The translations under genes and the position numbers were made by a program. From Amycolatopsis aidingensis (GTDB lineage Bacteria > Actinomycetota > Actinomycetes > Mycobacteriales > Pseudonocardiaceae), in assembly GCF_018885265.1 (NCBI RefSeq), contig NZ_CP076538.1:4624001-4688000 (forward strand): a stretch of 64,000 nt of DNA, written 5' to 3'. The notes beneath the pieces were generated by a model. That model searched no databases. It was not told where the DNA came from and saw only the letters and a list, made by a program, of their open reading frames with translations. This document shows, piece after piece, positions 1-64,000 of this stretch (positions are counted from its first letter, which is position 1; each line of letters begins with the position of its first letter).

Positions 1-158
1 ACCGGATGAACCCACGCGAACACTCTAGGCACCACGACACCGGTCACGCAGCGATATCACTGACCTACCGCAGCCGGAAGCGCCGAAAGGAAATCTGTGC
101 TGACATACTCCTGCGGGGAGTGGATCTGCCGCGGCGCGAACGGACAGGGAGGCGGATA

Positions 159-983
159 GTGCCGGAGGACAGCTCACCAGGGGAGGACATCGGACGGACC
201 GGGGAGATCGCCGACGACTATGCCCGCGGCTACGCGCTGTTGCAGCGGCTCGGCGGCACCGAGCGGCCCGCGGTGCTCGACCTCTTCTCCGACTTCGCCG
301 AGGACTTCGGCCGGCAGTCCGTCGCCTTCGTCTACGGGCAGCTCTATCACCGCCCCGGGCTGAGCCTGCCGCAGCGGCAGCTGGCCACCATCGGCATCCT
401 GGCCACCCTCGGTTATGCCCAGGCGCAGCTGAAGTTCCACCTCGGCGCGGCACTGCGGGTGGGCTGCTCCCGGCAGCAGCTCGTGGAAGCCGTGCTCCAG
501 GTGGCCTCCTTCGCGGGCTTTCCGGCGACGATCAACGCGCTCGGCGTCGTCAAGGAGCTGTTCGATGAGCTGCCACCCGCTCCCCGGCCCACACCGGAAC
601 CCGCGCCCATGGAAGGGGACCGCTACCAGCGCGGACTCGAGGCGATGCGCCGCATCGACGGCGAGGCCGGGGAAAGGGTGGCGGCGAGCCTGGCGGAGCT
701 GGCACCCGACCTGGTCCGCTATCTGATCGAGTTCACCTTCGGTGAGGTCTACTGCAGGCCGGGGCTCGACCTGCGGGAACGGGAGATCGTCACGGTCGCC
801 GCGTGCACCGCGCTCGGCACGGCGGCGCCCCAGCTGAAGGTGCATGTACACGGGCTGCTCAACGTCGGCGGCACCCGGCAGGAGGCACTGGAGACGATCC
901 TGCACACGGCAGCCTATGTCGGCTTCCCGGCAGCGCTGAACGGCATCTCCGTGGCCCGCGCCGCCTTCGCCGAGCGGGACTGA
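159..983 (+). CDS. Carboxymuconolactone decarboxylase-family protein (two CMD domains)
   Basis: About 274 residues with two repeats of the AhpD/CMD alpha-helical fold. Each repeat has a 'RPGL-L-R-R-ATIG-LA-LG-A-QLK-H' pattern (around residues 60-125 and 185-250). CMD proteins are small decarboxylases or peroxidase-like enzymes; many tandem-CMD members have no assigned substrate. I chose GTG at 159 because a good Shine-Dalgarno (GGGAGG, 147-152) precedes it; the longer frame from position 6 has no such site. The gene lies upstream of and co-directional with the response regulator. Whether it belongs to the biosynthetic cluster is unclear. No classical CxxC redox pair is visible, so a peroxidase role is doubtful. 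Confidence 0.75.
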   Translation: MPEDSSPGEDIGRTGEIADDYARGYALLQRLGGTERPAVLDLFSDFAEDFGRQSVAFVYGQLYHRPGLSLPQRQLATIGILATLGYAQAQLKFHLGAALRVGCSRQQLVEAVLQVASFAGFPATINALGVVKELFDELPPAPRPTPEPAPMEGDRYQRGLEAMRRIDGEAGERVAASLAELAPDLVRYLIEFTFGEVYCRPGLDLREREIVTVAACTALGTAAPQLKVHVHGLLNVGGTRQEALETILHTAAYVGFPAALNGISVARAAFAERD

Positions 984-1104
984 CCGTCCGCCAGCCTGCT
1001 CGGAGAGCCCACGGGAGGCAGGGTTTAGCCCGTATCATCCAGGTGCAACGATTCAGTCGCCGGGCAGCAGGCTGTCCCGATGGCGAACAGGGGGTGAGCA
1101 CCGG

Positions 1105-1758
1105 GTGCCGTCGAGTGCCATCACGGTAGCGGTGATCGATGATCATCCGGTGGTCCTGGCCGGTATCCGGTCCTGGTACGCGCAGGCGCGGCCGCCGATC
1201 GAGGTGGTCGCCAGCGGCGAGGACGTCTCGGCGGCCCGCACCGAATCCGGTTCCGCCGCCGATGTGGTGGTCGTCGACCTGTACCTCTCCGGCGGAGTGC
1301 CGGGTTATCGCATGATCAGGCAGCTGGTGGACGAGGGCAGGCGGGTCATCGTCTACACCATGGTCGACAGCCAGGAGGCCGCCCTGACCTGCCTGGATCT
1401 CGGGGCACTCAGCTATCTCACCAAGGCCGAGGGGGAGCCGCACCTGGTAGCCGCCACGCAGGCGGCCGCACAGGGCCTTCCGTACACCCCGCCCGCGCTG
1501 GCCGGGGCGATCGGCACGGACACCCGGCCGAGCAGGCCCACCCTGGCCCCGCGGGAGGCCGACGTGCTGGTGGAGTGGTTCCAGTGCGAGTCGAAGGGCA
1601 TGGTCGCCGAGAAACTGGGACTCTCGGTTCGTACCGTCAACTCCTACCTCGACCGGGTACGCATCAAGTACGCCAATGTGGGCCGCCCGGCCAGCACCAA
1701 GGCCACCCTCGTCGCCAGGGCGATTCAGGACGGGCTGATCGGGCTGGACGAGCTGTGA
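1105..1758 (+). CDS. NarL/LuxR-family response regulator
   Basis: 217 residues. The N-terminal receiver domain has the acidic pair (VIDDHP, residues 9-14), a phospho-acceptor Asp in DVVVVDLY near residue 53 and a Lys in the SYLTKAEG segment. A LuxR-type helix-turn-helix follows at the C-terminus (LAPREADVL...LGLSVRTVNSYLDRVRIKY, about 145-195). It starts with GTG at 1105. Its 3' end overlaps by 34 bases the convergent sensor-kinase gene on the minus strand, and a second kinase follows. These probably form a two-component system controlling the adjacent cluster. That pairing is inferred from position only. Confidence 0.85.
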   Translation: MPSSAITVAVIDDHPVVLAGIRSWYAQARPPIEVVASGEDVSAARTESGSAADVVVVDLYLSGGVPGYRMIRQLVDEGRRVIVYTMVDSQEAALTCLDLGALSYLTKAEGEPHLVAATQAAAQGLPYTPPALAGAIGTDTRPSRPTLAPREADVLVEWFQCESKGMVAEKLGLSVRTVNSYLDRVRIKYANVGRPASTKATLVARAIQDGLIGLDEL

Positions 1759-2909
1759 ACCGCACAGCTCGCCTCCACCCAGAACCGGGTGTCGTCGGCG
1801 AGGGTGTGCAGGCGGACCTCCGGGTGCGCGGGCCGGGGCGGTTCGGCCCCTGGCCGGTCGGTCACCACACTCACCCGTACCCGGTCGCCGTACAGCAGGG
1901 TGACCCGTGCCGCGTGCCGGGTGGTGGCCAGCGCCGCGAGGATCGGGTCGGTCAGGGCCCTGCGCACCTCCACCGGCAGCGGACGCCCCTGCCCCCGCAC
2001 GGCGAGCTGGACCAGTACCCCGCCCCGCTCGGCGAGGTCGATACACGCGCGCAGCTCGTGCAGCAGCTGGTCGTCGGCCTGGTCGTTCTCGGCGAACAGC
2101 CTGCGCATCCGGGCGGCCTCGAACGCGCAGCCGGCCTTGACCGCCTCGTCGGCCGGGTCCAGCGTGCCGTCGGACAGCCCGCCGAGCAGCGGCAGGACGC
2201 TCTCCCCCAACCGGGCATAGTGTTCCTGCCGGTCCCGGTGGATCCGGCCGGCCACGGCCTCGCCGGTCAGCACCCGTTCCCGTTCCGCGATCGCCGCCCC
2301 CGCCTGCCGCGCGGACCGGCGCAGCAGCACGACCGCGGCGACCATCGTGAGCTGGAACCCGTAGACGATCAGTGCCCTGGTCGCCTTCTCCGCGACCTCG
2401 GCGGCGCTCGGCATCCCCGCGACCAGCAACCGCGCCAGCACCAGGGTCGCGTGCGCGGCGAAGAAGCACACCAGGTAACGCAACCGGACGTCGAGCAGGA
2501 GCAACAGGCCGTACCAGCCTGCCGCCAGGAACAGCCAGTCCGCCGAGTCGACGATCTGCGCGACGGCGAGATCGTGGGTCACCATCCCGCCTGCGACCAG
2601 CACCCCCAGCGCCCCGCCCAGCCACACCATCCTCGGCAGTGCCGTCCCGCGCAGCAGCAGGGTGATACAACCGGCGAGCAGAACGGTCAGCGCGCCGAAC
2701 AGGGTGAAGTGCAGCACCGGAGTGGCGTACTCGTCCTGGTGCGCCAGCAGCGTCGGCAACGCTAGTCCACAGTGGATCGTCGTGACCGTGACCACCAGCG
2801 CCAGCCGCAACCCACCGAGCAACCGCCGGACCACGTACTCGGTGTCCTCAGTGCCTGTTCCCAAACTCGCGGCACGGTCGGCTCGACCGGGCTCGGACTC
2901 GGTCCCCAT
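1725..2909 (-). CDS. Membrane sensor histidine-kinase-like protein (atypical)
   Basis: About 394 residues with roughly six hydrophobic segments in the first 200 residues, then a soluble C-terminal part. That part has a possible H-box region (RIHRDRQEHYARLGESVLPLL), but I cannot find convincing N and G boxes of an HATPase domain. It resembles the sensor partners of NarL regulators but may be catalytically degenerate. The start is uncertain. ATG 2909 has a GAGGGTG upstream but lies inside repeat copy A, so the first ~20 residues are repeat-derived. GTG at 2834 (369 residues) just after the repeat is an alternative. It converges on the response regulator gene and overlaps its end. Confidence 0.6.
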   Translation of the reverse strand: MGTESEPGRADRAASLGTGTEDTEYVVRRLLGGLRLALVVTVTTIHCGLALPTLLAHQDEYATPVLHFTLFGALTVLLAGCITLLLRGTALPRMVWLGGALGVLVAGGMVTHDLAVAQIVDSADWLFLAAGWYGLLLLLDVRLRYLVCFFAAHATLVLARLLVAGMPSAAEVAEKATRALIVYGFQLTMVAAVVLLRRSARQAGAAIAERERVLTGEAVAGRIHRDRQEHYARLGESVLPLLGGLSDGTLDPADEAVKAGCAFEAARMRRLFAENDQADDQLLHELRACIDLAERGGVLVQLAVRGQGRPLPVEVRRALTDPILAALATTRHAARVTLLYGDRVRVSVVTDRPGAEPPRPAHPEVRLHTLADDTRFWVEASCAVHSSSSPISPS

Positions 2910-2985
2910 CGTCACCCTCGCAGATCATACGCCCGGCCTCGCCGCCCGTGGACTCCGCAGCGCGAGTTCGTCCACTCGCCTCGAG
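2860..2985. repeat. Structured intergenic repeat, copy A
   Basis: One of three related ~110-base elements (others near 10333-10447 and 48159-48266). The outer arms are AACTCGCG (2864-2871) and CGCGAGTT (2961-2968), perfectly complementary. The inner arms are GACCGGGC (885-892 of this kilobase) and GCCCGGCC (931-938). The shared core reads GGCACGGTCGGCTCG, CTCGGACTC, CGCCCGGCCTCG, CGTGGACTCCGC, then TCCACTC. It sits between two minus-strand kinase genes and covers the predicted start of the downstream one. Confidence 0.75.
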
Positions 2986-3014
2986 CGGCGAAGCTCCGGG
3001 TCAGTAACCGACTC

Positions 3015-4136
3015 TCAGGCATCCGGCCACTCCAGCGAGACCACGGTGCCCTGCCGCCGTCCTGAGCGGATGTTCACCCTGGCGCCCGCGGCCGTCGCCT
3101 GCTCGCGGACCGAAAGCGCCAGCCCGCGCCGATACGGAGGGACCCGCTCCGGGTCGAACCCGCGCCCGGTATCGCTGATCTCCACGAAGATCCCGGTTTC
3201 CCCGCTACCCGCGCGCAGCAAGGCATGATCGACACCCGCATGCCGCACCACATTGCGCAGGGCCTCCGCCGCGCTGTTGCGCAACGTCACGGCGACCTCG
3301 GTCGGCAGCTCCAGCGGTCCGGCGATCTCGGTACACACCCGGATCGGATGCCGGTCGCTTTCCTCGGTCAGTAACCGCCCGAGATCCGTGGTGGGAGCGG
3401 GCGACTCCTCGCCGGTGAGCCGGTCCAGGTCACGGCGAGCCTGGGCACGCAACTCCGCCGCCGGCACCGGCGCCGAGGCCGCCACCATCATCAACGTGGT
3501 GCATGCGGTGTCATGTAAGAGAGAAAGACGTTCGCGCTCGGCAGCCCGGCCCGCCCTGGCGACCGCGGCGTCCCGCTGAGCCTGTGCCGCCCGCCGCGCA
3601 GCCACATCCGCGGTCCGCGCCTTGCTCCGCACCAGGAACCAGACCGCACGGGACAGCGCGGCCTCCACCAGCAGCCAGGCACAGATCGGCAGCGCCGACA
3701 CCCACTGCCCGCCAGCCGCGATCGCCACCCCGGCCAGGTCCATGGCCACCAGGAACGCGGCGACTGCCAAACCCCACCACAACGGCAGGATCCATTGGTA
3801 CGTAACGATAACGATACTGATCGCCACGCACACCCAGGTGCCGCCGTGCTCGGCGGGTCCGGTGGAAACGGACCATATCTGGGTCAGGCACACCACGGAC
3901 AGCACGAGCAGATCGGCGCCCAGCAAGCGATCCGGCCTCGTCGTCCGGCGAGTGAACACCAGATGGACGACACTCCAACAAATCGCGAGCAGCACGATGC
4001 CGATCGTGCTACCGCGCAGGTCCGCGGACACGCCAATGACCGCGAGCAGCCCGCACGCGACAATCACTGCACAGCGGACCTGCGCGGCATAACGGACAAC
4101 GAGCCGCGTCAGTTCACGTTCAACCTCCCCAGCCAA
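3015..4136 (-). CDS. NarL-type membrane sensor histidine kinase
   Basis: About 373 residues. Five or six transmembrane segments (about 20-165) are followed by a coiled Arg/Ala-rich linker. A dimerisation/H-box region contains LSLLHDTACTTLMM (about 203-217), and the HATPase domain shows an N-box (EALRNVVRHAGV), a G1-like DTGRGFDP and a final VVSLEW strand. This is the usual plan of DesK/NarX-family kinases, which phosphorylate LuxR-type regulators such as the one at 1105-1758. The start is TTG at 4136, chosen because GGAG lies about eight bases upstream and no ATG/GTG is suitably placed. It is divergent from the regulator at 4654. Confidence 0.8.
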   Translation of the reverse strand: MAGEVERELTRLVVRYAAQVRCAVIVACGLLAVIGVSADLRGSTIGIVLLAICWSVVHLVFTRRTTRPDRLLGADLLVLSVVCLTQIWSVSTGPAEHGGTWVCVAISIVIVTYQWILPLWWGLAVAAFLVAMDLAGVAIAAGGQWVSALPICAWLLVEAALSRAVWFLVRSKARTADVAARRAAQAQRDAAVARAGRAAERERLSLLHDTACTTLMMVAASAPVPAAELRAQARRDLDRLTGEESPAPTTDLGRLLTEESDRHPIRVCTEIAGPLELPTEVAVTLRNSAAEALRNVVRHAGVDHALLRAGSGETGIFVEISDTGRGFDPERVPPYRRGLALSVREQATAAGARVNIRSGRRQGTVVSLEWPDA

Positions 4137-4347
4137 GGCGGAACTCCGTTCTGCACCGCACCGTCATCCGCGGAAGACGGTGAACAAGCGCGAGCGCCCC
4201 CAGACGCTTCGGCGGAGTCAACGTACCACGAGGTCGACATACCGAGAACCCTCCATCGGAGGGTCGCGCGCGGCTCGGGATTGCGGGGTGATTGACCGTC
4301 AATGTCCCTCGCCGAATCGCCCTACCGTGCCGGGAGGTACCAATCCG

Positions 4348-4390
4348 ACCGAAGTGGCCTGCCCGCGCGGCCGGGCCGAGCCACTTCGGT
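4348..4390. repeat. 11-bp perfect inverted repeat (long hairpin)
   Basis: ACCGAAGTGGC (4348-4358) and GCCACTTCGGT (4380-4390) are exact reverse complements separated by 21 GC-rich bases. It could be a leader hairpin, a bidirectional terminator (no T-run on either side) or a wide operator. The function is not known. Confidence 0.6.
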
Positions 4391-4569
4391 CTCCGGTGAC
4401 GTCCTGCCCCCGACCCGAATCCTGAATTATTTTCAAGAATCATCGTGCAACGGTTGTTGCGCCAGGCCGTGTCAAGAAGGATCGAGGTCGTCGAGTTGGC
4501 GAACTTCACCCAGCGGCGCCTGAACATTTGGTACCGTCCGCGCTACGGGCCGGAAGTGATTGGGTGAGT

Positions 4570-4596
4570 AGTACTCCACGTCGAAGCGGGAGTACT
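4570..4596. promoter_or_regulatory. Candidate operator: AGTACTCC-N11-GGAGTACT
   Basis: Perfect 8-bp inverted repeat with an 11-base spacer. Each half also contains the self-palindrome AGTACT (4570-4575 and 4591-4596), with centres 21 bp apart, i.e. two helical turns. It lies 58-84 bases upstream of the start of the regulator at 4654, where an autoregulatory site would be expected. Confidence 0.5.
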
Positions 4597-4653
4597 TACC
4601 GGCAGCTAGGCTGAGTGCGCGTGACGGACGTAGAGATGAACTTTGGGGGTTCT

Positions 4654-5682
4654 ATGACTAAGTTCAGCCGGCGGCCCGGCCGCCCCGTCGTCAACTTGGA
4701 CAACCTGGACGACGCCGAACGCGCGATATACAGCTTCCTGCTGAACGGTCCCGCCACCAAGTCCGACTACGCCTCCACCACCGGCCTGACCAACGAGAAA
4801 GCCGCCGCCGCACTCAACCAGCTACAGGCGCACAAGTTCGGGCGGCACTCCCCCGCCGACTCACTCCAGCAGCTCACCCAGTCCCCGGACGCGGCGATCG
4901 TCGATCTCGTCAAGCAGTTGCGCGCCGAGTACATGCGGCTCAGCAAGCAGGCCACCTCGGTGAACGATCTGCTCGACCAGCTCCAGGTGTGGTGCGCACG
5001 CGATCATGACGAGGCGATCGAACTCCCCGGAACCGAGAAGTTGATGGATGGTGAAAAGGTAAGGGAGAAGCTGGTCGATCTGTCCAAAGAGGTCAATCGA
5101 AGCGTTCGCGCCCTCTACCCGACCATCTCCTCGCCGGAAGCGCTGCGGGCAGGCTACGCGCTGGACCGCGCCGTACTGGACCGCGGGGTCGAGATCCGCG
5201 CTGTGTTCCCGCACTCGGCCCGGCGCCAACGGGACGCGATGAACTATCTACGGCAGATCCAGGAGGACGGCGCCGAGCCGCGTACCGCGGCGGCGTTGCC
5301 CACGCAGCTGATCCTGCTGGATGACAATCTCGCCATTCTGCCGATGGAGCCGGACTGCAACGGCAGCGCCGCGCTGGTCCGCGATCCGAGCGTGCTCGCG
5401 TTTCTCGCCCAGCTCTTCGAACACGTCTGGGATCGGGCCCGCCCGATCTCCGAGTACAAGTACGACCAGGAAGTCTGGCGGGACATCGAGATCGCCATCC
5501 TGGTCGAGCTGAACTGCGGACGCTCCGACGAGGCGATCTCGCGCAAACTGGACATCTCCACCCGGACGCTGCGAAGGTACCTCGCCGATCTCTGCGACCG
5601 GTTCGAGGTCAAGACCAGGTTCCAGCTCGCGGTCGCGGCCTCCCGAGCCGGTTTGCTACCCGCCACCAAGGAAAACCAGTAA
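4654..5682 (+). CDS. TrmB-like/LuxR-type transcriptional regulator
   Basis: 342 residues. The N-terminal part looks like a TrmB-type winged helix (LDDAERAIYSFLLNGPATKSDYAS...LTNEKAAAALNQL, about 14-55). A middle ligand-binding-like domain follows. The C-terminal LuxR helix-turn-helix (ILVELNCGRSDEAISRKLDISTRTLRRYLADLCDRFEV, about 280-320) is clear. Proteins of this plan are common pathway-specific regulators in actinomycete clusters. I chose ATG 4654 because GGGGG lies six bases upstream; earlier in-frame GTG/ATG codons at 4615 and 4636 have none. The gene converges on the P450 gene at 5727. Confidence 0.75.
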   Translation: MTKFSRRPGRPVVNLDNLDDAERAIYSFLLNGPATKSDYASTTGLTNEKAAAALNQLQAHKFGRHSPADSLQQLTQSPDAAIVDLVKQLRAEYMRLSKQATSVNDLLDQLQVWCARDHDEAIELPGTEKLMDGEKVREKLVDLSKEVNRSVRALYPTISSPEALRAGYALDRAVLDRGVEIRAVFPHSARRQRDAMNYLRQIQEDGAEPRTAAALPTQLILLDDNLAILPMEPDCNGSAALVRDPSVLAFLAQLFEHVWDRARPISEYKYDQEVWRDIEIAILVELNCGRSDEAISRKLDISTRTLRRYLADLCDRFEVKTRFQLAVAASRAGLLPATKENQ

Positions 5683-5692
5683 CGCATCCCTC

Positions 5693-5709
5693 CCGAGTCG
5701 ACTCGGTTT
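5693..5709 (+). terminator. Possible intrinsic terminator after the regulator
   Basis: CCGAG-TCGA-CTCGG (a 14-base perfect palindrome, 5693-5706) followed by TTT, starting 11 bases after the regulator's stop. A second, stronger GC stem follows (CCCGGCGCGG 5713-5722 / CCGCGCCGGG 5736-5745) and overlaps the P450 stop codon, so the convergent junction may terminate both transcripts. Confidence 0.45.
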
Positions 5710-5726
5710 CGCCCCGGCGCGGTCCG

Positions 5727-6947
5727 CTAACGCAGCCGCGCCGGGAGGTAGTCCGGGCCGTGTACCGAGGTGCTACCGTAATACCGCACCCCGGATCGGT
5801 CGATCCGCACCTCGGGAAAGCGCGCCAGCAGCCGTTGCAGCACGATCTCCGACTCCAGCCGCGCCAGCCCCGCGCCGAGGCAGAAGTGAATGCCCGCGCC
5901 GAAGGTAAGGTGCGGATTCGGAGAACGGTCGAGGTCGAAGGTCGCCGGGTCGGCGAAAACCGCCTCGTCCAGGTTGGCCGAGGCGAGCCACATCACCACC
6001 ATCGTGTCGGCCGGTATCTCGACCCCGCCGAGCACGGTGTCTTTGGCCGTCCGGCGTTTCGAGGTCGGGAACGGGGGACGCTGGCGCAGGGTTTCCTCGA
6101 CCGCCGCGGAGGCCCGCTCCGGGTCGGCGCGTACCGCGGCCGTGACCGCCGGATTGTCGTCGAGGCACAGCATGATGTTGCCGAGGGTCAGGGTGGTGGT
6201 GACATGCCCGGCCATCAACATCAGCAGCACGAACCCGACGATCTCCTCGTCGTCCAGCCGCTGCCCGTCCACCTCCGCCTCGGCGAGACGGGTGATCAGG
6301 TCGTCCCCCGGATGCCTGCGCCGCCAGGCGATCCGGTCGAAGGCGTAGGCGTTCATCTCCTTGATGATGGTGCTGAAACCGGACTTGATGCCCTCGCCTG
6401 CCTCGGAGACCTTTTCGGTCACCTCGATCCGCCTGCTGAGCGAGATCAGGCCGTCGCCCCACTCCTGGAATATCTTCCTGTCTTCGGTCGGAATCCCGAG
6501 CAGTTCGGCGATCACCATTACCGGTATCGGGTTGGTCAACGTGCTGACCAGGTCGACCTCGTCGGTTTCCATTCGGTCGAGATGCGCGTCGACAAGCTCG
6601 GTGATTCGCGGCCGTAGCCCACTGATCACCCGTGGGGTGAAGGCCTTGCTGACGAGCCTGCGCAGCTTCTGGTGCCGCGGCGGATCGTGGTTTGCGAGGT
6701 TTCCCCTCGTGATGATCCGGATTTCCTCGTCCGGTGGCCGGGCGTGCCCGTCGTCTGAGGAGAAGGTCTCGTAGTCGTTGTAGACCGTCATGATGTCGCT
6801 GTGCCGGAAGACCTGGCACGCCTTCCGCTCCGGATCGAAATGCACCGGATGCTCGGTTCGCATCCAGTTGATCCAGTCGACGAGAATCATGGGGTCATCG
6901 CCTGTGGACAACTGCGGAGCTTCATGCATCCGCGGGACGCCTTCCAT
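5727..6947 (-). CDS. Cytochrome P450 (paralogue of 8039-9250)
   Basis: 406 residues, a soluble bacterial P450. The heme-binding loop is FGAGIHFCLGAG near residue 350 (Cys ligand), and the ExxR motif is EETLR. The I-helix reads LMAGHVTTT, so the acid of the usual AG(G/H)-(D/E)-T-T motif is replaced by Val. I chose ATG 6947 because it aligns residue for residue with the start of the paralogue (MxGxxxxH); TTG or ATG starts further upstream or downstream do not. It is the last gene of the long minus-strand series and follows the membrane protein by 42 bases. A role in oxidising the acyl chain or a carrier-bound amino acid is inferred. Confidence 0.9.
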   Translation of the reverse strand: MEGVPRMHEAPQLSTGDDPMILVDWINWMRTEHPVHFDPERKACQVFRHSDIMTVYNDYETFSSDDGHARPPDEEIRIITRGNLANHDPPRHQKLRRLVSKAFTPRVISGLRPRITELVDAHLDRMETDEVDLVSTLTNPIPVMVIAELLGIPTEDRKIFQEWGDGLISLSRRIEVTEKVSEAGEGIKSGFSTIIKEMNAYAFDRIAWRRRHPGDDLITRLAEAEVDGQRLDDEEIVGFVLLMLMAGHVTTTLTLGNIMLCLDDNPAVTAAVRADPERASAAVEETLRQRPPFPTSKRRTAKDTVLGGVEIPADTMVVMWLASANLDEAVFADPATFDLDRSPNPHLTFGAGIHFCLGAGLARLESEIVLQRLLARFPEVRIDRSGVRYYGSTSVHGPDYLPARLR

Positions 6948-6989
6948 GGGAATAATCTGGCACGTGCTCGACAGAGCTGACAAGAAACA

Positions 6990-8042
6990 TCAAGTACTTC
7001 GATTCAGGTAATCCGATTCCTTGGCTGTCCCACGGGCAGCGGCCTGGTCGGATCCGCTGCCGTCGACGGCCGGGTTCCGCTTCGTGACCACCCAGTAGAG
7101 CCAGGTCTCCGCCGCCAGTGCCAGCCCCCACAGCAGCAGGGTCGGGTACACCAGTACGAACGCCCACAGGGCGATACTGGACAGCTCGTGCCGGTCGAAG
7201 CCGAGCGCGGTCAGCACCAGGTCATAGCACCCGACCGCCCCCGCAGGAACCAGCATGAGAGCCCCCACCGCGCCGATGGTCACCAGGGCACGCCGGACCC
7301 AGCGTCCGGCCACCGGAACGGCCATCAGCACCGCGATGACCACGGCGACCCCGGCCAGTACCCCGGTATCGCCGAATCCGGGTGTCTGCACCTGCACGTC
7401 GCGGAAGGCGTCGTCTTCGGCGAAACCACCCCGCCAGCCCAGCGCCCAGGCGACCTTCAGCACCCCGTAGGGCAACGGTGCCACCGCGGCCACCACCGCG
7501 ATCCGGCGCAGCAGCCCGCTCGCCCGTTCCGGCGCCAGCCTGCTTCCCCGGCGCTCGCGCAGGGAGGCCAGCCCCGGTTCGGTGCGCAGCTGGTGCCGGA
7601 TGCGCAGCAGCAGCGCGATCCCCGCGCCGAGGGTCACCAGATGCACCACGAACTTCCCCCACTGCGGCACCATCTCGAAGGCCGGGGTTGCGCCGGTGAT
7701 CTTCATCAGCGACCACACAATGGCGAACAGCAGGTTGTGCGGCAGCCTGCCGAGGCTGCCCGCCAGCATCAGCACGCCCGCGAGAACCTCACCGGCCAGC
7801 AGCAGGCGGGCGTGGTGCGGGGCGGGACGCAGCACGGACAGCACCGCGGCGAGCACGGCCGCCGGCACCACGACCTGCCACGGCGCGGCCGGCATCGGGG
7901 TCACATCGGCCGCCCCGGTAAGCCCGGCCACCAGGAAGGCCACCGCGGCGGCGAGGCAGCTCACCGCCGCGAGCAGGGAGTACCTGCCGGGGTCCACCGG
8001 GGCAGGCCCCTCCCCCGGCAGCCCGCTGTCGCGCCCGGTCAC
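6990..8042 (-). CDS. Polytopic membrane protein of unknown function
   Basis: 350 residues with about eight hydrophobic spans and a short charged loop in the middle. A PLPYGVLKVAWAL segment (near 195-207) is echoed by VLPYLTLKVLWVF in the membrane protein at 60461-61471, suggesting that the two are distant homologues placed near opposite ends of the cluster. The GTG start at 8042 overlaps the stop of the P450 at 8039 in a GTGA arrangement, implying translational coupling. I see no transporter signature. The function is unknown; a role in export, resistance or membrane anchoring of pathway enzymes is only a guess. Confidence 0.65.
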   Translation of the reverse strand: MTGRDSGLPGEGPAPVDPGRYSLLAAVSCLAAAVAFLVAGLTGAADVTPMPAAPWQVVVPAAVLAAVLSVLRPAPHHARLLLAGEVLAGVLMLAGSLGRLPHNLLFAIVWSLMKITGATPAFEMVPQWGKFVVHLVTLGAGIALLLRIRHQLRTEPGLASLRERRGSRLAPERASGLLRRIAVVAAVAPLPYGVLKVAWALGWRGGFAEDDAFRDVQVQTPGFGDTGVLAGVAVVIAVLMAVPVAGRWVRRALVTIGAVGALMLVPAGAVGCYDLVLTALGFDRHELSSIALWAFVLVYPTLLLWGLALAAETWLYWVVTKRNPAVDGSGSDQAAARGTAKESDYLNRST

Positions 8043-9250
8043 AACCGCACCGGGAGCAGCCTCGGACCGACGATGGAGGTGCTGCCGTAGAACCGGACTG
8101 CCTGCCGGTCGACCTCCAGCCCGGGATACCTGGCCAGCAGCCGCCGCAGGACCACCCGTGCCTCCAGCCGCGCCAGCCCGGCACCGAGGCAGAAGTGGAT
8201 CCCCGCGCCGAATCCCAGGTGCTGGTTCGGCGAGCGCACGGGGTCGAACTCGCCCGGCCGTTCGAACACCTCCTCATCGTGGTTGCCCGCCGCCAGCCAC
8301 AGCACCACGCCCGCGCCCTCCGGAACCGGTACCCCGCGGATCTCCGTGTCCCGGGTGACCAGCCGCTTGGAGGTGGGGAACGGCGGGCGCTGGCGCATCG
8401 TCTCCTCGATCACGCCGGGGATCAGATCCGGGTCGCCGCGCACGGCGGCCGCGGTGGCCGGGTTGTCGTCGAGGCAGAGCAGCATACTGCCCAGGGTCAG
8501 AGTGGTGGTGATATGCCCGGCGAGGAACAGCAGCAGCACGAACCCGACGATCTCCTCGTCGTCCAGCCGCATCCCGTCGACCTCGGCCTCGACCAGGCGG
8601 GTGATCAGGTCATCGGCGGGATGCCGCCGGTGCTGAGCGATCTGGTCGAAGGCGTACTCGTTCATATCGTTCATGATCCGGGAGATTCCGGACATCGCGT
8701 CCCCGGCCTCGTCCGGATCGGTGACGTCGACCTGGCCACCGAGGCCGACCATGTCGAAGGCCCAGCGCTGGAATATCGCCCTATCCTGCTCGGGAATGCC
8801 GAGTAGTTCGGCGATGACCAGCGCGGGGACCGGGTTGGTCACGGTGTCGACCAGATCGACCTCACCGGTGCCGAAACCGTCCAGCTGCCGGTCGACCAGT
8901 TCGGTGATCCGCGGCTCCAGGGTGGCCACCGTGCGCGGGGTGAACACCTTGCTGACGAGCTTGCGCAACTGATGATGGCGGGGTGGGTCCAGGCTGGCCA
9001 GGTTTCCCTTGGTGAACGTCTGGAAGCCGTCCGTCTGCGGCACCAGATGCCGGTCGTCGGAGGAGAAGGTCTCCCAGTCCGCGACGACGGACATGATGTC
9101 GGCGTGCCGGAAGACCTGACACAGCTGCCGTTCCGGATCGAAGTGCACCGGTGTTTCCGCACCGGTTCTCCGCAGCCAGTCGATCAGCATCGATGGATCG
9201 TCCACACTCGACAGACGCGGGGGATCGTGTTTCTGCTCGATGCCAGTCAT
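8039..9250 (-). CDS. Cytochrome P450 (paralogue of 5727-6947)
   Basis: 403 residues. The heme loop is FGAGIHFCLGAG, the ExxR is EETMR, and the I-helix is FLAGHITTT with Ile where Glu/Asp is normal. It is very similar along its whole length to the P450 at 5727, pointing to duplication with a membrane-protein gene between the copies. It ends in a 4-base GTGA overlap with that membrane-protein gene. The substrate is unknown. In related cinnamoyl peptide clusters P450s hydroxylate or desaturate carrier-bound residues or oxidise the acyl chain, so a similar role is inferred. Confidence 0.9.
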   Translation of the reverse strand: MTGIEQKHDPPRLSSVDDPSMLIDWLRRTGAETPVHFDPERQLCQVFRHADIMSVVADWETFSSDDRHLVPQTDGFQTFTKGNLASLDPPRHHQLRKLVSKVFTPRTVATLEPRITELVDRQLDGFGTGEVDLVDTVTNPVPALVIAELLGIPEQDRAIFQRWAFDMVGLGGQVDVTDPDEAGDAMSGISRIMNDMNEYAFDQIAQHRRHPADDLITRLVEAEVDGMRLDDEEIVGFVLLLFLAGHITTTLTLGSMLLCLDDNPATAAAVRGDPDLIPGVIEETMRQRPPFPTSKRLVTRDTEIRGVPVPEGAGVVLWLAAGNHDEEVFERPGEFDPVRSPNQHLGFGAGIHFCLGAGLARLEARVVLRRLLARYPGLEVDRQAVRFYGSTSIVGPRLLPVRL

Positions 9251-9315
9251 GCGGGCAATCGTGCCAGTGGCCAACAGGGTGGGCAATGAGTACGTGGAGA
9301 ACTCCCGCCCAGGGT

Positions 9316-10304
9316 TTAACTCGTCTGGTCCAACGCCGTCCGGCCCACCGCCGCCGAGGGGTCGATCCCGTATGCATTCTCCACCCACGAGGGTTGGTAA
9401 ACCGTGTCCAGGTAACGCTCTCCCAGGTCCGGAGCGATCGCCACCGCCGTGCCGGCCTCCCCGAGCCGGTTCGCCGCGAGCCAGCGCTCGGCGCCTGCCA
9501 GCACCGTCCCGGTCGAACCGCCGAACAGAAAGCCCGCGCGGGCCAGCCGGTGACACATCCGCACCGTGTCCTCCTCCTCGATGTGAATGACCTCGTCCAC
9601 CAGCGACCGGTCCAGGATCGGCGGCAGCACGCCGGTTCCGAGGCCGGGAATGAGCCGCCTTGCCGGTGGCATCCCGAAGGTCACCGAGCCGACACTGTCC
9701 ACCGCGACGATCCGGACCGGCAGGTCCGCGGCCCGGAAGTACCTGGCACAGCCCATCAGCGTGCCTGTGGTGCCCGCGCCGACGAACAGCACCTGCAGGC
9801 GCGGGAAGCGACGATCGATGGCCGGTGCGGTACCGCGGAAGTGCGCCAGCCAGTTGCTCGGGTTCGCATACTGGTTGAGCCACAGGTACCGGGAGTCGGC
9901 CGCGCACATCTCGCGCAACAGGCGCAGCCGTGCACCGAGCAGGCCGCTGCCGGGGTGCGGGGTGGTCACCACGTGCACCTCGGCCCCGAACGCCGCCATC
10001 AGCTGCCGGGTGGCCAGGTTACAGCGCACATCGGTCACGCAGACGAAGCGCAGCCCCCGGTTGGCGGCGATCATGCTCAGCGCCACGCCGAGGTTGCCCG
10101 ATGAGGACTCGATCAGCACGGAATCCTCGGTGAGCACCCCGCTTTCCTCCGCGGCGGCCACCATCTCCTTGGCGGCCTTCAGCTTCACCGACCCGGCGAA
10201 GTTCATCCCTCGCACTTCAGGTACACCGGTAGGTCCAGGCCGGCCCGCAGGTCGATATAGAGATCGTTGTTGTTGAACTCCTCCGGGCTGCTGATCACGG
10301 GCAT
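9316..10304 (-). CDS. SbnA-like PLP synthase for 2,3-diaminopropionate, frame broken near 10204
   Basis: Cysteine-synthase-fold PLP enzyme related to SbnA/VioB, which join O-phosphoserine (or a relative) with an amine donor on the way to L-2,3-diaminopropionate. The first frame gives MPVISSPEEFN...LPVYLKCEG (10304 to the stop at 10203). The second gives MNFAGSVKLKAA...SSSGNLGVAL onward from ATG 10206. Joined, they read YLKCEG-MNFAGSVKLK, the expected PLP-lysine region, so a single base appears to be missing (or a -1 slip is needed). The rest looks intact, including GAGTTGTLMG and FGGSTGTVLAG. Either the gene is inactive, or this is a sequencing error, or the two parts are made separately. No SbnB partner is seen in this window. 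Confidence 0.7.
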
Positions 10305-10332
10305 CGCGGCGCACTCCGGGCAGTGTTCGCCT

Positions 10333-10447
10333 GGAAACGCACGGCACGATCGGCTCGGCGGGACTCGGACTCCCAGCCCTGACCGCCACCTCCGCACCTC
10401 ACTCGCCCCGCCTCCCCGCTCGTGGGCTCCGCCAAAACGCGCGTTCC
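10333..10447. repeat. Structured intergenic repeat, copy B
   Basis: Second copy of the ~110-base element. The outer arms GGAAACGCACG (10333-10343) and CGCGCGTTCC (10438-10447) are imperfect. The inner arms are GGCGGGAC (10357-10364) and GCCCCGCC (10405-10412). Compared with copy C, the inner arm has a C-to-G change matched by a G-to-C change on the other arm. It fills most of the 185-base gap between the SbnA-like gene and the A-T gene. Confidence 0.7.
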
Positions 10448-10489
10448 TCCACTCCCCTTCACATGTCCCAGCAACTCCCAACCACTCGG

Positions 10490-12853
10490 TCAGGCAGGCG
10501 CCTGCCGGCGCTCCAGCACCTTCGCCAGGTCGGCGAGCACCGGGGTTTCCGTGACGTCCTGCAGGGTGACGGAGCGGTCCAGTTTGATCGCAAGCCGGAT
10601 CGCCAGCAGCGAGGTTCCGCCGAGGTCGAAGAAGTTGGCCTGCCGGTGCACGTAGCTGGGGGCCAGGCCGAAGAGCTCGCACCAGGCCTGCTGCAGCCGC
10701 AGCTCCGGCCCGGTCAGCCGGTCACCGGCGGGCTCGTCGCCCTCCGGCCCGACCAGTTCGGCGGCAAGCTCGCGGAGGCGTTTCTTGTCGATCTTGCCGT
10801 TCTCGGTGAGCGGGAGCCGTTCCCGCCGGTGCAGGTTGCTCGGGATCATGTAGGACGGCAGCAGCATGGCGATCCGCTCCCGCACTCGTTCCGGAGTGAC
10901 CGTCTCGGGGGCGGAGTAGAACCCGACCAGCCGGTCCACCTGATCGGCTCCGGCCAGTACCACGACCGCGCAGTCCTGCACACCCTCCACGGTGGACATC
11001 TTGTTCTCCACCTCGCCGAGCTCGACGCGGAAGCCGCGGATCTTCACCTGCGCGTCCCTGCGGCCGAGGAACTCGAGGTTGCCATCCGGCAGCCACCGCC
11101 CGTAGTCGCCCGAGCGGTACATCCGCTGCCCAGGGAAGTAGGGATCGGCGAGATAGGCCCGGTTGGTGCGCACCGGATCGTTGATGTAGCCCCTGCCGAC
11201 ACACACCCCGGCGAACACGATCTCGCCGGGGGCGCCGAGCGGAACCGGCCGTAGCTGCTCGTCCACCAGGTAGATCCGGACATTGCGCACCGGCCTGCCG
11301 ACCGGGACCCGGCCCGTTGCCAGCGGCGCACGCAACACCGCGTGGTTGGTGTCGTCCGAGGTCTCGGTGAGCCCGTAGGCATTGACCAGCGGCACCGAGG
11401 GGAACCGTGCGAACCAGCGATTCACCAGCGCCGCCTTCAGCGGCTCGCCGGTGACCGAGACGCAGCGCAGGGCAGGCGGCGCGGCCGCCGTATCCTCCAG
11501 ATGAGCCAGCAGAACCTCCAAATAGGAGGGTACGACCTGCAGCACGTCCACCCGGTACCGGCGCAGGGCGTCCACGAACTCGCCGGTGTCGTGGATCTCC
11601 TCCTGGCCGATGATCGCGGTCGTACCGCCGACCAGCCACGCCGACATCAGCTGCCACAGCGAGATGTCGAAGCATTGCGGCGCGACCTGGGCGACCACGC
11701 TGCCCTCGCCAATGCCGAGGTCCTCGATCTTCGCCCACAGGTGGTTCAGCATGCCGGCGTGCTCGCACATCGCACCCTTCGGCTTGCCCGTCGATCCGGA
11801 GGTGAAGTACACATAGGCCAGCTGGTCGCCGGTGACTTCCACCCCGGGATCGGCGTCCCGGGATGGGCCGCGCTCCTCCCCCAGCAGGAGCACCGATTCC
11901 GCGGGTACCGAGTCGATCTCCGGCGCGTTCCGGTCGGCCAGCACCAGCCCGCAGTTGGACTGGGTCAGCATGGTCCGGATCCGGTCAGCGGGGAAGTTCG
12001 GCTCCACCGGAAGGTAGGCGCCACCGGCCTTGAGCGTACCCAGCACCGCCGAGGCCCATTCCGGGTTGCGGTCCGCGATGACCGCGACCCGGTCCTCCGG
12101 GCGCAGGCCCGAGTCGAGCAGCCACCATGCGACCTGGTTGGCCCGCCGGTTCAGCTCCCGGTAGGTCCAGCTGACCTCGCCGTACAACAGCGCGACACGG
12201 TCGGGGTGGCGCCGCGCCAGCTCCTCGACGAGCTCATGCGGCGGCCGGTCCGGATCCGGGGTGGTGGCACCGGCGAACTCGTGGATCTGCAGCCGCAGCT
12301 CGGCCTGGGACACCAGGCTCTCGGTGTGCTGCACGGCGTGCACGTCGGACAGCAGCTTGTCCAGCGCCCGCGCGTGGTACCCGGCGAACCGCTCGGCCTG
12401 GCCGTGGCCGATCACGTCCGCGCGGTAGCGCAGCACACAGGCGGGGCCGGTGCCGAGGCCGGTGAACCCGACCCGGATCAGTTCAGCCCCGGCGGGCTCG
12501 GCAGGTTCCTCGTGCACGGTGAGCGCGGTCCATGCCTCGGTCCGGGTATCGGCAGGCGTGGTCCCGGCCCCGGCCGCGACCGCGGCCACCAGCTGCGCCC
12601 AGGAGCCCTCGGCGACCACCAGTTCCCGTACCGCGCCTGCGTACCCTGCCGCCACCGTCTCCTCGCCGGTGACCGCGGCGAGCACCTTCGCGTGCACGGC
12701 CAGCAGCACCGTCTCCGCCCGCACGCCGAGTGCGGCGGCCACGGCGGCCAGCCGCTCGCCGGTGTCCTCCGGCAGCGCCAGCGGCAGGGTGGCGATGCCC
12801 TCCCCGCTGCCCCACCGGGGCAGGGCACCCCCCGCGACATCTCCGCTGTCCAT
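10490..12853 (-). CDS. Stand-alone NRPS protein: condensation remnant - adenylation - carrier
   Basis: 787 residues. The first ~190 resemble only the C-terminal lobe of a condensation domain and lack HHxxxDG. An adenylation domain follows ([12 protein letters not shown] near 345, [33 protein letters not shown]), then a carrier domain (FFDLGGTSLLAI near 745). The specificity pocket reads D-I-W-Q-S-T-A-D-D (plus Lys). The two adjacent Asp residues suggest a substrate with an extra amino or polar group, such as 2,3-diaminopropionate, which would fit the neighbouring SbnA-like gene; this is inference. It probably feeds the A-less last module of NRPS3. ATG 12853 has GGGGAG five bases upstream. Confidence 0.85.
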   Translation of the reverse strand: MDSGDVAGGALPRWGSGEGIATLPLALPEDTGERLAAVAAALGVRAETVLLAVHAKVLAAVTGEETVAAGYAGAVRELVVAEGSWAQLVAAVAAGAGTTPADTRTEAWTALTVHEEPAEPAGAELIRVGFTGLGTGPACVLRYRADVIGHGQAERFAGYHARALDKLLSDVHAVQHTESLVSQAELRLQIHEFAGATTPDPDRPPHELVEELARRHPDRVALLYGEVSWTYRELNRRANQVAWWLLDSGLRPEDRVAVIADRNPEWASAVLGTLKAGGAYLPVEPNFPADRIRTMLTQSNCGLVLADRNAPEIDSVPAESVLLLGEERGPSRDADPGVEVTGDQLAYVYFTSGSTGKPKGAMCEHAGMLNHLWAKIEDLGIGEGSVVAQVAPQCFDISLWQLMSAWLVGGTTAIIGQEEIHDTGEFVDALRRYRVDVLQVVPSYLEVLLAHLEDTAAAPPALRCVSVTGEPLKAALVNRWFARFPSVPLVNAYGLTETSDDTNHAVLRAPLATGRVPVGRPVRNVRIYLVDEQLRPVPLGAPGEIVFAGVCVGRGYINDPVRTNRAYLADPYFPGQRMYRSGDYGRWLPDGNLEFLGRRDAQVKIRGFRVELGEVENKMSTVEGVQDCAVVVLAGADQVDRLVGFYSAPETVTPERVRERIAMLLPSYMIPSNLHRRERLPLTENGKIDKKRLRELAAELVGPEGDEPAGDRLTGPELRLQQAWCELFGLAPSYVHRQANFFDLGGTSLLAIRLAIKLDRSVTLQDVTETPVLADLAKVLERRQAPA

Positions 12854-12867
12854 ACCCGCTCCCCCGC

Positions 12868-13710
12868 CTACGGTCGCTTGAACGCGCGGTTGGCGATCGT
12901 CGCCAGCAGCGTCACCGCCAGCAGGCAGATCCCCATGGTCTGCAGCACCTGGCCGAACTGCACGGTACCCAGCGCGGCGTCCCTTGCGGTGGAGATCGCG
13001 TGGGAAACCGGGTTCACCTCGGCGATCACCCGCAGCCACCCTGGCAGCGCCTCCAGGGTGATGAACGCGTTGGATGCGAACATCAACGGGAAGGTGACCA
13101 CGGTGGTGATGGCGGTGAGGATCTGGCCGTTGCGCAGTACCGCGGCCAGGGTGATGAAGACCCAGCTGATGGTCCAGCCGATCAGCACCGCGATCAGGAC
13201 GGCACCCAGCGTGCCGAGCAGGCCGCCGGGCGGGGCGAACCCGAAGATCAGCGCGCTGAGCACGCTGATCAGCACCAGCTGGGACAGGGCACGAACCGAA
13301 TCGGCGAAGCTGCGGGCCAGCAGCACGGACAGCAGCCGGATCGGCATCGCCCGCAACCGGGTGATCATGCCGTTGCGCAGGTCGTTGATCAGCGCGGTTC
13401 CGGAGTTGACCCCGTTGGTCAGGGTGGCGATCACCAGCACGGCTGGCATCAGGTAGTCGATGTAGTCGACCCCGTCCGGAAAACTCGGCACCGTGCCGAG
13501 AACCTGGAACACGCCGCCGAACAACAGCAGGATGATCAGCGGTTCGATCAGGCTGGCGAACACCATGCCCGGCTGCCGCAGCGGCCGGACGGCCCGCGCG
13601 GTCAGCATGAAGACCTGGGTGGCCAGCCCGCTGCCGGGCCACCGGTCGGCCACCACCCCGGCCTGGCCGGTGCTGGTGCCTCCGGCGCCGTCCACGGCGA
13701 CTGCGGTCAT
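12868..13710 (-). CDS. ABC-2 type transporter permease (DrrB-like)
   Basis: 280 residues with six transmembrane spans. It has the typical ABC-2 permease features: an N-terminal segment followed by PLIILLLFGGVF, a GTALINDLRNGMITRLRAMPI coupling-helix region and EVNPVSHAIS near the end. It pairs with the ATP-binding protein encoded just upstream (13756) to form a DrrAB-type exporter. In antibiotic clusters these usually export the product and protect the producer. It is followed 14 bases later by the A-T protein gene. Confidence 0.9.
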   Translation of the reverse strand: MTAVAVDGAGGTSTGQAGVVADRWPGSGLATQVFMLTARAVRPLRQPGMVFASLIEPLIILLLFGGVFQVLGTVPSFPDGVDYIDYLMPAVLVIATLTNGVNSGTALINDLRNGMITRLRAMPIRLLSVLLARSFADSVRALSQLVLISVLSALIFGFAPPGGLLGTLGAVLIAVLIGWTISWVFITLAAVLRNGQILTAITTVVTFPLMFASNAFITLEALPGWLRVIAEVNPVSHAISTARDAALGTVQFGQVLQTMGICLLAVTLLATIANRAFKRP

Positions 13711-13755
13711 CGGAATCCTTCCTCGCTTCCTGTGGGGCTCAGGCTTCCTGTGGGA

Positions 13756-14733
13756 TCAGCCGGCCGTCGCGGCGGCGGGTTCCGGGAGCACCGGCGCGGT
13801 CACCTCGTCGGTCAGCGCCAGGTAGACGTCGTCCAGTGAGGGTTCGGCGAAGGCCAGCCCGGCCACGGTGACCCCGACCTCGTCCAGCGCCCGCACGACC
13901 ACGGCGAGGTCGGTGGAGTCGGAGACGGGTGTGGTCACGGCGTTGCGATCGTCCACATGCACCGGCCGCAGCCCCGCGCGGCCAAGGCCGTCCAGCACCT
14001 TCGGGGCGTCCTCCGCGCTGTGCAGGGTGACCGTCACCGTGCGGTTGCCGATCGCGGACTTCAGCTCGGCCGCGGTGCCGTCGGCCACGATCCTGCCCTT
14101 GGACAACACGGTGATCGCGTCCGCGAGCTGGTCGGCCTCCTCGAGGTACTGGGTGGTCAGCAGGATCGTGGAGCCGTTCTGGGTGAGCTTGGTGACGATG
14201 TCCCACACGGCCTTACGCCCGGAGGGGTCGAGTCCGGTGGTCGGCTCGTCCAGGAAGACCACGTCCGGGGAACCGACAAGGCTGGCCGCGACGTCCAGCC
14301 GTCTGCGCATCCCGCCGGAGTACTTCTTCGCCAGCCTGCCCGCGGCCTCGGTGAGGTCGAACAGCTCGAGCAGCTCGTCCGCCCTGGCGCGGGCCTGCCT
14401 GCGCCCCGCGCCGAGCAGGCGGGCGAGCAGGATCAGGTTGTCCCTGCCGGGAAGCTCGTCGTCCACCGCGGCGAACTGGCCGGTGAGCCCGATCCGCTTG
14501 CGGACCTCCCGGCCCCGGCTCGTCACGTCGAGGCCGCACACCCGCGCGGTGCCGCTGGTCGGCGGCAGCAGGGTGGACAGCACGTTGACCAGGGTGGTCT
14601 TGCCGGCCCCGTTGTGCCCCAGCAGCCCGAGCGTGGTCCCTTTCGGCACCGCGAGGCTGACCCCGTCCAGCGCGGTGACCTCGCCGAACTCCATCCGGAG
14701 ATCGTCCACTTCGATCATGTGTTGTTCAGTCAT
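13756..14733 (-). CDS. ABC transporter ATP-binding protein (DrrA-like)
   Basis: 325 residues. Walker A is GHNGAGKTT, the signature is YSGGMRRRLD, Walker B is VVFLDEPTTGLDP, and the switch His region is LLTTQYLEEADQLAD. A C-terminal domain typical of DrrA follows (TVTLHSAEDAPKVLDGLG...). ATG 14733 is preferred over the GTG 12 bases upstream because AGGTGGCAGG fits as its ribosome-binding region. Its gene lies between the hydroxylase and permease genes in the same operon, so it very likely exports the cluster product. Confidence 0.92.
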   Translation of the reverse strand: MTEQHMIEVDDLRMEFGEVTALDGVSLAVPKGTTLGLLGHNGAGKTTLVNVLSTLLPPTSGTARVCGLDVTSRGREVRKRIGLTGQFAAVDDELPGRDNLILLARLLGAGRRQARARADELLELFDLTEAAGRLAKKYSGGMRRRLDVAASLVGSPDVVFLDEPTTGLDPSGRKAVWDIVTKLTQNGSTILLTTQYLEEADQLADAITVLSKGRIVADGTAAELKSAIGNRTVTVTLHSAEDAPKVLDGLGRAGLRPVHVDDRNAVTTPVSDSTDLAVVVRALDEVGVTVAGLAFAEPSLDDVYLALTDEVTAPVLPEPAAATAG

Positions 14734-14746
14734 CCGGCCTGCCACC

Positions 14747-15757
14747 TCACTCGTCGGGTCCGGCCTGCACGCCGGTTACGGTTGCCGGGTCGCCGAAGAC
14801 CATCGCCATGCTCCGGCGGCCGGAGTACGGCTCGCGGCTGTGCGCCATGCGGATGTTGTCCACCAGCAGCAGGTCACCCGCCTGCCACGGCTCCCGCATG
14901 GTCACCTGCTCGTAGACGCCGTTGATCGTGTCGATCACGTCCTGCTCGATCGGGCTGCCGTCGGCGTGGCGGGTGTCGAACGGCAGGCCGTCCGCGCCGA
15001 ACTCGAACGTCAGGTATTCCCGCACGTCCTGGTCCAGGGTCCACTGGTTGAAGAAGGCGATCTGGTTGAACCAGCAGCGCCTTCCCGTCCGCGGGTGCGC
15101 GATCACGGCGGGCCGGTGCTGCGTGGTGCGCAGACTGCCGTCGGCCAGCCACTCCAGCTCGATCCGGTTGGCCCGGCAGTACTTCTCCACGATCTCCCGG
15201 TCGTCCGTGCCGAAGGCCTCCTGCCAGGAGGTGCCGACCAGCTCACTGTAGTTGCGGGTGAACAGCCAGCCCTCGGCCGCGAACCGGTCCACCAGCCCGG
15301 TGGGCAGCTCGGACAGCACCCGGTGCCCATCGGCGAGGCCGGTGACGCCGCCCTGCACCGGGGGCACCAGGCAGCCGATCAGCAGTCGCTGCGGGACCTC
15401 CAGCGCGTAGCTGTTCTCGTGGTGCATGCACATCGGCTGGTCCGGGGACCAGGTGACCGAGGAGTACACCCCACCGCCGAGATCGGCCCGCTCGGCGAAG
15501 GGTTCCCGCTCCGTGGTGATCGCGACGCCGAGCGCAGCGGCGATCCGTTCCAGCCCGGCGGGCTCGGCGAGGCCGATGCCGCGCAGCAACAGGGCACCGT
15601 ACCCGGACCATGCCTCGATGATCCGGTCCCGGTGCTCGGCCACCCAGCGCTCACCCTCGGCCGGATCCCGCTGTCCCGCAAGCGCCAGCAGCGGCGGCCT
15701 GCCCTCGGCCAGCTCCAGGCCGTGGCCGGCCACCGTGGCCGGTTCCGGTTCCGCCAT
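14747..15757 (-). CDS. SyrP/TauD-like Fe(II)/2-oxoglutarate oxygenase (amino-acid beta-hydroxylase)
   Basis: 336 residues of the TauD/SyrP family. The iron-binding H-x-E is in MCMHHENSYAL (about 112-120), the distal His is in LLLVDNIRMAHSREPY (about 305-320), and the 2-oxoglutarate-binding Arg is in SGRRSMAM. SyrP hydroxylates aspartate on a carrier domain; close relatives hydroxylate Asp, Asn or diaminopropionate-type residues in lipopeptides. Here the likely substrates are the Asx residue of module 6 or the residue loaded by the stand-alone A-T protein. It starts two bases after the ferredoxin gene ends and is followed by the exporter genes. Confidence 0.88.
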   Translation of the reverse strand: MAEPEPATVAGHGLELAEGRPPLLALAGQRDPAEGERWVAEHRDRIIEAWSGYGALLLRGIGLAEPAGLERIAAALGVAITTEREPFAERADLGGGVYSSVTWSPDQPMCMHHENSYALEVPQRLLIGCLVPPVQGGVTGLADGHRVLSELPTGLVDRFAAEGWLFTRNYSELVGTSWQEAFGTDDREIVEKYCRANRIELEWLADGSLRTTQHRPAVIAHPRTGRRCWFNQIAFFNQWTLDQDVREYLTFEFGADGLPFDTRHADGSPIEQDVIDTINGVYEQVTMREPWQAGDLLLVDNIRMAHSREPYSGRRSMAMVFGDPATVTGVQAGPDE

Positions 15758-15759
15758 GC

Positions 15760-15957
15760 TCAGGAACTCTCGATGCTGATCGCCTGTGAGGGGCACACCC
15801 CCGCGGCCTCCTCGACCGAGCGGCGCGCGGCCTCGTCCGGCTCGGCCACCAGCAGCCGCACCCTGCCGTCCTCGTCGTTCTGGTCGAACACCGTGGAGTC
15901 GGTGAGCACGCACAGGCCGGAGCCGGCACAACGGTCGTGGTCGATCACTACCCGCAT
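15760..15957 (-). CDS. [3Fe-4S]-type ferredoxin
   Basis: 65 residues. Cysteines are arranged as DRCAGSGLC near the start and VCPSQAI near the end, the pattern of the single-cluster ferredoxins that accompany actinomycete P450s. It is sandwiched between a P450 gene (15979) and the SyrP-like gene with short spacers, so it most likely passes electrons to one or more of the four P450s. No ferredoxin reductase is seen in this window. Confidence 0.93.
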   Translation of the reverse strand: MRVVIDHDRCAGSGLCVLTDSTVFDQNDEDGRVRLLVAEPDEAARRSVEEAAGVCPSQAISIESS

Positions 15958-15978
15958 CGTGTCTCCTCTCTCGGCTGC

Positions 15979-17190
15979 CTACCAGCGGACCGGAACGCTG
16001 CTCAGCCCGAACGGCGGGCTGTCCTTGAACGGCAGTTCCTCCACCGGCACCGCCAGCTCCAGCGTGGGGATGCGCCGGAACAGCGTGTTGTAGACGATCT
16101 CCAGCTCCATCCGGGCCAGGTTCTGGCCGAGGCACTGGTGCGCGCCGTGCCCGAACGCGAGGTGGTTGCGCGCCTTGCGCATGATGTCCAGCTTGTCCGG
16201 CTCCGGGTACACCGACTCGTCCCGGTTGCCGGAACCGCACAGCGCCATGATCGCGTCGCCCTCGCGGATGGTGACGCCGTCCAGCTCGATATCGGCGGTC
16301 GCGCCGCGGGCAGGCAGGTAGTCGGTGATGCTGAAGTAACGCAGCAGTTCCTCGACCGCGTCCGGGGTCAGCTCCGGATCGGCCTTCATCTTCTCCAGCT
16401 GCTCGGGATGCTGCAGCAGGCCCACGACGCCGAGCGAGATCATGTTGGCGCTGGTCTCGTGCCCGGCCAGCAGCAGCAGCTTCGCGATCGCCGTCATGTC
16501 ATGCCGGTCGAGCAGCTGGGCTTCCTTGTTCTTCTCGATCAGCCTGCCGAACAGGTCGTCGGTGGGTTCCTGTTCCTTGTCCGCGACGACCTGCGACATG
16601 AAGTCCAGCAGGCTGCGGTTGGCGACGTAGATCTCCTGCGGGTCGCTGCTGATCATCGAGCGCGCGGTCTGTTGCACGAAGGCGTGGTGCTCGCGGGGAA
16701 CACCGAGCAGCTCGCAGATGATCAGCGAGGGCACCGGGAGGGAGAACTCGGTCATCAGGTCCGCGGAGTTGTCCCCTTCGAGCATCGCGTCGATATGCTC
16801 GTCCACGATCTCCTGGATCCGCGGGCGCAGCGCACGCATCCGCTTCACCGTGAACTCGGGGATCAGCATCGCCCTACGCTCGGTGTGCACCGGCGGGTCC
16901 ATCCACACCAGCGACATGTCGAGTTCCTTGACCAGTTCCGGCGGGATCGGGGCGACCGGGTACGAGGGATGCAGCCGGTCCGAGGTGACCCGCGAGTCGA
17001 GCAGCACCTTCTGCACATCGGCGTGTTTGGTGACCAGCCACCCGGTGCTACCGGTCGGCATCGGGAAGGAGGCGATCGGCTGCTCAGCGCGCAGCGTCGC
17101 GTACTCCGGCGGGTTGCTGAACGGGCAGGTCCTGGCGAGCGGCCAGGTCGCGGCCTCGTGCGGCCTGGGACCCGCGTCGGTCTCGGTCAT
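15979..17190 (-). CDS. Cytochrome P450 (paralogue of 17235-18458)
   Basis: 403 residues. The I-helix LLAGHETSA carries the normal acid-threonine-like pair, ExxR is EELLR, and the heme loop is FGHGAHQCLGQN with the Cys ligand near residue 350. The N-terminus (TCPFSNPPEY) and the YFSITDYLPARG segment resemble the CYP105-like enzymes common in antibiotic clusters. The ferredoxin gene directly downstream suggests a dedicated redox partner. The target is unknown; beta-hydroxylation or alpha,beta-desaturation of a carrier-bound amino acid is plausible. Confidence 0.92.
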   Translation of the reverse strand: MTETDAGPRPHEAATWPLARTCPFSNPPEYATLRAEQPIASFPMPTGSTGWLVTKHADVQKVLLDSRVTSDRLHPSYPVAPIPPELVKELDMSLVWMDPPVHTERRAMLIPEFTVKRMRALRPRIQEIVDEHIDAMLEGDNSADLMTEFSLPVPSLIICELLGVPREHHAFVQQTARSMISSDPQEIYVANRSLLDFMSQVVADKEQEPTDDLFGRLIEKNKEAQLLDRHDMTAIAKLLLLAGHETSANMISLGVVGLLQHPEQLEKMKADPELTPDAVEELLRYFSITDYLPARGATADIELDGVTIREGDAIMALCGSGNRDESVYPEPDKLDIMRKARNHLAFGHGAHQCLGQNLARMELEIVYNTLFRRIPTLELAVPVEELPFKDSPPFGLSSVPVRW

Positions 17191-17234
17191 CGGGATCCTC
17201 TCCTAGCGGTATCGGTTCGGTGGAAGCAGGCAGA

Positions 17235-18458
17235 TCACCAGGTCACCGGAATCTCGTGGAATCCGTAGGGCTGCACGTCCTTCAGTGGCAGCTCGTCCAC
17301 CCCTACGGCCAGCCGCAGGTCGGGGATGCGGGCGAACAGGGTGCGGAAGACGATGTCCAGCGCCATCCGGGCCAGGTTCTGGCCGAGGCACTGATGGGTC
17401 CCGTAGCCGAAGGCGAGGTGGTTGCGCGCGCCACGGTGGATGTCGAACGTGTCGGGGTTGTCGAAGACCCGCTCGTCCCGGTTCGAGGCGCCGGTGAGCA
17501 CGAAGATCCCGTCGCCATCCGGGATGACCGTGTCCCCGACCTTCACATCCGCGATGGCGGCCCTGGACAGCATGACGTCGGTGATGTTGAGGTAGCGGAG
17601 CAGTTCCTCCACCGCGTTCGGGGTGAGGCTCGGGTCGGCCTTCAGTTCCGCGAGCTGGTCGGGGTGCTCGAGCAGGGCGACGGTGCCGAGGCCGATCAGG
17701 TTCGTGGTGGTCTCGTGCCCCGCCTGCAGCAGCAGCCTGGCCATCGCGACCATATCGTCCAGGTCCAGCTGGTCGGCCTCCGCGCGCTCGCGGTTGCTCA
17801 CCACCAGCCTGCCGAGCAGATCGTCTCCCGGTTCCTCGTGCTTGGCACGCACCAGCTCGTCCAGGTAGGCGTTCAGCCGCAGGAAGGCGGGCGGCCGGTC
17901 CTCCGGGTTGCGCGCGAGAGTCCCTCGGGTGATTTCCTCCACTGTGGACAGATCCTGCTCGGGTACGCCGATCAGCTCACAGATCATCAGCGAGGGCACC
18001 GGCTTGGCCAGCGCCTGCATCAGGTCCACCGGACGCGGACCGGCCAGCATCGCGTCGATGTGCTGGTCCACCAGCTGCTGGATGTGTGGGCGCAGTTCCT
18101 GCATCCGCTTGACCGTGAAGGTCTGGTTGGCCATCCGCCGCTGCACGGTGTGTTCCGGCGGGTCCATCCCGGCCAGCGACTGGTTGAACTCCTTCAGCAT
18201 CTCCTTCGGGATGGGCGCGACCGGGTGATCCTGGCGGGTACGGTCCGAGCTCACCCCCGGGTCGAGCAGCACCTGCCGGGCGTCGTCATACCTGCTGACC
18301 AGCCAGCCCCGCTTGCCGGTCGGCAACGGCACCGAGGGCAGGCCGGGGGTGTCCCGCAGCCCGGCGTAGCCCTCGGGTACGTCGAACGGGCAGGTACGCG
18401 GCATCGGGAACGGCGGCGCCTCGGCGGCCTCGCCGCCGGAATCCGCGACATCGGTCAT
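17235..18458 (-). CDS. Cytochrome P450 (paralogue of 15979-17190)
   Basis: 407 residues. The I-helix is LQAGHETTT, ExxR is EELLR, and the heme loop is FGYGTHQCLGQN. It shares the TCPF...EGYAGLR N-terminus and overall layout of the following P450, so the two form a tandem pair. It lies 62 bases downstream of the MbtH gene, in the same transcription unit as the NRPS. Its targets are not deducible from sequence. Confidence 0.92.
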   Translation of the reverse strand: MTDVADSGGEAAEAPPFPMPRTCPFDVPEGYAGLRDTPGLPSVPLPTGKRGWLVSRYDDARQVLLDPGVSSDRTRQDHPVAPIPKEMLKEFNQSLAGMDPPEHTVQRRMANQTFTVKRMQELRPHIQQLVDQHIDAMLAGPRPVDLMQALAKPVPSLMICELIGVPEQDLSTVEEITRGTLARNPEDRPPAFLRLNAYLDELVRAKHEEPGDDLLGRLVVSNRERAEADQLDLDDMVAMARLLLQAGHETTTNLIGLGTVALLEHPDQLAELKADPSLTPNAVEELLRYLNITDVMLSRAAIADVKVGDTVIPDGDGIFVLTGASNRDERVFDNPDTFDIHRGARNHLAFGYGTHQCLGQNLARMALDIVFRTLFARIPDLRLAVGVDELPLKDVQPYGFHEIPVTW

Positions 18459-18520
18459 GACCGGACCAGCTCCTTACCTATCCGCAGACGACCGGGTAAC
18501 ACCTCGAAATCCCGGGAATG

Positions 18521-18729
18521 TCAGTTGTCCATCGCTTCGGCCAGGCTTTTCGGACGCATGTCCGTCCAGTTCTCCTCGACGTAGTCAAGGCATTCCTGGC
18601 GCCCCGCCTCCCCGAACACCACAGTCCAGCCGGCGGGGACCTCGGCGAACGCAGGCCAGAGCGAATGCTGGTTCTCGTCGTTGACCAGCACGAAGAAGCT
18701 GCCGTCCGGATTGTCGAACGGATTCGTCA

Positions 18730-18730
<1 letters not shown>
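18521..18730 (-). CDS. MbtH-like protein
   Basis: 69 residues carrying the MbtH signature: [17 protein letters not shown], then [16 protein letters not shown] and [11 protein letters not shown] with the conserved tryptophans. MbtH proteins bind adenylation domains and aid their folding or activity. The ATG overlaps the NRPS3 stop by one base (TGATG), so its synthesis is coupled to that of NRPS3. It probably serves several A domains of this assembly line. Confidence 0.97.
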
Positions 18731-27776
<9,046 letters not shown>

Positions 27777-27777
<1 letters not shown>

Positions 27778-30700
27778 CAGCCGCTCCATTCCGCTTCGAG
27801 CATGTCGATCTCCTGCTGGTCCAGGTCCACGAGATCGAGGTCCGATGGCGTGTACCCGCCGTCGCCGGCCGCGCCGGTGCCGCCTGCCAGCGTGCGCAGC
27901 ACCTGGAACCAGCACTCCGCGAGCCCGCGCACCTCGGCCTCGGCCAGCAGTTGTCCCGGCCAGGACCAGGTGGCCACCAGCGCGGGCCCCTCGGCGCCGT
28001 CCATCGCGACGGCGTTCAGGTCCACCGCGTGCGCGACCGGCATCCCGGCCTCGCCCGGCACCCGGCGCAGTACCTCGGACTCCGGGGCGATGGCCCAGTC
28101 CCCCTCCGGCCCGCCAGCGCCGGTGCGGCCGAGGTAGTTGAAGCCGAGCTGCGGGCGCGGCAACGCGGCCAGCCGGGCCGCGGTCCGCGGGTTGAGGTAT
28201 CGCAGCAGGCCGAAGCCGAGGCCGTGGTCGGGCAGTTCGCGCAACTGCTCCTTGATCCGCTTCACCGCGTGCCGTGCGTCCCCCGCGTCCGGGACGGCGC
28301 CGGTCCATGCGGCCCGGCCGGGGCGCAACCGGACCGGGCAGAGGCTGGTGAACCAGCCGACGGTGCGGGAAAGGTCCGCCCCTGGCAGCACGTCCTCCCG
28401 CCCGTGGCCCTCGACGTCCACCAGCACCGAGCCGTCGTCCTCGGCGCCGGACTCGGCCCGCCAGCGGGTGACGGCCATGGCGAACGCGGCCAGCAGCACG
28501 TCGTTCACCCCGCCGTTGAAGGCGGCGGGCACCGAGGTCAGCAGCGGTTCGGTGTGCTCGGCAGGCAGGGTCAGCACCAGGCTGCGCAGCTCACCCTCCC
28601 GGTCGGTTGCCGGGTCCAGCTGGCGGTCGGTGAGCAGTGGGTCGGGGCCGGCGAGGGTGCCCTCCCACCAGCCCGCGGTGGCGGCCCGCTCCGGCTGTCG
28701 CGCCAGCTCGCGCAGGCCACTCGCCCAGCGCCGCGGCGAGGTGCCGACCGGCGGCAGCTGCGGCCGCTCGCCCGCGGCCACGGCGGTCCAGGCCGCCGCG
28801 AGATCGGTACCGAGGATCCGCCAGGACACCCCGTCCACCGCGAGGTGATGGCAGGTCAGCAGCAGCCGCCCAGCCGCGCCGGGGCCCGCGTCGAACCAGA
28901 CGGCCCGCAGCATGGTCCCGTCCTCGGGGCGCAGCGCGCCGGCCGCCGCATCGGCCTGCCCGCGCAGCAGCTCGGGCAGGTCCGGCTGGGCGCAGCCTGC
29001 GATGTCCACCCGCTCGATCAGCTCGGTGGCGCGCACCTCGCCGCGCGGCCGGACCTCCAGCTCCCACTCCCCCGCGCCGCGGTGCAGCACCTGGCGCAGG
29101 GCGTCGTGCCGGTCCAGCACCGCCTGCAGTGCCGTGGCCAGCCCGGCCAGGTCCGCGCCTGCCGGGGCACTCAGCAGCACCGACTGGTGGAACCGGTCGA
29201 TCGGCCCGGCGCGTTCCCGCAGCCAGGCCACGATGGGTGTCTCGGGCACGGTGCCCACGCCCTCGTCCGGGTCCTCCGACAGCTCCGCCGCGGCCGCGCT
29301 CGTGGCCACGGCCGCCAGTGCGGCCGGGGTGCGGTGCTCGAACACGTCCCGTGCGGTGAGCACCAGGCCGGCCTTGCGGGCCCGGCCGACCAGCTGGATG
29401 GAGATGATGCTGTCGCCGCCGAGCTCGAAGAAGTTCGCCTCGGCTCCGACCTCCGGCAGGCCGAGGACCTCGGCGAAGGCGGTACACAGGATGCGTTCCC
29501 GTGCCGAGACCGGGCCGCGGCCGGTCCCGGCCGCGGTGAACTCGGGCGCGGGCAGCGCCCGCCGGTCCAGTTTCCCGTTCACCGTGATGGGCAGCGCGTC
29601 CAGCGGGACGAAGGCCGCGGGCACCAGGTACTCGGGTACCCGCGCGGCCACGGCCGCGCGCACGGCCTCGATGTCGGGTTCCTGCTGTCCACTCGGGACC
29701 AGATAGGCCACCAGCCGTTTCGTCCCCGGCTGGTCCTCGCGGACGATCACCTCGGCCTGCTCGATCCCGGGCAGACCGAGCAGCGCGGCCCGCGCCTCAC
29801 CGGGCTCCACCCGGAAGCCGCGGATCTTCACCTGCTCGTCGGCGCGGCCGAGGAAGTCCAGGGTCCCGTCCGGCCGCCAGCGCGCCAGGTCCCCGGTGCG
29901 GTACAACCGGGACCCCGGTTCGCCGAAGGGGTCGGCGAGGAATCGCTGCGCGGTCAGCCCCGGCCTGCGGTGGTAGCCCCTTGCCAGGCCGGTACCGGCG
30001 AGGTACAGCTCCCCTGGGACGCCGACCGGCACCGGGCGCAGGGCCGCGTCCAGCAGGTACACCCTGGTGTTGCTGATCGGCCCGCCGATCGGGGGTGTGC
30101 CGTCCCCGGCGAGCGGGTCGCTCATGGTGGCGCAGACCGTGGTCTCGGTCGGGCCGTAGGCGTTGACCATCAGCCGTCCCGCGGACCAGGTTGCGGCCAG
30201 CTCGCCGGAGCAGGCCTCGCCCGCGACCACCAGGGTCATCGCGGCAGGTACCTCCGCCACCGGCATCCCGGCCAGCGCCACCGGCGGAATGGTCGCGTGG
30301 CTCACCCGGTGCTCGGCGAGGAACCGCGCCAGCTCCGCGCCCACCGTGAGCCCTTCGCTGGGCGCCGGGACCAGCGCGGCGCCGTTCAGCAGCGCCATGC
30401 AGGTCTCCCAGACCGCGGCGTCGAAGCTGGGCGCGGCGAACTGCAGCACCCGGCTGTCCGGCCGGACGCCGAGCCGGTCGGCGTGCAGGGCGGCCAGGTT
30501 GCCCAGCCCGCGGTGGGTGACCACCACGCCCTTGGGGGTGCCGGTGGAGCCCGAGGTGTAGATGACGTACGCGGGATGGTCGATGCCGAGCGGGCGCACC
30601 CGTTCGGCATCGGTCACCCGGTCCGCGGGGATGCCGGCCAGTGCCTGTGCCGTGTCCCGCTCGTCCAGCACCAGCCGGGCGACCTCCGGTTCCGCTGGCA

Positions 30701-33700
30701 GCCCCGCGGCCAGTGCGGCGGTGGTGAGCAGCAGTGCGGGCTCGGCGTCGGCGAGCATGAAGGCGATCCGCTCGGCCGGGTAGCCGGGATCGACCGGGAC
30801 GTAGGCCGCGCCCGCCTTGAGCACGGCCAGCTGGGCCACGACGGTACGCACTGAGCGCGGCAACAGCAGCAGCACCCGGTCCTCGGGGCCGATCCCGTGC
30901 CGCACCAGCTGCCGGGCGAGCCGGTTGGCGGCGGCGTCCAGCTCGGCATAGCTCATGCCACCGCCCGGCTCGACGAGCGCCTCGGCATCCGGGTCGCGGT
31001 CAACGCGGGCCTCGAACAGCGCGGGCAGCGGGGCGCTGGGCACCTCGACCGCGGTGTCGTTCCACTCCGCCAGCAGCCGGGTGCGTTCGGCCCCGGTGAG
31101 CAGTTCGACGGCGGTGAACGGGCGGTCCGGGTCGGTGGCAGCGGCATCGAGGATCCGGTGCAGGCAGGCCAGGATCCGTTCCGCGGTGGCCCGGTCGAAC
31201 AGGTCCTCGGCATAGGCGAGCACCCCGTCCACCCCGGCGGGGCCCCCGTCCGCGGATGGGCGTTCGGACACGGTGAGCTCGAGATCCACTTTGGACACCG
31301 GAAGGGTGGTCTCGTGCCCGCGCACGGTGAGGCCGGGCAGGTTGAACTCGGCAGCCGCGTTGTTCTGCATGTTCAGCATGACCTGGAACAGCGGGTTCCG
31401 TGCCAGCGACCGCTGCGGCCCGTGCACCTCGACCAGCCGCTCGAACGGGAGGTCCTGGTTGGCGAAGGCGTCCAGGCTGACCTCACGGGCCCTGGCGAGC
31501 AGTTCCCGGAAACCGGGGTCACCCGCGGTGCCGGTGCGCAGCACCAGGGTGTTCACGAAGAAACCGACCAGTTCGGACAGTGCGTCGTCGGTGCGGCCCG
31601 CCACCGCGGTGCCGATCGGGATGTCGGTGCCAGCGCCGAGCCTGCTGAGAGTGGCCGCGAAGGCCGCCTGCAGCACCATGAACAGCGTGGCGTCGCCTTC
31701 GGCCGCCAGTGCCCGCAACGCGGCGTGCGTTTCCGGGCCGATCCGGAACTCCACCGCCCCGCCCCGGTGCGTGGCCACGGCGGGCCGCGGCCGGTCGGCA
31801 GGCAGGTCCAGCTCCTGCGGCGCCCCGGCCAGCCTGTCCGCCCAGTGGGCGAGCTGGCGGGAGGCGAGGCTGTCCGGATCGTCCTCGGCGCCGAGCAGTT
31901 CGCGCTGCCAGAGGGTGTAGTCCGCGTACTGCACGGGAAGCGGGGTCCACTCCGGCCGGTGTCCCGCGCTGCGCGCCGCGTAGGCCGTGCACAGGTCTCT
32001 TGCCAGCGGGGCACCGGACCAGCCGTCTCCGGCGATGTGGTGCACCACCAGCCCGAGCACGTGCTCGTCCTCGGCGAGCACCAGCAGCCGGGCACGCAGC
32101 GGCAGCTCACGGGTGAGGTCGAAGCCGATCGCGCCGGTGCGCCGCAGCTCCCGGTCCACTTCCCCGGCCTCGCAGGGGTAGGTCTCCATGGTGGGCCGCG
32201 CCTGCGCGGGGTCCAGGATCTCCTGCCAGGGCTGCCCTTCCAGGTCGGGGTACACCGTGCGCAGGCTTTCGTGCCGGGCCACCACGTCGCACAGGGCTTC
32301 CCGCAGTGCCGCGTGGTCCAGCTTCCCGGTCAGCCGCAACGCGAACGGGATGTTGTAGGTCGGGCTGGGCCCCTCGAGCATGTGCACGAACCACAGCCGC
32401 CGCTGCGCGGGCGAAAGCGGGGTCCGGTCCGGACGTCGCACCGCGGTCACCGGCGGCCGGGCCGGTTCGGCGGCGCCGAGCCTGGCGGCGAGCTCGGCCA
32501 CGGTCGGCGCTTCGAACACGGTGCGCACCGCCAGCTCGGCACCCAGTTCCGCGCGCACCCTGCTGGCCAGTTTGGTGGCCAGCAGGGAATGCCCGCCCAG
32601 GTCGAAGAAGCCGTCGTCGATCGACACCTCGGGAAGGCCGAGCAGGTCGGCGAGGATCGCGCACAGCTGGTGTTCCCTGGCGTCGCGGGGTGCGCGCCCG
32701 CCTGCCACGGTGACCTCCGGTTCGGGAAGGGCCCGCAGGTCCACCTTGCCGTTCCCGGTCAGCGGCAGCTCCGGCAGCACGAGGACGGCCGATGGCACCA
32801 GGTAGGCGGGCAGCCGGGCGGCCAGCCGCTCCCGCATGCTGCCGGGGTCCAGCCGCTGCACCCCGGTCGCGGGTACCAGGTAGGCCACCAGCCGCCGGTC
32901 CCCGCGGTGGTCGGTGCGGACGGCGACCACGGCGTCGCCGACCTCATCCTCGGCCATGGCCGCTGCCTGGACCTCGCCAGGCTCGATCCGGAAGCCGTTG
33001 ATCTTCACCTGGTCATCGGCACGGCCGAGGTACTCCAGCCGGCCCGCGGTGTTCCACCGGACCAGGTCGCCGGTGCGGTACGAGCGGGAACCCGGTTCGC
33101 CGAAGGGATCGGCGAGGAACCGCTCCGCGGTGAGCGCGGGCCTGCCGTGGTAGCCCCTTGCCAGCCCGGTACCGGCGAGGTACAGCTCGCCGGTCACCCC
33201 GGCAGGCACTGGCCGCAGCGCCTCGTCGAGGACGTACACCCGCATGTTGTCCAGCGGGTTGCCGATCGGCACCGTGTCCGGGACGCCGCGGTCCGCGGGC
33301 AGCGGGTGGCTGAGCGCGAAGGTGGTGGTCTCGGTGGGCCCGTAGCCGTCGACCACCAGCACCTCGGGGCAGGCCGCGTGCAGGGCACGCACCGCCTCGG
33401 CGGGTACCGCCTCGCCACCGGTCCACAGCTCGCGCAGCCCGGCGAGGCAGTCCGGGGACTGCTCGACGACCAGCCGGAACAGCCCCGCGGTGAGCCAGAT
33501 CGCGGTGAGGTGCTGGGTGCTGACCAGCTCGCGCAGCGCCTCCGCGTCCAGGTCTCCCGGTGGCGCCACCACCACGGTTCCGCCCGCCAGCAGCGGCACC
33601 CACAGCTCGTAGGTGGAGGCGTCGAAGGCCTGCGGGGAGTGCAGCAGCACCCTGCGGTGCGCGGCGCAGCCGAGCCGGCGGTCGGCGGCGAGGTCGGCCA

Positions 33701-36700
33701 CGTTGCGATGGGTGACCGCGACACCCTTGGCCACCCCGGAGGAACCCGAGGTGTACATGATGTACGCCAGCCTGCGTGGATCGCGTGGCCCGCTCGCCGG
33801 GACGGGATCGGGTTCGGTGTCCTTGGCGAGGGTCTCCAGCGCCACCACCGGGACCGCACCGGCCGTGGGCTCGTCCCGTGGCCGGAGGGTGAGCACGGCG
33901 CTGGCCGCGGTGTCCCGCAGCACCATCCGACGCCGCTCGGCCGGCCAGCGCGGGTCCAGCGGTACGTAGGCCGCGCCAGCCTTGATGGTGCCGAGCAGCG
34001 CGGCGACCAGTTCCGGGCCGCGCGGCAGGGACACCGCCACCCGGTCCTCGGCCCGCACTCCCGCGGCGTACAGGGCCGCGGCGACCCGGTTCGCCCGCTC
34101 GTCCAGCTCCTGGTAGGTCCACCGCAACTGCCCGCAGCAGACCGCGACGGCTTCCGGCGCCCGCCGCACCTGTGCGGCGAACCGCTCGTCCAGCATGGCG
34201 GGTTGCCCGGTGTCGGTGCGGGTGTCGTTGCGCAGTTCGAGCAGGTCGGTGCGCTGCCGCCGGCCGAGCAGGTCCAGCTCGCCCAGCCGCAGGTCCGGCT
34301 CCAGCGCGACCTGGTCCAGTAGCCGCAGCAGCAGATCGGACAGCTGCGCGACGGTGTCCCGGTCGAACACGTCGGTGCGGTACCCGATGACCCCCTCGAT
34401 GCCCTCCGGCGCGCCGTCCTGGCCACGCCGCTCGGTCAGGGCGAGGTCCAGGTCCACCTTGGCGGCCGGCAGTGTCACCGGGTGCGGCTCGACGGCGACC
34501 CCTGGCAGGTGGAAACCGGCGTCCTGGTCGTTCTGGAAGGTCAGTACCACCTGGAACAACGGGTTGTGCGCGGTGGAGCGGCGCGGGGCGAGGTCCTCGA
34601 CCAGCCGGTCGAAGGGCAGGTCCTGGTGGCTGTACCCGGCCAGGTCCACCGCGCGGGTGCGGCGGAGCAGCTCGGTGAACTCCGGGTCGCCTCCGGTGTC
34701 CACCCGCAGCACCAGGGTGTTCACGAAGAAACCGACCAGTTCGGACAGTGCGTCGTCGGTTCGGCCCGCCACCGCCGTCCCGATCGGGATGTCGGTGCCA
34801 GCGCCGAGCCTGCTGAGCAGGCCGGCCAGCGCCGCGTGCAGCACCATGAACAGGCTCGCGTCGGCGGTGCCTGCCAGCTCGGCCAGCCGGGCGTGCACGG
34901 CGGGGTCCACGGTGAACGCCACCGAGCCGCCGTGCTGCGAGCGCACCGCGGGGCGTGGCCGGTCGAACGGCAGTGCCAGCTCGGCGGGCGCCCCGTCCAG
35001 CTGCTCGCGCCAGTACGCCAGCTGTTCGGCCAGCACCGACCGCGGATCCTCCTGCGCACCGAGCAGTTCCCGTTGCCACAACGTGTAGTCCGCGTACTGC
35101 ACCGGCAGTGGCGCCCAGTCCGGTGCAGCGCCCCGCAGGCGCGCGGTGTAGGCGGTACTCAGGTCCCGGGCCAGCGGCCCGCCGGACCAGCCGTCCCCCG
35201 CGATGTGGTGCACCACGATCAGCAGCACCTGCCTGCCGGGACCGGTGACGAACAACCGGGCGCGCAGCGGCAGTTCCCGCGCGAGGTCGAACCCGCGGGC
35301 CACCACCTCGCCCAGCGCCGCGTCCAGTTCCTCCTCCGGCACCTCGGCCACCGGCAGTTCCGGTTCCACCTCGGTGGCGGGGAGGATGTGCTGGCAGGGT
35401 TCGCCGTCCCGCTCGGTGCACAGGGTGCGCAGGCTCTCGTGCCGCCGCAGCACATCGCCAAGTGCCGCGGTGAGCGCGGCCCGGTCGAGGGTGCCGGTCA
35501 ACCGCAGCGCGAACGGCAGGTTGTAGGCGGGCGAACCGCCGTCCAGCAGGTTGATGAACCACAGCCGCCGCTGGGCGTAGGACAGTGGGAGCGGTTCGGG
35601 GCGCGGCATCGGCCGCAGCGGGGCGCGGCCGGTGCCTGCCCCGTCCAGCGTGCCGGCGAGGCCCGCGACGGTCGGCGCGTCGAACAGCGCGCGTACCGGC
35701 AGGTCCACGGCGAAGGTGGCGCGCACCCGGTTCACCAGGCGGGTGGCCAGCAGGGAGTGCCCGCCGAGGTCGAAGAAGTTGTCCTGCACCGACACCTCGG
35801 CGCAGCCGAGTACCTCGGTGAACAGCTCGCACAGCGTGCGCTCGGTCGCGGTGCGCGGGGCCCGCCCGCCGGTGTCCCCGCGGAACTCGGGCGCGGGTAG
35901 CGCCGCCCGGTCCAGTTTGCCGCTCGGGTTCAGCGGCAGCGCTCGCAGCGGCACCACCGCCGAGGGCACCAGGTACTCCGGCAGCACCTCCGCCAGCTGG
36001 GCACGCAGGGTCTCGCCGTCCGGTTCGGCTCCGGGCTCGGCGGTCACGTAGCCGACCAGCCGCCGGTCACCCGGCCGGTCCTCGCGCACCACCACCGCGG
36101 CCTGGGCCACGCAGGGGCGGGCGGCCAGCGCCGAGCGCACCTCGCCAAGCTCGATCCGGAAGCCGCGGACCTTCACCTGCTCATCGGCGCGGCCGAGGTA
36201 CTCCAGCTGCCCGTCCGCGGTCCAGCGCACCAGGTCCCCGGTGCGGTAGACCCGGGATCCCGGCGCACCGAAGGGATCGGCGAGGAACCGCTGCGCGGTC
36301 AGTCCAGGCCGGTCGTGGTAGCCCCTTGCCAGCCCGGTACCGGCGAGATACAGCTCGCCCGCCACCCCTGGCGGCACCGGCCGCAGGAAGGCGTCCAGCA
36401 CGTGGCCGCGGATGTTGTCCCGTGGCCTGCCGATCGGCGGGGCGCCGGTCTCACCGCCATCGGCGTACCAGGCGGTGGCGTACACGGTGGCCTCGGTAGG
36501 CCCGTAGATGTTGGCCAGCCTGCTGCCCGGCATGGCCGTGCGGATACCTTCCGCCAGCTCGGCTGGCACCGCCTCCCCGGCCAGCACCACCATGCAGCCG
36601 TCCGGAACCCGCGCAGCCGCGCTGTCCCCGAGCACCTGGGCGAACGCCGATGGCACCGCGCTCACCAGGCTGCCCGTCCATTCCGGACGCTCCAGCAGGA

Positions 36701-38753
36701 CCAGCACGTCCCGCACCAGCTCGATACCGCCGCCGTTCAGCAGCGGGCCGAACATCTCGAACACCGAGACGTCGAAGTTCAGCGAGGTGGCGGCCAGCAC
36801 GTGCCGCAGCCCCGCCGCGCCGATCCGGCGGCCTGCCCACCGGGCGAGGTCGACCAGGTTCTCGTGCGGGACCACCACCCCCTTGGGGCGGCCGGTGGAG
36901 CCCGAGGTGTAGATCAGGTAGGCGGGGTTGGCCGGGCGCAGCGGCGCACGCAGCTCGGTGTCCTCGACCGGCCCGCGGGCCAGTTCCGCCACCTGCTCCG
37001 CGGTCCCCTGCTCGTCCAGTACCAGCACCGGTGCCTGATGCTCCACATCGGACAGACAGTCCGCGGAGTCCCGCATGGTCAGCACCAGGTGCGGATCGGC
37101 GTCCGCGAGCATGGTGCGGATGCGCTCGGCAGGGTAGCCGGGGTCGACCGGCAGGTAGGCCGCCCCGGACTTGAGCACCGCGAGTACCGCCACCACCAGC
37201 TCCGGGCGGCGGGGCAGCGCCAGTGCGACGAACCGTTCGGGTGCGGCGCCGTGCGCGATCAGCAGCCGGGCCAGCCGGTTGGCGGCCTCGTCCAGTTCCC
37301 GGTAGGTCCACCACCGACCCTGCGCCAGCAGCGCGGGGACGTCCTGGTCCTGGCGCACGCGGGCGGCGAAGGCGCGCGGGAAGGTGTCGGCTGCGCCGGG
37401 CAGGGTGGTGTCGTTCCACTGCGCCAGCAGCTCGTGTTCGGCCGGGGAGAGCGGGTCGAGCCTGCCGATCGGGGTGGTGACCGCGGTGGCCACGGTGTCC
37501 AGCAGCCGCACCAGCCGGTCCAGGGTGGCCGACATCTCCGGTTCGCCGAACAGGTCCGGCCGGTAGGACAGCCGCAGCTCGAACTCGCTGCCGGGAATGG
37601 CCATCATGGTCATCGGGTAGTGCGTGGCGTCACTGCTCTCGACATCCACAATGGACAGATCGCAGGGCAGCTCGAGGCCTGCCGGGTCGACCGGGAAGTT
37701 CTCGATCACTGCGAGGGTGTCGAACAGGGTGGGGTGCCCGCAGGCCTGCTGGATCTCCGCCAGCCCGAGGTGCTGGTGCCGCAGCAGGGCGGCCTGCTCC
37801 TCCTGCAACCGCAGCAGCAGGTCCAGCAGGCGATCGCGGGGTCCGAAGCGGACCCGCACCGGCAGGGTGTTCAGGAACAGCCCGAGCATGGTCTGCACCC
37901 CGGGCACCTCGGCCGGGCGGCCGGAGACGGTGGTGCCGAAGACCACGTCCTCGCGGCCGGTCAGGGTGCTCAGCAGCAGCCCCCATGCGCCCTGCAGCAC
38001 GGTGGCCAGGGTGAGGCCGTGCTCGCGTGCGGTCAGGGACAGCCGTTCGGTGGTCTCCGCGGGCAGGATCCGGCGCACCCGGTGCGGCTGCCGTTGCGGG
38101 CCCTGCGCCCGCGCGGGCGCCAGCAGGGTCGGCTCGGCCAGCCCGTCGAGGGCGTGCGCCCATGCCGCCTTCGCCGCCGCGGTGTCCTGGCGGTGCAGCC
38201 ACGCCAGGTAGGCGCGGAACGGGGTCGGGGCAGGCAGCCCGGCACCCTCGCCGTGGTCGCGGTACAACTCGAACAGCTCGCGTACCAGGATCGGCCCGGA
38301 CCAGCCGTCCAGCAGAATGTGATGGTTGCTGAGCAGCAACCGGTGCCGGTCCTGGCCGATGGTGACCACGGTGCACCGCAACAGCGGGGGTCTCGCCAGC
38401 TCGAACCGTTGCTGCCGGTCCTCGGTGGTGATCCGCTCCAGTTCCGCCTGCCGCCGCGCCTGCGGCAGCCCGCTCAGGTCGAGCCGCCACAGCGGGAACT
38501 CGGCCGCGCGCGGCACGAACTGCAGTGGCCGTACCCCGCCGCCGTGCCGGAACCCGGCGCGCAGGTTCGGGTGCCGCTCCAGCAGCGCGGTACCGGCGCG
38601 GCGCAGCCGCTCGGTCTCCAGCGGCCCCTCGATGTCCAGCGCCAGCTGCATGGTGTAGAGGTCCGGCTGCCCGGTGTCCAGCGAGGCATGGAACAGCAGG
38701 CCCTCCTGCAGCGGCGTGAGCGGAAGGACTTCGTCGATGTCCGGTCTGGTCAT
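27777..38753 (-). CDS. NRPS2: C-A-T-C-A(Val)-T-C-A(Phe)-T-E
   Basis: 3658 residues, modules 3-5. C3 (1-440) has HHILLDG and QEGLLFH, resembling D-accepting C domains. A3 (YTSGSTG near 616) has pocket D-V-F-S-V-A-I-V-Y, which I cannot assign. T3 is near 996. C4 has HHIAGDG. A4 (near 1670) has D-A-Y-W-W-G-G-T-F, a valine code. T4 is near 2050. C5 has HHIAGDG. A5 (near 2734) has D-A-W-T-V-A-A-V-C, a phenylalanine code. T5 is near 3109 ([11 protein letters not shown]). An epimerase domain follows (about 3150-3600; [29 protein letters not shown]), so residue 5 should be D-Phe. The ATG at 38753 overlaps the NRPS1 stop (ATGA). Two stretches of C4 and C5 are almost identical at DNA level. Confidence 0.95.
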
Positions 38754-41700
38754 TCCGATGCCACCCAGCCTTCGGTGAACTGGTCGAGCTCCTCCTGGGA
38801 CACCAGCGGCAGATCCGCGAGATCCGTGCCGTCCGTGGTGTCGGTGGTGCCCGTGGTTTCCGTGGTTTCCGTGGCCTGTGCCACCGCCGCGGCGAGGGCG
38901 GCGGCGGTCTTGTGCGTGAACACGTCCTGTGCGGTGATCTCCACCCCGGCCGCGCGGGCCCTGCTGACCAGCTGGATGGAGATGATGCTGTCCCCGCCGA
39001 GGCGGAAGAAGTCGTCGTCCACGCCTACCCTCGGCAGGCCGAGCACCTCGGCCAGCACCGCGCACAGCGCTTCCTCGGTCGGGGTGCGCGGCGCGCGGCC
39101 CCCGGCGCGGGCGGCGAAGTCTGGTGCGGGCAGCGCCCGCTCGTCCAGTTTCCCGTTGCCGGTCAGCGGCAGGCTCGGCAGCACGACCAGCGCGGCGGGC
39201 ACAAGGTGGTCCGGCAGGTGCCGCGCGGCGTGCGCGCCGATCCGGTCCAGCAGCACGGCCTTCTTCCGGGTGCCGGAGGGATCGTTGGTGTACCGAGAAG
39301 GCGGGGCCTGCTCCGGCACGGTGCCGGTGAACACCTCGTGCAGGGCGGCGGGCTCGTGTTCCCCGCGCAGCAGGACCATCTCGAACTCGGCAGGATCGGC
39401 GCCGGAGCAGGTGGGCACCGCCCGGTAACCCAGCTCAGCCGCGGCCTCGGCGATGTCCTCCGGGTGCGCGGCGCCGTACCGGGGCGGGTCGAGCAGGCCA
39501 CGCGCCCCGGCCACCGCCAGGTCCCCGGCCAGCCTGGCGTTCGGGATCCCGGTGACCCGCACGGCCCCCGGCCGCGCCGAGCGCAGCCACCCGAGCAGGC
39601 CGCCGAGCTCACCCGGCCAGCCGGTCTGCTGGATCCCGGCCAGCGACACCGCGTCCGGGCGCGCCTTGTGCAGCAGCACGTCGTAGCGGTAGCGGCTGAG
39701 CTCGTTGTCGTAACGACCGCGCTTCACCCGGATGTCCACGCCGATGTCGGCCCGGCCCGCGGTCAGGGCGAGGAAGAACTCCGGGGCCACCGCCAGCTCG
39801 GACTCCACGGCCAGCGCGTGCTCCAGCTCCGCGTGCAGGTCCGCGTCCTGCTCCTGGCGCGGATCGCCTGCCTTGATCGCGGCGTGCAGGTGCCGCAGCA
39901 ACCGCTGGTCGCGCAGGTCGCCGAGGAACACGGTGCCGCCGGGGCGCACCAGCTCCAGTGCCCGCAGGGTGACCTCGGCCAGGTAGTCCGCGCTCGGGAA
40001 GTACTGGGCCACGGAGTTCAGCACCACGGTGTCGAAGTGCGCATCGGGCAGGCCCTCGGTGACGTGCGCCGGCTGGGCAGCCAGCCGGACCTTCGCCGCG
40101 ATCTCCGGCCGGGCGTCCACCTCCGCGCGCAGGGTGCGGATCACCTCGCCGGAGAGGTCGGTGCCGGTGTAGCTGGCGCAGTGCGGCACCACCTCAGCCA
40201 TGATCAGCCCGGAGCCGACCCCGATCTCCAGCACGTGCCGTGGCGCCAGCGCGCGGATCCGTTCCACCGTGCCCGCGCGCCAGGCCCGCATCTCGGGCAG
40301 CGGGATCGGTTCCCCGTCGTAGCTGCTGTGCCAGCCGGAGAAGTCCTCGCCGAACGGAGCCGAGCCTGCCGAGCCCTGGTAGGTGGCGTCGTTCAGGCCA
40401 GCCCACTGCCGCACGCGCTCGGCCTCGACCTCGGTGTCCCGCGCGGTCAGCGCCGCCGGCTCCGGTACCAGGTAGCCGACCAGCCTGCGCTCCCCCGGCC
40501 GGTCCTCGCGCACCACCACGGCGGCCTCGGACACCTCGGGGTGGCGGGTCAGCACGGAGGAGATCTCGCCCGGTTCCACCCGGAAGCCGCGGATCTTCAC
40601 CTGCTCGTCCGCGCGGCCGACGAACTCCAGCTGCCCCTTGGCGTTCCAGCGCACCAGGTCCCCGCTGCGGTACAGGCGGGAGCCCGGTTCGCCGAACGGA
40701 TCAGGCACGAACCGGTGCGCGGTCAGCCCCGCGCGGTTCAGGTAGCCGCGGGCCACCCCGGCACCGGCGAGGTACAGCTCCCCCGGCACGCCGACCGGGG
40801 CCGGACGCAGCCGGGAGTCCAGCACGTACGCCGCGGCACCCCGCACCGGCCTGCCGATCGGCGGAGCCGGGCCGCCCGCGGGCAGCGGGTCGCTGACTGT
40901 GGCGGCCACCGTGGTCTCGGTCGGCCCGTAGGCGTTCAGCAGGCGCCTGCCGGGGGCCAGCCGGTCCACCAGGCCGGTGGTGAGCGCCTCACCACCGGAG
41001 ACGAGGCAGCGCAGGGTGGACGGCAGCGGCTCGGGCAGGGTGGCGGCCACGGCCGCGGTCAGCTGCACGTGGGTGACCGCGTGCCGCTCGATCAGCGCCG
41101 CGAGGTCCGGCCCGGCGGGCTGCCCCTGCGCGAGCACCAGCGCCGCACCGGAAAGCAGCGCCATGGTGAGGTCGCCCATGGCCACGTCGAAGCTCGGGGA
41201 GACCGCCTGCAGCAGGCGGGCGGTGGGGTCGAGGGCGCACCGCTCGATGTGGTCGGCCGCGAGGTTGGTGATCCCGCTGTGCTCCACCACCACGCCCTTG
41301 GGCCTGCCGGTGGAGCCCGAGGTGAAGATCGTGTACGCGGCGTGCCCTGGACGCAGCGGGCCCCGCCGCCGCGCGTCGGTGAGCGGGGTGTCCGGCAGCC
41401 CCTGCTCCGGCCGCGCGTCCAGGAACTCCTCGTCCAGCACGAGTACCGGGCGTACATCCGCCAGCAGCATGGCGATCCGCTCGGCCGGGTAGGAAGGGTC
41501 CACCGGCACGTACACGCCGCCTGCCTTGAGCACCGCGAGGGTGGCCAGCACGGACCGGACCGAGCGCGGCAGCCGCACCGCCACCGGGCGCTCCGGGCCG
41601 ACCCCGCGCGCCACCAGTGCGTGGGCCAGCCGGGTGGAGCGGATGTCCAGTTCGCGGTAGGTCAGCCGCTGCTCGCCCGCGATCACGGCTGGCCGGTCCG

Positions 41701-44700
41701 GGGTGCGGGCGACCTGCTCGGCGAACAGCTCCGGCAGGGTGCGCCCCTGGTACGCGGGGGCGGTGTGGTTCCACTCCGACAGCACGCGCCCGCGTTCGCC
41801 CGGTTCCAGGATGTCGATCTCGCTCAGCGCCTGGTCCGGGTCGGCGACGGCGGCGGCAAGCAGCCGGGTCAGCCTGCCGGTCAGCGCGCGCACCGTGGCG
41901 CGGTCATAGAGGTCGGTGGCGTACTCCACCCCGCAGGCCATCCCGGCCGGGCTCCCGTCGGGGTGGTGCTGCTCGCGGAAGTCGAACAGCAGGTCCAGTT
42001 TCGCCGAGTGGGTCGCGGCGGGTTCGATCCGGCCGTGCACCTCCGGCAGGTCCAGCTCGGGTTCCACGTTGTTCTGGAACCCAAGGCCCACCTGGATCAG
42101 CGGGTGCCTGCCTGCCGAGCGCGCCGGGTTGAGCACCTCGACCAGCCGCTCGAACGGCACATCCTGGTTGGTGAAGGCGGCGAGGCCGTGTGTCCTCGCC
42201 TGCTCCAGCAGATCCGCCACGGTCGGGTCGCCCGCGGTGTCGGTGCGCAGCACCAGGGTGTTCACGAAGAACCCGATCAGGTCGTCCAGTGCCTCGTCGG
42301 TGCGCCCGGCGATGGAGATGCCCAGCGGGATGTCCGTCCCGGCGCCGAGCCTGCTGAGCAGGGCGGCGAGTGCCACCTGCACCACCATGAACAGGCTGAC
42401 GTCGTGCGCCCTTGCCAGCCGGACCAGCCCGGCGTGCAGTTCCTCTTCGATGGGGAAGGGCAGGGTCTCGCCGTGGTGCGAGGCGACGGTGGGGCGGGGC
42501 CGGTCCGGTGGGAGGGTGACCTCCTCCGGCAGCCCGGCCAGCCGCTCGGTCCAGTACCGCAGCTGCGCGGAGATCGCGGAGTCCGGATCGGACTCGCTGC
42601 CGAGCAGCTGCCGCTGCCACAGCGTGTAGTCCGCGTACTGCACCGGCAGCGGGGCCCAGTCCGGCTCCCGGCCCGCGCGGCGCGCGGTGTAGGCAGCGCC
42701 GAGGTCGCGGGCCAGCGGTGCGAGGGACCAGCCGTCCCCCGCGATGTGGTGCACCGCGAGCAGCAGCGCGTGCCGCTCGGTCCCGGTGCGGAACAGGCGG
42801 GCGCGCACCGGTGGTTCGACGGCCAGGTCGAAGGGGATGCTCGCGGCCGCGCTCAGCTCGGCGTCCACCCCGGCCGCCGTGGTGTCCACAATGGGCAGTT
42901 CCGGTCGCGCATCGGCCACGTCCAGCACGTGCTGCCTCGGGGTACCGCCGGTTTCCGGGAACACCGTGCGCAGCGCCTCGTGCCGGGCCAGCAGGTCGCC
43001 GATGGCGGCCCGCAGGGCATCGGGGTCGAGCGCGCCGGTGAGCCGGATGACGATCGGGATGGTGTAGGTGCCGCCGCGTTGCTCCATCCGGCTGACGAAC
43101 CACAGCCTGCGCTGGGCATAGGACAGCGGGACCTCGGCGGGGCGGGGCAGCGGGCGCAGCGCCCTGCGCGCGCGCTCGGTCTCGGTGAGCACCCGCTCGG
43201 CGAGCCCGGCCGGGGTCGGCGCCTCGAACAGGGCGCTGATCGGCAACTCCACCTCGAACACGGTGCGGATGCGGCTGACCAGCCGGGTCGCCAGCAGCGA
43301 GTGGCCACCGAGGTCGAAGAAGTTGTCCCGCATGGCGACCGTGGGCAGGTCGAGGATCTCCGCGTACAGCCCGCAGAGGATCTCCTCCTCCGGGGTGCGC
43401 GCAGCCCGGCCGCGGCCGCCGGTGAACTCGGGTGCGGGTAGCGCCCCGGTGTCCAGCTTCCCGTTGCCGGTCAGCGGCAGTTCCGGCACCGCGACGAACG
43501 CGGCGGGCACCATATGGTCCGGGAGCCGGGCCGCCAGCTGCCCGCGCAACTGCGGGGTGTCCGGTGCGGTCGTGCCTGCGGACGGCACCAGGTAGCCAAC
43601 GATCCGCTTGTCTCCAGGGTTGTCCTCGCGCACGACGACCGCGCAGCGCTCGACGCCGGGGCAGCCTGCCAGCGCGGCCTCGATCTCGCCCAGCTCGATC
43701 CGGAAACCGCGGATCTTCACCTGCTGGTCGGCGCGGCCGAGGTAGTCCAGGCACCCTGGCCGGTCGGTGCGCCACCGGGCCAGGTCGCCGGTGCGGTACA
43801 TCCGCGCGCCCGGCGGGCCGTACGGGTCGGCCGGGAACCGGTGGGTGGTCAGGCCCGGCCTGCCGTGGTAGCCGAGGGACACCCCGCCGCCGCCGACGTA
43901 CAGCTCCCCGGCGCCGCCGGGGGCGACCGGGCGCAGCGCGCTGTCCAGCACGTAGACGCGCAGGTCGTCGATCCCCGACCCGATCGAACTGGCGCCGCCC
44001 AGCGCCGCCCGGGCCGCGTCCAGCCGCAGGTAGCTGACGTGCACCGTGGTCTCGGTGATGCCGTACATGTTGACCAGTACCGGGCTGTCCTCCTGGTGCC
44101 GGGAGTACCAGTCGGTGAGGCTTCCCAGCTCCAGCGCCTCGCCGCCGAACACCACGTAGCGCAGGGCCAGCGCGTCCCCGAGGTCCTGCCGTTCCCGCTG
44201 CGCCCTGACCAGCTGGTGGAAGGCCGATGGGGTCTGGTTCAGCACGGTCACCCGCTCGCGTACCAGCAGCTCGAGGAACTCCTCTGGCGACCGGCTGACG
44301 GTGTAGGGCACCACCACCAGGGTGCCGCCGTGCAGCAGGGCACCCCACATTTCCCAGACCGAGAAGTCGAAGGCGCAGGAGTGGAACAGGGTCCACACAT
44401 CGCCGGGGCCGAAGTCGAACTTGCCCGCCGTGGCCGTGAACAGCCTGGCGACGTTGGCCTGCGTGACCACGACGCCCTTGGGCTTGCCGGTGGAGCCGGA
44501 GGTGTAGATGACGTAGGCGGGGTGGGCCGTGGTCACCGGGCCGCCGCGCTCGGCCGCGGTCGGCGCGGTGGCAGACATACCGGCCAGTTCGGCCGCCACG
44601 GCGGGATCGTCCAGCAGCAGGGACCGGCCGTCCGCGGCGAGTCCGGTATCCGTGGTGGTGAGCACCACCACCGGGTCGGCGTCGGCGAGCATGAACTCCA

Positions 44701-46378
44701 GCCGCGCCCGCGGGTAGTCCGGGTCCAGCGGCACGTACGCCCCGCCGGCCTGCACCACCGCCAGCAGCGCCACCACCAGGTCCGGGGTTCGGGGCAGCGC
44801 GACCGCGACGAACCGGCCGGGTCCGGCGCCGTGCCGCAGCAGCAGGTGCGCCAGCTGGTTGGCCCGCGCGGCGAGTTCGGGGTAGCTGAGGGATTCGGTG
44901 CCGTGACGCACGGCGGTGGCCGTGCCCGCGGTCGCGGCCGCGGCGGCGAACAGCTCCGGCAGGGTATCGCCTGCCCCAGCCCTTTGGCCGTCCACAATGG
45001 CCGAGTTGCGGCCTGCCCCGCCCCATTCGTCGAGCACCAGGCGCCGCCGCGGCTCGTCCAGCAGGTCCAGGCGGCCGAGCCGTTGCCGCGGTTGCTCCGC
45101 GAAGGTGTCCAGCAGCCCGGCCAGCAGCTCGTGGTGCTGCCGGGCCGCGGGCTCGGGGTACAGCTCGGGGTTGCCGACCAGGTCGACCCGGAAGCCGCCG
45201 TCCGGTTCGCCGAACACGACCAGGGACAGGTCATCGTCATGCCCGTGCACCAGCCGGTGCACGGTGGTCGGCAGCCCGCCGAGGCGCACCTCCTCGGCGT
45301 GCACCCCGAGGTTCAGCCGGGGGCCGAGCAGCCTGCCGTCCGTGCCGAGCAGCTTCAGGTCGCGGCGCAGGTCCTCGTACCGGTACCGCTGGTGGCGGGT
45401 GGCCGCACGCAGCGCGCGGGCGCTGCGGCGGATCAGGTCGGTCACGGTCAGGTCGTGCTCGACCGCCACCCGCACACCGACCATATTGGACACCATGCCG
45501 GGGACCGACCTGGCCACTTCACCGGTACGGGCGGCGACCGACAGCGCGATCACCACATCCGGGTTACCGGTGACCCGGTGGGTGTATGCGGCCATGGCGG
45601 CGAGGAACACGGCGGGCCATGCGGCTCCGGCCTGCGCGGCGACCTCGCGGATCCGTTCGCCCCGCGCGGGGTCCAGGTCCCTGGTCAGCCGGATCAGGTC
45701 GGGCGGCAGCGCGGTGGGCTTGCCGGCCAGCCCTGGCACCTCGGGGCGGTCGGCGAACAGCTCGGTCCAGAACGCCTGGTCGGTCCGGTACCGCTCGGAC
45801 GCGCGGTAGCTTTCGTCCTCGGCGATCAGGTCGGCCAGCGGCGGGAAGGCGCCGGCCGCCTGCTCGCCGCCATCGACCGCCGCGGTGTACAGCTGCGCCA
45901 CCCTGCGCAGCACGAGCCCGGCGCCGAACCCGTCCAGCACCAGGTGGTGGTAGCGGTAGTACCAGAAGTGCCTGCCGGGGGCGAGCCGGAACAGCACGAA
46001 CCGGAACAGCGGCCCGGTGTGCACGTCCACCGGGGTGCCGATGTCGGCGTCCATCCTGGCCCTTGCGGCCGCCGCGGGATCGGTCTCCCCGCTCAGGTCC
46101 ACGGTCTGGATCGGCCACTGTGCCCAGTCCAGCACCGGCAGGATCGTCTGCACCGGGCCGGAGCCGTCATCGGTGAACCGGACGCGCAGCGCCTCGGTCT
46201 CGGTCACCACCTGCCGCAGCGCGGCCTCGAACTCGGCGACCGCGAGCTCGCCGTGGATCTCGAGATAGGCGGCGGCGTGGAAGGTGGCGTTGGGGCCGCT
46301 CAGGTGCTGCGCGTACCAGATTCCGGCCTGCCCCGCGGTCAGCGGCAGGCTCTCCGGCGTGTGCTGCTGTCCCGCCAT
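38750..46378 (-). CDS. NRPS1: starter C-A(Thr)-T-C-A-(N-methyltransferase)-T
   Basis: 2542 residues, modules 1-2. The starter C domain (1-450; [21 protein letters not shown]) is of the acyl-accepting type that attaches a fatty or cinnamoyl cap. A1 (YTSGSTG near 626) has pocket D-F-W-N-V-G-M-V-H, a threonine code. T1 is near 1020 (LGGHSLLAT). C2 (HHIAGDG) follows. A2 has pocket D-V-G-Q-V-G-A-V-A (unassigned). An N-methyltransferase is inserted between the late A motifs (about 1995-2240; VLEIGVGSG). T2 is near 2463 ([11 protein letters not shown]). The C-terminus is a Thr/Glu/Asp-rich stretch, then [17 protein letters not shown], which looks like the tail normally found after an E domain, yet no E domain is present. 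Thr at position 1 would supply the hydroxyl for macrolactone closure. Confidence 0.95.
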
Positions 46379-46379
46379 C

Positions 46380-48134
46380 TCAACCTGCGGTGCCGAGCAG
46401 CGCCGCCTGGGTGTCCGCGTCGAGCGTGGCCACGGTGCCTGCCAGTTCGCCCCTGCTGATCGCGTACCCGTGCACGATGCTGGCCGTGGCCGTGCGCACC
46501 AGCTCCCCGCCGCGGCGGACGTAGCTGTCAGCGCGGGCGGTGTAGATGATGTCCTTCAGCACGTCCTGCACGGTGAACACGGTGTGCACCGTCTCGTCCA
46601 TCCACACGTCGTCCAGCAGCTGCACGCGAGCCCGGGACACCACCGGGATCCACGAGCGCTCGGCCAGCAGCCTGCCGATCTCCAGCCCGCGGTCGTACAG
46701 GAAGCGGTCCACCACCTCCTCCACGGCGCGGACATAGGCGGAGTGCTGCAGCCGGTCGGAGAAGTGGCAGTAGACGTAGGACGCGCGCCAGGACCACAGG
46801 TAGGAGTTCGACCCCTCCGGGGCGAGCACCTCGGCCACGTCCTGCCCGGAACCCACGGGGAGGGAACCGGCCTCGTCGTGCCGCAGCTGCGCCACCTCCG
46901 CGACCACGTACGGCTCAAGGAAGCTGGGCACCGGCTCGGTACCGGAGCCGTCCTTCACCGGGACCAGCGCGGCGCGCACCTTCCCGGTGAGCGCGGTGAC
47001 GTTCCGGCCGTCCCGCTCCACGGTGAGCTGCACCGAGAACGGCATACCCCGGTCCGGCCGCGGGGTGCCGGACACCACGGTGGCGCACACCTCGTCGTCC
47101 ACCTCGAGGGTCATCGGCAGCTGGACCGAGGAGTCCACGATCTCGAGCCCGAGGCCGTACCGGTGGTACAGCGAGCGCGCACCGACCCCGCGTTCCCTGA
47201 AATACTCGAGAATCGCCTCCTCGACCAGGTACATGAAATTCTTGAATCCGATCCAGGTACGAATGTTCGCGCCCTCGTACCGCGGCCTGCAGGCCAGGCT
47301 CGTCGGCTCACCGTCGAGCAGTTTCATCCTCGAACCCTCTCCACATTCGCCCGGCGGCGCCAGGCCCGCCGACGGCCACCGCAGCCAGTCGGTGATGTCC
47401 TTGCACAACTGATCGGCCTGTTGCATATGGCAGAAATGCCCGTACGAGCGGCGAGCCCGCACGGTCGCGGCCGGCATGGCGACGGCAAGCGCGTCCGCCC
47501 GCGCCAGCGAGAGCCCCTCGTCCCCTTTACCCATGATTACCAGCGTGGGTACCGAGACGCAGCCCAGGTTCAAGTTTCCCGATTCGGCGAACTCCGCGAA
47601 GAAGACCGGGAACAGTTCCGGCATGAGCCGTTCCAGGAACTTGCCCGCCATTCCGGCCGCGATCTCGGGGTCCAGCCCGGCCAGCCGCGTTCCGGCGGAC
47701 AGCCGCATGCCCTCGGTGAGCACCTTGCGGAAGGCGCCGCGGGCGCGGCGTTCCAGCTGCGGCCCCACGGCGAACCCCGCGGGCCGGTAGAACGGCGCCA
47801 CCAGCACCACCGAGGACAGGCCGGTGTCCTCGGTGGTGGCCAGGTGGGTCAGTATCGCGTTGGCGCCGAAGGAATGCCCGATCACGGCATCCGGTGGTTC
47901 GGGCAGCAACCGCAGCGCCCTGCGCACCCATTCGGCCGGGGTGCCGCGCCGCCGCCAGGCCGGATCGGCGCCCGAATGCCAGGGCAGCCGGATCGAGTAC
48001 GGCCGCACCCCGGTGAGCCGCCCGGCGACCGCCTGCCAGCTACGCCAGGTGTCCTCGATGCCGTGCAGCATGGCCACCGCCCGGCCCGTGCCGGGTCCGC
48101 GCCACACCTCCAGCCCGTCCGCACCGCTGGCCAC
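46380..48134 (-). CDS. Alpha/beta-hydrolase fused to a double-hotdog thioesterase-like domain
   Basis: 584 residues in one open frame. Residues 1-~265 form an alpha/beta-hydrolase ([13 protein letters not shown]; nucleophile elbow [20 protein letters not shown]; final His in YGHFCHMQ). From MKLLDGEP (ATG 47327, with its own GGAGAGG upstream) to the end is a tandem hotdog region ([20 protein letters not shown]... and [28 protein letters not shown]) resembling acyl-ACP/CoA thioesterases. It may be one bifunctional protein, with the second half also made separately. A role in releasing or moving the polyketide acyl chain, or in editing, is inferred. I chose GTG 48134 because GGGAG precedes it; longer starts lie inside repeat C. 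It is followed one base later by NRPS1. Confidence 0.75.
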
Positions 48135-48158
48135 GCGCTCCCAATCGGTGTCTGTCCC

Positions 48159-48266
48159 AGAACGCGCGACACGATCGGCTCGGCCGGGCTCGGACTCCAT
48201 CGCGTCGTCAGCTTCGCAGCTCATGCGCCCGGCCTCGGCGCTCGTGGGCTTCGCCCCGCGCGTTCT
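48159..48266. repeat. Structured intergenic repeat, copy C
   Basis: Best-formed copy. The outer arms AGAACGCGCG (48159-48168) and CGCGCGTTCT (48257-48266) are perfectly complementary, as are the inner arms GGCCGGGC (48182-48189) and GCCCGGCC (48227-48234). It fills the gap between the truncated KS gene and the hydrolase fusion. If read through, it would add the spurious peptide MESEPGRADR to the hydrolase N-terminus. Confidence 0.75.
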
Positions 48267-48309
48267 TCCACTCACCTCAGATGACGAAGTCCAGTTCGGG
48301 AACGGGTCC

Positions 48310-49128
48310 TCAGACACGGCCGACCTCCGCGGCGAGGTACCCGTCCGCCTCGCTGCCACAGTGGACGGTCAGGGTCTGCTGTGTATCCGCGGCAGGCAAT
48401 CGTCCGGCGGCGAGTGCGAGCCGTACCACCCCGCTGGCGCCGTACAACACGTCCAGCCCGTCGCTTTCGCCTGCGGGCGCATCGGTGTCGCGGACCGGCC
48501 CGAGCCAGGGCGCAGGAGAGTCCCGCCCGCCGAGCAGCACGCAGGCGGCACCCGCGCGCAGCCGCCCACCGGCAAGTCCGGTGGCCACCGGATCCTCCGG
48601 TTCCACCCCCACCACGAGCGCACGCCGGGCGCGGCCGGAGCGCAGCAGCAGCGTCGCCAGCCGGACCGCGTCCAGCCCGGCGGTGGCGCCGCTGCACACC
48701 GCGAGATTCGGCCCGGTGAGGCCGTACCAGATCGCGACCGTGCTGGCAATCACGTTGCTGGAGGCGTTTGGCGCGTCCAGCGGGCTGACCGCCTTGACCC
48801 CGCCCTCGCGAACGTCGTCCACGATGCCGCAGACCGTCTGGACGTTGCCGAGGTTGCAGGCCACCAGCACGGCGGTGCCCTCGGCCTGTGCCACCGGCTC
48901 CGCGGGGCGCACCGGGGGCAGCCCGAACATCCGGTGCACCGCGCACAGGGCCAGCAGGGTCGCCGGTTCCTTGCCGAGCAACCCCTTGCGGCCCAGTACC
49001 TTCCGCGCCTCCTGCGGCGGCTCGGCCGGGTGTGCGGGCAGTCCGGGAAGGTCGTCGGCGGACCAGCCGGGCAGGTGCACGGCGGCATCGAGCACGGCCA
49101 CGCCGGTGTGCTCGTCCCGCCCGGTCAC
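48310..49128 (-). CDS. Truncated ketosynthase-like protein (N-terminal thiolase half)
   Basis: 272 residues. It covers only the first half of a KS fold. It has AVCSGATAGLDA (about 165-176), which aligns with the nucleophile-elbow Cys region of ketosynthases, and VVGVEPEDPV after it. It lacks the HGTGT and GHTxG regions of the second half, so ordinary condensation chemistry is unlikely on its own. It may be a structural or priming partner of the neighbouring KS/CLF pair. The GTG start overlaps the CLF stop (GTGA). Similar short KS homologues occur with reducing type II PKS pairs, but I cannot name this one. Confidence 0.7.
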   Translation of the reverse strand: MTGRDEHTGVAVLDAAVHLPGWSADDLPGLPAHPAEPPQEARKVLGRKGLLGKEPATLLALCAVHRMFGLPPVRPAEPVAQAEGTAVLVACNLGNVQTVCGIVDDVREGGVKAVSPLDAPNASSNVIASTVAIWYGLTGPNLAVCSGATAGLDAVRLATLLLRSGRARRALVVGVEPEDPVATGLAGGRLRAGAACVLLGGRDSPAPWLGPVRDTDAPAGESDGLDVLYGASGVVRLALAAGRLPAADTQQTLTVHCGSEADGYLAAEVGRV

Positions 49129-50282
49129 GATCGCATCCCGGTCCGGACGAGCAGCACGCCCACGGAGCCGTCCGACGAACGCGAGCTGAGCAGGAACAGC
49201 TCCGACTGCGCGCCCGCGCGGTGCGCGGCGAGCACACAGGCCAGTTGCAGGCCGCCGAAGGCCGCCCCGGACTCGCCGACCGCATCGGCCACCGCGATCC
49301 GCGGCGCCGTGGAACCGACTACCTCGTCCAGCGCCCGCGACTCGGCGCCGTCCAGCGCGGGCATGCCGTTGCCACCGGTGCAGACCGTGCCCACCTGGTC
49401 CGGCCGCACCCGCGCGCGGTGCAGCGCGCGGTGCAGGCAGGCCGCGAACCCGGCCGTATACCGGGCGGGATCCTCACCCGGCGGGTCGAAACTGCCGACC
49501 TCGGCGGCAAGGATCTCCGCCAAGGGCTCGTCTCCGGCGGCGCGCACCGCGGCCGCGCTGCGCACGACGAACACCGCCGCGCCCTCGCCAGGGGGCAGGT
49601 CGCCGCCCTCGGCGGCCTGGATAGCGCGCACCGCCCAGGCGTGCTGCGGGCTGAACTCCTCCACCGTCCCGGCGAGCAGGGTGTCGGCGTAGCCGCAGCC
49701 GATCAGGTTACGGCCGTACCGCAGCACTTGGGCCATTGCGGTGGTGCCACCGGCAACGGTGGAGTTGGGGCCGTGCAGGCCGGTACGGATCGCGGCCTGC
49801 CCGGCCACCGAGTTCATCACCGCGTTCGGGAACAGCACGGGATTGACGTGGTAGGGCCGGTGTTCGGTATGGGTGGCCCTGCTGTAGTCACTGGTCGACT
49901 TCATACTGCCGTGCGTGGTGCCGAGGGTGATGCCGATCCGCGCCCGGTTGCCGTCATGCACGTCCAGGCCCGCGTCCGCCAGCGCGAGGGTGCAGGCGAG
50001 CAGGCCGAGCCCGGTGCCGCGGTCCAGAAAGGAGGTGCCCTTGCGACCAAGGTGCTCGCGCACACTGAACCCGGTGAGGGCGTGCCCTTCGGGTCCCGGC
50101 AGGTCGTCCTCGAACAGCTCGCCGGGTTCCGCAGGCGCCTGCCGGTGGCCAGCGAGCACCCCGGCCAGCGGTTCCGGCCCGATCCCTGCCCCGCCGACCA
50201 CCCCGAACCCGGTGATGGCCAGCGCGCCCGCAGGGACCTCGGTTCCGCCCGGGTGCGCGGCCTGCCGCGCCGCCGCGGTCAC
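49125..50282 (-). CDS. Chain-length-factor-like ketosynthase subunit (KS-beta)
   Basis: 385 residues with a full KS fold. At the active-site position it reads NSTVAGGTTAMAQ, so the Cys is replaced by Gly, as expected for a chain-length factor. It shares REHLGRKGTSFLDRGTG and NPVLFPNAVMNSVAGQAAIR with the CLF at 54653-55819. It is encoded directly after KS 50279-51487 with a GTGA overlap, so the two should form a KS-CLF heterodimer that elongates the polyene chain. Confidence 0.9.
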   Translation of the reverse strand: MTAAARQAAHPGGTEVPAGALAITGFGVVGGAGIGPEPLAGVLAGHRQAPAEPGELFEDDLPGPEGHALTGFSVREHLGRKGTSFLDRGTGLGLLACTLALADAGLDVHDGNRARIGITLGTTHGSMKSTSDYSRATHTEHRPYHVNPVLFPNAVMNSVAGQAAIRTGLHGPNSTVAGGTTAMAQVLRYGRNLIGCGYADTLLAGTVEEFSPQHAWAVRAIQAAEGGDLPPGEGAAVFVVRSAAAVRAAGDEPLAEILAAEVGSFDPPGEDPARYTAGFAACLHRALHRARVRPDQVGTVCTGGNGMPALDGAESRALDEVVGSTAPRIAVADAVGESGAAFGGLQLACVLAAHRAGAQSELFLLSSRSSDGSVGVLLVRTGMRS

Positions 50283-51487
50283 GACGGCCGTCCCAGGATC
50301 ACGATGGCGTTGTTCCCGCCGAAGGCGAACCCGTTGATCTGCGCGATGTCCACCCGCGCCTGGCGCGCGATGTTCGCCACCGGGTCCACCGGGGCCATCT
50401 CCGGATCGGCGGTGGAGAAGTTGATGGTCGGCGGCAGGAAGGAATGGGTGATGGCGAGTGCGGCGGCGATGGCGCCGTGCCCGCTCGCCGCACCCATGGT
50501 GTGTCCCAGCATCGACTTCACCGAACTGATTGGCGGCGGCTGCGCGCCGAACACGTCCCCGACGGCCCCGGCCTCGGTCAGGTCGTTGGTCTCGGTTCCG
50601 GTGCCGTGCGCGCAGATGTAGTCCACATCGGCCGGTTCGATCCCGGCATTGCGGTGGGCGAGGCGCATGCATTCGGCGACGCTGGCCCGTTCCGGCACCA
50701 CCATGTGGTGCGCGTCGCAGTTCATTCCGTAGCCGAGCACCTCGGCGTACACCCTGGCGCCCCGGGCCTCGGCGGACTCCCTGCTCTCCAGGAACAGGCC
50801 CGCGCCCCCTTCCGCGGTGATGATCCCGGAACGGTCCCGGTCGAACGGGGCGCACACCCGCTCGGCCAGCGCACCGAGCCGGTAGAAGCCCGCATGCGAC
50901 CAGCGCATCACCGAGTCGGCGCCGCCGACCACGGCGTAGTCCAGTTCCCCGGTACGGATCAGGTCGTAGCCGTAGCCCAGCGCGTAGTTGCTGGCCGAGC
51001 AGGCGTTGGACAGCGTGACCGCGTCCGCGGTGAGCTCGAGTTCCCGGTTCACCGCCAGGGAGAGGCGGGCCGCCGAGACCTGGCGGAACCACTCCGGTGG
51101 CACCCCGCCGAACCCGCCTGCGGCCAGCGACTCCTCGGTGACCCGTTCCAGCACCCCGGACTCGCCGGCGGTGGTGCCCATGCAGGACCCCGCGGCGGCC
51201 GTGGCAAGTTCCGCCTCGGAAATCCCGGCGTCGGCGACGGCCAGCCGCGCCGCGGCTGCGGCGAACAGGCTGGCCCGGCCCCATTCCTCGGCCTTCAGCC
51301 GGGTGAGGTAGAGACCGGGGTCGAAATCATGTACCTCACCGCCCATGACATAGGGGAACCCCTCGGTGTCGAAGCCGGCGATCGGTGATACGCCGCTACG
51401 CCCCGCCCGCAACGCATCCGCGTAAGCCGTGGAACCGATGCCGATACTCGACACCGGCCCCACGCCGGAAATGACGACCCGCCGCAT
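50279..51487 (-). CDS. Type II ketosynthase (KS-alpha)
   Basis: 402 residues. The catalytic Cys is in LSNACSASNYAL (about 167-178), the first His in CAHGTGTETND, and the Lys/His region in SSVKSMLGHTMGAASG. Decarboxylative Claisen condensation on ACP is expected, with the CLF encoded next. It is closely similar to the KS at 55812-57020. The start is ATG 51487, 20 bases after the ACP gene. It is part of the ACP-KS-CLF-KS' subset 48310-51767. Confidence 0.95.
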   Translation of the reverse strand: MRRVVISGVGPVSSIGIGSTAYADALRAGRSGVSPIAGFDTEGFPYVMGGEVHDFDPGLYLTRLKAEEWGRASLFAAAAARLAVADAGISEAELATAAAGSCMGTTAGESGVLERVTEESLAAGGFGGVPPEWFRQVSAARLSLAVNRELELTADAVTLSNACSASNYALGYGYDLIRTGELDYAVVGGADSVMRWSHAGFYRLGALAERVCAPFDRDRSGIITAEGGAGLFLESRESAEARGARVYAEVLGYGMNCDAHHMVVPERASVAECMRLAHRNAGIEPADVDYICAHGTGTETNDLTEAGAVGDVFGAQPPPISSVKSMLGHTMGAASGHGAIAAALAITHSFLPPTINFSTADPEMAPVDPVANIARQARVDIAQINGFAFGGNNAIVILGRPS

Positions 51488-51506
51488 CCGTTGCCCAAAG
51501 CCCCGC

Positions 51507-51767
51507 TCAGGCCTGCCAGCCTGCGTGCGCGGCGACCACGTCGTAGACCGAGACCACGTTCACCATCTTCGGCAGCTCGGACTGCGGGATGTCCACCTTG
51601 AAGCTCTTCTCCAGCCGCGCCAGGATCTCGACCGCACGCAGCGAGTCGGCGTCGTGGTCCTCGACGAAAAGGCTCTCGTCGGTCAGTTCGTCCGGCTCCA
51701 GTTCGAGGACCGTCGCGACGATGTCGCGAATTTCGTCGAGCTGCCCTCGTTTGGTGTCGACCGTCAC
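51507..51767 (-). CDS. Acyl carrier protein
   Basis: 86 residues. The phosphopantetheine Ser lies in HDADSLRAVEIL (about 39-50), within a four-helix ACP pattern (IRDIVATVLELEPDELTDES at the front). The DSL core is typical of type II PKS/FAS carriers. It starts with GTG at 51767 with AAGGGTGG upstream and is encoded immediately before a KS-CLF pair, so it probably carries the growing polyene chain. Confidence 0.93.
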   Translation of the reverse strand: MTVDTKRGQLDEIRDIVATVLELEPDELTDESLFVEDHDADSLRAVEILARLEKSFKVDIPQSELPKMVNVVSVYDVVAAHAGWQA

Positions 51768-51957
51768 GGTGAAACCACCCTTCTGATATCACGATAGAAA
51801 CGAGATAATTTTTCCCCAGGTGCCGGCGGGCGTTGTCGTCCCCGAACCCGGCATCGTTGTTCAGTAAACCAGTTCCACCGGCACGGGACCACGAAACACG
51901 AATTTTCGTATCGTCCTTGACAGCCACCGCGACGAACTGATTTTTCGCTACCTCACG
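51768..51957. promoter_or_regulatory. 190-base gap between KR and ACP genes, probable internal promoter region
   Basis: This is the longest non-coding gap inside the PKS block. It is distinctly AT-richer than its surroundings (TAATTTTT and AATTTTCG patches) and contains a small hairpin, ACGAAA-N7-TTTCGT (about 51893-51911). Since the ACP-KS-CLF genes follow, it could carry their own promoter. I cannot pick a convincing -10/-35 pair on the minus strand. Confidence 0.35.
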
Positions 51958-52698
51958 TCACAACGAGTATCCGCCGTCCACCTGGACCACCTGGCCGGTG
52001 ATGTAGCTTGCCTTGCCCGAGGCGAGGAACGACACCAGTTCGGCCACCTCGTCGGGGTTGCCGACCCGGCGCATCGGGATGGCCGACAGCGCCTTGTCCC
52101 GGACCTTGTCCGAGAGTCCGGTCGTCATGTCGGTCTCGATGAGCCCGGGGGCCACCACGTTGACCCGAATTCCGTACGGCGCCAGCTCCTTCGCCAGGGA
52201 CATACTCATTCCCTGAATTCCGGCCTTCGAGGCCGAGTAGTTCGTCTGTGTGGCGTTGCCGTAGACACCGGCGATGGACGATAGGTTGACGATGACGCCT
52301 TCCTTGCGTTTCATGAAATCGAACACCACACTGCGGCACACGTTGAAGGTGCCGTTCAGGTTGGTGTCCACAACCCTGTGCCAGTCCTCGTTCTGCATGA
52401 GCACCAGTGGGCCGTCCCGGACGATCCCGGCCGAGTTCACCACGACCCGCACCGGCCCGAGTTCCTCCGCCGCCCTGCCGACGAACTTCTCGACCGCGGC
52501 GAAGTCGGACACGTCCACCTTCGCCGGCAGGGCGCGCCTGCCGTGCTCGGTGATCATCTTTTCGGTCAGCGCTGCGGCCTCACCGTCGCTGTGGTAGCAG
52601 AACGCGATGTCGTAGCCGTCGGCGGCCAGCCGGGCGGCCACCGCGCGCCCGATCCCGCGGGATCCGCCGGTCACGATCGCGCAATGTTCTTGAGTCAC
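51958..52698 (-). CDS. 3-oxoacyl-ACP reductase (FabG-type SDR, KR)
   Basis: 246 residues, a classical short-chain dehydrogenase. The cofactor motif is [13 protein letters not shown] (about 9-21), NSAG is near 89, the catalytic Ser-Tyr-Lys is in [23 protein letters not shown] (about 140-162), and the C-terminus ends [14 protein letters not shown]. It reduces the beta-keto group after each condensation, with NADPH expected. It starts with GTG 52698 and follows the small peptide gene. Confidence 0.93.
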
Positions 52699-52738
52699 GA
52701 AACCGCTCCCTCACAGGTCGCTGGTGCATGAACCCGGG

Positions 52739-52879
52739 TCAGCCGCAGCCGCCCGCCGTATCGGTGTCGGCGGCACCGACCCGCTCGACGATCTCCCTCG
52801 GAATCCCGTCCAGCTGACCGTCCGCCCAGACCTGCTCGTCCGCGGGCTCGCCGCCAGTGCTCGAATCCGCTGGTCCCAT
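52739..52879 (-). CDS. 46-residue peptide ending in GGCG, unknown function
   Basis: An open frame of 46 codons beginning MGPADSSTGGEPADEQ and ending ADTDTAGGCG. A strong Shine-Dalgarno (GGAGG, six bases before the ATG) supports translation, and it fits exactly between the isomerase gene (33 bases upstream) and the KR gene (40 bases downstream). It is acidic, has one Trp and a single Cys at the penultimate position, and no signal peptide. I do not recognise it. It could be a small regulatory or scaffolding protein, or a modified peptide, but nothing here proves a role. Confidence 0.55.
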   Translation of the reverse strand: MGPADSSTGGEPADEQVWADGQLDGIPREIVERVGAADTDTAGGCG

Positions 52880-52912
52880 CGATTCCTCCGTGTCTGTCCG
52901 CAAAACGCGCCG

Positions 52913-53539
52913 TCACTGTGCTTTCGCCGTCATCCGCTCCAGTTCCTCGATCACGAAGTCGATCCGGTCGAGGCCCCAGAACCGTTGCCGCCCGACCTTG
53001 AAGTAGGGCACCCCGAACACGTCGTCGTGGTAGACATCCAGCAGGGCCCGCACGCCGAGCTCACGCATGTCCGGATCCTGCGGCGCGGACACCAGCAGGT
53101 CACCGTCCAGCCCGGCCGCATCGCAGGTCCGGCGCAGCGTGCCGGTATCGCAGATGTCCTCGCCGCGTTCCCACCTTGCCGCCATCACCGCGGCGTAGTA
53201 CTCGCGCTGCACCCCGAGCTCGCGCGCCTTGAACCAGGCCAGGTGCGGCAGTTCCCACCACGGGTCGACATCGACCGGCCAGGTCATCCGGTAGCCGAAA
53301 TGACCGGCCAGCCGCTTGGTGTCGGCCAGGATGTAGAGGTGTTTCGCCTTGCTCATGTCCACGTAGTGGAAGTCCCCGCCGCGCGCCACCAGCTCGGCCA
53401 TCGTGCTGGGATCCGGCTCGAAGAACGGGATGTAGTCGAACCGCTCCAGCAGTTCCGGGACACGTTCCTCCAGCCTTCGCAACGCCATCCAGCTGAACGG
53501 ACTGCGTAGCGAGAAGTACATCCTGGGTGGTTTCCTCAT
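52913..53539 (-). CDS. DsbA-family isomerase-like protein (HCCA-isomerase fold)
   Basis: 208 residues with a thioredoxin/DsbA fold related to 2-hydroxychromene-2-carboxylate isomerases. The N-terminal strand YFSLRSPFSWMAL has no CxxC (Ser in its place), and FGVPYFKVGRQRFWGLDRIDFV forms the cis-Pro/C-terminal part. Such proteins are characteristic of cinnamoyl-lipid clusters, where they are thought to isomerise a polyene double bond before ring closure. It starts at ATG 53539 overlapping the stop of the KS gene (ATGA). Confidence 0.88.
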   Translation of the reverse strand: MRKPPRMYFSLRSPFSWMALRRLEERVPELLERFDYIPFFEPDPSTMAELVARGGDFHYVDMSKAKHLYILADTKRLAGHFGYRMTWPVDVDPWWELPHLAWFKARELGVQREYYAAVMAARWERGEDICDTGTLRRTCDAAGLDGDLLVSAPQDPDMRELGVRALLDVYHDDVFGVPYFKVGRQRFWGLDRIDFVIEELERMTAKAQ

Positions 53540-54675
53540 CCGTCTCCCCTGCCTGGCCGCTGTGGCGCCTGGACAATCGTCACCGCGTTCACCCCGCCGA
53601 AGCCGAAGGCGTTCACCTGCGCCACCTCGGTCACCTGGGTCACCGGCCGCTCCGGATGCACCAGCCGCAACGACCGGGCCTCCTCGATCGGCGTGCGCAG
53701 GCCGACCACGGGTGGCACGGCCTTCTCCCGGATGGTCTCCAGCGCGACCAGCGTGCTCATCAGCGCGGCGCTGCCCGAGGTGTGCCCGATGGCGCCCTTG
53801 ATCCCGGTGACCGTGGGCCCGTCCGCGCCGAACACCTCCGCCAGCGCCGCGGCCTCGGTCGGGTCGTTCAACGCGGTGCCGGTGCCGTGCGCGAGCACCA
53901 GGTCGATCCGCTCGGGCCCGAGGCCCGCGCGGGCGTAGGCGTCCCGCATCGCGGCCACGATCCCGTTCTGGTCCGGCGCGGTCTCGTGCTTGGCGTCGCA
54001 GGTCAGGCCGACCCCGCGGACGAGGCCGTAGGCCCGCTCCGTTGCGCCGGCCTGCAGCACCACGGCCACGGCACCCTCGCCGAGCTGCGCCCCGCCGCGC
54101 GCGGTGTCGAACGGGCGCACCATATCCGCGGGCCGCTCACCGACCCTGCCGATGATGGCGAGCATGCTCTCGGTCATGGCGTCGCAGCCCGCGGCCACCA
54201 CCGCGTCGGCCTCGCCGAGTTCGAGCATGTCCATGGCCAGCGCCAGGGCGTAGCCGGAGGCGGCGCAGGCACCCGCCAGAGTGTGCACCTCACGCACCCC
54301 GGGTACGGCGGCGCGCACGGCCCGCCGGAAGTGCAGCTGGTTACCGGTCACCTGGGTGCCGTCGAGATGCCCGTGCTCCACCGTGCGCAGCTCCCGCAAC
54401 CCGGTACCGACGACCACGTTCACCCTGCTGGTGCCAGGGTCCACCCCGGCGTCCCGCAGTGCCGCGGAGACGCAGTGCGTCAGCCATCCCGTAGCCTGCG
54501 CCGGACCCTCCGCGCTGCTGGTGCCGATGTGGTACCCGGCCAGCACGTTGAGCTTGTCCGGCAGGCCGTACCGCAGCGGGCCCACCCCGGTGCGGCCATC
54601 CGCCAGCGCGGCGAAGGTGGACTCCAGGTCGCCGAGACAGGTGAGCATCGCCCTACCCGTGATCGCCGCCGGCAC
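53536..54675 (-). CDS. Ketosynthase (third KS of the minus-strand block)
   Basis: 379 residues. The Cys is in LAGACAASGYAL (about 125-136), the His in LAHGTGTALND and the second His in KGAIGHTSGSAAL, so the full catalytic triad is present. It is shorter at the N-terminus than the other KS proteins and more diverged. It starts with GTG 54675, preceded by AGGGGGTGG, overlapping the end of the CLF gene by 23 bases. It may act on a particular step such as priming or one elongation; this is inference. Confidence 0.88.
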   Translation of the reverse strand: MPAAITGRAMLTCLGDLESTFAALADGRTGVGPLRYGLPDKLNVLAGYHIGTSSAEGPAQATGWLTHCVSAALRDAGVDPGTSRVNVVVGTGLRELRTVEHGHLDGTQVTGNQLHFRRAVRAAVPGVREVHTLAGACAASGYALALAMDMLELGEADAVVAAGCDAMTESMLAIIGRVGERPADMVRPFDTARGGAQLGEGAVAVVLQAGATERAYGLVRGVGLTCDAKHETAPDQNGIVAAMRDAYARAGLGPERIDLVLAHGTGTALNDPTEAAALAEVFGADGPTVTGIKGAIGHTSGSAALMSTLVALETIREKAVPPVVGLRTPIEEARSLRLVHPERPVTQVTEVAQVNAFGFGGVNAVTIVQAPQRPGRGDG

Positions 54676-55819
54676 GGGACCACCCCCTGACCACGGCCGC
54701 CGCGACCGAACCGTCGGCCGAGCGCGTACTGAGCACGGACAACTCGCCGTCTCGCGCCGGTTCCGCGCGATGCCGGGCCAGCAGCGCGGCCAGCGGGAAG
54801 GCACCGGATGCGCTGCCTGCCACGCCGGTGACCTGCGTGGTACCCAACCGGGCCGCGCCGGCGCCGAGCACCTGCCGCACCGCGGTCTCCTCGGCATCGT
54901 CCAGCCAGGGCGTCCCGTCGGTGCCCAGTGCCACCGTCCGCACCTGCGCCGCGGAGGCCCCTGCCTGGTCCAGCGCCGCGCGCAGGCATTCGCGTAGCCG
55001 GTCCGTGGTGCCCGCGGGCCCCGGCGATGCCGCGGATCCGGAACAGGTCACCGACAGCACGCAGGCATCCGGGCGCCCACCGCGCGCCCGGACCGCCGCC
55101 GCGTCCTCGACCAGGAACACCGCGGCGCCCTCCCCTGCGGGCAGGGTCCCGCCCGCGCGGCGCTGCGCGTGCTGCACCGACCACGCGGCCTGCGGGCTGA
55201 ACTCCTCCACCGCACCGGCCAGCATCACCTCGGCCCTTCCGGTGGCCAGCGCGACCCCGGTGTAGCGCAGGGCCTGCAGCAGGGCCAGCGGCCCGCCCGC
55301 GATCGTCGCGTTCAGCCCGCGTAGCCCGAACCGGATCGCGGCCTGCCCGGCGATGCCGTTCATCACGGCGTTCGGGAATAGCACCGGGTTGACATGGTAC
55401 GGCCGCTCCTCGGTGAGGGTGTCCCGGCTGTAGTCACTTGTCGACTTGAGGCTGCCCGCGGTGGTACCGAGCACGACACCGGTGCGGGCCCGGTCCGGCT
55501 CCGCCATCCCGGCGTCGGCCAGCGCGTCCCGGCAGGCCAGCAGCCCGAAGGCGGTGCCACGGTCCAGAAACGAGGTTCCCTTGCGGCCGAGGTGCTCGGC
55601 GGCGTGGAAATCGACCAGCACATGCGCGTCCGGCCGGGGCAGCGGTTCGGTGAACATCCCGCTGACGTCCACCGGTTCCGGCGGCCGCGTCAGCGCGTCC
55701 ACGAGTGCATCCGGCCCGATCCCGAGTCCGGAAAGGACACCGAATCCGGTGATCGCCAGTTCTTTCCCGGCGAGCTGCTTCCCGGATGTTTCCGGTTCCG
55801 CCAAGAGCTCTTCAGTCAT
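54653..55819 (-). CDS. Chain-length-factor-like ketosynthase subunit
   Basis: 388 residues. The active-site region reads NATIAGGPLALLQ, with Gly instead of Cys, and VALGTDGTPW replaces HGTGT, so it is non-catalytic. It is closely related to the CLF at 49125-50282 (same HLGRKGTSFLDRGTAFG and LFPNAVMN segments). It pairs with KS 55812-57020, whose stop overlaps its ATG by eight bases. An alternative start 12 bases upstream would add four residues. Confidence 0.9.
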   Translation of the reverse strand: MTEELLAEPETSGKQLAGKELAITGFGVLSGLGIGPDALVDALTRPPEPVDVSGMFTEPLPRPDAHVLVDFHAAEHLGRKGTSFLDRGTAFGLLACRDALADAGMAEPDRARTGVVLGTTAGSLKSTSDYSRDTLTEERPYHVNPVLFPNAVMNGIAGQAAIRFGLRGLNATIAGGPLALLQALRYTGVALATGRAEVMLAGAVEEFSPQAAWSVQHAQRRAGGTLPAGEGAAVFLVEDAAAVRARGGRPDACVLSVTCSGSAASPGPAGTTDRLRECLRAALDQAGASAAQVRTVALGTDGTPWLDDAEETAVRQVLGAGAARLGTTQVTGVAGSASGAFPLAALLARHRAEPARDGELSVLSTRSADGSVAAAVVRGWSRAGGDHG

Positions 55820-57020
55820 CACACCGTCCAAGGACGACGATGGCGTTGTTGCCGCCGAAGGCGAACCCGTTCACCATGGCGATGCCGACCTCCGCGGGCC
55901 TTGCCGTGTTCGGCACGGGGTCGATCCCGGGTAGTTCCGGGTCCGGCGTGCCGAAGTTGATCGTCGGCGGCAGGAAGGACTCGGCGATGCCCAGCGCGGC
56001 GGCGATGGCGGCCATCCCGCTCGCGGCGCCCATGGTGTGGCCCAGCATGGATTTCGTGGAGCTGATCGGGGGCGGCGGATCGCCGAACACCTCCCGCGCC
56101 GCGGTGAACTCGACCACGTCGTTGGTCGGGGTGCCGGTACCGTGCGCGCCGATGTAGTCGACCTCGTCCGGGCGGACACCGGCGTCGGCCAGCGCCAGCC
56201 GCATGCAGTCGGCGATACTGGCCGCGTTCGGCGCCACCATGTGGTAGGCGTCGCAGTTCAGCCCCGCGCCCAGTACCTCGGCGTAGATCCGGGCGCCGCG
56301 CCGCCGGGCCGAGTCGAGGGACTCCAGGAACAGGGCTGCGCCGCCTTCCGCCGTGAGGATCCCGGCCCGGTCCCGGTCGAAGGGCGCGCAGGCGTGCTCG
56401 GCCACGGCGCCGAGCTTGTAGAACCCGGCGTGCAGCCACTGCTGCACCGAGTCGGCCCCGCCGGCGACCATGTAGTCGGCCTCGCCGGTGCGGATCAGGT
56501 CGAGAGAGTGGGCCAGGGCGTAGTTCCCCGCGGCGCAGGCGGTGGACAGTGTGAGCAGGTCGCCGGTGAGGCCCAGCTCGGTGCCCGCGGCCAGTGAGAT
56601 CCGGCCCGCGTCGATCCGGCCCATTCGCTCCGGTGACACCGCGTCATAACCTTCTGCCAGCGCCTGCCTGGTCACCGACTCCAGCACCTGCGACTCGCCT
56701 GCCGTGGTGCCCAGCACCGCGCCCGCCCTGGCACCGGTCAGCAGCTCCTCGTCGATACCGGCGTCCTCCACCGCGAGCCGGGCCGCGGCCGCGGCGAACA
56801 GGCTGGTACGCCCCCAGTCGTCCACCTCGATCCGGCGGACGATCTTCTCCGGCTGGAAGTCGCGAACCTCACCGCCCATCCGGTGCGGGAACCCGCTCGC
56901 GTCGAAGCTGGTGATCTCGGAGATCCCGCTCGCCCCGGCACGCAACGCCAGCGCGTACTCCACCGCGCCGACGCCGATACTGGACACCGGGCCGACACCG
57001 GTGACGACCACCCGACGCAT
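55812..57020 (-). CDS. Type II ketosynthase (KS-alpha)
   Basis: 402 residues. The Cys is in LSTACAAGNYAL, with GAHGTGTPTND and STKSMLGHTMGAASG as the other catalytic regions. It is highly similar to the KS at 50279-51487, so the two KS-CLF pairs arose by duplication. I chose ATG 57020; ATG 57047 (nine more residues, with AAGG upstream) is possible. A terminator-like hairpin lies about 40 bases upstream. Confidence 0.95.
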   Translation of the reverse strand: MRRVVVTGVGPVSSIGVGAVEYALALRAGASGISEITSFDASGFPHRMGGEVRDFQPEKIVRRIEVDDWGRTSLFAAAAARLAVEDAGIDEELLTGARAGAVLGTTAGESQVLESVTRQALAEGYDAVSPERMGRIDAGRISLAAGTELGLTGDLLTLSTACAAGNYALAHSLDLIRTGEADYMVAGGADSVQQWLHAGFYKLGAVAEHACAPFDRDRAGILTAEGGAALFLESLDSARRRGARIYAEVLGAGLNCDAYHMVAPNAASIADCMRLALADAGVRPDEVDYIGAHGTGTPTNDVVEFTAAREVFGDPPPPISSTKSMLGHTMGAASGMAAIAAALGIAESFLPPTINFGTPDPELPGIDPVPNTARPAEVGIAMVNGFAFGGNNAIVVLGRCDD

Positions 57021-57060
57021 TGCCGACCACCGTTCTGCAGACGTCATTACCTTGCGATTC

Positions 57061-57086
57061 AATAAAACAGTCGCCTGCCGGGCGAC
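57061..57086 (-). terminator. Terminator-like hairpin between hotdog and KS genes
   Basis: On the minus strand GTCGCC-CGGCA-GGCGAC is followed by TGTTTTATT. This is a compact stem with a U-rich tail inside an otherwise co-directional operon. It may act as a partial terminator or attenuator ahead of the KS/CLF genes. Confidence 0.5.
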
Positions 57087-57097
57087 GAAAGCCGACA

Positions 57098-57550
57098 TCA
57101 GAAACTTGAAGCGACGGTCTGGCCGGTAACGTCCTCCGCGGGCCTGCTTGCCGCGATCAACGTTTCGATCGTTGCCACACAACGGTTTCCGGACCAGGTC
57201 TCGCCGGTGAAGAAGGCATTCGGGCCCACCCGTTGCTCCAGCCGTACCACCTGGTGCAGCAGTTCCCCCGGCTGCACCGCGGAGGTGAACCTGCACTCGC
57301 GCACGGCGGCGAGCATCAGCACCCCCTCCCCGATTCCCTCCCCCACCGCGCTGGCCAGCCAGAGCAGGGCCGCGCTCTGGCCGAAGGACTCCAGCATCAG
57401 CGAGCGCGGGTAACAGTAGGCATCGGGGCCGGGGTCCTCCGGCAGGCCGGCATAGCAGGGCTCGCCGCCCGTCACCGCCTTGGTGGTGACGATCTCCCGG
57501 CCGGGGGTGACCTGCTGGACCCGGTCCACCAGCAGCATCGGATGCCGCAC
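57098..57550 (-). CDS. FabZ/FabA-like hotdog dehydratase domain C (start unclear, possible frameshift fusion)
   Basis: The conserved part begins RHPMLLVDRVQQVTPG and continues EPCYAGLPED, YPRSLMLESFGQSAALLWL, then a full hotdog to the end. The catalytic Glu region (MLESFGQ) is present, but the GHFPG His is replaced by the EPCY segment, as in the hotdog at 58050. Similarity begins upstream of any good start codon (DHARIRRQLPVRHP). The only nearby codons are GTG 57550 and ATG 57538, without ribosome-binding sites. It may therefore be the second half of a two-domain protein with 57472-58053, separated by a frame break near 57590-57620. Confidence 0.65.
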   Translation of the reverse strand: MRHPMLLVDRVQQVTPGREIVTTKAVTGGEPCYAGLPEDPGPDAYCYPRSLMLESFGQSAALLWLASAVGEGIGEGVLMLAAVRECRFTSAVQPGELLHQVVRLEQRVGPNAFFTGETWSGNRCVATIETLIAASRPAEDVTGQTVASSF

Positions 57551-58053
57551 CGGGAGCTGCCGCCGGATCCGCGCGTGGTCCTGGCATGGGATGCCGCCGG
57601 GGCAGGGGGCGCCGCCGGGGGGTCGAGCCCCGGTTCCCCGCCGGTCCGCCCGGCGGTCAGTTTCAGCTCGGCCACCGCGACACCGTCCTGCCGGACGCAG
57701 GCGGCCCGCACCCGCCAGGCCGTCGCGCCCTCCGGGCGCAGCACGAGGTCCAGCCGGATCTCGTCCCCGCCACGCATCGGCGCGCGTAACCGTATCGACT
57801 GGACGGCCAGCAGCTCGCACCGCCCGTACGGGACCCGATCCGCGGCGACCACCTGGCGCACCGCTTCCAGCAGGAACACCGCGGGCAACATGGTCAGCCC
57901 GGGGAAATGCCCTGCCATGTACGGGTCGCGCACGTCCACCGTCTTGTACGCGACCAGTGCGCGCTCCGTGCCGGTATCCCCGGTCACGGCGAACCGGTCG
58001 GCCGCCCGCAGTGGGGCGGCGAACGGCGGCCGGTCCAGCTCGACGACCGTCAT
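57472..58053 (-). CDS. FabZ-like hotdog dehydratase domain B
   Basis: 193 residues as an open frame; the last ~45 after LKLTAGRTGG are linker-like or out of frame. It contains PYMAGHFPGLTMLPAVFLLEAVRQV, with both the catalytic His (GHFPG) and Glu (LLEAVRQ) of FabZ. It should dehydrate 3-hydroxyacyl-ACP. The ATG overlaps the stop of hotdog A (ATGA). The true protein may continue into hotdog C, which lies in another frame directly downstream. Confidence 0.75.
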   Translation of the reverse strand: MTVVELDRPPFAAPLRAADRFAVTGDTGTERALVAYKTVDVRDPYMAGHFPGLTMLPAVFLLEAVRQVVAADRVPYGRCELLAVQSIRLRAPMRGGDEIRLDLVLRPEGATAWRVRAACVRQDGVAVAELKLTAGRTGGEPGLDPPAAPPAPAASHARTTRGSGGSSRCGIRCCWWTGSSRSPPAGRSSPPRR

Positions 58054-58520
58054 GGCGAACCGAGCACTTCGGACGGACGGACCGCGGCGAGCACGCTCTC
58101 CACGGTCAGCACGATCCTGCCGCTCGCGGTCGCCTGCCCTTCGAACACCCAGGAGTCGCCAAGCGACTTGCCGATCCGCACCTCGTGCCGCAGCACCTCG
58201 CCAGGCCGGACCGTGGAGTGCAGGTCGATATTGGTGGCGGCGCCGAGCACGGCCACCTCGCCCGCGGCATGCGCCCGGGGCCGTTCTCGCATGGCCAGCA
58301 CCAGCGCCGCCTGGCACCAGGACTCCACCACCAGCGCGGAGGGGTAGCCGTAGCCCTCGTCCGGGGTGTCGTCCGGCAATGCCCGGAAGCAGGGTTCGTT
58401 GCAGGTCACCGCCTTGACCGCGACGATATGCCTGCCGGGTGCCAGGTCGAGGACGTCGTCGAGCAGCAGCAGCGGGTAGCGATGCGGGATCAGTTCCTTG
58501 ATGGCGGCGAGCCCGGTCAC
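58050..58520 (-). CDS. FabZ-like hotdog dehydratase A (His-lacking)
   Basis: 156 residues. LIPHRYPLLLLDDVLDLAPG matches the FabZ N-terminal strand, and VVESWCQAALVLAM retains the Glu region. The GHFPG loop is replaced by NEPCFRALPDD, so the usual catalytic His is missing. It probably pairs with hotdog B, which has both residues, as in heterodimeric dehydratases such as HadAB/HadBC. I chose GTG 58520, which overlaps the upstream stop as GTGA; GTG 58529 is possible. Confidence 0.85.
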   Translation of the reverse strand: MTGLAAIKELIPHRYPLLLLDDVLDLAPGRHIVAVKAVTCNEPCFRALPDDTPDEGYGYPSALVVESWCQAALVLAMRERPRAHAAGEVAVLGAATNIDLHSTVRPGEVLRHEVRIGKSLGDSWVFEGQATASGRIVLTVESVLAAVRPSEVLGSP

Positions 58521-58912
58521 ACGAACCACACCTTGTCGTACCGGGGCCAGGTCCTTGCCAGCTGGTTGGTGTCGGCGCAGGCCACCCCGGGCAGCAGGTC
58601 GGCGCCGGTGAACCCGAGCCCGCGCAGGTCCGGTTCGTCCGCTGTGACCGTCATTCCCGCGCCGACCAGGTCACGGACGACACCCCGGTAGTCCGGCAGG
58701 GTGTCCAGCCGCACCGCCCCGAGATCGAGTTCGGTGCTGTACTCCTGCTCCTGCACGGCCAGGGTGACGGCGAGCCCGCGCAGCACGATGTCCACCGCGC
58801 CGAGTTGCTCCCGCATGTCGAGGAAGCCGTACAGCGGGTCGAAGAACTGCGACTCCACGGCTCCCCGGTAGGTCCGGTCGATGATGCCGAGCACGCGATG
58901 TGGCACCGTCAC
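58517..58912 (-). CDS. DsrE-family-like small protein 1
   Basis: 131 residues beginning VTVPHRVLGIIDRTYRGAVESQ, with LGAVDIVLRGLAVTLAVQE and a C-terminal GVACADTNQLARTWPRYDKVWFV. This alpha/beta pattern fits the DsrE/DsrF/TusC family of small sulfur-relay proteins. It has a single Cys near the end. The GTG start overlaps the stop of the next DsrE-like gene (GTGA), and its own stop overlaps hotdog A. The role in this pathway is unknown. Confidence 0.55.
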   Translation of the reverse strand: MTVPHRVLGIIDRTYRGAVESQFFDPLYGFLDMREQLGAVDIVLRGLAVTLAVQEQEYSTELDLGAVRLDTLPDYRGVVRDLVGAGMTVTADEPDLRGLGFTGADLLPGVACADTNQLARTWPRYDKVWFV

Positions 58913-59316
58913 GCACCTCCGATGAAGATCGTCTTCGCCGAGGTGGCCATGGTGGCCATCAGGCGGCCCGGCGACCGCATCAGCACCTCGGCGATGTGGT
59001 TGGTGGCACCGCGTTCGGCGCTGCAGGTGGTGCATCCGATCCAGCCGAACCGGCCCTCGTTCCCGGCGATCAGCTGCCGCACGATGGCGGCGCTGGAGGG
59101 ATAGGCCACCTCCGGGGCGCGAGTGTTCTTCGGTTTGGTCTCGCCGTGCGTGTCCTGGGTGAGCATGTTCGCGTAACCGCAGGCCCATACCCGCACCGCG
59201 CCACCCCTGCGCAGCATCGCCTCGGACAGCCGGAGCACGGTGGTGAAGGTGTCGTTGTAGTGCGGCGGGGCCGTCATGATGAGCAGCAGGTCCCAGCGGC
59301 GGGTCGGCAGGGCCAT
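58909..59316 (-). CDS. DsrE-family-like small protein 2 (CxxC)
   Basis: 135 residues. WDLLLIMTAPPHYNDTFTTVLRLSEAMLRRGG is typical of the first beta-alpha unit of DsrE/TusD proteins. VWACGYANML follows, then WIGCTTCSAERGATNH with a CxxC pair that could carry a persulfide or bind metal. It is the middle member of three tightly overlapping DsrE-like genes (TGATG with the next upstream gene, GTGA with the downstream one). Confidence 0.6.
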   Translation of the reverse strand: MALPTRRWDLLLIMTAPPHYNDTFTTVLRLSEAMLRRGGAVRVWACGYANMLTQDTHGETKPKNTRAPEVAYPSSAAIVRQLIAGNEGRFGWIGCTTCSAERGATNHIAEVLMRSPGRLMATMATSAKTIFIGGA

Positions 59317-59651
59317 CAGTGCCACACCGCCTGACCGTCCGTGCTGAGCAGCTCCTCCGCCACGGCGTCCATCTCGACCAGCACGGTCCCTGCGGGCGGT
59401 GCCGTCGCGGCCAGTGCCCGCTGGCGCAGCGAGAAGCCGTCCACCCACACCTGGCCACCGCCGTCGAGGACGCCGCGCACCGCGGTGCTCGCCTCCGGCA
59501 CCGCGGCGAGCACCCCATCCTGCACCAGCAGCAGGACCACCTCGTGCCCGGCCGCGGCCAGCTCCCCGGCGTCGCGGACGAACCGGCTCGCGTTCGGGCC
59601 GCTCCACGGGCCCTGGCTCTCGATCATCAGGTAGCGCGATCCCGCGCTCAT
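59316..59651 (-). CDS. DsrE-family-like small protein 3 (TusB/DsrH-like, no Cys)
   Basis: 111 residues. RYLMIESQGPWSGPNASRFVRDAGELAAAGHEVVLLLVQDGVLAA resembles DsrE/DsrH/TusB proteins. VWVDGFSLRQRAL and a final GQAVWH complete the fold. It contains no cysteine, so it would be a structural or non-sulfur subunit. Its start overlaps the stop of the hotdog D gene (ATGA). Confidence 0.55.
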   Translation of the reverse strand: MSAGSRYLMIESQGPWSGPNASRFVRDAGELAAAGHEVVLLLVQDGVLAAVPEASTAVRGVLDGGGQVWVDGFSLRQRALAATAPPAGTVLVEMDAVAEELLSTDGQAVWH

Positions 59652-60079
59652 CCCACGGCCACCAGGGTTTCCCTGCCACCGTCCACGATGGACTTCCCGG
59701 TTTCCGGCTCCAGGTCGATGAAGCGCAGCCGGAAGGTGGCCACCTTGCCATTGCCCGCGCCACAGGTGGCGCGCACCTCGCGCTGCCCGTCGCCCGGCGT
59801 GATCGCACAGTCCACCGTCACGGTGTCGCCGGGTGGCACCACGGAGTTGAACCGGGCGGACCGCACCCCTGCCAGCCGGGTCCGCACCCCTGCCGCGTGC
59901 GCGTGCCCGATGACCAGGTGCTGCACCAGGTCCAGCAGGTACATCCCCGGCAGCAGCTCGAATCCGGGATAGTGGCCGCGGAAGACCTCCTCGGCGGGGT
60001 TCACCACCACCTCGGCCAGCAGGCCGTCTGCCCGCTCGGACAGCACGGAAACCCCTGGCAGGAGCGGGGCCGCGCTCAC
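59648..60079 (-). CDS. FabZ-like hotdog protein D
   Basis: 143 residues. It has RGHYPGFELLPGMYLLDLVQHLVIG, which keeps the catalytic His (GHYPG) but has Asp where FabZ has Glu. It may be a dehydratase, an isomerase or a partner subunit for a Glu-bearing hotdog such as A or C. The GTG start at 60079 overlaps the ACP stop (GTGA), so it is co-translated with the ACP. Confidence 0.82.
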   Translation of the reverse strand: MSAAPLLPGVSVLSERADGLLAEVVVNPAEEVFRGHYPGFELLPGMYLLDLVQHLVIGHAHAAGVRTRLAGVRSARFNSVVPPGDTVTVDCAITPGDGQREVRATCGAGNGKVATFRLRFIDLEPETGKSIVDGGRETLVAVG

Positions 60080-60327
60080 CGCTGCGCCGATTTCGTGTTG
60101 AGCAGGTGGCAGATGTCCGGAAAGGTGCGTACCTGGACCATCTCCTTCTCGGCGATCTGCACCTGGTACTTCCGCTGCAGGGTCACGGCCAGTTCCAGGG
60201 CGATCAGCGAGTCCACCTCGAGGTCCTCGACGAACCGCACCTCGTCGGTCAGCGACTCCGGAAGGACGTCCACCACATCGGCGACCAGGGTGCGAAGTTC
60301 GTCCACATCGACTGCCTGAGCTGACAC
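60076..60327 (-). CDS. Acyl carrier protein (second)
   Basis: 83 residues with the phosphopantetheine Ser in DLEVDSLIALELA (about 35-47). The first helix is DELRTLVADVVDVLPESLTDEV. It starts with GTG 60327, preceded by AAGGAG, which is itself adjacent to one arm of an inverted repeat (60337-60346). It is the first gene of the tightly overlapping set 57098-60327, so it probably carries the intermediates handled by the hotdog enzymes. Confidence 0.92.
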   Translation of the reverse strand: MSAQAVDVDELRTLVADVVDVLPESLTDEVRFVEDLEVDSLIALELAVTLQRKYQVQIAEKEMVQVRTFPDICHLLNTKSAQR

Positions 60328-60336
60328 AAGTTCTCC

Positions 60337-60386
60337 TTGCCAGGGCCCGCGACCGCGGTCGCCGGGATCGGATCACGCCCTGGCAA
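60337..60386 (-). promoter_or_regulatory. 10-bp inverted repeat next to the ACP ribosome-binding site
   Basis: TTGCCAGGGC (60337-60346) and GCCCTGGCAA (60377-60386) are perfect reverse complements, and the 10-base palindrome GACCGCGGTC (60351-60360) lies between them. The promoter-distal arm abuts the AAGGAG of the ACP gene, so a folded leader could hide the ribosome-binding site. It could also be a DNA operator. Confidence 0.5.
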
Positions 60387-60460
60387 CCCCACCACCGGCG
60401 CGCGGTGAGCGACAACCATGCATCCAACTCTTCGATGTTGGCGGGCCTCATCCCGCGTCG

Positions 60461-61471
60461 TCAGGCGCCCTCGGCTGCCTCCTCGGCCCGTACCACCGCG
60501 CTGCGCTCGCTCAGCAGCAGGACGGCGGCGATACCGATGATCAGGCCCGCCAGCAGCGCGCCCAGGCTCACCGCCCGGTTCAGCGGGGTGATGGTGTCGC
60601 TCAACGGCGCCTTCAGCACATTGCTCAGGGTGCGGAAGAACCCGTATGCGAACAGGGATCCGGCGCCGATCCAGGTGAAAACCACCGCGGTGGTAAACCG
60701 TCCGCGGGTGGGCAGCAGGCGACGCGCCCCGGTGCCGACCAGCGCCAGCACACCGAGTACCGCCAGCAGCGCCCCGATCCCCTCGACGGCCTCCACCACC
60801 CTGGTCGCGAAGGTCCACTCCCCCGTCCGCAGCGCGGCCGGGGCGAGGACGGCCTGATACAGGTGCAGCACGGCGATGACCGCCGCCAGCACCGCGCCGG
60901 TGATGCCCAGCACGCGCTGCACGGGGAAGGTGGTGCCGCGCTCGGGCTCGACGGGCAGCTCGGCAATGGCCTCGGCCCACCGTTGCCGCGCGTACAGCAC
61001 GAACGCGCCACCCAGCAGCAGTCCCTGCACCGCGAAGGAACTGCCGACGATCACGTACGTCCAGTTCTCCACCAGCCCGTCCTGCATGCTCACCAGCTGG
61101 CCGGAGGTGGTCAGCCCATGCAGGAAGTCCACCACGACCTCGACGAAGGCGGGCACCAGGAAGCCGGTTCCGACCCAGATCGGGACCAGCACCAGCCAGG
61201 CTGGCAACCGCAGCCCCCAGTCCTGGGTCAGGGCCAGCGCCAGCAGCACGGCCACCAGGTCCAGCGCGGCGGTGGCGGCGTTCTGCGCCTGCCAGCCGGA
61301 GTATGCGGGGGACTCGGGCGGAACGCCGACCATGACGTCGAACACCCACAGCACCTTGAGGGTGAGGTACGGCAGCACCGCCACGATCACGCCGTAGCCG
61401 CAGATGCGCCGGTACAGCCTGCGGGGGCGGCGGACGGCAGCGGAGGGCGCCGTCGTCACGGGGGTCGTCAT
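60461..61471 (-). CDS. Polytopic membrane protein of unknown function (second)
   Basis: 336 residues with about eight transmembrane spans. VLPYLTLKVLWVF and the following GxPPESPAYSGW region resemble the membrane protein at 6990-8042, though the similarity is weak. ATG 61471 begins MTTPVTTAPSAAV. It is divergent from the KS gene at 61657 and first in the long minus-strand series. No transport motif is recognised; resistance or transport is possible. Confidence 0.7.
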   Translation of the reverse strand: MTTPVTTAPSAAVRRPRRLYRRICGYGVIVAVLPYLTLKVLWVFDVMVGVPPESPAYSGWQAQNAATAALDLVAVLLALALTQDWGLRLPAWLVLVPIWVGTGFLVPAFVEVVVDFLHGLTTSGQLVSMQDGLVENWTYVIVGSSFAVQGLLLGGAFVLYARQRWAEAIAELPVEPERGTTFPVQRVLGITGAVLAAVIAVLHLYQAVLAPAALRTGEWTFATRVVEAVEGIGALLAVLGVLALVGTGARRLLPTRGRFTTAVVFTWIGAGSLFAYGFFRTLSNVLKAPLSDTITPLNRAVSLGALLAGLIIGIAAVLLLSERSAVVRAEEAAEGA

Positions 61472-61540
61472 GGGGCGCACCCTACCGGCAGCCAACCGGG
61501 ATCCAGTTCCCTCTCAGGAGCGAGTTCCTGCTACCAGCGG

Positions 61541-61572
61541 GCCGGGATCCCGGCGCCATTCAAGCTTTGAAT
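61541..61572. promoter_or_regulatory. Adjacent dyads in the divergent promoter region, candidate LysR box
   Basis: GCCGGGATCCCGGC (61541-61554) is a perfect palindrome. ATTCAA-GCT-TTGAAT (61558-61572) follows four bases later and fits the T-N11-A rule of LysR-type operators. A LysR-family gene lies at the window's right edge. A further hairpin, TCGCGGG-TGTG-CCCGCGA (61608-61625), lies nearer the KS start. Confidence 0.5.
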
Positions 61573-61656
61573 CGGGGCACCGGCCGGGCCGCGCTCGCCG
61601 GTTAGGTTCGCGGGTGTGCCCGCGAATCGCGCGGGCCCGGCCCGGACAGGAGGGAT

Positions 61657-62751
61657 GTGTCGGCTCCCGTCATCACCGGCCTCGGCGCGGTGACCTGCCT
61701 TGGCCATTCGGTGTCCGAGCTGTGGGCGGCGCTGGCCGGTGCGGTGCCGCCGGACCCTTCCTACACCGCGGATTCCCGCTACGGCTCCGAAGGTGGCGGC
61801 CGGGCGGGCGCACTGGCATCGGACGCGGTCGGCCAGGCCGTCGCCGATGCCCGACTGACCACATCGGATCTTCGCGGCGCAGGCCTGGTCCTCGGCACCA
61901 CCCTCGGTGACATCGACCGGTTCGAGGACGAGCACGCCGCGCCGCCGGAGGCAGGACCGTACCGGCTCGGCGAGCGGATCGCGGCGGAGTTCGGCATCGG
62001 CGGGCCGAACCACAGCGTGAGTACCGCGTGTTCCTCGGGTGCGCTGGCCGTGGGCACCGCGGCCGACCTGATCGCAGCCGGGGCGGCGGAGATCGTGATC
62101 GTATGCGGCAGCGACTGCCATTCCACCGTGTCCAGGGGCATGCTCGAGCGGCTCGACCTGCTCGATCCCGCGGCCTGCCGCCCGTTCGACGCCGACCGCG
62201 GCGGGATGGTGCCCGGTGAGGGGGCAGCCGCCGTGGTGCTGGAATCCGCGGAGTCCGCCCGCGGCAGGCAGGCCCGGCGCTACGCCACTGTGACGGGTAA
62301 CGAATGGAGCGCCGACGCCCACCACCCGACCGCGCCGGAGCCGGAAGGCGACCAGTTCCGGCGGGCCATGGCACAGGCGGTGCGCGGGTCCGGCGGCGAA
62401 CCGGGGGCGGTGCTACCGCACCGGGCCGGAATCCCGATGAACGACGTGGTGGAGACCGCGGCCGTGGCCGGCCTGCTGGGCCCGGCGGCGGCCCGGATCC
62501 CCGCCTACGGGATCAAGGCGATGACCGGGCACACCGCTGGTGCCGCCGGGGTACTGGCCTGTGTGGTCGGCGCGCTGATCCTGGGCGCGGGTGTGGTCCC
62601 GCCGAACGCGAACGTCGGCACCCCGGATCCGGACTGCGAGCTGTTCGTGCCCACCGCGGGGCCAACGGAACTGCCCGCCCCGCGGGTGCTCGTCACGGCC
62701 ACCGGTTTCGGCGGCAGCAATGTGGCGCTCGTGCTGGGGGCCGCCGGATGA
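61657..62751 (+). CDS. Ketosynthase, plus-strand pair member 1
   Basis: 364 residues. The Cys is in SVSTACSSGALAVG (about 127-140). The usual HGTGT is altered to PHRAGIPMND, keeping the His, and GIKAMTGHTAGAAG keeps the second His, so it can be active. It is shorter than a standard KS. I chose GTG 61657, which has AGGAGG just upstream; an ATG two bases earlier is out of frame. The stop overlaps the ATG of the next gene (ATGA). It may prime or finish the polyketide, or form a separate KS-CLF pair. Confidence 0.88.
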   Translation: MSAPVITGLGAVTCLGHSVSELWAALAGAVPPDPSYTADSRYGSEGGGRAGALASDAVGQAVADARLTTSDLRGAGLVLGTTLGDIDRFEDEHAAPPEAGPYRLGERIAAEFGIGGPNHSVSTACSSGALAVGTAADLIAAGAAEIVIVCGSDCHSTVSRGMLERLDLLDPAACRPFDADRGGMVPGEGAAAVVLESAESARGRQARRYATVTGNEWSADAHHPTAPEPEGDQFRRAMAQAVRGSGGEPGAVLPHRAGIPMNDVVETAAVAGLLGPAAARIPAYGIKAMTGHTAGAAGVLACVVGALILGAGVVPPNANVGTPDPDCELFVPTAGPTELPAPRVLVTATGFGGSNVALVLGAAG

Positions 62752-63635
62752 CGGTGCCGATCGGCGGATTCGGGGCGCTGTCCTCGCCCCCGCGTCCGGA
62801 CGGCTGGTTCGACCCCGCCGCCCACCTCGGCAGGCGCGGCTGGAAGTACCTGACCCCGGCCACCAGGTTCCTGCTCGCGGCGGCGAACCTGGCGCTGGGC
62901 AGGCAGCAGGGGGATCCGGCCGCGTCCGGCCAGGACTCCACCGGGCTGGGCGTGTTCACCGGTACCCACCAGTGCATCACCGGGCTGCACGAGAAGCTGT
63001 ACCGCACGATCCGGCAGGAGGGGGTTGGCGAGCTCAGCCCGGTCGAGCTCCCCGGCTTCGCCGCGAACATCCCGGCCACCCAGCTGGCGATCACGCTCGG
63101 CGCGCGGGCCTGCGCGGTGACCCTGACCAATCCGGTGACCGGCGGCCTGGAGGGAGTCCTGCTCGGGGCCCAGGCGATCCGGCGTGGCCGGGCGGCCAGG
63201 GTACTGGCCACGGCGGCCGAGCAGGCCGCCCCCGGTGCCCCCGGCGAGGGCGCCGGGGTGCTGGTGCTCGGCGGCGCGGTGGACCGGCCGCAGGGCACGG
63301 TGCTCGGCGGGGTCTCCCGCTTCCTGCCGGATCCCGGCGGCCCGGCGCTGCCCGCGGACCTGGGTGTGGAGCTCGCCGCCTCCCTCGCCGGGGTGGGCCC
63401 GGTGCGGGTGGTGGCCTGCGGGCCGGCACGGACGGCGCCCCTCGCCGACGCGCTCGGCACCGAACTGGCCGGATCCGGCGTCCCCATCGCGGGCACGGAC
63501 TACACCGAAGCCCGGCATGGCACGGTCAGCCCGCTGCTGACCATGGGTGCCCTGCTGGAGCGGCCGGGCGCCGCGGTGGTGCTGGCCGCCTCCGGCCGCG
63601 GCCACCTGTGTGCGCTGGCCCTGCGCTCCCACTAG
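62748..63635 (+). CDS. Ketosynthase-like/chain-length-factor-like protein lacking the Cys
   Basis: 295 residues. HLGRRGWKYLTPATRFLLAAANLAL and PGFAANIPATQLAITLGARACAVTLTNPVTGGLEG match the first half of KS/CLF proteins, with TNPVTGG in place of the nucleophile elbow. The second half is short. It starts at ATG 62748 overlapping the KS stop and is presumably its inactive partner. Its end overlaps the convergent LysR gene by four bases. Confidence 0.78.
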   Translation: MTVPIGGFGALSSPPRPDGWFDPAAHLGRRGWKYLTPATRFLLAAANLALGRQQGDPAASGQDSTGLGVFTGTHQCITGLHEKLYRTIRQEGVGELSPVELPGFAANIPATQLAITLGARACAVTLTNPVTGGLEGVLLGAQAIRRGRAARVLATAAEQAAPGAPGEGAGVLVLGGAVDRPQGTVLGGVSRFLPDPGGPALPADLGVELAASLAGVGPVRVVACGPARTAPLADALGTELAGSGVPIAGTDYTEARHGTVSPLLTMGALLERPGAAVVLAASGRGHLCALALRSH

Positions 63636-64000
63636 CTGTCGAAACCGGTGGCAAGGAAGGCATCCCGCGCCGGGGAGATAGTGTGCTGCGGCCACAACGC
63701 GTGCAGCGGCACGAACACCGACGGCCGCAGGTCGATGACCCGCACCTCGCCGCCGGACACGGGTCCGGGAGCATTCGTGACGAAGGCGAGGTGGCCGGTG
63801 CCGAGCACGGCGGTGACCGGTGGGGTTCCCTGGACGGGGTTGCGCCGCACCCGCGGTTCGAACCCGGCGCGGCGGCAGTGTTCGATGAGCAGGTCGGTGT
63901 AGCCGGAGCGGCCGGGGCGGCCCCAGACCATGATGGACTCCCCGGCGAGTTCGGGCAGCCGCACCGACTCCCGCTCGGCGAACTGGTGCCCCGCTGGCAC
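63632..64000 (-). CDS. LysR-family transcriptional regulator, C-terminal part (cut by window edge)
   Basis: The last 122 codons of a LysR effector-binding domain, with ESIMVWGRPGRSGYTDLLIEHCRRAGFEPRV, GHLAFVTNAP and a final FVPLHALWPQHTISPARDAFLATGF, as in typical members. The DNA-binding half lies beyond the right edge. It may control the divergent promoter region near 61.5 kb, which contains a T-N11-A dyad. That link is inferred. Confidence 0.8.
   Translation of the reverse strand: MPAGHQFAERESVRLPELAGESIMVWGRPGRSGYTDLLIEHCRRAGFEPRVRRNPVQGTPPVTAVLGTGHLAFVTNAPGPVSGGEVRVIDLRPSVFVPLHALWPQHTISPARDAFLATGFDS

Follow-up and report, generated by a model that had tools for sequence, protein, structure and literature searches.

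Three small overlapping genes in a type II polyketide synthase (PKS) operon of Amycolatopsis aidingensis, here named P1, P2 and P3, are best seen as a DsrEFH/TusBCD-type assembly by their fold, three-gene make-up and active-site cysteine, below the curated thresholds of that family and without its partner set. They lie in a 64-kb stretch of genomic DNA that we analysed as a whole (hereafter the window), and searches in other genomes revealed that the trio is a recurring, optional cassette of related PKS clusters. DsrE-fold heterotrimers are sulfur-transfer proteins of tRNA modification and of bacteria that oxidise sulfur. That such a trio recurs in PKS clusters suggests that polyketide assembly involves thiol or sulfur chemistry. 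If true, a PKS-tied DsrE trio would represent either a sulfur route new to natural products or a thiol catalyst of a new kind that works on acyl chains.

Gene organization and fold of the trio

P1, P2 and P3 are situated between two dehydratase-like hotdog genes, hotdog A and hotdog D, and the coordinates and content of these three small overlapping genes are as a preliminary description of the window had claimed (Table 1). The start of P1 sits within the stop of hotdog A (ATGA, a 4-base overlap), one base is common to the P2 ATG and the P1 stop, the P2 stop is overlapped by the P3 GTG (GTGA), and the P3 stop is overlapped by a GTG of hotdog D (GTGA). Starts and stops overlap by 1–4 bases all along the row from hotdog A through P1, P2 and P3 to hotdog D, which suggests translational coupling of all five genes. 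P3 has 131 residues when counted from its GTG start and 129 from the next start. Homologs beyond the window's own were found at 30–68% identity for P1, 45–81% for P2 and 48–78% for P3, and we therefore regard all three as real genes. Chance open reading frames (ORFs) were considered for the trio and rejected, since homologs, order and cysteines are all conserved. The gene calls were home-made and missed some genes, hotdog C in the window among them.

Table 1 Features of the trio and of the surrounding type II PKS cluster, in window coordinates.
Feature	Position	Strand	Remarks
P1	59316..59651	(-)	111 aa; putative DsrH/TusB-like subunit, from profiles
P2	58909..59316	(-)	135 aa; DsrE/TusD-like subunit with CxxCxxxRG motif
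P3	58517..58912	(-)	131 aa; third DsrE-fold subunit
Hotdog A, dehydratase-like	59648..60046	(-)	start not fixed, ORF runs further; directly upstream of P1
Hotdog D, dehydratase-like	58050..58520	(-)	directly downstream of P3; FabA-like domain, E 2.1e-10
Hotdog C and hotdog B	57098..58053	(-)	borders not fixed; downstream of hotdog D
ACP2, acyl carrier protein of the trio's operon	60076..60327	(-)	from ORF and homology
DsbA-family protein, taken as PKS isomerase	52913..53539	(-)	DSBA, E 1.9e-16
KS/CLF-type genes, ACP1 and ketoreductase of the type II PKS	48310..57011	(-)	from domains and homology
Further KS/CLF-like pair	61657..63635	(+)	opposite strand; homologs in many trio loci

For P1, profile matches to DsrH (2hy5_C, E 4.1e-4) and TusB (2d1p_C, E 0.012) support membership of the DsrE family and a probable DsrH/TusB-like identity. 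As a single sequence, P1 matched Pfam DsrE at E 0.0082, with 16.8 bits below the cut-off of 22.7; 6 of 10 other P1 homologs carried a precomputed PF02635 match, and 1 of the 10 bore a DsrF/TusC name from its source. For P2 and P3, a DsrE fold is supported by structure models. In Foldseek the P2 model was nearest to the DsrE chain (2hy5_A, E 3.8e-6), with 2hy5_B at 8.9e-4, and the P3 model was nearest to YchN. The preliminary description had named placement outside the DsrE fold as the outcome that would speak against it; single-chain prediction placed P2 and P3 within that fold.

Sequence matches of these two proteins were weak. The window's own P2 and P3 gave no Pfam DsrE match, and at E<=1 such a match was obtained for 14 of 19 members of the P2 family (best 7.4e-5) and 3 of 16 of the P3 family (best 0.04). 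The P2 profile had YchN as its sole match among PDB sequences (E 1.8). When wide profiles were compared by hhalign with single E. coli proteins, P1 reached 83.8% with YchN and 55.7% with TusB, and P2 reached 43.6% with YchN and 29.6% with TusD, against 0.1–0.9% for five unrelated E. coli proteins; P3 stayed at 0.3–1.0% with four Tus/YchN proteins, like unrelated E. coli controls. The NCBIfam cut-offs for TusB, TusC and TusD were not reached: P1 scored 14.0 bits against 49.2 for TusB and 12.2 against 94.15 for TusC, and neither P2 nor P3 matched any of the three models. P3 may stand in the place of DsrF/TusC, by exclusion only. Taken together, the likeness to DsrE/DsrF/DsrH (TusBCD) that had been claimed from the first is borne out by the P2 and P3 models, by the CxxCxxxRG motif and by the profiles, whereas the proposed profile search against the DsrE family agreed with it in part, being significant for P1 but weak for the other two, and under the curated cut-offs for the proteins of the window.

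Conserved cysteines were found in P2 alone. C46, C95 and C98, together with W44, G47 and W92, are present in 43/43 sequences (the window and 42 further loci), and R102 and G103 in 42/43; the cysteines are still invariant at the many loci where P2 shares 34–47% identity with that of the window. The best cysteine column covers 16 of 42 sequences in P1 and 9 of 43 in P3, that is, neither protein has a conserved cysteine. The earlier remark that only the middle gene has a CxxC is therefore right for the conserved motif, and beyond the CxxC, P2 has a third invariant cysteine, C46. In the profile alignments, CTTCSAERG of P2 stands opposite CKTCTDGRG of YchN, and C95 stands opposite the cysteine of E. 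coli TusD in NICVAAALRRG, residue 78, which we take to be the active cysteine of TusD. The active-site position of TusD/DsrE is thus conserved in P2 as C95 (43/43). P1 has a conserved C-terminal V-W-H (V 42/42, W 41/42, H 42/42), and P3 ends in Y-x-x-V-W-F in most sequences. A second, diverged copy of the trio was observed in a second type II PKS cluster of the window's genome (L044, C1:5009980 region), the P2 of which retains the CxxC without the RG.

The trio resembles DsrEFH (2hy5) and TusBCD (2d1p) in its three DsrE-fold subunits encoded together, in a P2 that is nearest to the DsrE chain with the active cysteine kept, in a P1 whose profile matches DsrH/TusB, and in having no conserved cysteine in P1 and P3, as E. 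coli TusB also has none. However, its order of a TusB-like, a TusD-like and a third subunit differs from tusD-tusC-tusB, and the extra C98 and C46, the location in a PKS cluster and the want of a regular TusA or TusE/DsrC companion set it apart. Among YchN and DsrE-family structures (1jx7, 1l1s, 2pd2), it is YchN with which the P2 CxxC region aligns and to which the P3 model is nearest, but YchN is a single E. coli gene with only the two cysteines of its CxxC, whereas the trio is a three-gene cassette.

The PKS setting and the recurrence of the trio

Pfam matches were obtained for eight proteins of the cluster, and the remaining ones were assigned by ORF and homology. KS domains were detected in 48310-49128 and 50279-51487 and an ACP domain in 51507-51767; the rest of 48310..57011 was assigned by gene call and homology, including by homology a ketoreductase-like SDR. 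Hotdog A has a FabA-like domain at E 2.6e-4, with 21.0 bits against the Pfam cut-off of 23, and for hotdog C/B such domains were found at E 1.3e-5 in ORF 57472-58317 and 7.4e-10 in ORF 57098-57820. Homologs of ACP2 adjoin the trio in most fetched loci, and two are annotated as acyl carrier protein. Very large ORFs at 18730-46378 match non-ribosomal peptide synthetases (NRPS) by homology, and ORF 38750-46378 matches, over its first 1100 residues, annotated non-ribosomal peptide synthetase genes of three other loci (L156-L158). The gene set of the cinnamoyl-lipid type is thus present, with KS, KR, DH, ACP and isomerase genes clustered with NRPS, the KR and the NRPS by homology only.

Passages of two papers assign ketosynthases, ACPs, hotdogs, a DsbA-family protein and NRPS as a set to cinnamoyl-containing peptides, and the isomerase role of such a DsbA-family protein is likewise taken from passages on its kind (PMC6510318; PMC9381841). 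The trio loci share KS/CLF pairs, ACPs, KR, dehydratases and isomerase with the cinnamoyl-lipid highly reducing type II PKS clusters sky, kcn, gla and ysf. The polyene PKS setting that had been supposed for the window therefore stands as a type II PKS but not as a plain polyene cluster, since NRPS-like ORFs and the cinnamoyl-peptide gene set are present. Two neighbouring ORFs may be mentioned here. Window 46380-48134 encodes a protein with alpha/beta-hydrolase and 4HBT_2 matches that looks like two adjacent genes in many related loci, and window 60461-61495 holds an ORF of 336-344 aa, apparently membrane-bound (by eye) and without a Pfam match, relatives of which adjoin the KS/CLF pair in several trio loci.

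A profile search with P2 matched 9 of 297 genomes in the window's family, counting the window's own, which gave two matches. In Streptomyces, the genus of the Streptomyces griseus strain that holds L001, the search gave 38 hits in 31 of 392 genomes. Besides the window, 42 loci were fetched, comprising 32 of the 38 Streptomyces-set hits, nine other family hits and L002, with a stretch of at most 20 kb per fetched genome as against 64 kb for the window. P1, P2 and P3 were all present in the same order in 41 of these 42 loci; at the exception, L065, P2 and P3 lie at a contig end and P1 was not seen. A search for the same trio in other such clusters, as the preliminary description had advised, was thus successful. 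Three placements were observed: between hotdog A and hotdog D in the window, between ACP2 and hotdog C/B in nine loci (L001, L002, L045, L053-L058), and ahead of a CLF-type gene in most others.

The tie to the PKS is seen in the isomerase, relatives of which (E<=1e-20) occur in 80 of the 392 Streptomyces genomes overall and in 31/31 of those with a P2 match (hypergeometric P 1.6e-24, not corrected for kinship). An isomerase hit is found no more than 50 kb away from 30 of the 38 trio hits. Of the other eight, six are on contigs where the isomerase gave no match, and the remaining two share a contig with an isomerase hit at a great distance. Pairwise distances among trio proteins follow those of the isomerase and the ketoreductase (Mantel r 0.79-0.87, 28-30 loci) and fit those of the ketosynthases more weakly (0.34-0.62), with r of 0.50-0.88 among the six PKS proteins compared. 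At L063 the trio is found between KS/CLF pairs and the nearest isomerase hit is 0.69 Mb away. In two mutually similar loci (L070, L074) its neighbours are a giant NRPS and, by eye, ABC-transporter-like genes, and the fetched flanks held no clear genes of this PKS set, with KS/KR-like hits of 27-34% in L166 only.

On the other side of the comparison, 49 of the 80 isomerase genomes had no P2 match among the ten best candidates scored per genome, and the core PKS can therefore do without the trio. We hand-picked 40 trio-less loci from 65 isomerase hits with no trio hit within 50 kb, and none of the P1, P2 and P3 profiles matched within the fetched stretches of at most 20 kb; L140 has the same gene order minus the three trio genes. 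Among the 95 isomerase hits in the 392 genomes, 30 have a trio hit within 50 kb, and clusters with the trio and the remaining ones without it offer a natural experiment on what it contributes. It had been stated that such a trio is not a usual part of polyene biosynthesis; this is correct in that it is not in every such cluster, but at the frequencies given above it is a recurring optional part. A literature search by title found no link of DsrE proteins with such PKS clusters. The term DsrE is absent from the main text of PMC6510318, PMC13311259, PMC9321520 and PMC9381841, and the word sulfur from the text of PMC9230751 and PMC11446937.

The gla cluster of S. globisporus C-1027 bears on the product. 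According to passages of PMC9381841, it yields globisporamic acid (C20H30O2) and two shorter acids, none of them containing sulfur, and comprises the pairs GlaE-GlaQ, F-G and J-K, the ACPs D and R, the dehydratases S and T, the ketoreductase U and the isomerase V; the names GlaL to GlaP do not appear in the text of that paper. Locus L071 has the order KS, KS, KS-like, hydrolase, 4HBT, KS, CLF, SDR and hydrolase, followed by P1, P2, P3, CLF, ACP, two hotdogs, KR and isomerase. This order fits the 18 letters E to V of gla with the trio at N, O and P, going by letters and not by sequence. In the same way, going by names, the sky numbering fits the trio-less order, with Sky17 a KS, Sky26 a KR and Sky27 an isomerase in passages of PMC6510318. 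If gla holds the trio, the trio therefore need not leave sulfur in the product; the gla acids described may not be the sole gla products. The gene L071:7658-8452 and its relatives, located in clusters with the gla order, encode an SDR that belongs to the enoyl-reductase/ketoreductase family and is a candidate for the missing enoyl reductase remarked on in PMC9381841.

A sister trio and possible sulfur partners

Across the phylum, the P1 profile matched 15 of 296 genomes, that of the window among them, and longer stretches were fetched around 11 matches in other genomes. At 10 of these 11 loci, from four families (L187-L196; tblastn with the genes of L189, L189 itself included), an HTH/TusA protein is followed by three genes, N1-N2-N3; the eleventh, L197, gave no tblastn hit with the L189 genes. 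CysH follows in 4 of the 10 operons and DUF4395 with thioredoxin in 8, some stretches ending early. At L189:7389-11111, Pfam identified a TusA domain, CysH, DUF4395 and thioredoxin, with N3 as DsrE over the cut-off. In hhalign the pairs, by probability, were N1-P1 98.6, N2-P2 97.3 and N3-P3 98.0, with weaker cross-matches such as N3-P1 at 96.5. The two trios are thus alike in order and in one-to-one best profile matches; they differ in that N2 has a CxxC in 0 of 10 sequences, with zero cysteines in the last 125 residues in 7 of 10, and in that N1-N2-N3 has sulfur-metabolism neighbours and no PKS was seen beside it. The PKS trio thus has a sister trio in a sulfur-metabolism context, and it is the PKS version to which the three invariant cysteines belong. 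A GNAT gene was also seen near the sister trio. The TusA domain of L189 seems by eye to be without the usual CPxP cysteine. Some matches of the phylum search, L181-L183, are single YchN-like genes with CxxC and not trios.

We compared the 43 trio loci, window included, with the 40 trio-less ones over about 20 kb per locus, most families being judged without a Pfam scan. By eye, no sulfur-related family was recognised as enriched with the trio, nor any thioredoxin-like partner beside it in PKS clusters. The top enriched family besides the trio appears alpha/beta-hydrolase-like (14/43 vs 0/40; Pfam on one member). A cysteine-synthase-like family (by eye; the family of L131_4) is rarer with the trio, at 1/43 as against 14/40. 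TusA and DsrC were searched for in 23 of the 41 trio genomes. TusA exceeded its cut-off in 14 of the 23, all of the Streptomyces set; the nine trio genomes of the window's family had none over the cut-off and one weak match, and the window's genome had no TusA match. DsrC exceeded its cut-off in 1 of the 23, the window's own genome (L159, C1:1606461 region), at 3 Mb from the window, and the other 22 gave no DsrC match. By these counts, the trio is not regularly accompanied by a TusA-TusBCD-TusE chain. Near this DsrC we observed, by eye, an FAD oxidoreductase-type ORF and a DsrE2-like ORF. A housekeeping Tus system was also considered and is unlikely, since a search of the window's genome gave no match to PF02635 at E<=0.001, although this search also missed the trio itself and the genome has the DsrE2-like ORF just mentioned.

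Possible roles of the trio

We tentatively prefer the reading of a DsrEFH/TusBCD-like complex in which a thiol or persulfide on P2 C95 acts on the PKS chain or enzymes, with a sulfur-free product. P1, P2 and P3 would form a heteromeric complex like DsrEFH/TusBCD, with two copies of each subunit expected, and this complex, kin to the actinobacterial DsrE-type trio, would serve highly reducing type II PKS clusters as an optional accessory. C95, with C98 and C46, would carry the thiol or persulfide, the target of which would be either the ACP-bound chain or the PKS itself, and the sulfur of this chemistry would not be kept in the final product. A bolder form of this reading is possible, and we hold it more loosely: the trio would be the first TusBCD/DsrEFH-type complex dedicated to polyketide biosynthesis, its active cysteines either regained or alone kept, and would work as a protein thiol/persulfide catalyst on ACP-bound polyenes, for example through reversible addition by which double bonds are shifted, reduced or isomerised, again with a sulfur-free product.

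A true sulfur relay, in which P2 would receive sulfane sulfur from a desulfurase and hand it to a carrier or enzyme for insertion into the acyl chain or peptide, giving a thio-compound, seems unlikely. It would fit the DsrE/TusD fold with its kept catalytic cysteine position, the DsrC homolog in the window's genome, and the sister trio, which stands after a TusA-domain protein and in part before CysH and thioredoxin. However, among the families compared by eye over about 20 kb per locus, no sulfur-using one was recognised as enriched with the trio, which speaks against a simple sulfur-insertion pathway. The relay is further disfavoured by the patchy occurrence of TusA (0/9 over the cut-off in the window's family) and of DsrC and, if gla holds the trio, by the sulfur-free gla acids described.

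The P2 cysteines could instead reduce, persulfidate or protect PKS thiols, namely the ketosynthase cysteine or the ACP arm, or guard them from the reactive polyene. We consider such a redox or repair factor rather unlikely: no thioredoxin-like partner was recognised beside the trio, and a helper has no obvious need for three paralogous subunits in one order, even though a CxxC with a third invariant cysteine, a cassette that is optional yet kept, as expected for a helper, and the DUF4395, thioredoxin and GNAT genes near the sister trio would all suit it.

Sister P2 proteins without CxxC retain the trio organisation, so that a complex can act without this motif, and the three P2 cysteines together with the invariant C-terminal histidine of P1 could form a putative metal site. 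On this ground the trio might serve the PKS as a scaffold or ligand-binding complex unrelated to sulfur, with metal-binding or structural cysteines. The invariance of the cysteine set in the PKS version argues against a pure scaffold, as does C95 at the TusD/YchN active-site position, and we regard this alternative as improbable. Finally, a hitch-hiking remnant without pathway function, to which the many similar isomerase genes with no trio found nearby and the diverged second copy (L044) might point, is very improbable, given strict cysteine conservation, a single order and overlapping starts in at least two actinobacterial families.
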